The notes beneath the pieces are model-generated. The model was not told the origin of the DNA, made no database searches, and was given only the letters and a program-made list of their open reading frames with translations. Shown here piece by piece: positions 1 through 64,000 of a DNA stretch of 64,000 bases (position 1 is its first letter; each line of letters opens with the position of its first letter). Position numbers and translations under genes: made by a program. The DNA comes from Artemia franciscana. Taxonomy: Eukaryota; Arthropoda; Branchiopoda; Anostraca; Artemiidae. The stretch is from positions 45,021,152 through 45,085,151 of the forward strand of contig NC_088865.1 in assembly GCF_032884065.1 (NCBI RefSeq). The letters are read 5' to 3'.

Positions 1-3269
<3,269 letters not shown>

Positions 3270-4810
3270 TTTTTTTAGGGGATGTTGAAATAAATCAAAC
3301 CACACAATGTATACAAGTTGTCAAAATGGTGTATCGGAAATTTCTCATGAACGACTCAGTTTATTAAGTTTAAGCTTACAAGAAATATTGAGAAGAATGT
3401 TGAACTAAGCAGAAAGTGCTGTGTGCATACTGCTATTACTGCCACCACTACTTCCATTACTATGGCGACAACTACTACTAGCGCTAAGGCTATTGAGGTG
3501 AAACTTCCAGGGAGTGTTTAGGGGGTTGTTGAAACAAATCAAAACCCAGTATGTGCAAGCAGGTTGTCTAAAGAGCGGATCAGCAACATCCCAGGAATGG
3601 TCTAGGGCATTAAGTTGATTCATGATCTAGGGCATTATGATTCAGGGCATGTAAAGTGTGATGTTGAAATAAGTAAAAAGCAGTAAGTGCATACTACTGG
3701 GGGGTATTTAATTACATATTGATGGTGAAAGGGCGTATCTCCAATATATTTGGAATGACTAAATATATTATTGTGAAACTTTCAGAGGATGTTAGATTAT
3801 ATGTAGAACAAAATCAAAACGGGATACAAGAATTCTAGTTATCAAAAAGGTGTATCAGCGATATCGAAGGGACAGCCGAGGGTATTAAATTAAACCATCC
3901 AGGGCTACTACAACTATTACTGCTACTACTTCGACTTCTACTGCTACTACTACTACAACTGCTACTGTGATTACCTACGACTTTGACTGCTAACGTTTGT
4001 GACCACTTGTGACTAAATACTTACGACTGCGAATAAATGCAACTCCAGTGACTTGCGGCTGTGCTTCCAACTACCTTTGACTGTGACTGTGGCTACTTGG
4101 AACTGTAATCGTGGTCACAAGGGATTTTGACTGCAACAACTATTTGCGTTTGTAGCTACTTACGACTTTGGATGCAACTACTTATGACTGTGACTGGGAA
4201 CACTTTACACAGTAACTGGGACTACTCGTGACTGCGACTACTTGTGACTGCTACTGTGACTACTTGGAACTGTGGTTGTGGCTACATACGACTCTGACTA
4301 CCTATAACTGCAGCTCTAACTAGCTACGGCTGCAGCTACTACTACTGCTACTACTCCTGCTACTACTACTACAACAATTACTACTGCTACTGTTATTGTT
4401 GAACTAAATCAAAAACTTTAAATGAATCCAGGTTGTCGAAATAGCATAGATGCAATATCTCAGGAATTGAATAGGATATCGAATTAAAACTTTCAGGGAA
4501 AATTGTGGGGTATGTAAAACCCAATCAAAATAAACTATGTGCCTTAAGATTGACAAAAGTATGTCCGTGCAATATCCCAGGAATTAAAAACTAAGTGTAT
4601 TATTTTTGACCTTCTGGCTAAGTTCTGGGGATATTAAACTAAATTAAAGACACAATGTTGATCCAGTTTTCTCCGAAGGGTATATCAGCAATATATCAAG
4701 AAAGGCTTAGAGAGTTTAGTTGAAACTAAATCAAAACAACTGCGTGCATCCAAGGTTGTCAAAAGAGTGTGACAGCTATATCTCAGGTAATATCTAGAAT
4801 ACTAAGTGAA
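3270..4810. repeat. Degenerate interspersed minisatellite region
   Basis: A loosely conserved unit recurs at about 3280, 3525, 3795, 4400, 4520, 4630 and 4715. It consists of a 'TTGAAnTAAATCAAAA' type start, then a word like 'CAGGTTGTC', then an 'AATATCnCAGGAAT' type end. Between copies lie (ACT)n-like triplets at about 3430-3480, 3900-3960 and 4335-4395, and a block at 3960-4330 rich in GACTGTGACTAC words. No coding potential is visible. Confidence 0.65.
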
Positions 4811-5733
4811 AATTTTCAGTTCATATGAAAGATGGGATAGTTGATTTATATTTGTCTGTATTCAAGGCTGTCACATGGTAGGGATTAAAATTCTGTTAGC
4901 CCTACTGAGCCACTAAGATTACTCCGATTTTTAAACCATATGATTGAGCATTTCTCCTTCTATCCATCACTCCAAAGCATTATAGCATAACTATTATAAC
5001 AATAATGCAAAGTTTTGCAGAACATATAAATCGTAAGCCAAAATTTGGGTTTTCACATATAAAACTGAAAATATTAAAAATATCCTTTACTCATCCAGTG
5101 AAATAGACTACGTCAGTTAAAAAAAGAATTGAAATTGCCTTAGAAAGCATTTTCAGCAAAGAGGTTTTTCAAAGAAAAGAAAAGAGCTACATTAGAACTA
5201 AGATGAACAGAAATAAAGTCAAACCACTTTTCAAGGGTGAAACTACCATTGATTACTATAAAAAAATAAATTAACCTCAAAACGAAGAGAAATTACAGTA
5301 AACAGCCAAGAAAATCTCTAAAGGAGCAGAAACAACGACAAACTAGAGAAGAGCACCCAACGCACCCTCCTGCCTTCTAAAAAACCAGAACTTAAATTGC
5401 ACATTACTGAAAACGAAATTTATCTCTTCTACAACTTTAATAAAAGAAAAATTATTCAGACTCACGGGAAGGAATATCCGTATATATTATACTTTCTATT
5501 CCCGTTCATTTGTCTTTTATAGTTAGTTATCTTGATTATGGCGGGCCTGTTTTCCATGTTATGAGTAATGAAGACACAGATCTCGAGATGAAGGTTGTTT
5601 ACAGAAGTCCGAACAGTACGAGGGGTGAAAGGTTTTTTAATCATAAGATTTTTTGCAAGTCTTTTCTATTTGTCATAACACGGGAACTGTAACCGTACAA
5701 GTAGACACATTATAGCCATTTTGTTATTTTTAA
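4811..5733. other. Intergenic upstream of ferritin array
   Basis: AT-rich DNA without a supported gene. A non-coding 5' leader exon of the ferritin gene would be expected upstream of the splice acceptor at 6943, but I cannot identify it or a promoter by eye. Confidence 0.5.
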
Positions 5734-6943
5734 TTTGCTTTTAGGATGAAAGGAGAAGGCCTTCTTCTTATCTTACTGGCAGCTGGAGCCACTACATTAG
5801 CCACTACATGCTACAAGCAGCTATTATAGCTATTATAGCCATTTGACACATTATGATCATTTATTATTTTTAATTTGCTTTTAGGATGAAAGGCCTTCTT
5901 CTTATCTTACTGTCAGCTGGAGCCACTATATTAGCCACTACTTGCTACAAGCAGCTATTATAGCCATTATGGCCATTTGACGCATTATAATCATTTTGTT
6001 ATTTTTAATTTGCTTTTAGGATGAAAGGCCTTCTTCTTATCTTACTGGCAGCTGGAGCCACTACATTAGCCACTACATGCTACAAGCAGCTATTATAGCC
6101 ATTATAGCCATTTGACACATTATAGTCATTTTGTTATTTTTAATTTGCTTTTAGGATGAAAGGCCTTCTTCTTATCTTACTGGCAGCTGGAGCCATTACA
6201 TTAGCCACTACATGCTACAAGCAGCTATTATAGCCATTATAGCCATTTGACACATTATAGTCATTTTGTTATTTTAAATTTGCTTTTAGGATGAAAGGCC
6301 TTCTTCTTATCTTACTGGCAGCTGGAGCCACTACATGCTACAAGCAGCTATTATAGCCATTATAGCCATTTGACACATTATAGTCATTTTATTATTTTTA
6401 ATTTGCTTTTAGGATGAAATGCCTTCTTTTTATCTTACTGGCAGCTAGAGCCACTACATTAGCCACTACATGCTACAAGCAGCTATTATAGCCATTTGAC
6501 ACATTATAGTCATTTATTATTTTTAATTTGCTTTTAGGATGAAAGGCCTTCTTCTTATCTTACTGGCAGCTGGAGCCACTACATTAGCCACTACATGCTA
6601 CAAGCAGCTATTATAGCCATTATAGCCATTTGACACATTATAGTCATTTTGTTATTTTTAATTTGCTTTTAGGATGAAAGGACTTCTTCTTATCTTACTG
6701 GCAGCTGGAGCTATTACATTAGCCACTACATGCTACAAGCAGCTATTATAGCCATTATAGCCATTTAACACATTATAGTCATTTTGTTATTTTTAATTTG
6801 CTTTTAGGATGAAAGGCCTTCTTCTTATCTTACTGGCAGCTGGAGCCACTACATCAGCCACTACATGCTACAAGCAGCTATTATAGCCATTATAGCCATT
6901 TGACACATTATAGTCATTTTATTATTTTTAATTTGCTTTTAGG
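5734..6943 (+). repeat. Tandem array of nine truncated ferritin signal-peptide exons
   Basis: Nine head-to-tail copies of a unit of about 123-140 bp precede the real ferritin exon 1. Each copy has an intron-end-like TTTGCTTTTAG, then G and an ATG (5746, 5886, 6021, 6156, 6291, 6414, 6539, 6674, 6809). Each then reads MKGLLLILLAAGATT... to ...CYKQLL and a TAG stop, about 25 codons, followed by a spacer with TATTATAGCCAT words. Copy 1 has two extra codons, copy 5 lacks 12 bases and copy 6 has several substitutions. The array copies resemble each other more than the functional exon (which reads LAAVATASATT), so they have probably been homogenised. They cannot encode ferritin. They could be decoy acceptors, upstream ORFs or short secreted peptides, but none of this is shown. 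Confidence 0.92.
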
Positions 6944-9900
6944 ATGAAAGGCCTTCTTCTTATCTTACTGGCAGCTGTAGCAACTGCATCAGCAACTACA
7001 TGCTATAAGCAGCTTGTGAACAACAACAAAAACAGGAAAGAATGCTTTTCGGCCCACAGAAGTTTCAATGATGTTAATCTTTATCATTTGCAAAATTTGA
7101 TAAATGAACATTTGGAGCACAGCCTGAAATTTACTATGTTGGTGAGAAAATGAGTTATTAATCCTTAACCTCTGTTTTCATTTGGTGCCTTCCAAACAAA
7201 ACAACATGAAAATACACCAAGAAAAACAAACGAAGACTGATTTTTGATTATAATATTTTGATTTTGATTCTTAAGATTTTAAGAAGATTAGATTTTGTTG
7301 TTGTTTTGTTTTTTTTCTCTTTCTTATATTTTTTTTTGAACACTGAGTGCGACTTGGCGGAGGTCCCTGTCGAAATATTTGTTTCCTTTTCATCTTCATA
7401 TTTTGCAACTAGCTGACAAAATCCTCCTTTTTCACCTATTTGATTTTTCTCTTTTCATTTTTTATTTCCTTTCTTGTTTTCATACGTCATTTCTGATTAC
7501 GAAGACCGTCCTAATTATTAATAGAATCACTTTCTGATTATTATATTTATTCTCCATTTTGTCTTCAAGGGAAACGTTTATCCTCAAATACACCAAAGAG
7601 AGGATCAGTTTTAAAACAGTTCGTGGTAACAAACTTTAAGTAAGGAGCGATGCATTGATAACAATAGATATGTCACATCAGTCGATTTTTAATGCATATT
7701 CAAAATATATAAAATGCATCAAGTTTAATGTTACCCATCGAAAGCTACAAGCCTGAGAGTATTTGCCCAATTTTTGAAAAAAGAGGAGAAACAACCCCGA
7801 AACGTAAAGTGATCTTAATGAAAATCTCGCCATTAGAATTAGCATATCTGAGAACTACTATAGAGGTTTCAAGCCCCTCTATACAAAAATGTGGAATTTT
7901 GCATTTTGTGCCCGGAAAAAGATCACGGATGCGTGTTTACTTGCTAGTTTTTCTTCTCTAGGGATGATCGTATCAAACTAGCGATCCTAGAAGATCGGGA
8001 GAAGGCTCATTTGATTCGGAATCAAAATTATAGTGCCCTTTCTAATGGACCAAAAATTCGGGGGGATAAACATGTAAAAATATTTTTAATACGAGAGAAT
8101 ATTTTCACAGAGGCATCATTCATGGGGAAAATGCATTTTTCACGGAGAAGGAGCTGGATTTTCTGGTATTATTTAAAAAACGATTAGAAATCAAATGAAA
8201 AGAACAAGTTTTATTTGCAGTTGAAAGTAAGAAAAGCGACATTAAAAATTAATCTTTGAGCGAACAAAAATTATTACGTATATGAGGGGTTGCCTCCTCC
8301 TCAATACTTTACCCTTTACGCTAGATTTTTTCTGAACTTTTAAAACAGGCTATTATACTAATTAAACAGCCCCTGTGTTTCAAGATTTATTCATAAATGG
8401 TCGGAGACAAACGTCAAACTCTAACTTGAAAAACGAGGTATTGAGGAGGGGTAGCTCTCCTCATATACGTTATGATATCTTTTCTTTTTAAGTTTTAATG
8501 TTGCTGCTTACTTTCAGCTGACCTATTTTTATTTAGTACAAAGAGTTGGGTAATTTCTAGAAACGTGTTTTCCCATTGGCCAGTTTATTTTGCTGTTTTA
8601 TTTAGTTTTCCGCATTAGGTTTCTTTAGGTTTTATTTCTCCTTTCGTCTATAAGCATACCTAGCTTGAATAAGGAAGCTCAAGGACTTGCCGAGTTTGTT
8701 CTTCTTAATCTCTTGGCCAAATGTCAGTGGTAGATCGAGTGGAATTTGGAAATCCAGGATGGGGAAATTTCCAGGAGGATTTTCTGGAAGGGAATTAGTC
8801 GGGCACCTCTCGTTTCGGTATTAGATCAGTTTAGTTCTATGAAATTATCCTCATTTCAGTGAAAAAAAAATCAGTTTCATATTAGGCTAGTATTAAAAAA
8901 GCTAAACTACAAAAGTTTGATTCTAAATTATATCAATAATTAAGTTTTGATTTGATATTTCAAAAAAGAAAAATGTTAGTGCTAAGCGTTAGAATAAAAA
9001 TAAAAATAAATTCTGATTCGTCAATTGTCAATTTAATATATTTCATCCAAGACAATTCTTTTTTTACTAGCATTAAGAAGAAGTACTTATACTCCTTGCT
9101 GCTATAATTAAACAAACACTCATGTACTTCAGTGAGGTAGCTGGAGGTGGGGGAGTTTAACCGTCTCCAGTACAACATCTGTTTTTGTATCACTTAAGAA
9201 TATTTCATAAAAGATAGGATTACCAGGGATAGGGGTTCAAAATAATATTGCCCTGAGCACTTTGCTTGAGCCCTTACCTGCTACAGAGTTTGCTGTCCTT
9301 TGCTATTTTCCCACCCCAAAATTTAAATAGATATATAAACCATGCGCATATAAATCAAAATGAGAATACGATATTCTCAAGAATATGATAACCTTTTTCT
9401 TTTTTTCTTTTAGGCAAGTCATTTCAACAAGGATATTAAGAATAGAAATGGGTTCTATAAGTATTTCCAAGGCTTATCCGATGAACATTGGAATGACGCC
9501 CTTGAATTGATTGATTATGTCACACTCCGAGGTGGTCATTTGAATCAGATCACTGTTCAGTTTAAAAATGGCACTCGCCGCACTTCAGATAGTCTTTCCC
9601 TTCAGAACGTAAGTTATTACTGTTTTCATTTTATTAGTGGTAAAATTTGAACCTTCTTCAAACCTATAGCAATGTAACACGCTGCAAGGGCAAATATCCC
9701 ACTGCTTTAAATATTTTGTGGTAAGGACCTGTTGTTTTGAGCTAAACAATGTGCATATACCTCCAATTCTCTAAGTTTTTGTTTCATTTTTTTACGGGGG
9801 AAGGGTGAGAGAAAGTTATCAAATAAATAATTCCAGTGATTTGATTTTAGCTAAGGCTCCAAGACGAACGTGGAGAGAAGCACTCACTTGGTCATGCCCT

Positions 9901-11645
9901 TGATGTCACCCGGGACCTAATCACTAATATCCGCCAGCTTATCCACAAGACTGCAGCACATGGAACTGAAAATGAGGATGCCGTGGTGAGTTTTTGAATT
10001 AAGGTGGATAGAAAACTATATTAAGCCAGTGTCTGGGTGGAGCTCTTTCTGATAATATTCAGTTCTTTGCTCCAGCCACATTTATGGTTAGTGTGAAGTT
10101 CTTTACAGATACGACACCTCCTAAGGGCGGGGCCTTCACATATATAGGAAGCCCCCCCCCCCTCTGTTATGTGTTTAGTCACTCGGTAAAAAAGAGAAGT
10201 CTGTAAAATTGTAGCGCTTCACAGCACGAATTTTCCGACGCCCCTAAAAATTTTTGTTCGGTTCAATAAAGACCCCGACAAATAATGCCATTTCATCTAC
10301 AGAAATTTCGAACTTGGTTGGTAGACACAGCAGCTTTACCGACTCCTGCCATGATTTTAAAGATGGTGCCACAATTTTCCATTTGCTTAAATAAACAGTA
10401 TTAAAATAGAGACATGGTATGTTCCAAAATCTGAATCTCGGTTGGAAACTACAGCGGTTTTATTTACTCGTGCAGTGATTTTACGTATTGTATTTGAAAC
10501 CGGCATTATGCTAATTTTTGACCAAAACAGCCGGTAAAAATGACCAGCAAGTCGGTAAAATCTCTTGCTCCCCCCAAAAAATTTTGGCTAGTAACGATCC
10601 TGTCTAGGGATTGGAGTTTCAAGCATACTGCGATTTTCATTTGATCGCCTTGTCTGTAAAAAAAGTCAATTTTTCAAGGGAAAAATTAAACATATTTTAA
10701 ACCTCACTAATGGCCATGAAGGTAAATAATAAATTGAAAAACCAGGTTGTTTTCGTAAATGTGCCAATAGAATAGGAAATGAAAAGTAGACGATCTCCAG
10801 GAATTTCCACAACTTGTAATTTTTCTTAGATTCAAAGAAAAATAAATTATTAATTTATATGATATAGCTTAAATATTACAAATGACCTTTTAAGTGGTAT
10901 CAATTAAGTGGAGGGGTCATTTGCCACAACATGAGTATTGCTCCCCCTCTAGATTTTGAAAAATACCTTTTCGGGTATGTTAGTTGAAAATGGTTGTCTT
11001 TGGTATCTCAATTTAAAAAACGGAAAGACAGATCATTTGTGAATTTTGTTTGGGATCAGCGAACACTGTTAAATATAATAAGCTGCGACAAATCAGATCA
11101 AAATTAGTCACATTATGTCACTTTTCATTCTAATAGTTTTCTTGGGCCAACCAAATTTGGGCACGCTCGGCTGCTTAAGAGAATATATTTTTATATAAAA
11201 TATTCGGGGGGGGGGATAGGAGGGGTAACAATAATAAAATATTGAATCAATTCATACTTAAAAGCCAAGAAATTCAAGATTTTTTATTGGGAGGTGGGGC
11301 ACCCTTGCATACCTCCCTGTTTATTTTACTTCAATATTTAGAGCGATGAGAAATATTCCTTGAGAAAGTTTGGATTTAATTTGTAACAAAATATTCATTT
11401 TTTTCTGTTGACACAATGCATTCTTATTTGATATCGTTCTTTTTAAACAGAGAATTAATATGGATTTCGATAAAATAAATTGTACATCTTTTTATTTATA
11501 GCTTGCACATTTCCTCGAAGAAAAATACACCGAAAAGTATGTCAAGAAGATGCGTGAGCTCTCCGGATTTATGACTGTTCTTCAGTCATTCACCACAGAA
11601 GAAGAAGGGCTGGCCCTTGATTTATTCGACCAGTACATTGCTTAA
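6944..11645 (+). CDS. Secreted ferritin light-chain-like subunit, copy A (4 coding exons)
   Basis: Coding exons 6944-7141, 9414-9608, 9851-9985 and 11502-11645 (stop TAA) give 223 residues. All introns are phase 0 with GT donors and polypyrimidine-AG acceptors. Residues 1-17 form a signal peptide ending ASA, so the protein should enter the secretory pathway, as arthropod haemolymph ferritins do. Mature-chain cysteines are C20 and C34, and there is an N-glycosylation sequon at N118. The RGG turn at 105-107 and the C-terminal helix match ferritin. At the ferroxidase positions before RGG, where heavy chains have the EExxH pattern, this protein has E90, H91 and D94. It therefore looks like a light-chain homologue that nucleates iron rather than oxidising it and would assemble with a heavy chain elsewhere. 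An acceptor AG one base before the ATG implies an upstream leader exon. An ATTAAA lies about 50 bases after the stop. Confidence 0.93.
7606..8536 (+). mobile_element. Family R copy in ferritin intron 1 (left arm)
   Basis: Begins near an ACAGTTCGTGG word, followed by AAGTAAGGAGCGA. It contains the family's ATCACGGATGCGTGTTTA-type segment and a palindromic module (about 8255-8500) with CGTATATGAGG and its complement, and ends ATTTAG before T. It lacks the second half of the full 1.7 kb element. The same copy is at about 28899-29868 in the right arm, so it predates the inverted duplication. Confidence 0.8.
8537..9413 (+). other. Rest of ferritin intron 1
   Basis: AT-rich intronic sequence ending in a strong polypyrimidine tract and TAG acceptor at 9411-9413. 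No other feature is seen. Confidence 0.6.
9986..11501 (+). other. Ferritin intron 3
   Basis: A 1.5 kb phase-0 intron with a GTGAGT-type donor at 9986 and TTTATTTATAG acceptor at 11501. It holds short C and G homopolymers (about 10150 and 11206) but no recognisable element. It is mirrored in the right arm. Confidence 0.8.
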
Positions 11646-11869
11646 ATTACACAATTTTAGTTCATACCCTTTTAATTTTAGTAATGGACGATCATTAAAA
11701 GCCTTTTTATTTGCTTGACTGAGTTGTATGTTCAGCCTAGCTGATGACAGAGGTTTTGCGCTGAGTTTGCTCTTCAAAGATTTCTTTCAGCTGCAAATTT
11801 CTTTTCGTTGAAAAGTAAAAAAGTGGGAAATTAATTTATAAATTATAAGTAGTGCCTTTGTAAAGTTAC

Positions 11870-12330
11870 TTTTTTATTGGATCTTCAACTTTTGCCTCGA
11901 CATGTCTTTCGTCATTATGAAAGACATATCACCGAATCTTTGTATCTTTTAATTGTTCAGGTGGTGAAACAAAACTCCTTCTTTTCCTTGGCTTGTCTTA
12001 AAAGACACATTGCCGACCTTTTTTTCTCTTAGTTGTTCAGGTGGTGGGACACAAACTTCTTTTTCTTCCAACATTTTATCTAGTACAGGTTTTTGATATT
12101 CAAAGATATGGTAGAAATTGATGACCATCTTTGTTTCTTTTAATTGTTCAGGTGGTGGGACAGAAACTTATTCTTTTGCCTCGGCTTGTCTTTTGTCATT
12201 ATGAAAGACATATCGCCAAACCTTTGTTTCTCTTAATTATTCAGGTCGTGGGACAAACACTTCTTTTTCTTCCAACGATTTATCTAATCCAGGTTTCTGA
12301 TTTTCAAAGGTATGGTAGGCATTGATGCCC
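11870..12330 (+). repeat. Imperfect tandem repeats 3' of ferritin copy A
   Basis: The word TTGTTCAGGTGGTGGGACA (and variants), followed by AAACTTCTTTTTCTTCC, recurs at about 11953, 12033, 12146 and 12238. It alternates with a unit containing GTCATTATGAAAGACATAT. The higher-order period is about 250 bp. It is mirrored at about 25110-25560 in the right arm. Short open frames here are by-products of the repeat. Confidence 0.8.
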
Positions 12331-12439
12331 TTATCCATTTTAAAATCCCAAACCCAATCACCGTCATTTTCAATTTTGACACGTTTTTATTCTCGCTGTC
12401 CAGGTTCATTTTCAGTGACTCGCTCACGTGTCCGATGTT

Positions 12440-12566
12440 GCGTGTCTTTTAACCTATAAAATGTAGTGGGGGTGTGGGCGACGCTCATATATGGAATATT
12501 GTCTGTTTGTTTTAAGTTTTAATGTCGCTCCTCACTTTAACTTGAATTTTATTTTATTTAATTTCT
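12440..12566 (+). mobile_element. Family R 3'-end fragment (left arm)
   Basis: Contains TTTTAAGTTTTAATGTCGCT followed by CCTCACTT and an AT-rich end, the diagnostic 3' end of family R. It is mirrored near 24870-24990. Confidence 0.65.
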
Positions 12567-12949
12567 GATCGTTTTTCAAATAATGCCGAGAAATCCATGC
12601 TACACAAAATCGTGTAAACGATTTTTGAACGTGGGCAACCTCGACAGTTCGGAAAGAGTAACTGTTCTTTTTAAAGAATATTTTTAAGGTTTTTAAAACC
12701 TAAGCAAAATGTTGATATGTCTAACTTATTTAACTGAACATACTCTCCCTCCCCACAATAAACACCAGAAATTATAGACACACGGGTGCAGAATAACAAT
12801 AAACAAGAATGAGTTGGAAAGTAACCTCCACAATGCCATAGGTTCTTGTAAACCTACAGTTAAGGGTTTTGGACCATAATTATTACAATGATTCTGTAAT
12901 ATACTTCCAAGGTTTTCCACGTAAGAAATAGCACCCAAAGTGCCTTTTT

Positions 12950-13330
12950 TAGTGCTATATGGCACCTATGGAAGACAGAACTGATAAGAAGCACGTACAT
13001 ATTCAATTCAATTTATTTCTGACCTTTCAACAAAGCAAATGAGCAATAGATTTCAAATGAACCAATAAACATCTCTATCAAAAATTCTGGTAGCGCACTA
13101 GCCCTGACTTTTCCACTTGACATGGCACCAATAGTGCCATTATTGGTGCAAAATGGTGGAATCTATCAGAGACATGTAGATATAATAAATATCTTTTATA
13201 TCAGCTATTAGAAATTTGTCTACGATGTTTTGGTAGCCTCCTAGTCCCACCACTTCGGAAATCGCACCAAAGTGCCATTTAAGCACCATATGGCACCTGA
13301 AGTGCCATATATATTTTCATTTTGATCTGG
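12950..13330. repeat. Cluster of GGTGCCA/TGGCACC palindromic words
   Basis: Within about 380 bp the words TGGCACC, GGTGCCA, AGTGCCAT and their complements occur about ten times in alternating orientation (near 12959, 13126, 13135, 13145, 13266, 13273, 13284, 13291 and 13302). Together they form several possible short hairpins. The block is kept in the right arm (about 24120-24500). Confidence 0.6.
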
Positions 13331-13682
13331 CGCCATTTTCGAGGGATTTCAGCCTTTGTTTGAATTCACCATAATTTTTTTTTGCAATAAACTTATACTT
13401 TTGAGACGAACCGAATTAATAGTTGCCGTTATTCGATCAGTGTCAGATGGCAATTTTTTCACTAACAAGTTTTTTTCTAAATGCATTTTTTAACTTTTGG
13501 TTTCTATGGGCTGCTGATAAATCTTTACTAGGCCGCAGCTGCCGCTGCAACCATGATAGGCTAAGTCGGTTGTAGTTTGGTCATGGAATTTGGTAGAGAG
13601 GGATCCGCTCCCGGGATCATTAAATTGTTTTAATTTTTTTTTCTAGTACTTAATCATAGGAATGTACTTAATTATAGGAATT

Positions 13683-13995
13683 ATTCAGTCTCCTATAAGA
13701 AGCAATTTTGGGACCTAAATTCCTTTGAAGATATTTAGACTAGAGGTATTCAGTTTCCTATAAGAAGAAATTTTTGGACCTAAATTCCTTTGGAGATATT
13801 CAGGCTAGAGGTATTGAGTTTCTCATCAGAAACAATTTTGGGACCTAAATTCCTTTGGAGATATTCAGGCTAGATATTCAGTTTCCCATCAGAAACAATT
13901 TTGGGACCTAAATTCCTTTGGAGATATTCAGGCAAGATACATTCATTTTCTCATATGAAACAATTTTGGGACCTAAATTCCTTTTGAGATAATTG
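13683..13995 (+). repeat. Five-copy tandem repeat of about 62 bp
   Basis: Units contain ATTTTGGGACCTAAATTCCT followed by TTGGAGATATTCAGGC and a variable CTATAAGAA/CATCAGAA part. Five consecutive copies are seen here, and the same array appears inverted at about 23447-23762. Confidence 0.9.
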
Positions 13996-14107
13996 TCGAA
14001 AGGTACTCTCATGTTATACAAGTGTTGTTCTTTTGAATGTTCTGGCACATTTATTCTGTTTACTCTATTTCTATGCAGTTTGATCTGAATATTTTACTCT
14101 ACTTCGG

Positions 14108-14150
14108 AAAAAGCACATAGGGTTTTTTCAGAAGGATCTTAAACCACAAG
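14108..14150 (+). other. Left-arm-specific segment
   Basis: Between a shared CTCTACTTCGGAAA word and a shared TGTACAATTTTATTAAAG word, the left arm has about 45 bases unrelated to the roughly 195 bases at the same place in the right arm (23143-23335). This is a local replacement after or during duplication. Confidence 0.6.
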
Positions 14151-15689
14151 CCTGTACAATTTTATTAAAGCTAAAACGGCCAGCTTATAATAGATCTATT
14201 TGACTTCGCGTCAGATCTTCTCTGGTTTTCCAGTTACCCTTTTCACATTTTTTTCTCCAAAAATTAAATAGTATGTTAAAGTAGATAAGTTAGGAACCCT
14301 CTCATTTGTAGTATTACTCTGAAATTAATTTATCATGAAACGTTTAACTATTTTAATATTAAGAAATCAGATTAATCAAATCTGCCCAACTAATCAGCTT
14401 ACCACAAACAGTTGTCGATAGGAGATTTTTTTTTTACAATTAGTTGAGTTTGACTACTTTTGTGCAATTGACAGTCACTCTAATCTCAGCTATGTGATGA
14501 TAGAATATCTTTTACGTAGTTAGTGAAAATTTAGTTGCAGTAAAGTTTCTCCAATTGAAAGAGCCTTTAAAGAGTCTTATTGAAGGAACCCTTGGAAATT
14601 TCTTGGGCAGTAGAATTTTCGCTGGCTTTTTTCATTAGTTGGCTTAGGAAAAACAAGACAAAGTTATAAATGAATAATAAAATTAAATAGCCAAGAAAAA
14701 CTATGATATTATCATCCAATGAACAGAAAAGAAGCGATAATAACAAAAGCAGATATTTTGGCAAGGGCATCCGCGAAAGTTGTATTCAGTGCTAAAAAAA
14801 GAAGAAAACATCTTCAACCTTATGAACCTTTTTGAACCTTATGAACATTTTTGAGCCTTTTGAACACAGTTTCAACATAACAGTTGTGATTTGTTTGTTA
14901 AATATATCTTTATGCTTTTTGTAACTTACCCAAGAATTCAACTTTTATGTATTTCCAAGCAATGGCACAAACACTCGCTATGTTGAGAAGCTAGAGAATA
15001 ACTCTGGGATGGGGACTCAGATGATCCTAAGCAGTGTTTAGTTAATATTGAGTGGGTTGCTTTTGGAGATAATGCCTGTTTAGAATTTATTAGGACAGAA
15101 TTTGACAAAGCCCTGTATTCACGCACTTTAGATCGAGGAAGACAATCGTGAGGGTAGTTAATTTTGGCCCATTTTGTGTTATATCCAAAAGTCTGGTATT
15201 TTTTGTAATCTAATCAAATGTCTTGAGCTATTGTTATATATGTAGCGGTTGTAAGCTGGATACAATGGCATTTCAGAAGTATGTATGTCTTCGATGAATA
15301 AAATGTAAATGAGGCTAAAATATAACATAAAAAAAACGCCTTTAAGTCTTTCAACATAGCAAACCCGCAGGGCGCGCTGATGGATTTGTAGCAAAAAATG
15401 AAAAGTATCTGGTTAATGAGTCAGTTTAATAGACATTAAAGCAAATTATAAAAAAAACAAAACAACAACGTTAGGCGTCAATTTGTCGGAGCCGTCTTCT
15501 GGTTTACTCTTTTTTTTTTGTAATACAAATTTCTCCTTCTATGTAAAAAGATGTGTAGGCCCTAACATTCTGTGATCAACTTTGGTTTGCCTTAGTCATC
15601 ATAATTTACACTTTTTGGGAATTTTTTAATTTAATAGTCTGTTTCAAGAGATCCATGCAAGGGCATAGAAAGCTTTTTCTTTTTATTTA

Positions 15690-15798
15690 ACCAGTAAGGA
15701 TAGTCCTACAAGAAGAAGCAAAACAAAGACTGCAGTTGATACTTGACACCATAACTGATAAGGCCAAGAAAGCAGTCACGGCCTTCGAATGCCTGGGG
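15690..15798 (+). pseudogene. Reverse-transcriptase tail fragment (left arm)
   Basis: Translation includes VRIVLQEEAKQRLQLILDT followed by ITDKAKKAVTAFECLG. This matches the C-terminal part of the longer LINE RT fragment at 19723-19974. It is a relic of a non-LTR retrotransposon carried in the duplicated segment. Confidence 0.7.
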
Positions 15799-15885
15799 TC
15801 TCTCCTAATTTATTTCTAAGTCTGATGAATCCTTTAAAATTCCGACTTGCATTACCTTAGACCTTAGTTCCTCTAGGGCTAGGTA

Positions 15886-17593
15886 TCAAACAGTTCGTGG
15901 TAACGAACTGTAGTAAGGAGCGACCCGGCTCAATAGTAACCAAAACTCTAAAAAATGGAATTTTGATACCAATAGCTATATCAAAAGAATCGCATTTTAA
16001 TGCTGGTTTTAAATATATAAGTTTCATCAAGTTTAGTCTTACCCATCAAAAGTAACGAGCCTGAGAAAATTTAAGTTATTTTAGAAAATAGGGGGAAACA
16101 CCCCCTAAAAGTCAGAGAATCTTAACGAAAATCACACCATCAGATTCAGCGTATCAGAGAACCCTATTGTAGAAGTTTCGAGCTCCTATCTACAAAAATG
16201 TGGAATTTTGCATTTTTTGCCAGAAGGCAGATCACGGATGCGTGTTTATTTGTTTTTTTTTTTTTTTTTCCCAGGGGTGATCGTATCGACCCAGTTGTCC
16301 TAGAATGTTGCAAGAGGGCTCATTCTAACGGAAATGAAAAGTTCTAGTGCCCTTTTTAAGTGACCAAAAAAATTGGAGGGCACCTAGGCCCCCTCCCACG
16401 CTAATTATTTTCCCAAAGTCAACGGATCAAAATTCTGAGATAGCCATTTTATTCAACGTAGTCGAAAAACCTTATAACTATGTCTTTGGGGACGACTTAC
16501 TCCCCCACAGTCCCCGTGGGAGGGGCAACAAGTTACAAACTTTGACCTGTGCTTACATATAGTAATGGTTATTGGGAAGTATACAGGCGTTTTCAGGAGG
16601 ATTTTTCTGGTTGGGGGGAGGGGTTGAGAAGAGGGGCATATTCTGGGGGAACTTTCCATCGAGAATTTGTCATGGGAAAAGAAAACTTCCATGAAGGGAG
16701 AGCAGGATTTACTAGCATTATTTAAAAAAAAAATTAAAAAATAAATGTGAAAAAGCTTTTTCAGCTGGAAGTAAGGAACAGCAATAAAACTTAAAACAAA
16801 CAGAATTTATTACCCATATAAGGGGCTCACCTCCTTATGATATCTAGCTCTTTACGCTAAAGTATTTTTAGTAATTTCAACTAATTATTCTACGGCTTTT
16901 GTGATTCAGGGGTCATTCTTAATGAATTGGGATAAAATTTAAGCTTTAGTGTAAAGAGCGAGGTACTGACGATGGGGCGAATCCCCTCATATATGTAATA
17001 AAAACATGAGAATACAAAAGTTCTTTACGTAAGCTAATTTATAAGTTACGTAAATCTTTTACCAATAAAAAGATTCGTAAAAAATTAAAAGTTCTAGCTG
17101 CCTTTTTAATTAACGAAAAAATCGGAGGATAACTAGGCTTCGCCCCCGCTCTTTTTTTCTCAAAATCATTCGATCAAAATTATGAGAAAGCCATTTAGCC
17201 CCCCCCCCAAAAAAAAAAATATGCAAATTTTGTTTTGATTATTCCTCTGCGGAGAGCCAAAATCAAAACATGCATTGATTCAAAAACGTTCAGAAATTAA
17301 ATAAAAAAAACGAGTTTTTTTAACTGAAAGTAAGGAGCGACATTAAAACTTAAAACGCACAGAAATTACTTCGTATATGAAAGAGGCTGCTTCCTCATCA
17401 ACGCCCCGCTCTTTACGCTAAAGTTTTTTACTGTTTTAAAAAGAAGAATTGAGAGAAAGAGTCAAACTTTAGCGTAAAGAGCGGGGTGTTGATCAGGAAG
17501 CAGCCTCTTTCATATACGAAGTAATTTCTGTGCGTTTTAAGTTTTAATGTCGCTCCTCACTTTCAGTTAAAAAAACTCGTTTTTTTTATTTAA
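15886..17593 (+). mobile_element. Family R reference copy with two empty sites
   Basis: This 1708 bp insert is absent from the matching positions in the right arm (junction 21409/21410) and in a third related copy (19537/19538). It starts TCAAACAG after an A and ends TTTAA before a T. The empty sites read A|T, so either there is no target duplication or there is a 2 bp AT one. The 5' end folds as a 9 bp stem (15890-15898 with 15903-15911, loop GGTA). The 3' end has AAAAAAAC-TC-GTTTTTTT (17569-17586) just before the terminus. Two long palindromic modules lie inside (about 16750-16990 and 17305-17590), each with AGTAAGGAGCGACATTAAAA and CTCTTTACGCTAAAG words. No ORF of useful size exists, so it is non-autonomous. 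It could be Helitron-like or a foldback/MITE-type element. Confidence 0.88.
17305..17590. repeat. Long palindromic 3' module of family R
   Basis: About 115 bp arms, AGTAAGGAGCGAC...CGCTAAAGTT and its complement, meet around a short centre near 17440. Similar modules occur near 49520-49800, 52500-52775, 55420-55700, 57885-58155 and 62305-62610. As single strands they would form very stable hairpins. Confidence 0.85.
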
Positions 17594-19439
17594 TTGCACA
17601 TAGGGCGTCTAAAAGCCTTGCCAGACGTATCGGAGCGGAGTTGCGGCAATGACGACTTCAAATTACTGTCAAATTGACAGCCCTGTTGTCTTAAGGTCTT
17701 GGTCGTACTGCTGTCTCAAGGTATGTTTTGGTCAACCTCTTCTACACCTCCCCTCTGGGCGCTCAATTTTAATGAAATGATTGAAATGTACTGCTACCAC
17801 AGCCCTTCTAGGTACCCAAAGAATATACATTTATGCGTACAGGTAAAGTTCTTAAGAGTATAGCCAGAGCTCAGGAACTGCATTAGTGCCATTTACTTTC
17901 TACTTTTCCTGCAATTTATATATCTTTTTGAAATTTGTTGGTGGTCACTAGGAAACTGAAATTACTTGCGAGCCATTGCACGTTTTAAACGTATTAGATT
18001 AATTATTTGCTGATTGTGTCTGAGAGGTCCATAGACAGCAATCAATTCTTTTACAAAGAGGAAAGTCTTGGTATGTTTATCTTTCCGCGTAAGCTAGCAA
18101 TGTTTTTGGTTATTTACAAAGGTTCAGCAGGATTTCAAGATTATTAAACTTTTTTTAAAGAAATTTATTTTAATATTTAAACCATGCTGAATCGATCAAA
18201 AATAAATACGCGCATTCAACAAGCTATTGCAGTGTCGAAAAGAAAGGTGCGCTCTTTAAAATTACAAGTTCCCTGGGTGTATCCTTTTTTACAGAGTTTT
18301 CCCCCCAATAGTTATATCAACTTCTGAACGTTTCACTTTCTTTATTGGGTTCTTATAGACTAGCTAAGGGTTATTAGAGACGAAAGTTTGTCTTACAATA
18401 AGTTAATTTCCGCTCAAAATTATAAGCGTTTATGAAACAATTAGAAGATCTTATGGGTCCTAGACGTACCTTTCCAAAATTCAAAAATTCTTTCCAAATT
18501 TTCCGAAGAATTATTTCCGTTTACTTCCACAAAAATTCAAATGTTGTGCGTTTTACTCCAAATGTTTATAAATAAAACAAAAAAAATACGAAGGCTCATT
18601 CCTTGAAAATCAGAGGCATGAATAAGCATCACTTCTGAAAGATTAAACATATTTGAAATAATATTTTATTTACAAGGCTTAAGAGGTAGATAGACCTCTT
18701 TTCGGAGTTGTTTGAACGAATAAAAGCCTTTAAATTTTCATCTGTTGGAAAGTGAAATTAATTCAAGGATTTCACAGTTCAAAAACTGTCAAAAAAAATT
18801 ATAGAAAATTAGCATTTATCTAAAAATTCATTAGAATGAAAAGAAAATCTTCATCTACAGTTATTACTGCAGTTCGAGAAGCAGATTAAAAAAAACATTG
18901 GGGGGGGGGAATAAGCTAAAAAAGCATTGAACACCTCGAGAAGGTGCTGCTTTCCTTTGAAGGTATAGTGGTCACTTAAGATGTATAGTCCACATTTTCA
19001 TTCAGTTGTGACAAAGATGGCATTCCTTAAAACTACACAATTTTTAACAACTAAATAAAATTTCAAAGAAAATCCTTGGGTAAATGAGTCTAGGGGAAGG
19101 TGGGGCAAGAAATTTTTATTTGATATCCATGGTACTCTGAGGGGCTCAATTTTAAACTATTTGCTAAGGAATTAAGGCATTTGGTAGCACCTAGAAGGGC
19201 TGTGGTAGCAGTACATTTCAGTCAGCCAATTAGAAACGTCACTTTACCCTGTAAGAAAAAAGTTTTACAAATGTTTCTCCAGTTGGGTTTTCTTTCTGAT
19301 TTATCAGTAAAGAGCCAAACAGATATGTATCATGAGGATTTTGCCTGAGTTGACCATTTTCAAAAAGCCCATCTTCCGAGTATGTCTAGTCGCCATAGAT
19401 AATCTCAATACTAAAAGCTGATTGGATTAAATAAGTCTT

Positions 19440-19700
19440 TCACAAATTAGGTCTCTCCTAATTTTTTTCAAAGTCTGATGAATCCTTTACAATTTCGGTT
19501 ACATTACCTTAAACCTTAGTTCCTATAGGGCTAGTTATTGCACATAGGACGTCTAAAAGCCTCGCCAGACGTATCAGAGCGGAGTCGCGGCAGTGACGAC
19601 TTAAAATAACTGTCGAATTGACAGCACTGTTGTCTTAAGGTCTTGGTCGTACTGCCGTCTCAAGGTATGTTTTGGTCCACCTCATCTACACCTCCCCTAT
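19440..19700 (+). repeat. Third copy of an arm segment, R insertion absent
   Basis: Matches 15798-15885 joined directly to 17594-17760 (GTCTCTCCTAAT..., then GGGCTAGTTATTGCACATAG, then GCCAGACGTATC). It is a dispersed copy with about 5-10% visible differences. It provides an empty site for the R insertion at 15886. Confidence 0.8.
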
Positions 19701-19722
19701 GGGTGCCACTCTTATACAGTTC

Positions 19723-19974
19723 TTAGAAGTTGGTCCCCAGGCATTCAAAGGCCGTGACTGCTTTCTTTGCCTTATCAGTTATGGTGTCAAGTATCAACTG
19801 AAGTCTTTGTTTTGCTTCTTCTTGTAGGACTATCCTTACTCCAGAACCTGATGACTGCCGTAGAACGTAGTCCATTATGATAACAAATAGTAATGGAGAT
19901 AGAATGCATCCCCATTTAACACCAGGATTATCCTGAAGAACCGCTTCTCCATATTTTCGGTTCGAACACAGCAT
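19723..19974 (-). pseudogene. LINE reverse-transcriptase fragment
   Basis: An 83-codon open stretch contains GVKWGCILSPLLFVIIMDYV, the conserved RT palm block with the x-QG-x-x-L-SP-LLF pattern (here KWG), followed by the EEAKQRLQLILDT tail also present at 15690 and 21497. The YADD block is missing, so this is a deleted remnant of an RTE/Jockey-like element, clade uncertain. Confidence 0.75.
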
Positions 19975-20049
19975 TCACTACGTTCATAGAAGGCTGCTAT
20001 CCTTTTAACTAGTTTATCCGGTCACAAGTTTGATTACGTGATATAATAC

Positions 20050-20470
20050 TAAAATTATTAATATAAGGACAAAATTCTGTTCGTTTTAAATTCTAATGTC
20101 ACTCCTTACTTGAAGTTAAAAAACTTGCTTTTTTTATTTAATATGAGTTTTTGAATAAATGAAGTTTTTGAATTAATGCATGTTTTGACTTTGGCTCACC
20201 TTACATGAATAATTGAAACGAAATTTACATATTAATTTTTTTTTGCTAAATGGCTTTCTCATAGTTATGATCGGACGATTTTGATAAGAAAAACGGGTGG
20301 GGTAGGAGGCCCAGTTAACCTCCAATTTTTGGTAACTTTAAACTACAACTATTTTTTTTTTATTTTTTGTACGAACGTTTTTGTTAGTAATAAACAAACT
20401 TACCTTGCGTATTAACTTACGTAACAAACTTCTACATTTGTGTATTTTTATTACGCATATGAGGGAATTT
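20050..20470 (-). mobile_element. Family R fragment, inner part, reversed
   Basis: Contains the module end (TTAATATGAG after TTTTTATT), then GAATTAATGCATGTTTTGA and a CTCCAATTTTTGGTAAC-type segment, and stops at TATGAGGGAA exactly where the right palindrome arm begins. It may mark the breakpoint of the inversion. Confidence 0.75.
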
Positions 20471-21496
20471 TTGGGGAAGTAAACGGAAATAATTCTTCGG
20501 AAAATTTGGAAAGAATTTTTGAATTTTGGAAAGGTACGTCTAGGACCCATAAGATCTTCTAATTGTTTCATAAACGCTTATAATTTTGAGCGGAAATTAA
20601 CTTATTGTAAGACAAACTTTCGTCTCTAATAACCCTTAGCTAGTCTATAAGAACCCAATAAAGAAAGTGAAACGTTCAGAAGTTGATATAACTATTGGGG
20701 GGAAAACTCTGTAAAAAAGGATACACCCAGGGAACTTGTAATTTTAAAGAGCGCACCTTTCTTTTCGACACTGCAATAGCTTGTTGAATGCGCGTATTTA
20801 TTTTTGATCGATTCAACATGGTTTAAATATTAAAATAAATTTCTTTAAAAAAAGTTTAATAATCTTGAAATCCTGCTGAACCTTTGTAACTAACCAAAAA
20901 CATTGCTAGCTTACGCGGAAAGATAAACATACCAAGACTTTCCTCTTTGTAAAAGAATTGATTGCTGTCTATGGACCTCTCAGACACAATCAGCAAATAA
21001 TTAATCTAATACGTTTAAAACGTGCAATGGCTCGCAAGTAATTTCAGTTTCCTAGTGACCACCAACAAATTTCAAAAAGATATATAAATTGCAGGAAAAG
21101 TAGAAAGTAAATGGCACTAATGCAGTTCCTGAGCTCTGGCTATACTCTTAAGAACTTTACCTGTACGCCTAAATGTATATTCTTTGGGTACCTAGAAGGG
21201 CTGTGGTAGCAGTACATTTCAGTCATTTCATTAAAATTGAGCGCCCAGAGGGGAGGTATAGAAGAGGTTGACCAAAACATACCTTGAGACAGCAGTACGA
21301 CCAAGACCTTAAGACAACAGGGCTGTCAATTTGACAGTAATTTGAAGTCGTCATTGCCGCAACTCCGCTCCGATACGTCTGGCGAGGCTTTTAGATGCCC
21401 TATGTGCAATACCTAGCCCTAGAGGAACTAAGGTCTAAGGTAATGCAAGTCGAAATTTTAAAGGATTCATCAGACTTAGAAATAAATTAGGAGAGA

Positions 21497-21604
21497 CCCC
21501 AGGCATTCGAAGGCCGTGACTGCTTTCTTGGCCTTATCAGTTATGGTGTCAAGTATCAACTGCAGTCTTTGTTTTGCTTCTTCTTGTAGGACTATCCTTA
21601 CTGG
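21497..21604 (-). pseudogene. Reverse-transcriptase tail fragment (right arm)
   Basis: Mirror copy of 15690-15798, with the same DTITDKAKKAVTAFECLG reading on the - strand. It is followed by the arm-specific ACTGGTTAAAT boundary shared with the left arm. Confidence 0.7.
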
Positions 21605-23142
21605 TTAAATAAAATGAAAAAGCTTTCTATGCCCTTGCATATCTCTTGAAACAGACTATTAAATTAAAAAATTCCCAAAAAGTGTAAATTATGATGACTA
21701 AGGCAAAACAAAGTTGATCACAGAATGTTAGGGCCTACACATCTTTTTACATAGAAGGAGAAATTTGTATTGCAAAAAAAAAGAGTAAACCAGAAGACGG
21801 CTCCGACAAATTGACGCCTAACGTTGTTGTTTTGTTTTTTTTTATAATTTGCTTTAATGTCTATAAACTGACTCATTAACCAGATACTTCTCATTTTTTG
21901 CTACAAATCCATCAGCGCGCCCTGCGGGTTTGCTATGATGAAAGACTTAAAGGCGTTTTTTTTATGTTATATTTTAGCCTCATTTACATTTTATTCATCG
22001 AAGACATACATACTTCTGAAATGCCATTGTATCCAGCGTGCAACCGCTACATATATAACAATAGCTCAAGACATTTGATTAGATTACAAAAAATACCAGA
22101 CTCTTGGATATAACACAAAATGGGACAAAATTAACTACCCTCACGATTGTCTTCCTCGATCTAAAGTGCGTGAATCCAGGGCTTTGTCAAATTCTGTTCT
22201 AATAAATTCTAAACAGGCATTATCTCCAAAAGCAACCCACTCAATATTAACTAAACACTGCTTAGGATCATCTGAGTCCCCATCCCAGAGTTATTCTCTA
22301 GCTTCTCAACATAGCAAGTGTTTGTGCCATTGCTTGGAAATACATAAAAGTTGAATTCTTGGGTAAGTTACAAAAAGCATAAAGATATATTTAACAAACA
22401 AATCACAACTGTTATGTTGAAACTGTGTTCAAAAGGCTCAAAAATGTTCATAAGGTTCAAAAAGGTTCATAAGGTTGAAGATGTTTTCTTCTTTTTTTAG
22501 CACTGAATACAACTTTCGCGGATGCCCTTGCCAAAATATCTGCTTTTGTTATTATCGCTTCTTTTCTGTTCATTGGATGATAATATCATAGTTTTTCTTG
22601 GCTATTTAATTTTATTATTCATTTATAACTTTGTCTTGTTTTTCATAAGCCAACTAATGAAAAAAGCCAGCGAAAATTCTACTGCCCAAGAAATTTCCAA
22701 GGGTTCCTTCAATAAGACTCTTTAAAGGCTCTTTCAATTGGAGAAACTTTACTGCAACTAAATTTTCACTAACTACGTAAAAGATATTCTATCATCACAT
22801 AGCTGAGATTAGAGTGACCGTCAAGTGCACAAAAGTAGTCAAACTCAACTAATTGTAAAAAAAAAAAATCTCCTATCGACAACTGTTTGTGGTAAGCTGA
22901 TTAGTTGGGCAGATTTGATTAATCTGATTTCTTAATATTAAAATAGTTAAACGTTTCATGATAAATTAATTTCAGAGTATTACTACAAATGAGAGGGCTC
23001 CTAACTTATCTACTTTAACATACTATTTAATTTTTGGAGAAAAAAATGTGAAAAGGCTAACTGGAAAACCAGAGAAGATCTGACGCGAAGTCAAATAGAT
23101 CTATTATAAGCTGGCCGTTTTAGCTTTAATAAAATTGTACAG

Positions 23143-23335
23143 GAAAGGAAAAGGAATAGGTTTTATTTGCACAATCTTTCGTAGTCATAAAACTAAATGG
23201 CGCTTGTGCTTACAAAAAAGAAAAAAGGATTAAATCAAACGACAAAAAAAAAATCAGAAGGCAAATAGTTTAAAATCAACAATTGTTATACTTTGATACA
23301 AAGAAAGGGATGAATGAGTTGGAAAAACGATTTCC
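23143..23335. other. Right-arm-specific segment
   Basis: About 195 bases that replace the 45 bases at 14108-14150 of the left arm. The segment is AT-rich with a purine-rich part (AGGAAAGGAAAAGGAATAGG). No gene is seen. Confidence 0.6.
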
Positions 23336-23446
23336 GAAGTAGAGTAGAATATTCAGATCAAACTGCATAGAAATAGAGTAAACAGAATAAATGTGCCAGA
23401 ACATTCAAAAGGCTTGTATAACATGAGAGTACCTTTCGACAATTAT

Positions 23447-23762
23447 CTCAAAAGGAATTTAGGTCCCAAAATTGTTTCATATGAGAAAATGAATGTATCT
23501 TGCCTGAATATCTCCAAAGGAATTTAGGTCCCAAAATTGTTTCTGATGGGAAACTGAATGTATCTAGCCTGAATATCTCCAAAGGAATTTAGGTCCCAAA
23601 ATTGTTTCTAATGGGAAACTCAATACCTCTAGCCTGAATATCTCCAAAGGAATTTAGGTCCAAAAATTTCGTCTTATAGGAAACTGAATACCTCTAGTCT
23701 AAATATCTTCAAAGGAATTTAGGTCCCAAAATTGCTTCTTATAGGAGACTGAATAATTCCTA
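23447..23762 (-). repeat. Five-copy tandem repeat of about 62 bp (right arm)
   Basis: Inverted counterpart of 13683-13995, with the AGGAATTTAGGTCCCAAAAT core in each unit. Confidence 0.9.
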
Positions 23763-24869
23763 TAATTAAGTACATTCCTATGATTAAGTACTAGAAATAA
23801 AAAATTAAAACAATTTAATGATCCCGGGAGCGGATCCCTCTCTACCAAATTCCATGAACAAACTACAACCGACTTAGCCTACCATGGTTGCAGCGGCAGC
23901 TGCGGCCTAGTAAAGATTTATCAGCAGCCCATAGAAACCAAAAGTTAAAAAATGCATTTAGAAAAAAACTTGTTAGTGAAAAAATTGCCATCTGACACTG
24001 ATCGAATAATGGCAACTATTAATTCGGTTCGTCTCAAAAGTATAAGTTTATTGCGAAAAAAAATTATGGTGAATTCAAACAAAGGCTGAAATCCCTCGAA
24101 AATGGCGCCAGATCAAAATGAAAATATATATGGCACTTCAGGTGCCATATGGTGCTTAAATGGCACTTTGGTGCGATTTCCGAAGTGGTGGGACTAGGAG
24201 GCTACCAAAACATCGTAGACAAATTTCTAATAGCTGATATAAAAGATATTTATTATATCTACATTTCTCTGATAGATTCCACCATTTTGCACCAATAATG
24301 GCACTATTGGTGCCATGTCAAGTGGAAAAGTCAGGGCTAGTGCGCTACCAGAATTTTTGATAGAGATGTTTATTGGTTCATTTGAAATCTATTGCTCATT
24401 TGTTTTGTTGAAAGGTCAGAAATAAATTGAATTGAATATGTACGTGCTTTTTATCAGTTCTGTCTTCCATAGGTGCCATATAGCACTAAAAAAGGCACTT
24501 TGGGTGCTATTTCTTACGTGGAAAACCTTGGAAGTATATTACAGAATCATTGTAATAATTATGGTCCAAAACCCTTAACTGTAGGTTTACAAGAACCTAT
24601 GGCATTGTGGAGGTTACTTTCCAACTCATTCTTGTTTATTGTTATTCTGCACCCGTGTGTCTATAATTTCTGGTGTTTATTGTGGGGAGGGAGAGTATGT
24701 TCAGTTAAATAAGTTAGACATATCAACATTTTGCTTAGGTTTTAAAAACCTTAAAAATATTCTTTATAAAGAACAGTTACTCTTTCCGAACTGTCGAGGT
24801 TGCCGACGTTCAAAAATCGTTTACACGATTTTGTGTAGCATGGATTTCTCGGCATTATTTGAAAAATGA

Positions 24870-24990
24870 TCAGAAATTAAATAAAATAAAATTCAAGTTA
24901 AAGTAAGGAGCGACATTAAAACTTAAAACAAACATACAATATTCCATATATGAGCGTCGCCCACACCCCCACTACATTTTAGAGGTTAAA
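24870..24990 (-). mobile_element. Family R 3'-end fragment (right arm)
   Basis: Mirror of 12440-12566, with AAGTAAGGAGCGACATTAAA as the diagnostic word. Confidence 0.65.
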
Positions 24991-25109
24991 AGACACGCAA
25001 CATCGGACACGTGAGCGAGTCACTGAAAATGAACCTGGACAGCGAGAATAAAAACGTGTCAAAATTGAAAATGACGGTTATTGGGTTTGGGATTTTAACA
25101 TGGATAAGG

Positions 25110-25560
25110 GCATCAATGCCTACCATACCTTTGAAAATCAGAAACCTGGACTAGATAAATCGTTGGAAGAAAAAGAAGTGTTTGTCCCACGACCTGAATA
25201 ATTAAGAGAAACAAAGGTTTGGCGATATGTCTTTCATAATGACAAAAGACAAGCCGAGGCAAAAGAATAAGTTTCTGTCCCACCACCTGAACAATTAAAA
25301 GAAACAAAGATGGTCATCAATTTCTACCATATGTTTGAATATCAAAAACCTGTACTAGATAAATTGTTGGAAGAAAAAGAAGTTTGTGTCCCACCACCTG
25401 AACAACTAAGAGCAAAAAAAGTTCGGCAACGTGTCTTTTAAGACAAGCCAAGGAAAAGAAGGAGTTTTGTTTCACCACATGAACAATTAAAAGATACAAA
25501 GATTCGGTGATATGTCTTTCATAATGACGAAAGACATGTCGAGACAAAAGTTGAAGATCC
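25110..25560 (-). repeat. Imperfect tandem repeats 3' of ferritin copy B
   Basis: Mirror of 11870-12330. Slightly diverged units with CCACCACCTGAACAATTAA words. Confidence 0.8.
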
Positions 25561-25793
25561 AATAAAAAAGTAACTTTGCAAAGGCACTACTTATAATTTA
25601 TAAATTAATTTCCCACTTTTTTACTTTTCAACGAAAAGAAATTTGCAGCTGAAAGAAATCTTTGAAGAGCAAACTCAGCGCAAAACCTCTGTCATCAGCT
25701 AGGCTGAACATACAACTCAGTCAAGCAAATAAAAAGGCTTTTAATGATCGTCCATTACTAAAATTAAAAGGGTATGAACTAAAATTGTGTAAT

Positions 25794-28700
25794 TTAAGCA
25801 ATGTACTGGTCGAATAAATCAAGGGCCAGCCCTTCTTCTTCTGTGGTGAATGACTGAAGAACAGTCATAAATCCGGAGAGCTCGCGCATCTTCTTGACAT
25901 ACTTTTCGGTGTATTTTTCTTCGAGGAAATGTGCAAGCTATAAATAAAAAGATGTACAATTTATTTTATCGAAATCCATATTAATTCTCTGTTTAAAAAG
26001 AACGATATCAAATAAGAATGCATTGTGTCAACAGGAAAAAATGAATATTTTGTTATAAATTAAATCCAAACTTTCTCAAGGAATATTTCTCATCGCTCTA
26101 AATATTGAAGTAAAATAAACAGGGAGGTATGCAAGGGTGCCCCACCTCCCAATAAAAAATCTTGAATTTCTTGGCTTTTAAGTATGAATTGATTCAATAT
26201 TTTATTATTGTTACCCCTCCTATCCCCCCCCCCGAATGTTTTATATAAAAATATATTCTCTTAAGCAGCCGAGCGTGCCCAAATTTGGTTGGCCCAAGAA
26301 AACTATTAGAATGAAAAGTGACATAATGTGACTAATTTTGATCTGATTTATCGCAGCTTATTATATTTAACAGTGGTCGCTGATCCCAAACAAAATTCAC
26401 AAATGATCTGTCTTTCCGTTTTTTAAATTGGGATACCAAAGACAACCATTTTCAACTAACATACCCGAAAAGGTATTTTTCAAAATCTAGAGGGGGAGCA
26501 ATGCTCATGTTGTGGCAAATGACCCCTCCACTTAATTGATACCACTTAAAAGGTCATTTGTAATATTTAAACTATTATCATATAAATTAATATTTTATTT
26601 TTCTTTGAATCTAAGAAAAATTAAAAGTTGTGGAAATTCCTGGGGATCGTCTACTTTTCATTTCCGATTCTATTGGCACATTTACGAAAACAACCTAGTT
26701 TTTCAATTTATTATTTACCTTCATGGCCATTAGTGAGGTTTAAAATATGTTTAATTTTTCCCTTGAAAAATTGACTTTTTTTACAGACAAGGCGATCAAA
26801 TGAAAACCGCATTATGCTTGAAACTCCAATCCCTAGACAGGATCGTTACTAGCCAAAATTTTTTGGGGGGAGCAAGAGATTTTACCGACTTGCTGGTCAT
26901 TTTTACCGGCTGTTTTGGTCAAAAATTAGTATAATGCCCGTTTCGAATACAATACGTAAAATCACTGCACGAGTAAGTAAAACCGCTGTAGTTTCCAACC
27001 GAGATTCAGATTTTGGTACATACCATGTCACTATTTTAATACTGTTTATTTAAGCAAATGAAAAATTGTGGCACCATCTTTAAAATCATGGCAGGAGTCG
27101 GTAAAACTGCTGTGTCTACCAACCAAGTTCGAAATTTCTGTAGATGAAATGACATTATTTGTCGGGGTCTTTATTGAACCGAACAAAAATTTTTAGGGGC
27201 GTCGGAAAATTCGTGCTGGGAAGCGCTACAATTTTACAGACTTCTCTTTTTTACCGAGTGACTAAACACATAACAGAGGGGGGGGGCTTCCTATATATGT
27301 GAAGGCCCCACCCCTTGGAGGTGTCGTATCTGTAAAGAACTTCACACTAACCATAAATGTGGCTGGAGCAAAGAACTGAATATTATCAGAAAGAGCTCCA
27401 CCCGGACACTGGTTTAATATAGTTTTCTATCCACCTTAATTCAAAAACTCACCACGGCATCCTCATTTTCAGTTCCATGTGCTGCAGTCTTGTGGATGAG
27501 CTGACGGATATTAGTGATTAGGTCCCGGGTGACATCAAGGGCATGACCAAGTGAGTGCTTCTCTCCACGTTCGTCTTGGAGCCTTAGCTAAAATCAAATC
27601 ACTGGAATTATTTATTTGATAACTTTCTCTCACCCTTCCCCCGTAAAAAAAAATGAAAGAGAAACTTAGAGAATTGGAGGTATATGCACATTGTTTAGCT
27701 CGAAACAACATGTCCTTACCACAAAATATTTAAAGCAGTGGGATATTTGCCCTCGCAGCGTGTTACATTGCAATAGGTTTGAAGAAGGTTCAAATTTTAC
27801 CACTAAGAAAATGAAAACAGTAATAACTTACGTTCTGAAGGGAAAGACTATCTGAAGTGCGGCGAGTGCCATTTTTAAACTGAACAGTGATCTGATTCAA
27901 ATGACCACCTCGGAGTGTGACATAATCAATCAATTCAAGGGCGTCATTCCAATGTTCATCGGATAAGCCTTGGAAATACTTATAGAACCCATTTCTATTC
28001 TTAATATCCTTGTTGAAATGACTTGCCTAAAAGAAAAAAAGAAAAAGGTTATCATATTCTTGAGAATATCGTATTCTCATTTTGATTTATATGCACATGG
28101 TTTATATATCTATTTAAATTTTGGGGTGGGAAAATAGCAAAGGACAGCAAACTCTGTAGCAGGTAAGGGCTCAAGCAAAGTGCTAAGGGCAATATTATTT
28201 TGAACCCCTACCCCTGGTAATCCTATCTTTTATGAAATATTCTTAAGTGATACAAAAACAGATTTTGTACTGGAGACGGTTAAACTCCCCCCACCTCCAG
28301 CTACCTCACTGAAGTACATGAGTGTTTGTTTAATTATAGCAGCAAGGAGTATAAGTACTTCTTCTTAATGCTAGTAAAAAAGAATTGTCTTGGATGAAAT
28401 ATATTAAATTGACAATTGATGAACCAGAATTTATTTTTATTTTTTTTCTAACGCTTAGCAGTAACATTTTTCTTTTTTGAAATATCAAATCAAAACCTAA
28501 TTATTGATATAATTTACAATCAAACTTTTGTAATTTAGCTTTTTTAATACTAGCTTACTATGAAACTGATTTTTTTTTTTCACTGAAATGAGGATAATTT
28601 GATAGAACTAAACTAATCTAATACCGAAACGAGAGGTGCCCGACTAATTCCCCTCCAGAAAATTTCCCCATCCTGGATTTCAAAATTCCACTCGATCTAC

Positions 28701-30532
28701 CACTGACATTTGGCCAAGAGATTAAGAAGAACAAACTCGGCAAGTCCTTGAACTTCCTTATTCAAGCTAGGTATGCTTATAGACGAAAGGAGAAATAAAA
28801 CCTAAAGAAACCTAATGCGGAAAACTAAATAAAACAGCAAAATAAACTGGCCAATGGGGAAACACGTTTCTAGAAATTACCCAACTCATTGTACTAAATA
28901 AAAATAGGTCAGCTGAAAGTAAGCAGCAACATTAAAACTTAAAAAGAAAAGATATCATAACGTATATGAGGAGAGCTACCCCTCCTCAATACCTCGTTTT
29001 TCAAGTTAGAGTTTGACGTTTTTCTCCGACCATTTATGAATAAATCTTGAAACACAGGGGCTGTTTAATTAGTATAATAGCCTGTTTTAAAAGTTCAGAA
29101 AAAATCTAGCGTAAAGGGTAAGGTATTGAGGAGGAGGCAACCCCTCATATACGTAATAATTTTTGTTCGCTCAAAGATTAATTTTTAATGTCGCTTTTCT
29201 TACTTTCAGCTGCAAATAAAACTTGTTCTTTTCATTTGATTTCTAATCGTTTTTTAAATAATACCGGAAAATCCAGCTCCTTCTCCGTGAAAAATGCATT
29301 TTCCCCATGAATGATGCCTCTGTGAAAATATTCTCTCGTATTAAAAATATTTTTACATGTTTATCCCCCCGAAATTTTTGGTCCATTAGAAAGGGCACTA
29401 TAATTTTGATTTCCAATCAAATGAGCCTTCTCCCGATCTTCTAGGATCGCTAGTTTGATACGATCATCCCTAGAGAAGAAAAATTAACAAATAAACACGC
29501 ATCCGTGATCTTTTTCCGGGCACAAAATGCAAAATTCCACATTTTTGTATAGAGGGGCTTGGAACCTCTATAGTAGAGTTCTCAGATATGCTAATTCTAA
29601 TGGCGAGATTTTCATTAAGATCACTTTACGTTTCGGGGTTGTTTCTCCTCTTTTTTCAAAAATTGGGCAAATACTCTCAGGCTTGTAGCTTTCGATCGGT
29701 AACATTAAACTTGATGCATTTTATATATTTTGAATATGCATTAAAATATCGACTGATGTGACATATCTATTGTTATCAAGACTCTGTTTTTTAGAGTTTC
29801 AGTTGCTATTGAGCTGCATCGCTCCTTACTTAAAGTTTGTTACCACGTACTGTTTTAAAACTGGTGCTCTCTTTGGTGTATTTGAGGATAAACGTTTCCC
29901 TTGAAGACAAAATGGAGAATAAATATAATAATCAGAAAGTGATTCTATTAATAATTATGACGGTCTTCATAATCAGAAATGACGTATGAAAACAAGAAAG
30001 GAAATAAAAAATGAAAAGAGAAAAATCAAATAGGCCTAGGTGAAAAAGGAGGATTTTGTCAGCCAGTAGCAAAATATGAAGATGAAAAGGAAACAAATAT
30101 TTCGACAAGGACCTCCGTCAAGACGTCTTCAGTTCTCGAAAAAAAAATATATGAAAGAGAAAAAAAACAAAACAACAACAAAATCTAATCTTCTTAAAAT
30201 CTTAAGAATCAAAATCAAAATATTATAATCAAAAATCAGTTTCCGTTTGCTTTTCTTGGTGTATTTTCATGCTGTTTTATTTGGAAGGCACCAAATGAAA
30301 ACAGAGGTTAAGGATTAATAACTCATTTTCTCACCAACACAGTAAATTTCAGGCTATGCTCCAAATGTTCATTTATCAAATTTTGCAAATGATAAAGATT
30401 AACATCATTGAAACTTCTGTGGGCCGAAAAGCATTCTTTCCTGTTTTTGTTGTTGTTCACAAGCTGCTTATAGCATGTAGTTGCTGATGCAGTTGCTACA
30501 GCTGCCAGTAAGATAAGAAGAAGGCCTTTCAT
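25794..30532 (-). CDS. Secreted ferritin light-chain-like subunit, copy B (4 coding exons)
   Basis: Coding exons on the complement are 30532-30335, 28026-27832, 27587-27453 and 25937-25794. Lengths (198, 195, 135, 144), phases and splice sites equal those of copy A. The product has 223 residues with the same signal peptide, cysteines and sequon. The only residue change I saw is M65 to V. A CGT-to-CGC change in exon 4 is silent. The frame is open throughout, so both copies appear functional. It faces copy A tail-to-tail. Its upstream side keeps only two array units and then meets another inverted fragment, so its original leader exon and promoter may have been lost. That is the main doubt about its expression. 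Confidence 0.92.
28899..29868 (-). mobile_element. Family R copy in intron 1 of ferritin copy B
   Basis: Mirror of the copy at 7606-8536, with the same boundaries and small differences. It shows that this insertion predates the inverted duplication. Confidence 0.8.
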
Positions 30533-30850
30533 CCTAAAAGCAAATTAAAAAATAATAAAATGACTATAATGTGTCAAATGGCTATAATGGCTATAATAGC
30601 TGCTTGTAGCATGTAGTGGCTGATGTAGTGGCTCCAGCTGCCAGTAAGATAAGAAGAAGGCCTTTCATCCTAAAAGCAAATTAAAAATAACAAAATGACT
30701 ATAATGTGTTAAATGGCTATAATGGCTATAATAGCTGCTTGTAGCATGTAGTGGCTAATGTAATAGCTCCAGCTGCCAGTAAGATAAGAAGAAGTCCTTT
30801 CATCCTAAAAGCAAATTAAAAATAACAAAATGACTATAATGTGTCAAATG
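30533..30850 (-). repeat. Remnant of signal-exon array (two units, right arm)
   Basis: Two truncated exon copies with start codons at 30668 and 30803 (complement). The 30803 unit has the AAAGGACTTC and GCTATTACA variants of the left unit starting at 6674. This shows that the duplication captured the array from that unit onward. Confidence 0.9.
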
Positions 30851-30853
30851 GCA

Positions 30854-31343
30854 CTGAAATTTACTGTGTTGGTGAGAAAATGAGTTATTAATCCTTAACC
30901 TCTGTTTTCATTTGGTGCCTTCCAAATAAAACAGCATGAAAATACACCAAGAAAAGCAAACGGAAACTGATTTTTGATTATAATATTTTGATTTTGATTC
31001 TTAAGATTTTAAGAAGATTAGATTTTGTTGTTGTTTTGTTTTTGTTTTTTTTCTCTTTCTTATATTTTTTTTTGAACACTGAAGGCGACTTGGCGGAGGT
31101 CCCTGTCGAAATATTTGTTTCCTTTTCATCTTCATATTTTGCAACTAGCTGACAAAATCCTCCTTTTTCACCTATTTGATTTTTCTCTTTTCATTTTTTA
31201 TTTCCTTTCTTGTTTTCATACGTCATTTCTGATTATGAAGACCGTCATAATTATTAATAGAATCACTTTCTGATTATTATATTTATTCTCCATTTTGTCT
31301 TCAAGGGAAACGTTTATCCTCAAATACACCAAAGAGAGCACCA
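30854..31343 (+). repeat. Third partial ferritin copy (exon 1 end plus intron 1 start)
   Basis: Corresponds to 7124-7606, starting CTGAAATTTACTGTGTTGG and running through the donor GTGAGA into intron 1 as far as CACCAAAGAGAGCACCA. It shares variants with the right arm (ACTGTG, AAATAAAACAGCATG) and others with the left arm (CTTGGCGGAGG). It cannot code because it lacks a start and other exons. With 29870-30350 it forms a second, smaller inverted repeat around a 0.5 kb centre. Confidence 0.9.
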
Positions 31344-31969
31344 AAGACATCCCCAAAGACATTGTTTTTATGGTTTTCAACTATGCTGAACAAAATGGCT
31401 GTCTCAAAATTTTGATCCGTTGACTTTGGGAAAAGATGAGCGTGGGAGGGGGCCTAGATGCCCTCCAATTTTTTTGGTCGCTTAAAAGGGCACTAGAACT
31501 TTTCATTTCCGTTAGAATGAGCCCTCTTGTGACATTCTAGGACCACTTGGTCGATACGATGACCCCTGGGGAAAAGAAAAAAAACGAAAAAAAACAAACA
31601 AACAAATAAACACGCACCCATGATTTGTCTTCTGGCAAAAAATACAAAATTCCACATTTTTGTAGATAAGAGCTTGAAACTCCTACAGTAGAGTTCTCTG
31701 ATACGCTGAATCTGACGGTGTCATTTTTGTTAAGATCTTACGACTTTTAGGGGGTGTTTCCCCCTATTTTCCTAAATGAGGCAAATTTTCTCAGGCTCGT
31801 AACTTTTGATGGGTAAGACTAAACTTGATGAAACTTATATATTTAAAATCAGCATTAAAATGCGATTCTTTTGATGTAGCTATTGATATCAAAATTCAGT
31901 TTTTTAGAGTTTTGGTTACTATTGAGCCGGATCGCTCTTTACTACAGTTCGTTACCAAAAACTGTTTGA
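31344..31969 (-). mobile_element. Family R 5' half
   Basis: On the - strand it starts TCAAACAG after A (31969/31970). It includes GAGCCTGAGAAAATTTG, the ATTTTGTATTTTTTGCCAGA word and the TTTTTTTGTTT-rich segment, and stops near CCCCAAAGACATTG. The 3' half is missing. Confidence 0.85.
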
Positions 31970-34630
31970 TTATGATTACATGGAGTTTGAGTATTCTTGT
32001 TTCTTTAGAAAGCTGAAACATAAAAGTCTTTCCTGTATTTGATAATTTATTTTTAATATTTTATTATTTAAATGTAACTTCCATTATTATTTTTGTCATT
32101 AAGATTTAGGTTGAATGTGTTTACAGTGATTTTGGGATTCTCCTTTTTAGTCAACTTTTAAAATTAAGTAATCATACGTGACTGTTTCCCATAGCTTCAT
32201 TTTATCTTAGATTATTTATCGTTTTTTTTTTTATTTGAGGATGTTTCTGTAGCCAAGATAATGAAAAAACCTGTGAGAATTGTCTCTGGTTTAACGTTTG
32301 GGAATTAAGGGCTAGAAACTAAAACCGTGACACCATGGAAACAGGAGGAATTAGACTCCCCCCTAAAAAATAAATAAAAATGATCCCTGGTTTTTTGGAG
32401 ACTTCTTGATTAAAATTAGTTTCTTATTACTTGTAAAAGAGGTAAACCCATGGCTCAGCAGTATCTGAGCATGTCCCTGACTTCGAGGAAAAGGTCTGGT
32501 TTGGCTTGATCGGCGAAATAGTGTACCGCACAAGATGTTACTGGTGTTAGGCTTTCTGGTTTGATCGTCAGTTCCTACTGTTATTGGTTTCCATAATTTT
32601 TCGTCTATAACGGCAACTCAATTGTTTTGACTAAGCATAATTTGGATGCATGTACTTTACATGTTACTTTTTTTAATAGCTTTTTACTTTTTTTAAGTAA
32701 CTTCTAACTTTTTTGGAAGCGTTGCCTTTTTTAGTTACTTTTCTATGCTTTTTTTTTACAATAAAGACGATTTGTAAAGTTATAGCTTTCTATAGTTTTG
32801 ATCAATTAAAGACTAATACTGTATCCATCAATTAGGCTCAGGGTTTGTTACTATAGGCAAAATATAACTCAATAAAGTTTTTACGTTAGTTTGTCGGTGA
32901 TTTATTAAATTGACATGACTCTTAGTTTATTAATTTTTGTTCAACTTTCCACAAAATAAGTTTTTCAAAGAAATTTAAAGAGCAATATTAAACATCTGCA
33001 TAAAACATCGGCTCAAAGATGAGCAGAAATAAAGTAATTTTTTTTAAATTACTTGATTCCCTTTGCATTCAGGTATCGTCGATTGGGTATATAAGAATAA
33101 ATCCAGTGTCTCTATTTAAAGCATGGTCTCTGTTTATGTATTTTCTTTAATTGAACGTATTTACGTGCATCTAGAAACTTGGGGGAAAGAAAGCCAAAAG
33201 CAGTGGCAACAGTTTTTGTCATTTTCTATTTCAATTTCCACCTACAGATTCATAATAAACTTTTTTTGAATTTATAAGACTGATCCTTGTTCCATCCTTT
33301 AAATACTGCGCTAAGACAATATGTCTGGGGTAGATAAGACAATATATAAGACAATACCTCCCATTGATATACTGGTGTACACAACTAAAATGGGATGGGA
33401 GGGATAGGCTATATATTTCATCAAAAAGATTACCTTTAGCTTCTATTGCTCTGAAAATATCTTCCTGATCTTATAAATAGCTTTCTTAAAGGAGGGTGTA
33501 CCAGACCCTCACAATAATCATTTTTACGTCCAGATGTTCAAGGGGGAGGAATTTTACAAGCTTAATTTTGGCACAAGGTTTCCCTTGTTAAGCAAGCAAC
33601 GCTTGAATGTGGACTTTTATCGTTGAGGGTTATACGACATATAGTCTAATTAACCCTCCTCTCCCCTCATGTGAACAGAAAGGCATCAGTTTTATAAGGG
33701 TGAACATTGGATAGTTTTTTCCAAAGAAATACACTTTCTATGGTATTGTGGGAATTTATTCGTAGTTTTAATACTAAATGACTCTAGTTTCAAACGAAAA
33801 GACTTACACAGACTTATAACAAATTTATTTTTTAACATGTCCAGATAAAACAAAAGGTACCGATTCTTGTTCTTGTGAAGCAAACATTAAGGCTGATATT
33901 CTTGTTCTTGTGAAGCAAACATTAAGGCTGATATTCTTGTTTTCGTGAAGCAAACATTAAGGCTGAGTTTTGTTCTTTAATGCAGCATTATAACTCTGTT
34001 TACCGTGGATAAATTTGAGAAAAATCTCCAGATTCAAATTCCAAGCAGTCTATACTGTTATGTCCTGTGATTGTGTTTAAGCAGCGCCATCTATAACTCA
34101 AATCACGTGATATAAGCAGTCAATAGACTTAGGGGCAAGATACTTCATCTGAAAAGGAAATAAAAGCCTTAAAAATAAATATATGTAATAATCTATTGCT
34201 TGTAACAATAAACTAAAGCTGAAAAATTCACCTAGGGCTGCAGAAGAAACAGAAGCGATCAAGGGTCAAGACCAACCGTAACGAGCATACCTATGCTCTA
34301 AAACGTTTGGTCGTATATCAGTCTTGAGCGGAAGTCCTTGAAAAATTCCACAAAGGACTGTTTTAAGGACTTGAAATAGCCCTTAAGCATGTCCTAGATT
34401 CTTATGTAAAACAATAGTTGATTTGAGTTAAGACATTGGGCAATATTTCCCGGTCGTCATTTGTGTCCCGGTGTCCCGGTCGGTAACGTCATCTTATAAT
34501 GACGTCATATACAAAGCCTTATATACTTATAATGACGTCATATGCAAACCCTCTTTTTACAAAACATACAAAAAAAACATACGTACAACTTATCTATATA
34601 TATATATATATATATAGATATTATATATAT
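31970..34630. other. Intergenic region
   Basis: AT-rich with no supported gene. A G-less stretch rich in CTTTTTT words lies at about 32660-32760. A weak pol III A-box-like word is at 32451. Two copies of TATAATGACGTCATAT sit near 34494 and 34531, just outside the Helitron end. A (TA)n tract follows at about 34594-34631. Confidence 0.5.
33863..33967 (+). repeat. Three-copy 35 bp tandem repeat
   Basis: Consecutive units starting at 33863, 33898 and 33933, each with GTGAAGCAAACATTAAGGCT. The third copy has small changes (TTTTCG for TTCTTG). Confidence 0.95.
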
Positions 34631-34631
34631 A

Positions 34632-34661
34632 CTAGCTGGATACCGGTGGCATCGCCGCCGG
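34632..34661 (-). terminator. Helitron 3' hairpin and CTAG end
   Basis: An 8 bp stem with one mismatch (34643-34650 with 34654-34661, loop of 3) lies 7 bases before CTAG on the - strand. This matches the known Helitron replication terminator layout. Insertion is into (TA)n, giving CTAG|T. Confidence 0.85.
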
Positions 34662-34718
34662 GCCCCAGCATTCCTTATGGCAGGCTTCTATATATGGACT
34701 CTCATTGTCCCTTGTGTT

Positions 34719-35850
34719 CTAATCGCAGACAGTATACAAAGCTGGGAAACGGTGGCTTCGCCGCCGGGCTGATCCTACGCATGTTGAAATAGCAGCTTTA
34801 TGATTAGGTGAAGGCATTCCCAAATCCTGAAGAGGTTTGTTTGCCATAAACTCGCACAAATCTTCAATAGTAACTAAAGTGTAGTTATAAACTTCTGATG
34901 TAAAATCAAAGGTCATATGTGACGTCTCTAAACGTTTTCGATGGAGTATATCCTCGGCCATTTTCGATTTATATTTCTCCCATAACTCTGTAGGAGCTGA
35001 AGGAGAGCAAGTTGTTAGTATGATTCCAAACAATGCACGACTTTGACTTGGAGTTTCGCACGCGTCATTGATGCAGTTTTCCCAATGTTGGTCATTTTCC
35101 AATAAATTCAGAGCCTGGCATGCACTACGGTAAGTGTCATGTATAGTACTGTTTACAGTTCTCCTGTTTACAGTTCTCAAATACTCAAAGGACGTCGAAC
35201 CGGGTACCTTCACCAAAAGCAGGCGGAGAAAGAAGCATTCATGTTGATTGGGGTGAATGGTGTAGAGTCTTCCTATCGTGGTATCTTTGAAGATGGTAGG
35301 TTGGCCGTCGACTGACTTACCCTGTTTTCGACGTTCAAATGATTTCTTTTTTGCATTGCACGTGTAGTACGAACTATACAGCAGTTTTTTTGCAAAAGAA
35401 TCATTTTGACATAACGAAAAGAAAGCAGTTAACGTTGTATCCGGTGGATTCAGAGCTCTTTGTTGCACGTTGGATTCCGAAAAATAAACACGTTGTCCGT
35501 TCTGTAAATGTACCGCTAAGTGAACAACAACTGGACTTCGTTCATGCATCGGAAATGAAAGAATTCGCCAAACAGCTTCATTACTGCTTATAAATCTTCC
35601 AGCCTGATATTGTACGATTTCATCAATATCATTGATTTCGGACTGCAAGTCAAAAACTACCATGTTGCTGCCTTTGTTGACGTATTTATGTATTTGATTG
35701 CCTTTACGGAGTTACAGTATTCAACGTTTATTTGTGCATTAAATGTTTTGATAATAAAGGTGAATATGGAAGAGCCAACTGGTTATCTACTTCGATGGGT
35801 GTACCGTTATGCTTCTTTATTATTGCTGTTTTACCACCATCTTCAGTAGT
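34719..35850 (-). pseudogene. Helitron Rep, C-terminal part
   Basis: The main open part (35663-34719) contains EYLRTVNRRTVNSTIHDTYR, SACQALNLLENDQHWENCIN and ETPSQSRALFGIIL, all typical of the segment between Rep and helicase. Upstream in shifted frames are EDGGKTAIIKKHNGTPIEVD, LALPYSPLLSK and NVEYCNSVKAIKYI then KYVNKG. The last two hold the two catalytic tyrosines (about 35680-35700), separated by a frame-breaking deletion. Clear Helitron homology ends at LGMPSPNHKA, and the last 25 or so residues come from the terminator hairpin region. The Pif1 helicase domain is missing. Confidence 0.85.
34736..34766 (-). terminator. Degenerate second Helitron-like 3' hairpin
   Basis: The complement of 34750-34766 repeats the same GC-rich hairpin (CGGTGGC, loop TTC, GCCGCCG). 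The terminal CTAG is replaced by CTTTG, so this inner terminator looks dead. It lies about 100 bp inside the outer one. Confidence 0.7.
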
Positions 35851-35856
35851 AACCGG

Positions 35857-38800
35857 TTAAAAAAGTTAGAGAATTCTTTTTTGGATTTAGAGATAATTTT
35901 TGATGAAAAAATAAGTAATGAAGATGATTTACCGTTATTTAGGGAAAGTAATTATCCTAGAAGTATATACGTTGATTTAATAGATTTAACCAAGCGGCAC
36001 TCTGAATCTCAGTTCTCTGTGGTTCAACTTAACTGTCAAGGATTATGTTCGTCGTTTATGGAAATAACTTCAATGTGCCACCAACTGCAACCCAACATAA
36101 TTGGATTATGTGAGACATTCCTTACAGGACAAACGGATAGCCTCCTAGATATCCCAGGCTATAAATCAAATTTTCTACATAGAAAAGAGGCTCGCAGAGG
36201 AGGATTGGCTATTTATGCGAGGAATGAGTATGCTGTGCATATTAACAACCAACTGAGCCGGAATGTTGAAGGCATTTTTGAATCACTTTTCCTTGAGCTA
36301 TGTGGGCCTTCTAAGAAAAAGATATTGATTGGAGAAATATATCGCTCACCCTCTGGTTCTGTTTCTGCTTTTATGGATATACTAACTCAGATTTTACAGC
36401 TGATAGGAAACCAGAACCAAGATGTGATCATCATGGGTGATTTTAACATTAATCTAGCCTTTCCTCTAAGAAATAGCTCAGTGGATCTTCTCACTATTAT
36501 GTCAGGGTCTAATCTTTACCCTTCAATTACAATTCCAACCAGAGTAACAGAAAGTACACACTCACTGATTGACAACATTTTTTCTACATTATGTCCGGCG
36601 AAGGTATCAGTCATCACCAGCGACACATCTGATCATTTTCCTATACACACTGTCTGCAACACGGCGAGGATGCCAACTCCGCTCGTAAGAACTAACCAGG
36701 GTCTACAAGTAATTAATCTTAAAGAGGAGAATCTTAAACTGTTAAACGATAAGTTAAAAAAAGTTTCTTGGGACAGTGTCCTAGCAAATGAAGATGTGAA
36801 CGAAGGTTTTGAAATTTTCCACAATGCGTTTGTAGCTGCATATAGAGCATGCTGTTTTAAAGAGAAACCAAGAAACCGTGGAAGAAAAAATACCCTAATA
36901 TGTCCATGGGTTACCGAAAGCTTACTCATATACATAAATAAGAAAAATAAGTTATGGGCAAATTACAGAATCCACCCAAACCGAGAAAACCTAGAGAGAT
37001 ATGAGACGTATAAGAAATGCCTTCATTCAGTTCTGAGAAAAGCAAAAAAAATTTATGTGAATAATAAAATATCTGAAAGTGGGAAGGATGGACGAAAAGT
37101 CTGGGAGGTCATTAATTCGGTTTTGCGACCAAATGATAAGAAAGCAGAATTGCCTTCCAGACTTTTTGTCAACAGGGAGGCTGTTACGGAACCCACTCAG
37201 GTTGCAAAAGAACTCAGTACATTTTTTGCAAGGATAGGAGGAATTACATCTAATTCTGCGAAAAGTCCCCACAAACCCTACAAGCATTACCTTGGCTCAG
37301 CATGCACCAAATCAATGGCAATAATTCCTGTGACAGCAACTGAAGTAGAGCTAATTGTGAAGACCTTGAAAGGCACATCAGCGTTTGGATTTGACCGGAT
37401 ACACACGAAAGCCCTGAAAGCAGTCCTCCCTTCTATTCTAGAGCCATTAACTTATTTGATAAACCTGTCTCTAAGAAGTGGTGTTTTTCCTTCGATATTA
37501 AAAAAAGCAAGAATAATCCCTCTGCATAAAGGTGGCCCTCATGACGATCCATCAAACTTCCGACCCATATCCATATTATCTGTTTTTTCAAAAGTTTTTG
37601 AAAAACCCTTACAAAGACTACTTTACCAGTTTCTCGAAAAAAAAGGATTTTTTAATAGTCGTCAGTTTGGCGTCAGACCTGGTCATTCAACAGAAGATGC
37701 TCTGGCATCCTTAAGCTTATTCATCAACAGAGCACTTGACTCAGGTCTTCTGCCAGCTGCTATATTGATTGACATCAAGAAAGCATTTGACAGCATGGAT
37801 CATACAATCTTACTGGAAAGCTACAACATATTGGAGTGAGAGGGATAGCCCTTCAATGGTTTGAATCTTACCGTCAAAATAGGTGCATCTACATTGGTGA
37901 CGACCCAAGAAACGACACTACTGTGAAATTTGGTGTGCCCCAAGGATCAATCCTCGGTCCTCTTTTGTTTTTAATCCATGTAAATGACCTAACTCGTATC
38001 CTTAATCCGAATCATGACGACCAAAAATGCTGTAACCTATGCTTTGCTCAAACATCTGAGGACATTACTAACGAGCAAGATGAACTTGTAGCATTCGCTG
38101 ACGACACTACAATTACCTGCTGCGGACTTGATATGCCTTCACTCCAGCGGAAGCTTGAAAACATCATAGAAGAGACCTATCTGTGGATGGATGCCAACAA
38201 ACTTGTCATCAATGTAGAAAAATCTTGCATCCTACTATTTTCTAGGGTAGGAACCCTTCACCCAGAAATAGCAGGAATTGCGACGTCTCGTGGAAAGGTT
38301 CAACGACCAGTAAATAGATGTGAAAAATATTTAGGAGTAATAGTAGATGAAAACCTTTCTTTCCTTCCTCACATCCATGCTGTAGAATTAAAGCTTTCAA
38401 GGAATCTGGGTATTATGAAGAAACTGAAGCAAACATTCCCACGTAAAACCCTTACCCTTCTCTATAATGCACTCATTAGACCCCACTTACAATATTGCGC
38501 AATGGTATGGCAATCAACATTCAAATCCCATCTGAAAAAACTGGATTCCATCCAGAAGAATGCCTTGAAGATCATCAAACACACAGAAGATTATCTCTCG
38601 CTGAAATCGCTGTTTGAGCTTTCCTGCTTGGTTTTTGCTTTCAGATTCCTCTCCGGCTTGCTTCCACCGCCTTTTAGGAATCTATTCAGTTTGGTATCCG
38701 AACAGCGTCTTCCAATTACAAGGCTATCTGCACAGATCCATATTCGAAATACGCCAACAGTGAGGTCGGATTTTTCGCCTGACATCGTCTGTGCTAAGGC

Positions 38801-38888
38801 TTACAATACCCTACCGCTTGAACTGAGAGATAGGAGCTCCCTTGGTTCTTTCAAAAAGAGAATAAAAAATTATCTTGTTTTGAATTAG
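35857..38888 (+). pseudogene. LINE ORF2 (EEP endonuclease + RT), one frameshift
   Basis: The first frame runs to 37839 and the second from 37836 to 38888, together about 1010 residues. The EEP endonuclease begins FSVVQLNCQGL (about 36019), with the LCET, IYRSPS, IIMGDFNIN and SDHFPI motifs that supply metal ligands and the catalytic D/H. RT follows with FGFDRIHTKAL, RIIPLHKGGP, NFRPISILSVFSK, GHSTEDAL and LIDIKKAFD. After the shift come GVPQGSILGPLLF and FADDTT (catalytic DD), then KYLGVIVD and the thumb region LIRPHLQYCAMVWQ. The frame change near 37830 falls between IDIKKAFD and the VPQGS block and is a single-base event. Only one break suggests a fairly young copy. Clade (CR1, L2, Daphne or Jockey) needs a tree. 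Confidence 0.88.
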
Positions 38889-39178
38889 TTTAATTTGAAT
38901 AAAGAATCTAATTAGAAAAGTGATTTTAGCTATTATTGAGTTTTTTTTGTGGGGGTTGGAGTGGTTTGCTCCTGGATGACGAGGTGGGGACTTGTAAAGA
39001 TATTTTTTTGGTAGGGGCCATGGTTGTATCGAGAAGTGGAGGGAGAGCCATAATGCGTATTTATTTTTGAGGTGATATAGGACTCAGCATGCAGTTTTTG
39101 CATAGAGATGAGAGATTAAGTATGTTATGACTGTTATAATTTTTTTTTAATAAATCCGAATGAACTGAACTGAACTAC
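35857..39178 (+). mobile_element. CR1/Jockey-like LINE inserted in the Helitron
   Basis: About 3.3 kb carrying endonuclease and reverse transcriptase, ending in a short (GAACT)n-type tail, as CR1-related elements do. It splits the Helitron Rep between RCTKQYPR and TTEDGGKTA. Residues that family members usually have between these two blocks are absent, so a few dozen bases were probably lost on insertion. No clear target duplication is seen. The 5' boundary is approximate. Confidence 0.88.
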
Positions 39179-40340
39179 TAAAAGTCGAGGATATTGCTTT
39201 GTGCACCTTCCTTTGGCCATGCATGATGATTTTTCATTCAGTACACTGCAAGGTCCATGTATCATATTTTTCACCACAATATCATATAAGGTCTTATCGA
39301 CATTTTCATCAGGTATTTCAGCGGAAATCTCATCGTTAGTTTCATTAGAAGTAATTTTATCTTGTAGCCAGATTGAAATATGTGCGTGTGGTAATCCTCG
39401 TTTTTGCCATTCCACTGAGTACATCCAGCATCGCACTGACTCAAACACTTAAAATTTTACTATGTAGTTTATCAGTGATTTCAACTTTTTCCGGAAGACA
39501 CGAGCCATAATGTCATGTCTATGAAACGCCGATTGTCCATGAAGTAAAAGCTGCTGCATCTCGTCCCAAGATTGATTACATGTAAATGTAATAAATAAAT
39601 CTGGACGACCATAGAGACGAGCATACGCAATAGAATCTTGAGCATATTTATGCATATGACGGGGACTGCCAGCATATGACGAAGGTAAAATCATTAATCT
39701 TCCAACGTTAGTGGTATTACCGTCATTTACAACTGCATCTCGCAAATGAATGTATTGTTCAGAGCGGAGCTTGGTCTGATTCAGACAGATAATTAGCAAA
39801 CATTATGATTCAATCTTTGACAATTGATGGCATTTTAAAATATAATTTTCTTCAATGTGACAAATCATGAGTGTATAGGAATGATAATTCATTGCGCTGC
39901 ATTTCTTATCCGTTTGTTTGTTAGTGGATTGATCTATCAATTTATTATTTAAGTGATAGCCGTCGGCTCCATCCCAAAGAATGATAGGATATTGTAGGGC
40001 ATCGTAGCATCGATGAGTTTCAGCAATTCTTACCAACTGAGCGTTTCACTTATGAAGAATAATATGTCGAGGTAAAAACTGATCACCGACCATAACGATT
40101 GTCACTTCGTCGATAGTTGCAGCATTGTATTTACGCACATGTTCGCCAGTAGGCGTTTGTCAGCGGAAATAACAACTTTATGCGTATCAGTAGGCATCAA
40201 ATCGATTGCTGTTTTGAACAGGCGCACTAAATCATTATTTTTGTGGAAAAGATGTTGCAATTGGGAAACGATAGTCCTTTAAAACGTCGGGAGAAATTTC
40301 GCAGCATGCATTCAATTCAAAATTGCTATCAATACCTGGA
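39179..40340 (-). pseudogene. Helitron Rep, N-terminal part with HUH motif
   Basis: Pieces in order on the - strand are MPTDTHKVVISADKRLLANM-like residues (about 40200-40130), LVRIAETHRCYDALQYPIIL with WDGADGYHLNNKL (from 40036), LNQTKLRSEQYIHLRDAVVN with GRPDLFITFTCNQSWDEM (39799-39449), and VRCWMYSVEWQKRGLPHAHI with NMIHGPC and RCTKQYPR (39448-39179). GLPHAHI is the HUH metal-binding motif of rolling-circle nucleases. Stops and short deletions, for example after KCHQLSKIES, separate the pieces. It is non-functional. Confidence 0.88.
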
Positions 40341-40369
40341 TATATAAATTGCCTGGGATAGATACAAGA

Positions 40370-40786
40370 ATATCTATCCCAAAATCGCTAGCTCAAAATT
40401 TGATCGGAATACTTTAGAAAAAATGGGTGTGGGAAGGGGGCTAATCTCCCTCGAATCTTTTTGGTCACTCCAAAAGGACACTAGAACTTTTAATTTCCAT
40501 CTGAATGAGCCCTTTCTCAATGTTTTGGAATTATTGGCTCCATGCAATCACCCATAGGGATAAGAGAAACAACTAACACACATCCATGATCTTATTTACT
40601 GCAAAAATTACAAAATTCCACATTTTTGCACATGTCAGGTTAAAACTTATACAATAGGGATCTCAGATACGCAGAATCTGACGGTGTATTTTCTTTACGA
40701 TTCCTTAAGGTTTAGGGGGTGTTTCTCCCCTTTTTTGAAAATCTGGCAATTTCCTTACTTACAGTTCGTTACTAAGAATTGTTTGA
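40370..40786 (-). mobile_element. Family R 5' fragment, diverged
   Basis: The - strand reads TTCAAACAATTCTTAGTAAC onward, through GGGGAGAAACACCCCC-like and GATCATGGATGTGTGTTAG-like segments, to TTTGATCGG-type words near 40405. It is more diverged than the other copies. It abuts the Helitron 5' part. Confidence 0.75.
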
Positions 40787-43189
40787 AAAATTTCCCAAGG
40801 ACAAGTTTTTATACAACAAATTTTAAAAATCAGGATACATTTTTTCCGTCTTTGAATCTTTAAGAAATAGACTCTCTTTTTACAATACTTTAAAAATCTA
40901 ATAAATCAGGTTTTGAATCTAGATTGGACTGTATATGTTTTAGTTTTAAATCTATAAAATTAGCAACAAATATTGTCTTTTTAAAACTGTCGTTCCAAAT
41001 TTCTGAAAAAGTTAAGTTCCCTTAAGTTCCCTTAAGTTAAGTTAAGTTCCCTAGGCGCGTAACTTTCATTAAAATACATGTAATGTTTGTATTATTGTTG
41101 GGTAAACCGATTTTAGCTGTCCTTATAGACACTTTGACAAACATTTTTTTAGCAGTTCAAAGAAAGGAGGGAAATATCCCGTGGAAAATTTGAGATTTGC
41201 AATGACGGGAACGGTAATTAGAAATGTTAATTGTCAGGGAGGATGAGAGGTAAATTAGCATTAGACAAGATTAAAGACACTCAAAATATATTCTCCAGAC
41301 AGAGCTAAGCAATGGCAATCGACTTCCTTAAATCTGTCCTGTCCCCCTCAAAATCTTACAAGTACTTATAGCCCCTGTCTTTGAAAACATTTTTAGAAAG
41401 GACAATGATGGAACAGAAATATCATGTTTCATCCCTTCCTAAACAATTAATAATGTCAGATTAGCAGCAAAGATAAGATATAGTGAAAATAAGTTTGCCA
41501 GACTGAGTTAAAGTAATATTAATTTAAAACAAATTAGCAATATTATGTTGATTCTTACACCCCCCAGCGTTACAAAAATTCTAATAGCCATTACAATACA
41601 GTGCAAATTACCTTATTTTTGCACAGTCATTCTGAGTTAAAACTCTGACCCCAAGCTCCTTAAATATATTTTTATAGTTAGGTGGTCTCCTTCTAGACTC
41701 TACTCAATTTTACTAATGTACTCAGAATCAAATCTGAACGGCTCCAATAAACATCCCTAAAAAGTTCCATTGAAAATTAAGTGTTTTCTTGCCAGTGATA
41801 CCAAAACCCGTCGTACGATGTTACCCAAATATTTTCCAGATATCATTTTCTCATATCTGAAAAAAGAGCCAGTGATTATAAATTAAGAGATAACATTAAA
41901 AATATTAATTGTCCAGAGGAAACAATATAAAATAGTGGATTTCAAAAGGAAGTTTGTTATTTGTACTTTTCTAAGTGAGTTTTATTTAGGTTAGGGCAGA
42001 AAGATAAAAAGAGACTCGTTCGATTTCTTTTGCAAATATACATAAGTATACAAAGTGTGTTCAGTCAAGACATGACTTTAGGTAAGGGGGATGGGGGCTC
42101 GGATTTGTGACCTATTAAATTTTGTAATGTAAAGTTCTACAATTTGAAGTATTTTTTATATTGTTTGCATAATTGGCGTATTCATGTTTATTTGAAACCC
42201 CCCCCCCCCATGTGTTTCCTGGTCTTTTTCAAGTTGATATCCTCCCTCCAGTATATATTTCAATTGTTATTTTATATATTTTAGTCGTGTTTTCAGAATT
42301 TCAGAATTGTAGGCTACAATTACCACAAAAACAATATATGCCACGAGAACGAAATATAAGCGTTAAAACGAATTTTCACCTTCAATTGGAATATTCTTAG
42401 TGTGAGGCGGTGGGCTAAACATCTCAATCTGACAAAAATAATCTGACAGGTAAAGTTATTCAGCAGCATAAACTAAATTAAAAAGAAACCTATTTAAAAA
42501 ATTTAAGAAAAAAGCTAAAAATACTTGGCACCAATCAGTTTAAGATGGCGTTATTGGTTTAAGTTAAGTTTTAGTTTCAGTTTGACTTAGCTTTATGTTT
42601 CAGTTTAAGGCTAATGGTCTTTTTTGTTCCCGCCCAATTTCTGAAACAGATTCTAAGAATCTTAATAACGCCACTGCTAGTATCTATTCGATAGCAAACT
42701 CGTTTATGAGACTTGACAAAAACATAAACAAGTGGGAGAAAAAAACAAAAGATGTTTGTTTAGCAAAAGCACGTTAGATTCTACGGAGATTAATTTAAAT
42801 GAACAGGTTATGTAAAAGAAAATATACCCACTGCTGAGCTAAAAATAGTGTTTTCTTTTGCACATCAATTTAAAGGGTAATCCTATATTTTTTCGCTCAG
42901 AGATTTTGATTCGATGTGCATTGAATGCAAATGGTAGAACTTGTACGAAAAGTAGACAAATCTTTTATTTTCGAGATGGGTGTCTGTTTTGAAATGTAAA
43001 GCGTGAACTCTCCCAAACCTCAACCTCAACCGAGTCCGTTTGGAAATGAAAATTGTTTGGCTATTGGGAGAACCCTTGGGTATTGAGAATTGCAAGCAGT
43101 TAGCCAGGTGGGTGAAACACCCACCTGGCTATTTTCTTTTAATCTTCAGTTCTCGAAGTCCACCAGTCCCCAAACTTAAACCTCGTCAT
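40787..43189. other. Intergenic region
   Basis: No supported gene. A short CCCTTAAGTT repeat lies at 41018-41053, and a C10 run near 42199. Small open frames lack any recognisable motif. Confidence 0.5.
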
Positions 43190-43940
43190 GTTACTTCTGA
43201 ATTCCTTTTTACAAATTGTGATGAAAATGAAATAAATGAAATAATTATGTGTATGAAATAACAATCCTGTGGAGTAGATGAAGTATCGTTAAAGCAACAA
43301 AAACAATTGTTATTTCTATTTTGACTCATCTGATTAATTTATCACTTGAAGAGGGAACTTTTCCAGAAAGACTTAAATTAGCCTGAGTGCTACCCCTTCA
43401 CAAAGGGAAGTCAAAAAATGAACCGAGTAATTACCGATCCATTTCTATTTTACCTTTTTTTCGAAGATTTATGAGAAAGTAATCCATGAAAGAATGTATG
43501 ATTACCTCCAGGAGTAGAATCTTCTGTGCGATACCCAACTTGGCTTTCGCAAAGGACTTTCTACGGATATGCACCAGCTATCTGGAATTCAATCCCCTTG
43601 GAAATCCGGAACTCAAATAACCTTACTACCTTCAAGCGAGCAGTGAAGGGTCGTTCCAGAAATACTGTTTAGATTTGAATATCATGCGGTCCTCCTCTTT
43701 TCGATCTTTTCTTTTATTTTCTTTTTTTTCTTTTCTTTCTCTTCGTCACTCCCCTTTTTTCTCTTTTTTTTCTTTTTTGATAAATCCAGTTGATTCGTTG
43801 TTTCTGTTAGTTGATTGTTTAATTATTCTTTAGTTAAGTTTCTGCCCTAGTCAAGCACTTTTGTGCTTTCCTGGCAGATTATGTACATGTAATTATGTGT
43901 TTTTATTTAAATATATATGATTGAATTGAATTGAAGAATT
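43190..43940 (+). pseudogene. Deleted CR1-like LINE remnant
   Basis: Broken RT pieces in order: TNCDENEINEIIMCMK (43215), CGVDEVSLK (about 43270), LTHLINLSLEEGTFPERLKL (about 43320), VLPLHKGKSKNEPSNYRSIS (43390) and QLGFRKGLSTDMH (about 43535). The next residues jump to the C-terminal IWNSIPLEIRNSNNLTTFKR (43578), so the catalytic YADD region is deleted. It ends with ATTGAATTGAATTGAA at about 43920, a typical CR1-group tail. The 5' part is missing. Confidence 0.82.
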
Positions 43941-45525
43941 CCTGCGAACAAAACTCTAGCACAGCTTGCATCAAACAATAAGTGCGTAATTGGTAATTTG
44001 ATGTGTGTGTGTAGACTTGTTCCTGTGTTTGCGTACGTTTGTGTTTTTGTGCTCCTCAATCTCATCCTGCTAAATAACTAAGAAGACTAATCCGCCATTC
44101 CATCATAAATTTACTATGAAAAAGTAGCACATAAACAGAATTGATGGAAATAAAACTAATTTATTGGGAAGATAACAAGAGGAAAAGTTTGTGTAAAACG
44201 AAAAACTCAATGCATACCCGTACTAATGAACTTATTTTGGAAGAAATATAGCCTCTCAGGCGCATACGGGTTAAAGCACATAAAAAAGAATTTTTATTGA
44301 AATAGAAGAAAAGCGATAACAGTAAAAAGTTTGGGATTTCCCAAAAGGAATTTAAAAACCCTTGTCCATCGTATCTGCCCCCATTAAAATACAACAACGA
44401 AAACAAACAGTCCGCACATGCAAAAGTAAACTACCCAAAGAAAAAGGATGAATGTTTGAGAGGTTTTTCACTCTCAGAAATCATATACCTCAGGTGGCTA
44501 GTACCAAGCATGGCAGAAGTGTGCCAAGCATAGCGGAACTGTGAGAACAATACTAAGAGTGAATGATCTGTGCCAAGCATGACATAAGTATCCCAAGCAT
44601 GGCAGATGTCTGCTAAGTCTGATACAAGATCGTGATTTCATAGCAATCTGGGAATGTACATTATACAATTAGGCTAGTGAGTTAAGTAATTGAAAATTAA
44701 AGAGCCATTTGAAACAGACGGACAGAAAATAAAATCCTTCAATGATCTAAATGTGAAACGGTCAAACATTACTGTCTATGCATAATTGACTGAAAATGAA
44801 GAGAAATAAAAATAAATAATTATACCAAACATAAAAGAAATGGGTACTGCTATATACAAATAATTAAATCCTAAACGATTAAAAATTAAAATGAGTGCTA
44901 AAGTTAAACCAAAAAGGACACAAATTACTGCCCATAGGAGTTCGACTAGAGTTCCGTTCTAACCGTAAACCAAAATAAAAAATTGTCGCTAAATAGAATC
45001 TGTAAACCTTAATTGTTGATGTTTCCTGTAATTAGTATATTAAACACTAAATAATTATACATTACACATTCAGTTCATTTTCAATATCTTTCCAGTCACC
45101 TTGATTTTTATAGTGGTTTTTTTTTGTCAGTATTTTGGAATTAATAAGATGAAAGCTATTTTCCTTGTAATAAGATTAGGGCATTAACGTTATTTTGTGT
45201 TAGGGCGAGATGCACAAGATTTCGGAAAGAAACTTAAAGACGCTTTAATTAAATACCAAAAATGAACGAATTGTACAGAAAACGTAATAATTGTAGGAAA
45301 AACTATAAAAATCACAAATACTAAGCCCAAGTAACATACAAGAAATTTATAAGAAAAAAACTAAAATTGTTTGTATTAAATGTATTTAATATACTTCAGA
45401 CCAGATAAGAAACTTCATTATTTTTGGACATTGACGAAGAATGAGACAGAAATTTATGGAGGAAAAAATAATTTTCCTTGCCAATATTTTTTAACACATT
45501 TTTTTTATCAAACACGAAGATTTAT
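43941..45525. other. Intergenic region
   Basis: AT-rich and without genes. A GT-rich patch lies at about 43998-44055. Otherwise nothing is recognised outside the small repeat at 44505-44625. Confidence 0.5.
44505..44625 (+). repeat. Short degenerate repeat (CCAAGCATGGCAGAAGT)
   Basis: The word GTGCCAAGCATGGCAGAAGT and variants occur four to five times (near 44511, 44530, 44572 and 44592) in imperfect tandem. Confidence 0.75.
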
Positions 45526-48299
45526 CTATTCCAAATCAGACCAAATTATTTCTTCAAAATCACTGTTTTCATGCATTGAGTTCCTGGTAAATTCACTGTT
45601 CTCCCCCGATCCCTTCTGTGCGTTTTTTTTCTTGCTGTTCACTTCAACTCGACTCAACCTTCTTTTTTTTCCTCTTTTTATTTCTTGAGACAAGCTTGAG
45701 TCCTTCGGTTGGTGGGCTGTTGTACATTTTACAGACACAGGTTCTCTGATTTCCATATTCCTTGCAACCCTTGAGTCTAAAATTTCAGGAAGTAAGGATT
45801 CATTCCAGAAGGCTTCAAGCTTCGGAAATATTTTTTCCCAGTAGTCTTTCGATCGGTGAACTGTAATTATTTCCCAATCCTCAATAGAGTTATAAACTAT
45901 TAAGTGGCATACCATTTTATCCAGTATCTCGAGTTGGCCTTGTATCTGGGCGAAATACCTGTGATTTTTTTTAGCTGAAGACCTTCACTGGATAATTCAA
46001 GAAAAAATGCTTTAACTAAATTTTTTGACTGGGCCACATCATAAATGGTTTTGAACTCTGGTATATTATGCACCGTTTTTATCTCTATAGGTGTGCCATT
46101 AGGGAGCAGCCCATCTACAGATGCAGCAAGATACTGATACTGTGGATGCACACTGAGTCCTATTTGATCTCCCTTTACGACTTTTAAGTTGAATTTGTTT
46201 TCATATGCTTCTAGTGCCACTACTTCTAAATCTAAGCCCTTTTTCATTAGGGCAGAGCAGAATCTAGGTCCCAAGTTTCGAATTTGCTTAACAATTGGGG
46301 CAACTCTGGTGCTGTTTTTTCTGGTTGCAATTCTGTGGAAGTAACTACTAGTTATTCTCTTAGATCTTTCTTCAACCCAAGTGTCATTTTTGGATTGGCC
46401 CTTGGTACTGTTGAACAAACAGCTTGTACTGGCAAAATCCAATTTTAAATTCTCGTCAGTATATTTTTGTATGGCCAAATTCATTTCATCAGAAGTCATG
46501 TCTGGCTTATTGCAATTTGGTCCATAGTCACGATTACCAAAGTTATAGTTTCTATTTTTTAACTTAGCAACGTGTTTTCCTCCAAGAGCACTATAATAAC
46601 TGGTCAAATTACGTTTAGATATTACACGGAGTTTAGCCGTTTTATTACAATATTTTTTTGTTACGCTAGAAGGACTAAGCCCAAAAATATTTTTCCAAGC
46701 TAATTGATGCCATTTTGGACCTGAATTATAAGCAAGACTTGCTCCATGAACTCTTGCATGATATGAACCTCGTTTAGACCGGCTTATTTGCTTTCCTCCG
46801 ATGAATTTAGCAACAACTGACATGTAGCTTTCAGCTAAGTTTGTAGTTGCGTCATTTCGAAGCTGCTCTGCTTTTCGACACACAATATCGACCTCTGTCA
46901 TAACATCTTCAAACACGTGCAGGGGAAAATTATTCCACCGATCTTCTATTTTACTATTCACGGTCAATTCAGCAATCTTAGGACATCCAGAATCACATTT
47001 TGTGTGGTTTCCGAAAACATGGTACGGACCTCTTTTTAACAAGATTTTCAATTCTTCTGCTGTTCCATTATTTTCAGAATTTATTTTTATCGCACCCCTT
47101 AAATTTTTTGTCAGTTGCTGGATAATTCCTCGGGGAAGACATTTTGTGTACAAACCTTTTTTATTTTTGCACAAATTATATAGATGGGCTGTATAGTTTT
47201 TTGTGACGTGATTTGCACATTCATGTTTCCGTATGTTGGAACCGTAGGAAACACTTTGTTTTAGCTTATAAAAAACACTGGAATCACCGTCACCGATAAA
47301 CTCTAAAAACTGTAATCCGTGCATCTCCTCACTGGAACGAAAGCCTTCAACTAGAATATCTGTTTCCATGCTCCTTGAATTTCCGTTATAATTCAGAAAG
47401 CAGAAATGATCTTTGGGAATTACTTTGGCGTTTGCAGAAGAAAAACATATATAACAGTATTTATTTTTTATGCCAACATATAACAGTTTTTTCGTAAATG
47501 CATCTATGATAACTGCAACACATCCTTTGGCCGAATAATCGTGTCCTTTGCTACGCTTATTCCAGCCTCCATCACATATCACTTTTGTCCAGTATGAGTC
47601 CTCCTTATACCTATCATCATGAATGGCTGATTTTAAGGCCTCTCGTCCATTTTCTAGCAAAATTTCCGATAAACTATTCATCCAAGCATTACAAAGCTGC
47701 CTTTCAATACGGGAATAAACTATTCGTGACATTGGTTTCACTCCAAGCACCCCGAAGAATTCACACAGTGTAGAATACCCTCCTCCACTACCCATGGCTC
47801 CCCAAACAGCCTTCGAATTCAAGCAGCCTTTAAGACTTGATTTTTTTTCGGAAAAAGCAACCTGTGTCTGGTCCGTAAAACTTGAAAGATATTCTTTAAC
47901 GCTTGTTGCTGGACATTCTGGTTCACCTTTAATCCTCTTTTCCCAGTTACACTTATTACACTTAACTTTCAGTTCAGTTTTCAGGCCTTTCTTTTCTAAT
48001 TGCTTTATAATCAATTTTCCGTGATCGCAACTGATTTTGTGTCTGAATGCTGAAATTACTTCAGCAAGGAAATACCTTAGATTCACAATGCAGTTTCCAT
48101 CTGGAATTCCAGATAAGTCTATCTCAGTATTCGTATCGGGGCAATCAACACCGTAAGAACCACTACCGTTTCCCAATTTATTTGAATCGTCTATGAGAGG
48201 ATTTGCTGAAAATTCTTCTGAAATTTTCGATCCATTTGACAAATTATCTTTATCTTGTTCTCCAAGCAGCACCTTTCTAAAAAAAATGAAAAGAACCAT
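45526..48299 (-). CDS. Mutator-like transposase domain + YqaJ-type nuclease, one frame change
   Basis: The first frame (48299-45900) has 799 codons. A C-x2-C pair at 114-117 may bind zinc. The Mutator-like transposase core has ICDGGWNKRSKG (D243), VIIDAFTKK (D266), FIGDGDSSVF (D337, D339) and TNLAESYMSV (E490), candidates for the DDE acids. Residues 640-780 match a YqaJ/lambda-exonuclease PD-(D/E)xK fold: RITSSYFHRIA, SVDGLL (D729) and IEIKT (E739, K741). The frame then changes at an A8 run (complement of 45965-45972). The continuing frame reads YFAQIQGQLEIL, the expected glutamine motif, and ends at 45526. The ATG at 48299 overlaps a pyrimidine-AG acceptor (about 48278), so the true exon may begin there with an upstream exon lost to the adjacent R copy. 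This is either a transposon protein or a domesticated gene. Confidence 0.82.
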
Positions 48300-48304
48300 A
48301 GAAA

Positions 48305-49803
48305 AACAAAACAGCGACCCGGCTCAATAGTAAACGAAAGTCTAAAAAACGAAATTTTGATACTAATAAATACGTCAAAAGAATCGGATTTTAATTAAAT
48401 TTAGTCCTACCCATCAAAAGATAAGAGCCTGAGAAAATTTGTCTTATTTTGGAAAAAAGGGGGAAACACGCCCTAAAAGTCATAGAATTGTTTTGCCAGA
48501 AGACTGATCAAGGGTGCGTGTTTATTTGTTTTCTTTTTCCCAGGGGTGATTGTATCGACCCATTGGTCCTAGGGTGTCGCAAGAGGGCTCATTTTAATGA
48601 AAATGAAAAGTTCCAGTGCCCTTTTTAAGCGACCAAAAATTGGAGGGCACCTAGGCCCCCTCCCACTTTCATTTTTTTCTCAAAGTCAACAGATCAAAAT
48701 TTTGAGATAGCCATTTTCTTAAGCATAGTCAAAAAACATAATAAGATGTCTTTGGGGACGACTTACTCCCCCATAGTTCCCGGGGGAGGGGCTACAAGTT
48801 ATAAACTTTGATCAGTGTTTACCTTGACCTGATGCCCACTTAATTGGACAATCTGTCTTGGCTTTTTCTACAATTGGCCATGACTTGACTTTTCCCACAA
48901 CTATTCCTTTTAATTAAAAGTCAACGGTTGAGGGGTTTTGGCTGAGGGGGGGGGGGTAGAGGGGAGGGAGCTACGTTGAAGGATCTTTACTTAGAGGAAT
49001 TTGTCACGGGGGAAAAGAAATTCAATGAAGGGGCATAGGATTTTCTAGCATTATTAAAACTGAAAAAATAATAATGAAGAAGTTTTTCAACTGAAAGTAA
49101 GGAGCAGCATTAAAACATAAAACGAACAGAAATTATTACGCATATGAGGGGTTCATCTCCTCCTAAATACCTCGCTCTTTCCGTTAAAGTAATTTCAACT
49201 ATATATTCTACGGACTTGGTGATTCTAGGGTCATTCTTAAAGAACCGGGAGAAAATTTAAGCTTTAGTGTAAAGAGCGAGGTATTGACGAAAGGGCAAAC
49301 CCCCTCATATATGTAATACAAATATACAAAGTTCTAGGTGCTTTTATAAGTTACCAAAAATTGGAGGGCAACTAGACCTCCTCCCCCACCCCATTTTCTT
49401 CAAAATCGTCAGAACGAAAATATGAGAAAGCCATTTAGACAAAAAAAGATATGCAAATTTCGTTGTGCGGTTAGCCAAATCAAAACATGCATTAATTTAA
49501 AAACGTTCAGAAATTACATAAAAAAAACAGTTTTTTTTAACTTCAAGTAAGGAGCGTCATTAAAACTTAAAACGAACAGAAATTATTCCGTACATAAAAG
49601 GGGTTTTCCCCTCCTCGACGCCTCGCACTTTACGCTAAAGTTTCTTATTGTTTTAAAAAAGTATAGTTGTGAGAAAGAGGAAAACTTTAGCGTAGAGAGC
49701 GGGACATTGAGGGACTACCCCCTTTCATAAACGGAATAATTTTTGTTCGTTTTAATGTCGCTCCTTACATGCAGTTAAAAAAAACTTGTTTTTTTTTATT
49801 TAA
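48305..49803 (+). mobile_element. Family R copy, 5'-truncated
   Basis: Starts inside the 5' terminal region at GCGACCCGGCTCAATAGTAA and continues through both palindromic modules to TTTAA before T (49803/49804). It has about 120 bases of private sequence near 48825-48935. It lies a few bases upstream of the Mutator-like ORF start and may have removed its upstream exon. Confidence 0.88.
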
Positions 49804-50955
49804 TGGACAAGAGGGAATGAAACTTGTATATGTAATTTTTACTTACCGGTATTTTAAATTCAGCCACCTTTTGTTGATAATTTTCTTCCTCATATCTCAA
49901 ATGTCTTATTGACTTCAGTTGACAAGTCAACTAATCAGAGACACAATGCCTTGGAGGCGTAATGCCTAAAATTGGATAAGAATCCCGCCTTTTTTTCTAT
50001 TGGCTGATGAACAACGCTATTAAGCCGGAAACAGGGGTAAAATAAGTAAAAAGTAAGCACATTTTGAAATTGTATTTTTCTGATTTTGCTTTCAAACTAT
50101 TTATGATAGACATCAGAAATTTTCTGTAATGGTTGTAGATTATAAAATCTACATATGATCCAAAATTCTACCCTCTGGAGCCAACTTCATACCTTCTAGC
50201 AAGAAAAATGTTGAAAATTAAAAATAATTTTTTGCACCGTTAAAAATAAAAATATAACAATTCTGCAACCAACATTTTTTTTTTAAATACTGGCAGGATG
50301 AACTAAAAAAAAAATCTACTGTCATTTCCCATCCACTAAATTTTTATTCACCAAACTAAAATAACTTGATTTCTTTTTTTTGCACAATAGGTAAAGCATA
50401 TACAGAAAAAGTGAAACCAACATTTTTTTCCTTTTAACTCGAGAGTCATCAAAAAAAAAATCAGTTCAAAATCACCAAAATCGCAGAAGTTATTCATGAT
50501 TTTCTATCATAGGAGAAATAGCATTGGACACAAATTAAGACCATTAGCCTTAAGTTAGCTTTAATTGTGTAGTTTCCTTTGAGGATTAATAGTGTTAATG
50601 CTTTAATCTTCGCGTACAATATGGGTTCTCAAAACTAACATAATTTTCTTATCTACTTTCAAGGTCCATCGCGGCACCAAATGAAGAAAACGTCATACTA
50701 CCCTAGGAACTTTTATATTTTGAAAAATTAAAAGAAAAGATTTTGATGAAATTTTGGACGTCAATCCATCCATCAAGAAGTCCTCAATATTAGGACGATT
50801 TAGAACGACAGAGACCTCCAGCCTGGCATTAATGTATTGCTGCTTTAAAGTGTACCAGCTGGTAGGGTAGCTGGTAGGTATAATATCTGGGAGTAAATTG
50901 AAAGGGTATTAGCAAGAGTTTGTAACATGCCTGCCTTTGGATGTTTCCCTGGATG
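49804..50955. other. Intergenic region
   Basis: AT-rich, many A and T homopolymers, no gene or repeat recognised. Confidence 0.5.
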
Positions 50956-50959
50956 TGGA

Positions 50960-51332
50960 GCTAAATTTCGTAATATTGTTTAAAAAACGATCAGATAAAA
51001 TAAGGTTTTATTTAATGAAAGCTAGTAGCAGCAATAGGACTTGAAACGAACAAAAACATTTTGTATATGAAGGAGGTTGCCCCTCTGCAACAACTTGCTC
51101 TGTAGCTAAAGTTTGAACTTTTTCCCAATTCTTTAAGAACGACTCCTGAAAACAAGGATGGTTTAATTAGAACAATAAGAAGTTTCTTCAAAAGTGGTAA
51201 AATCTTTACCATGAAGAGCGAGGTGTTGAGGAGGGGATGATCCCCTTTACATACGTAATAATTTCTGTTAGTCTTAAGTTTTAATGTTGCTCCTTACTTT
51301 TAACGGAAAAAACCAATTTATTTTTTATTTAG
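50960..51332 (+). mobile_element. Family R single palindromic module
   Basis: Contains GGTTTTATTTAATGAAAGC, the GTATATGAAGGAGG word and its complement, and GCGAGGTGTTGAGGAGGGGA, ending TTTTTATTTAG. It is only one module long, about 370 bp, so it may be a solo derivative. Confidence 0.75.
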
Positions 51333-52494
51333 ATCTCATGAAGTAAGTATATTTGAGTTTTAGTAGATTAATGTCAACAGTTGTATTATTGCATTAATAT
51401 ATCATATACCATATTCCTGACAGTGGGTTTCACACTTGAACTTGTAATAGTAAAAAGGTGCCACACGGGTAATTTCAGTCTTATCATAGTCTTGAGGGTG
51501 TTTGACGTTTAAAATTCTAAACAACCGCTCACTGATTGTACCAGGGAAGACTAAAAATAAAGCCTAATTGTTTAACTGATTAAGTATAAATAAACAGAGA
51601 CATATTAAAGGACAAACTACCATCTGCACTTTGCTGAAAACACCCTTTATTTGGAACTAGGTGGTTTATTTCTTACAATTTCAACAATAAAATGAAACTG
51701 ACCGTACTAACAAAGCACTAGAAAGAACAAATGAAAAGTGGATTGCAAATTGTATAGATGTTAATAGAAATTATCTAGATATAAATTGATATTCTCCCTT
51801 AAAGTCTTAGGAATTTTGGAGTTCTAATTTCACAAAAGATAATCACAAAAGATGCAAATATTTGAAATATTTATATTTCTTTCAATAGGGCATACATGAC
51901 TGTCTGGTCCTTTGAAGAAACAAAGGCCTTATACCTGCTTATGTTCATTGACATTTAGATTTGTTGTAGTCAGACCCTTCCAATCAGATTATAACGAGAA
52001 GTAGATTATAATTCTTCTTAATTAAACACCCTTCTATGCTTTCCAGCCTTTTCTGCTTTCAAACACCCTTTTATGCTTTCAAACTTGGGAAATGGCACAA
52101 ACAGCTCTTTCAACTTGGGAAATGGTACCAAAAGTGTAATTATAAGTCCAAGGAAATTTACAATAACAATATTAAAACGATTCTAAGAAATTACATGTAA
52201 AGAATAAAAGCTTTGAATACGAGGTTTAATAAGAGTTATTAAACATCCCTCTGTATTTGTACTGTGGTCTAATAGCCAGCTGACGGTTTATGAAACCTAT
52301 TCAGGGGACTTGGAGAAGTATTATAAGAGAAAGAGGATTTTAAACATCAGGTTGGAAATTTCTTATTATAAAGATAATGATGGCAAACTATTAATGTTTC
52401 CAAGCCTCTTATATTCTGAAAATTACGCTAAAGATTGTCGTTTTTGTGTCCTATGATACTTTTTTTATTTCGTCGTTCTGTCAAATTTATCAAA
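51333..52494. other. Intergenic region
   Basis: No gene recognised. TTTCAACTTGGGAAATGG words near 52085 and 52108 form a short direct repeat with CACCCTTTTATGCTTTC duplicated just upstream. Confidence 0.5.
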
Positions 52495-54162
52495 TTAAAA
52501 AAAAAAAACAAGTTTTTTTAACTGCAAGTAAGTAGTAATATTAGAACTTAAAACGAACAGAAATTATTCCATATATGAAAGGAGTTGTCCCCTCTTCAAA
52601 GTGTCGTTCTTTACGCTAAAGTTTAACTCCTTTTCGCAACTCTACTTTTTAAAACAATGAAAAAGCTTTAGCGTAAAGAGCGAGGCGTTGAGGAGGGGAC
52701 AACCCCTTTCATATACGGAATACTTTTATGTCGCTCCTTACTTGCAGTTAAAAAAGTTTGTTTTTTCAACTTAATTTTTGAATGTTTTTGAATTAATGCA
52801 TGTTTTGATTTTGGCTCACCGCATATGAATAATTAAAACGAAACTTGCGTTTTTTTCTAAACGGCTTTCTCATAATTTCGATCGGACGATTGATAAAAAC
52901 AGGAGTGGGGGAGGAGGCCTAGTTGCCCTCCAATTTTTGATTAATTCAAAATACAACTAGATTTTTTTATTTTTCTTACGAATGTTTTTGTTAGTAATAA
53001 ACATACGAACCTTACGAATTAACTTACGTAACGAAGTTCTAAAATTGTGTATTTTTTTGCGTATATGAGGGGTTTCACCCCCTGGTCAATGCCTTGCTCT
53101 TTACACTAAAGCTTGAACTTTGTGCCAAATCTTTAAGAAAGACCTCTGAATCACCAAGGCTTTCGAATAAATAGTTAAAATTACTATAAATTCTTTTGCG
53201 TAAAGAGCAAGGTATTACAGAGGAGACAAACCCCCTTGTATACGTAATGTTTTATGTTTGTTTTAAGTTTTAATGCTGCTCATTACTTCCAGTTGAAAAA
53301 ATTATTTATTTTCTTATTGTTTTTTTAAATAATGCTAGAAAACTCTGCGCCCCCTTCATAGAAATTCTCTTCCCTCATGATAAATTCCTCCATGGGAAGA
53401 TCCCCCCATAACCCCTTCCTCCAAGCCAGCTCCACCCCAACGCGAAAAAGTCCCCCCAAAAACGTATGTAAACTATACAATAACTATTACTATGCGTTAC
53501 CAATGGTCAAAGTTTGTAACTTGCAGCCCCTTCCCCGGGGACTGTGGGGGATTAAGTCGTCCCCAAAGACATGGTTATTAGGTTTTCGACTACGCTGAAC
53601 AGAATAGCTATCTCAAAATTTGGATCTGGTGACTTCGGGGAAAAAATGCGCGTGGGAGCGGGCCTAGATGCCCCCAATTTTTTGGTCACTTAAAAAGGGC
53701 GCTAGAACTTTTAATTTCTATGGGAAAGAGACCTCTAGCGAAATTCTAGGACAACTGGTCGATACGATCACCCCTGAGAAAAAAAACAACAAAAAACAAA
53801 TAAACACGCATCCGTGAACTATTTTCTGGCAAAAGATACAAAATTTCACATTTTTGTAGATAGGAGCTTGAACTTCTACATTATGGTTCTCTGATACGCT
53901 GAATTTGATGGTGTGATTTTCGTTAAGATTCTATGACTTTTAGGGGGTGTTTCCCGCTATTTTCCAAAACAAGGCAAATTTTCTTTGGCTTTTAACTTTT
54001 GATGGACAAGACTAAACTTGATGAAACTTATATATTTAAAATCAGAATTCAAATGATGTTCTTTTGATGTGACTATTGGTATCAAAGTTTCGTTTTTTAG
54101 AGTTTCGGTTACTATTGAGCCGGGTCGCTCCTTGCTACAGTTCGTTACCAAGAACTGTTTCA
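52495..54162 (-). mobile_element. Family R full-length copy
   Basis: About 1.67 kb. The 5' end on the - strand is TGAAACAG after A (54162/54163), with TC changed to TG. The 3' end is TTAA at 52495 followed by T. Both palindromic modules, the GGATGCGTGTTTATTTG segment and the GGGGACGACTTA-type segment are present. Short open frames inside belong to the repeat. Confidence 0.9.
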
Positions 54163-54741
54163 TAAAGAAGAATGTTGCTATGAAAATTAGCTTTCAAATT
54201 AGCCCTTAAGCACCTATTTTCATGTTCCAGTCCCTTTCTAATAATGAAGAAAGAAAACACTTGAGTGTATCCTTTTAAATAAAAATTTTCTTGTTGTTTG
54301 AGGTGGAGGATTGTATTTATGTGGCAGAAAGAATTTTAACCATAAAAATTCCATTGGTTTGCTTTTTATTATGTCAGAATTATTTGGTATTTTCTTGCTC
54401 TTTTTCAAAGGTTGTTTGTCTGAAGTTTGATTTCACAAAAAAACATGTTTCCACAATAAACTTTTATTATTAAACTAATCAGAATAATAGTTAACATTGA
54501 CTAATCAACTATATATAATGCTTCATCATAAAACCCTCTTTTTTAAACTAGTTTACTACCTTCCAGTCAACTAGGTTGACTTTGGCTTAGGTTCGGGTAG
54601 GTTTAGGCTGACTTAGGTGTAGTCTGACTGAGCATAGCTTCTTGGACAGCAAATTTTGAGCACAAAAAATACAACCAATTAGTGGCTGCAGCTGTTTTTA
54701 GGAATAATATGTTTTCCAAAGAGTTTGATTATATAAATCAA
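54163..54741. other. Intergenic region between R copies
   Basis: AT-rich spacer. A TAGGTTnnGG-type repeat patch is at about 54575-54620. No gene. Confidence 0.5.
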
Positions 54742-55400
54742 TCAAACAGTTGTGGTAACGAACTGTAGTAAGGAGCGACCTGGCTCAATAGTAACCAAAA
54801 CTCTAAAAAACGGAATTTTTATAACAATAGTTACATCAAAAGAATCGTATTTTTATGCTGATTTTAAATATATAAGTTTTATTAAGTTTAGACTTATCCA
54901 TCAAAAGTTACGAGCCTGCGAAAATTTGCCTTATTTTATAAAATAGGGGAAAATACCCCCTAAAAGTCAGGGAATCTTAACGAAAATCACATCATCAGAT
55001 TCAGCGTATCAGAGAACCCTATTGTAGAAATTCCAAGCTCCTATCTACAAAACTGTAGAATTTTGTATTTTTTGCCAGAAGGCGGATCACGGATGCGTGT
55101 TTATTTGTTTTTTTTTTCCAAGGGGTGATCGTATCGACCCAGTGGCCCTAGAATATAGGAAGAGGGCTCATTCTAACGGAAATAAAAAGTTCTAGTACCC
55201 ATTTCACTGACCAAAAAAATTGGAGGGCACTTAGGCCCCCTCCAACGCTAATTATTTTCCCAAAGTCACCGGATCAAAATTCTGAGATAGCCATTCTATT
55301 CAGCGTAGTCGAAAAACCTTATAACTATGTCTTTGGGGACGACTTACTCCCCCACAGTTCCCGTGGGAGGGGCTACAAGTTACAAACTTTGACCAGTGCT
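54742..55400 (+). mobile_element. Family R 5' half, split by a reversed copy
   Basis: Starts TCAAACAG after A and runs to GTGCTTACATATA, where it stops. The continuation of the same element resumes at about 57146. Confidence 0.85.
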
Positions 55401-57145
55401 TACATATAAACATAAAAAATAACTAGTTTTTTTAATTGAAAGTAAGGAGCGACATTAAAACTTAAAACGAACAGAAATTACTCCGTATATGAAATGGGTT
55501 GTCCCCTCCGCAATCCCTCGCTCTTTACACTAAAGCTTTTAATTGTTTTAAAAAGCAGAATTGTGGCAAAGAGTCAAACTTTAGCGTAAAGAGCGAGGGA
55601 TTGCAGAGGGGACAACCCATTTCATATACAGAGTAATTTCTGTTCGTTTTAAGTTTTAATGTCGCTCCTTACTTTCAGTTAAAAAAACTAGTTTTTTTAT
55701 GTAATTTCTGAACGTTTTTGAATTAATGCATGTTTGATTTTGGCTCTCCACACATAAAATATTAAAATGAAATTTGCATATTAATTCCTTTTTTGGCTAA
55801 ATGGCTTTCTCTTAGTTTTGATCAGACGATTTTGAGAAATAAGGGATGGGGAAGAAGGCCTAGTTGCCATGCAATTTTTTTCGGTTACATAAAAAGGCAA
55901 CCATAAATTTTAATTTTTAACGAATTTTTTTATTAGTAAAAAATATACGTAACTTAAGAATTAACTTACGTAACAAACTTTTATATTCTTTAATTTTTAT
56001 TATGTATATGAGAGGGTTTGTACCCTCGTTAATACCTCGTTCTTTACACTAAATCGTAAGTTTTGTCCCAATTCTTTAAGAATGACCCCTGAATCCGAAA
56101 GGCCGTAGAATAAATAGTTAAAATTACTAAAAATACTATAGCATAAAGAGCGAGGTATTTATCTCCTCCTAAATACCTCACTCTTTATGCTAAAGTATTT
56201 TTAGAACCCCTCATATGCGTAATAATCTCTGTTCGTTTTAAGTTTCAATGCTACTCTTTACTTCCAATAGAAAAAAAAACTTTTCCATGTTTATTTCTTC
56301 ATTGTTTTTTTTTTATAGTAATTTTAGAAAATTCTGCGCCCTTTTCATTGAATTTCTGTTCCCTCATGACATATTTCTCCAAGGAAAGATCCTCCCACAT
56401 AGCCCCCTCCCCTCAACCCCACCGCCAAAACCAAAAAAAATCCCTGAAAACGACTGTACACTTGCCAATAACCATTATTATATGTAAACACTGGTCAAAG
56501 TTTGTAACTTGCAGCCCATCCCCCAGGGACTGTGGGGGAGTAAGTCATTCCCAAAGACATAGTTATTATGGTTTTTGACTATGCGGAACAAAATGGCTAT
56601 CTCAAAATTTTGATCTGTTGACTTTGGATAAAAAATGAGCGTGGGAGGGGGCGTAGGTGCCCTCCAATTTTTTGATCAGTTAAAAAGGGCACTAGAACTT
56701 TTCATTTCCGTTAGAATGAGCTCTCTTGCGACAATCTAGGACCACTTCGTCGATACGATGAACCCTGGGGAAAAAAAAACAAACAAACAAACAAATAAAC
56801 ACGCACCCGTGATTTGTCTTCTGGCAAAAAATACGAAATTCCACATTTTTGTAGATAGGAGCTTGAAAATTTTGCTATAGGGTTCTCTGATACGCCGAAT
56901 GCGATGGTGTGATTTTCGTTAAGATTCTGTGACTTTTAAGGGGTGTTTTCTCCTATTTTCTAAAATAAGGCAAATTTTTTCAGGCCTGTAACTTTTGATG
57001 ACAAAGACTAAATTTGATGAAACTTATATATTTAAAATCAGCATGAAAATCTGATTCTTTCGATGTATATCTTAGCATCAAAATTCCGTTTTTTAGAGTT
57101 TCGTTTACTATTGAGCCGGGTCGCTCATTACTACAGTTCGTTTTC
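55401..57145 (-). mobile_element. Family R copy nested inside another R copy
   Basis: Reversed, nearly full-length element. The palindromic module lies at 55420-55700, and the body runs to CGAACTGTAGTAATGAGCG on the - strand near 57143. It lacks the first 17 or so bases of the 5' end. It shares a rearranged inner module (about 56100-56215) with the copy at 62304, so these two form a subfamily. Confidence 0.85.
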
Positions 57146-58157
57146 AGACGTTTTCAGTGTACAGACGTTTTCAGGGGGATTTTTTGGTTTGGGGGGGGGG
57201 GGGGTTGAAAAGAGGGAGATATGTTTGGGGAACTTTCCTTGGAGGAATTTATCATGGGGGAAGAAAATTTCCGTGAAGGGAGCGCAGGATTTTCTAGCAT
57301 TATTAAAAAAAACAATGAAAAAATAAATATGAAAAGTTTTTTTCTACTGAAAGTGAGGAGCAGCATTAAAATTTAAAACGAGCAGAAATTATTGCGCATA
57401 TGAGGGGTTTACCTCCTCGTAATACCTCGCTCTTCACGCTAAAGTATTTTTAGTAATTTCAACTATTTATTCTACAGCCTTTATTATTCAAGGGTCATTC
57501 TTAAGGAACTGGGACAGAATTTAAGCTTTAGTGTAAAGAGCGAGGTATCGACGAGGGGTGAACTCCCTCATATACGCAATAAAACATACGAATATAGAAG
57601 TTTGTTACGTAAGTTAATTCCTAAATTACGTATATTTTTTTACTAATGAGCATGTTCGTAAGAAAATTAAAAGTTCTAGTTGCCTTTTTAAGCAATCAAA
57701 AAATTGGAGGGCAACTAGGCTTCCTCCCTCTCTCCTTTTTTCTCAAAATCTACCGATTAAAAACGAGAAAGCCATTTAGCCAAAAAAAATTAATATGCAA
57801 ATTTTGTTTGAATTATTTATGTGTGAAGAGCCAAGATCAAAACATGCATTAATTCAAAAATATCCAGAAATTAAAAAAAAAAAAACAAGTTTTTTTAAAT
57901 GAAAGTAAGGACCGACATTAAAACTTAAAACGAACAGAAATTAATCAGTATATGAAAGGGGCTTTTCCTCCTCAACGGCCCGCTCTTTACGCTAAATTTT
58001 TTTTACCGTTTTGAGGAGTAGAGTTAAGAGAAAGAGTCAAACTTTAGTGTAAAGAGCGGGCCGAAAAGCCCCTTTCATATACGGATTAATTTCTGTTCGT
58101 TTTAAGTTTTAATATCGCTCCTTACTTTCATTTAAAAAAACTTGTTTTTTTGTTTAA
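57146..58157 (+). mobile_element. Family R 3' half, continuation of the split copy
   Basis: Resumes at GTGTACAGACGTTTTCAGGG and includes a G12 run and both palindromic modules, ending TTTAA before T (58157/58158). Relative to an intact copy only about 17 bases are missing between 55400 and 57146. Confidence 0.85.
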
Positions 58158-60185
58158 TTTTGCACATCAAAACGCCCTTCCATTTGCGAGTATCGTACGA
58201 AACTTCCTTCGTCCCATTATTCTTTCGTTAAAATGTGGGGTCTTGATATTGTTGACAAAGGTAATATCACTGACTAGAATACAGGTAAATTAAAAGGAAG
58301 AAAACTTGTAGAAGAAAAAAAAAGAAGAAAACGCTACACGGATTTGACTGCCCTGTGCAGGTCGTATTAAATCAATCTATCAAATCAAACAATACCTGAA
58401 AATAAAACCGCTAATTTAGGCATAATTTTTATGGACTCTGCGGCCGTAAGAACCATCAAAATGTGAACTAAATATTCAAATTCTTTACTAACCTCCCCCC
58501 CCAAAAAAAAGTCCTGGATATGACCCTCGTGATAACTTAAAGTTCAACGTAACTGCTGAAGTAGCCAAGTATTATTTTTTTTAATCGATACAATTAAAGC
58601 CTTCAGAGGTTAAAACATTTTTTGACTGCTGGAGCTCATTCTTTACTATTTAATGTAACTTAAACATAAACTTACCAACATAGTTTTTTGTGTAGACCCA
58701 TGTTTCGCTTAATGCAAATGCTTACCACAGTTCTATGTCCCTGGGCCAAACAGGGGCTTACCGCAAAAACTTTTATTGGAAGGGCAAGATGGGTCTACAC
58801 CCAAAGAATCAAGGGGAACGGGCTGTATAGAAATTTTTCTCCAGATTATTGGGATGCAACTGTCATCCTGCTCTCCCCCTAAATGAAGCCACTGAGGCCA
58901 ATACTACTAGCTAAAATTAGAGTTTTAATCACCCAAAGCCTCTTTTATTTTTCCCAAGGTTTTTCACTCTCTTATTTTTTCGAGGTATCCACTTGGAGTT
59001 GGATCGGGTCTAGCTGAATTTGCAACTAACTCAATCCAACTAAAGAAATAAGAACTCTTGGTAATACCCTAAGCTAAATAATCAGAGATACCGCGACTCG
59101 AAAGCTTTTGTCCGACCATCTTTAACTCAATTGTGTCAGCTTAAACACAAAAATCATAAAGTCCTAAAAGGATCAGTCATAAAAAAAAATCGCTTTTAAC
59201 GTTGGGATTCTGTCCTTTATAGAGAAAGTTGTATTTCCTAGTTCCCTCTTTGCATGCTAAAGCTTATGTTCTATATTGGACTGGTCTTGTAGGAATTTTC
59301 TACCCTTCATTTAAAATTATTGCCCTAATACTTTGATTTGTTATAATTTTGATTGGTATAAATAAAATGAACCAGGTAAAGAATTCATTAGTTTGACTTA
59401 CCTTTGTCATTTGGTGAATTTCTAAAGTAGCATTTAATGTCAGCTGTTTTGTTTGTCTTCTTGTGCAGTCCATTTTCTATTTCTTTAAGTAGAATAGTTG
59501 AAACTCTTTTTGTATCTTTGTCCGAAAGGATTAACTTTGAACATATGCTTCTAGCTAAAAACTAAGATATAGGATAATAAATGAGTCCTGTTTGGTTGGT
59601 GTAACAAAACAAATCGAATATAAAAGTTAGCAACTAATGTATTCCCGTATTTTTTTTCTTTCTGAAATCAACCCTGAATGTAAAAGTTTTATTTGAAGGA
59701 AACAGAAGTTTAGGGAGTCAGGAGTGCCTGAAATCTTACATATTTTGATACATATTCTTCAAAACATTGTGTAGCAGAAAATGAGAAGGTCCGTTGATAG
59801 TCAGGCTCCGATAATCCGAAGTCTGTTTACGACAATATTATACAGATGTACATCTGAATTCCAAGAACTTGATAATCTCTTAATTTATTTTTTCCCAACA
59901 TATTTAGAATATTTTCAAAAAAAATAGGCTTTGTACTCTTTTCTGCAGAAACTGAAACAAGTCTAAATAAAAAATTGCTTCTAGTTTTTGTTTTGATGTC
60001 CAAACAATATTCTTCGTCTTCGGACAAAGAAAGACACCTTAGCCCCCTCTGTGGATTTTTAAGTCGTCTAGAGGTGAAATTTTCAAATGGGCTTAGAGGT
60101 TTTCTAGGAAATTTCATATGCCTTATTGAAGTATTTATAGAAGAGGTTGACAACTCTAAATTAAGGGTATATGATATGCTATCTA
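58158..60185. other. Intergenic region with one inverted repeat
   Basis: No supported gene. Contains the 12 bp inverted repeat at 58690-58800. Open frames near 59827-60196 on both strands show no domain I recognise. Confidence 0.5.
58690..58800. repeat. Perfect 12 bp inverted repeat
   Basis: GTGTAGACCCAT at 58690-58701 and ATGGGTCTACAC at 58789-58800, separated by 87 bases that include a CCCTGGGCCAAACAGGGG segment able to fold on its own. Function unknown. Confidence 0.75.
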
Positions 60186-60385
60186 AGATGAGGTAACTTT
60201 CATTAAGATATCTTGACTTTTTGGGGTTGTTTCCTGCCTTTCTCTAAAATTGGACCAGCTTTTTTAGGCTCTTAGATTATGACGGGTAATGTCAAACTTG
60301 ATGAATAAAAAGCCAATTCTTTTGATGCATCTGTTATTATCGAAATTCAGTTTTTTTACAGTTTGTGGTTCGTTGCCATATACCG
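60186..60385 (-). mobile_element. Family R 5' fragment, diverged
   Basis: The region corresponds to the GTTTTGGTTACTATTGAG...TTAACGAAAAT part of R on the - strand (words such as AACTTGATGA, TTTTGATGCATC, GTTCGTTGCCA). Much decayed. Confidence 0.6.
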
Positions 60386-60594
60386 CCAGCATTTTTATAC
60401 TATAATCAATACCGTATCTAAGAGCGTTTTAACCCCCTTTGAGATTTTTGGCACAATCGTAAAAAGGTAACAAAAATACTTACAAATAATTTTTATAAGA
60501 AAATTAATATGATAAATTCTCAACTAATCAACAACTCTGACAACCATAAAGAATTGATTACAGAAGTGAATGACTTAAAAAGTAACTTTTGAAC

Positions 60595-61400
60595 TCTAAT
60601 GCAGGGCTCCCGCAGCATCAATAAAGTTCATAAAACTGTTCACAAATTTAATAAACTGTTTTCCTCGCTTAACTTCGTCTAGTTGATTGGTGTTGGAAAA
60701 AAGTTGAGCTTTACTTAACCTTTTCAAGAAAGTCCACGCAGTTAGGCAATTGCAGAAGACTTGTTGAAAAAATAATTTTTTTCCAATATATGAAAAATAA
60801 AATATACCACACATAAATTAGTGTCCACATGTATAATAGTGTGTACTAGATTTCATTTGTAGGTAGTTTACTTGACCATAGCTCTGTGTCGGCTTTTTCG
60901 ATATATTATGTAGATGAATACTTAAATAATTGGTTTGCGATACTGTACAAAAAGAAAAAAGAAATCCCCTTAAAAAACAAATGTATGAATAGTGGACGCG
61001 TCCTCGTTCGCAAGGAGCAGACTACAGGTGCTCAAGGTTGACCATTAGACTATCATAGATGTCTGACATTAGACATCTTCTGCATCCGAATGGAGCAGAC
61101 TAAATGTGCTCAAGATTGACCCTTAGAGTGTCATAGATGTCTGACATTAGACATCTTTTGCATCCGAATGTTGTATGGAAAAATTAAAAAAGTAGACTAG
61201 AATCAATTTCACTATCTTACTTACTAAGAGATTTACGTAGCTTGGAGAAGCTTTAAGATGTAAATAATCCCATTGTCTTCATTTCGTTCATTTTCTAGTT
61301 TTCCTGTATGATAGTTACAGGGGGCTCCCACGGCGTCAATAAAGTTAATAAAGCATTTTATGCTCTTAAAAGTTAATAAAGTTTTATATGAAAGTGCAAA
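60595..61400 (-). repeat. Two dispersed copies of a GGGCTCCCRCRGC unit
   Basis: 60604-60665 and 61321-61385 share CTCCC-C-GC-TCAATAAAGTT with a following TAATAAA word. On the - strand both read a similar peptide (INFIDA-GAP and MNFIDAAGA). The shared reading could be an old coding relic or chance from a shared repeat. Confidence 0.4.
61013..61170 (+). repeat. Two-copy tandem repeat of about 78 bp
   Basis: Both copies contain GAGCAGACTA, GTGCTCAAG-TTGACC, TCATAGATGTCTGACATTAG and ACATCTT-TGCATCCGAATG. Each includes a GATGTCT/AGACATC hairpin with a 6-base loop. Confidence 0.9.
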
Positions 61401-61569
61401 CCATAACGTTTGTCCCACTCACACAAGGATTTCACCTTTTTGACTTTACAGCAAATTTCATTGAAAGTAACTCAAATAATCAGACATGGGGCTGTGAAAA
61501 CCATATTTAAGCAATTTTTACTTTTAGTAATAAATGAAAATATTTTTTTGTAACCTATTTAAACTGATA

Positions 61570-62130
61570 GGAGAAATTGCAAGGACAGTCATTAGAAGAG
61601 AAGTATTTGGAAAAAAGTAAAGTTGCATTTGTGAAGAGCAAAAGAAGGCCGTTCTGCGACAAGAACTTTTTCACATTGGCCTCGCCAAAACTCAAGCTCT
61701 TGCTTCAAGCAGTCTGGCTCGCAGTCTGGCTTCAAGCGAAGACTCCAGCTTTATGGTTCGGGATCAACTGACACAATCTTCAAAGGGACAAGGATGCTGA
61801 GATAAGACAACAGATTCTGGTGGAGTTCAAAGCGTTGTTTCAGCTCCAATATGATGTGGTTTATGAAAGGAATAAACATGAAGGTTGTGTATTGAGCGAA
61901 AAGATCAGGATCGCGAAGGTGAGATTGTCTTCCACCACTTGTTGTTGGATGAGGCATCTTAAGCCCTATAATAGTTGTAAGCTTTGTCGAAAAGTCGGGC
62001 GAAGGTAGTGACAGAATCTTGCTGCAGAAACAGGTTTTACGTGTCTACAAGTGGCAGCCAATTCAGAGTCAACCGACTGAAGAGTCTTGCACAAAGGAAG
62101 CGTCAGGCAGAAAAGTTTCTATAGAAAATG
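61570..62130 (+). pseudogene. Possible decayed coding relic, unrecognised
   Basis: More GC-rich than its surroundings, with an open run of 64 codons (61577-61771) and other-frame runs such as RQELFHIGLAKTQALASSSL with ASSEDSSFMVRDQLTQSSKG, which look like a coiled-coil or Ser-rich exon. Frames are interrupted within 200 bases. It could be a processed or broken gene fragment. No family is recognised. Confidence 0.3.
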
Positions 62131-62303
62131 GCCACACATAACGAACTCTAACTGGTTCACGACGTCCTGCATTTGCGACACTTTCGCAGACACTTCTGTG
62201 TTGCAGCTCTCCTCAAGAGCTTCAAGAGAATACAGAATTAGATAGTAGAGCAAAAGAAAATGAATAACTGAATAATGGCGCTTGACCCATCCTCTTTCGC
62301 AGA

Positions 62304-64000
62304 TTAAATAAAAAAACTATTTTTTTTAGCTGAAAGTAAGGAGCGACATTAAAACTTAAAACGAACAGAAATTACTCCGTATATGAAATGGGTTGTCCCC
62401 TCCGCAATCCCTCGCTCTTTACGCTAAAGCTTTTAATTGTTTTAAAAAGTAGAATTGTGGCAAAGGCAAAGAGTCAAACTTCAGCGCAAAGAGCGAGGGA
62501 TTGCGGAGGAGACAACCCATTTCATATACGGAGTAATTTTTGTTCGTTTTAAGTTTTAATGTCGCTCCTTACTTTCAGCTAAAAAAAATTAATTTTTTTT
62601 TTATTTAATTTCTGAACGTTTTTGAATTAATACATGTTTGGTGTTGGCTCTCCGCACATAAATTATTAAAATGAAACTTGTATATTAATTCTTTCTTTGG
62701 CTAAATGGCTTTCTCTTAGTTTTGATCAGACGATTTTGAGAAATAAGGGATGGAGAAGGAGGCCTAGTTGCCCTCCAATTTTTCGGTTACTTAAAGAGGC
62801 AACTAGAACTTTTAATTTTTAATGAACATTTTTATTAGTAAAAATATACGTAGCATAAGAATTAACTTACGTAACAAACTTTCATAATCTTATATTTTTA
62901 TTATGTATACGAGGGGGTTTGTACCCTCGTTTATACCTCGCTCTTTATACTAAATCGTAAGTTTTGTCCCAATTCTTTAAGAATGACCCCTGAATCAGAA
63001 AGGCCGTAGAATAAATAGTTGAAATTACTAAAAATACTTTAGCAGAAAGAGTGAGGTATACATCTCCTCCTAAATACCTCACTCTTTATGCTAAAGTATT
63101 TTTAGAACCCCTCATATGCGTAATAATCTCTGTTCGATTTAAGTTTCAATGCTACTCCTTCCTTTCATTTGAAAAAACGTTTTCATGTTTATTTTTCATT
63201 GTTTTCTTATAGTAATGCTAGAATATCCTGCGCCCTTTTCATTGAATTTTTCTTCCCCCATGACAGATTCCTTCAAGGAAAGATCCTCCAACATAGCCCC
63301 TCCCCTCAGCCCCACCCCCAAACAAAATAAAATCCCCCTGAAAACGTCTGTACACTTCCCAATAACCATTACTATAAGTAAACACTGGTCAAAGTTTGTT
63401 ACTTGCAGCCCCTCCCCCAGGGATTGTGGGGGATTAAGTCATCCCCAAAGACATAGTTATAATGGTTTTCGACTATGCTGAACAAAATGGCAATCTCAAA
63501 ATTTTGATCCATTGACTTTGGGAAAAAATGAGCGTGGGAGGGGGCCTAGATGCCCTCCAATTTTTTTGGTCACTTAAAAAGGGCACTAGAACTTTTCATT
63601 TCCATTAGAATGAGCCCTCTTGCGACATTCTAGGACCACTTGGTCAATACAATGACCCCTGGGGAAAAAAAACAAACAAACAAAGAAACACGCACCCGTG
63701 ATTTGTCTTCTGGCAAAAAATACAAAATTCCACATTTTTGTAGATAGGAGCTTGAAACTTCTACAGTAAGGTTCTCTGATACGCTGAATCTAATTGTGTC
63801 ATTTTTGTTAACATTCTTCGACTTTTAGGGGGTGTTTTCCCCTATTTTCTTAAATAAGGCAAATTTTCTCAGGCTCATAGCTTTTGATGGGTAAGACTAA
63901 ACTTGATGAAACTCATATATTTAAAATCAGCATCAAAATGCAATTCTTTTGATGTAGCTATTGATATCAAAATTCAATTTTTTAGAGTTTTGGTTACTAT
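62304..64000 (-). mobile_element. Family R copy, runs off the window end
   Basis: The 3' end on the - strand is TTAA followed by T (62304/62303). The palindromic module is at 62305-62610 with an extra GGCAAA near its centre, then the rearranged inner module (63040-63120) and the body up to TTTTGGTTACTAT at the window end. It is the closest relative of the copy at 55401. Confidence 0.9.

Follow-up and report, generated by a model that had tools for sequence, protein, structure and literature searches.

An array of truncated exon edges, each with an acceptor and a start codon, ahead of the first coding exon of an Artemia ferritin gene

Intron 7 of the human F7 gene carries an array of 37-bp repeats, variable in number, that holds many near-identical repeated splice donors; according to a review, only the most upstream of these is used normally (PMC6627357). 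The array described here, found in a ferritin gene of the brine shrimp Artemia franciscana, resembles F7 intron 7 in that the splice site at the edge of an exon is multiplied as part of a tandem array. The two differ in what is repeated and where: the F7 units are 37 bp long, carry donors and follow an internal exon, whereas the ferritin units are 135 bp long, carry acceptors, an ATG and a signal-peptide-like frame, and precede the first coding exon. They differ too in that the splice choice is reported for F7, whereas for the ferritin array we infer it. The ferritin array is most likely to be an acceptor-side mirror of F7 intron 7, and such an example for acceptors in an animal gene would complement the donor case. 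A limited search of the open literature found no paper on an acceptor-side exon-edge array.

Two broader classes invite comparison. With ordinary intronic minisatellites the array shares head-to-tail units, a common junction, multi-unit duplications and the lack of any detected selection on content, but it differs from them in being anchored in a coding exon, with an acceptor and a start codon in every unit. Regulatory upstream ORFs and alternative 5' UTR splicing form a class known for uORFs ahead of the main ORF; the ferritin mRNA would likewise carry uORFs if a unit acceptor were used, but the unit peptides differ from that class in showing no sign of selection. The reading we favour, and consider probable, is that the array is a neutral minisatellite that straddles an acceptor and is tolerated by exon definition, with the splice choice falling on the last copy and expression presumably unaffected.

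Anatomy of the array and of the gene that carries it

Within the 64,000-nucleotide stretch of DNA analysed (the window), TRF, used with a reporting threshold of score 50, returned the array as a single entry with a period of 135, 9.8 copies, 92% matches and a score of 2197 (Table 1). Each unit of ~135 bp consists of ~72 nt of ferritin exon A followed by ~63 nt of intron tail. An 18-base acceptor-plus-start motif, TTTGCTTTTAGGATGAAA, occurs exactly at ten places on the plus strand between 5734 and 6932, nine of them leading into truncated units and the last into the real exon; in the right arm of the palindrome described below it is found at three places (two units and the exon). The acceptor AG and the ATG are present in all nine truncated units and in the real exon. 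Just past each unit acceptor begins a short ORF of 21–27 codons (25 in seven of the nine), which ends ...CYKQLL and is closed by TAG in 9/9 cases, the stop being supplied by the join of exon and intron tail, AAGCAGCT|ATTATAG, that is common to all nine units. The TRF entry and the motif and ORF counts confirm what the sequence-only reading had described, a nine-fold array of a truncated exon start before the real exon in which every unit keeps an acceptor and a start codon and stops after about 25 codons. The unit/exon junction bears out its further claim that what is repeated is a coding exon's 5' edge together with the acceptor, and the positions of the ORFs agree with its point that a unit acceptor, if used, would place short uORFs ahead of the ferritin ORF.

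Table 1 Features of the array, the ferritin copies and related loci (positions in the window unless a locus is named)
Feature	Position	Strand	Details
Tandem array	5704–7014	+	nine truncated units and the repeat-homologous part of the real exon; TRF, direct repeats
Unit 1 ORF	5746–5829	+	27 codons, in-frame 6-bp insertion; acceptor AG 5743–5744
Unit 2 ORF	5886–5963	+	25 codons
Unit 3 ORF	6021–6098	+	unit identical to unit 7
Unit 4 ORF	6156–6233	+	
Unit 5 ORF	6291–6356	+	21 codons, 12-bp in-frame deletion between direct repeats
Unit 6 ORF	6414–6491	+	
Unit 7 ORF	6539–6616	+	
Unit 8 ORF	6674–6751	+	unit identical to R1 of the inverted copy
Unit 9 ORF	6809–6886	+	unit equal to R2 except for one T
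Real exon A	6943–7141	+	199 nt; ATG 6944, signal-peptide-like start, donor gtgaga at 7142
Exon B	9414–9608	+	preceding AG, then gtaagt
Exon C	9851–9985	+	
Exon D	11502–11645	+	TAA stop included
Palindrome left arm	6625–18538	+	holds the ferritin gene
Palindrome right arm	20465–30852	-	inverted second ferritin copy
Right-arm exons	A 30533–30335, B 28026–27832, C 27587–27453, D 25937–25794	-	counted by hand from alignments
R1 ORF	30726–30803	-	truncated unit, positional match of unit 8
R2 ORF	30591–30668	-	truncated unit, positional match of unit 9
Fold-back copy	30854–31338	+	end of exon A and start of the next intron, directly upstream of R1
Exon-B-edge array, L052	4044–4994		
Exon-B-edge array, L051	5069–7655		broken up by a long T-rich, repeat-like insert

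Exons A to D join in phase, with AG/GT borders, to encode a 223-residue ferritin, and this coding sequence is intact in spite of the array. The product matches the ferritin family PF00210 (E 1.5e-9), and its best solved relative is 1z6o_A, the moth ferritin light chain (E 8.4e-18), with the heavy chain 1z6o_M scoring E 1.1e-12. At the N-terminus, MKGLLLILLAAVATASA reads by eye as a signal peptide. The gene is predicted to encode a secreted-type arthropod ferritin, probably of the light-chain type if the best score by itself is taken as a guide. A protein search of the genome (1,270,528,402 bases in 6468 contigs; E ≤ 1) listed 17 matches, none of them outside the window; they comprise the exons of both ferritin copies and nine matches to the truncated units.

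We propose that the array began with a tandem duplication that would have joined a point ~70 bp inside exon A, past AAGCAGCT, to one ~60 bp up the preceding intron, and that later slippage or unequal exchange, some rounds of it involving several units at once, may have brought the number of extra copies to nine. Each copy has a working-looking acceptor and the first third of the exon but no good donor, and only the last leads to a whole exon with a donor and so would be defined as an exon. Since the local acceptor sequence of the real exon is no different from that of the units, sequence alone does not explain the choice. Under exon definition, the copy with a complete short exon and a donor would win: the predicted exon is 199 nt long from the real acceptor, 334 nt from that of unit 9 and ~1.4 kb from that of unit 1. 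The other nine copies would mostly be removed with the intron, apart from a possible slight leakage into transcripts that bear uORFs. Direct support exists for the anatomy, the common junction, the age of the array relative to the palindrome, the lack of a signal of selection on the peptides and the recurrence at a second ferritin gene. Ten near-identical acceptors, the last alone with a full exon and a donor, amount to a natural experiment on spliceosome choice, the choice at issue being that between the acceptor first met and the acceptor that is exon-defined.

Recurrence in a second ferritin gene, chance and selection

A family search of the genome gave six further ferritin matches. Two of these loci, L051 (C3:3.243 Mb) and L052 (C129), are diverged copies of one gene, 93.2% identical over 1.9 kb, in which the 5' edge of the exon-B equivalent (GCAACTCATTTTGGTCGTGATGACG...) is repeated together with intron tail at a period of ~67. 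Counting copies with at least 34 of 48 matching bases, L051 has 16 truncated exon-B edges before the real exon and L052 has 13. By eye, the repeated edge reads ATHFGRDDVALPGLEKF, followed in its commonest form by an in-frame TAA. L052 also shows a 337-bp higher-order repeat of about five units (2.8 copies, 95%; TRF), which is not listed for L051. An AG stands at 8/13 truncated boundaries in L052 and at 11/16 in L051, where three of the five misses are partial copies that do not include the boundary. The AG being missing at some of these boundaries, upstream acceptors are not needed there, which lends indirect support to use of the site joined to the complete exon. The real exon is open in both copies and differs at 6/228 sites (four silent, two amino acids changed); the next intron differs at 46/1185 sites. 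With the exon differing nearly as much as the intron, constraint is weakly shown at this gene. The case shows that the window is not alone in having this anatomy, that array content changes and that an open exon is compatible with the loss of upstream acceptors; the recurrence also makes chance versus selection testable. In L052, about three dispersed, decayed 5' edges of exon C with an acceptor were seen by eye near 6825, 6985 and 7220, the real one lying at ~7640.

How often such arrays should arise by chance can be gauged from array coverage, counting arrays with a period of at least 40 and at least 2.5 copies. By this count, tandem arrays make up 3.68% of the flanking DNA (80 kb) and 3.63% of the window, ferritin array included. 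At nine ferritin loci the figure is 9.37%, which is above the flanks partly because two of those loci hold the second array. The sequence-only reading called the array unlike ordinary minisatellites, and this is half true: the repeat of a coding-exon edge with its acceptor does set it apart, but at 3.68% coverage some arrays will straddle exon edges, and an occasional one is to be expected rather than rare in such a genome. A tally by eye of ~25 exon edges at 3.7% gives ~0.9 arrays expected by chance, against two seen with the present finding included; chance is therefore not rejected, and the 9.37% coverage would explain still more. TRF and translated searches found no exon-edge array at L048 (three exons), L049/L050 (exon B), L053/L055 (exons B, A) or L056 (exon A); neither exon A nor exon C was recovered at L049 or L050. 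Weak matches inside the array of L053 (E 1–5) were taken as noise. In L050 a 105-bp minisatellite of 11.5 copies (3555–4760) ends ~185 bp before exon B and is not at an exon edge.

An alternative to a neutral minisatellite, raised by the sequence-only reading, is control by decoy acceptors, in which transcripts spliced to a unit would carry from one to nine 25-codon uORFs and be poorly translated or degraded, so that unit number would set the amount of ferritin. This would fit the intact acceptor, ATG and frame of all nine units, and the ORF region has three length changes, of 6, 12 and 9 bp, each a multiple of three; the 12- and 9-bp changes, however, lie between direct repeats, so that their lengths need no selection. 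The acceptor/start core (28 of 135 positions) is slightly less variable than the rest of the unit, with one of the 18 variable sites (P 0.07, not significant), and over 6662–7000 the palindrome arms show 0/339 differences, fewer than in the flanks and against a noncoding mean of 1.8%, to which we give little weight because bins of ~500 sites range from 0 to 4.45%. Low core variation and this stretch of identity could reflect constraint on the units. The ORFs themselves lack an excess of silent changes: the ten distinct changed sites comprise three synonymous and seven nonsynonymous, which matches the neutral expectation of 27–33% synonymous and lends no support to selection on the tiny secreted peptides that the units had been suggested to give. 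The arrays of the second ferritin gene and the coverage of the ferritin loci, above that of the flanks, speak for decoy control, but the second gene lacks an AG in 5/13 and 5/16 truncated copies. On balance we regard decoy control of this gene as unlikely. Its extension to the family, that Artemia ferritin genes recurrently carry exon-edge arrays, variable in copy number, that act as decoy acceptors, divert part of the pre-mRNA into transcripts with uORFs or stops and set output by their length, seems to us highly improbable.

The palindrome and the age of the array

The ferritin gene sits in a palindrome with a spacer of ~1.9 kb between its arms. The right arm holds an inverted ferritin copy, not part of what the sequence-only reading described, with two truncated units (30462–30852), against nine in the left arm, the right arm being broken inside the array. 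At 30853 the right copy meets an inverted stretch of its own intron and exon end, and it is therefore without the upstream flank of the left gene. Noncoding sites differ between the arms at 151 of 8525 positions; coding sites differ at 5/673 (one base past the stop counted), four of the five being silent, so that both ferritin copies look constrained.

The truncated units of the right arm date the array. Unit 8 and R1 show no differences, and unit 9 and R2 no substitutions and a single indel of one T, whereas unit 8 differs from every other left unit by at least three substitutions. This positional match of R1 and R2 to units 8 and 9 shows that the array is older than the palindrome and that its 3' end has been static since. 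The homogeneity of the units had been put down to ongoing conversion or slippage; as a sign of ongoing conversion it fails at the 3' end of the array, where units 8 and 9 still equal R1 and R2 despite the 151/8525 divergence of the arms. Further upstream, units 3 and 7 are identical and the remaining seven are each distinct; units 4 and 8 share variants, as do units 5 and 9, whose shared variants recur in units 1 and 6. The identity of units 3 and 7 and the variants common to 4/8 and 5/9 suggest an older multi-unit duplication within the array.

An assembly artefact, with the copy number or the inverted copy arising from long-read misassembly or from two joined haplotypes, is quite unlikely. 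The matching female A. franciscana assembly (1,270,721,445 bp in 6486 scaffolds) is based on PacBio Sequel reads and has a contig N50 of 383 kb (PMC11492255), which leaves room for such an error, and the fold-back stem is a left/right mosaic in which sites match one arm or the other, with no private substitutions and one private 6-bp insertion. Against an artefact, the 144 kb around the locus (contig C3, 44,971,152–45,115,151) contain no N gaps, the arms differ at 151/8525 noncoding sites, and a 1.7-kb repeat (15885–17595) is found in the left arm where the right has a clean empty site, an arrangement that tells against a read artefact. Only units 3 and 7 share a sequence, the other seven being distinct from one another, and the same anatomy is found at L051/L052. 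Relatives of the 1.7-kb repeat lie at 52–58 kb and 62–64 kb of the window.

The region upstream of the array

Exon A begins one base before the ATG, so that an acceptor role for the AG ahead of it would require a non-coding 5' exon further upstream; such an exon was looked for and not found. The sequence just upstream of the array (4400–5740) is a dispersed repeat, with 45 matches elsewhere, eight in the array and one to the query itself among 54 matches listed, a lower bound. A TATA/initiator pair noticed by eye near 5480–5510 was dropped because it sits inside this repeat. Rfam at the gathering cut-off gave no hits of any kind in the window, and so no iron-responsive element, and a relaxed Rfam scan of 30 kb upstream gave none among 33 matches, most of which are microRNA families stacked at L009 8808–8918. 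In a custom hairpin scan that covered the window and as much as 50 kb upstream, the coding strand gave no such element and the minus strand two weak matches. That the units are instead duplicated core promoters or 5' leaders, with transcription starting in each and the T-rich stretch before the ATG serving as leader, would account for the missing upstream exon and coding-strand iron-responsive element, and the unit does hold an initiator-like TCATTTT (by eye), but TTTTTAATTTGCTTTTAG|G resembles the other acceptors of the ferritin gene, no clear TATA box is seen by eye and a far 5' exon is common, so that we hold this to be very unlikely.

Mobile elements occur elsewhere in the window. Two ORFs at 35809–38888 belong to a non-LTR retrotransposon with endonuclease and reverse transcriptase domains, a Helitron-like N-terminal domain is split across two ORFs at 39134–39799 on the minus strand, and a 799-aa ORF at 45900–48299, also on the minus strand, encodes a Mutator-like transposase domain (E 4.5e-67) and, after it, a YqaJ recombinase domain.
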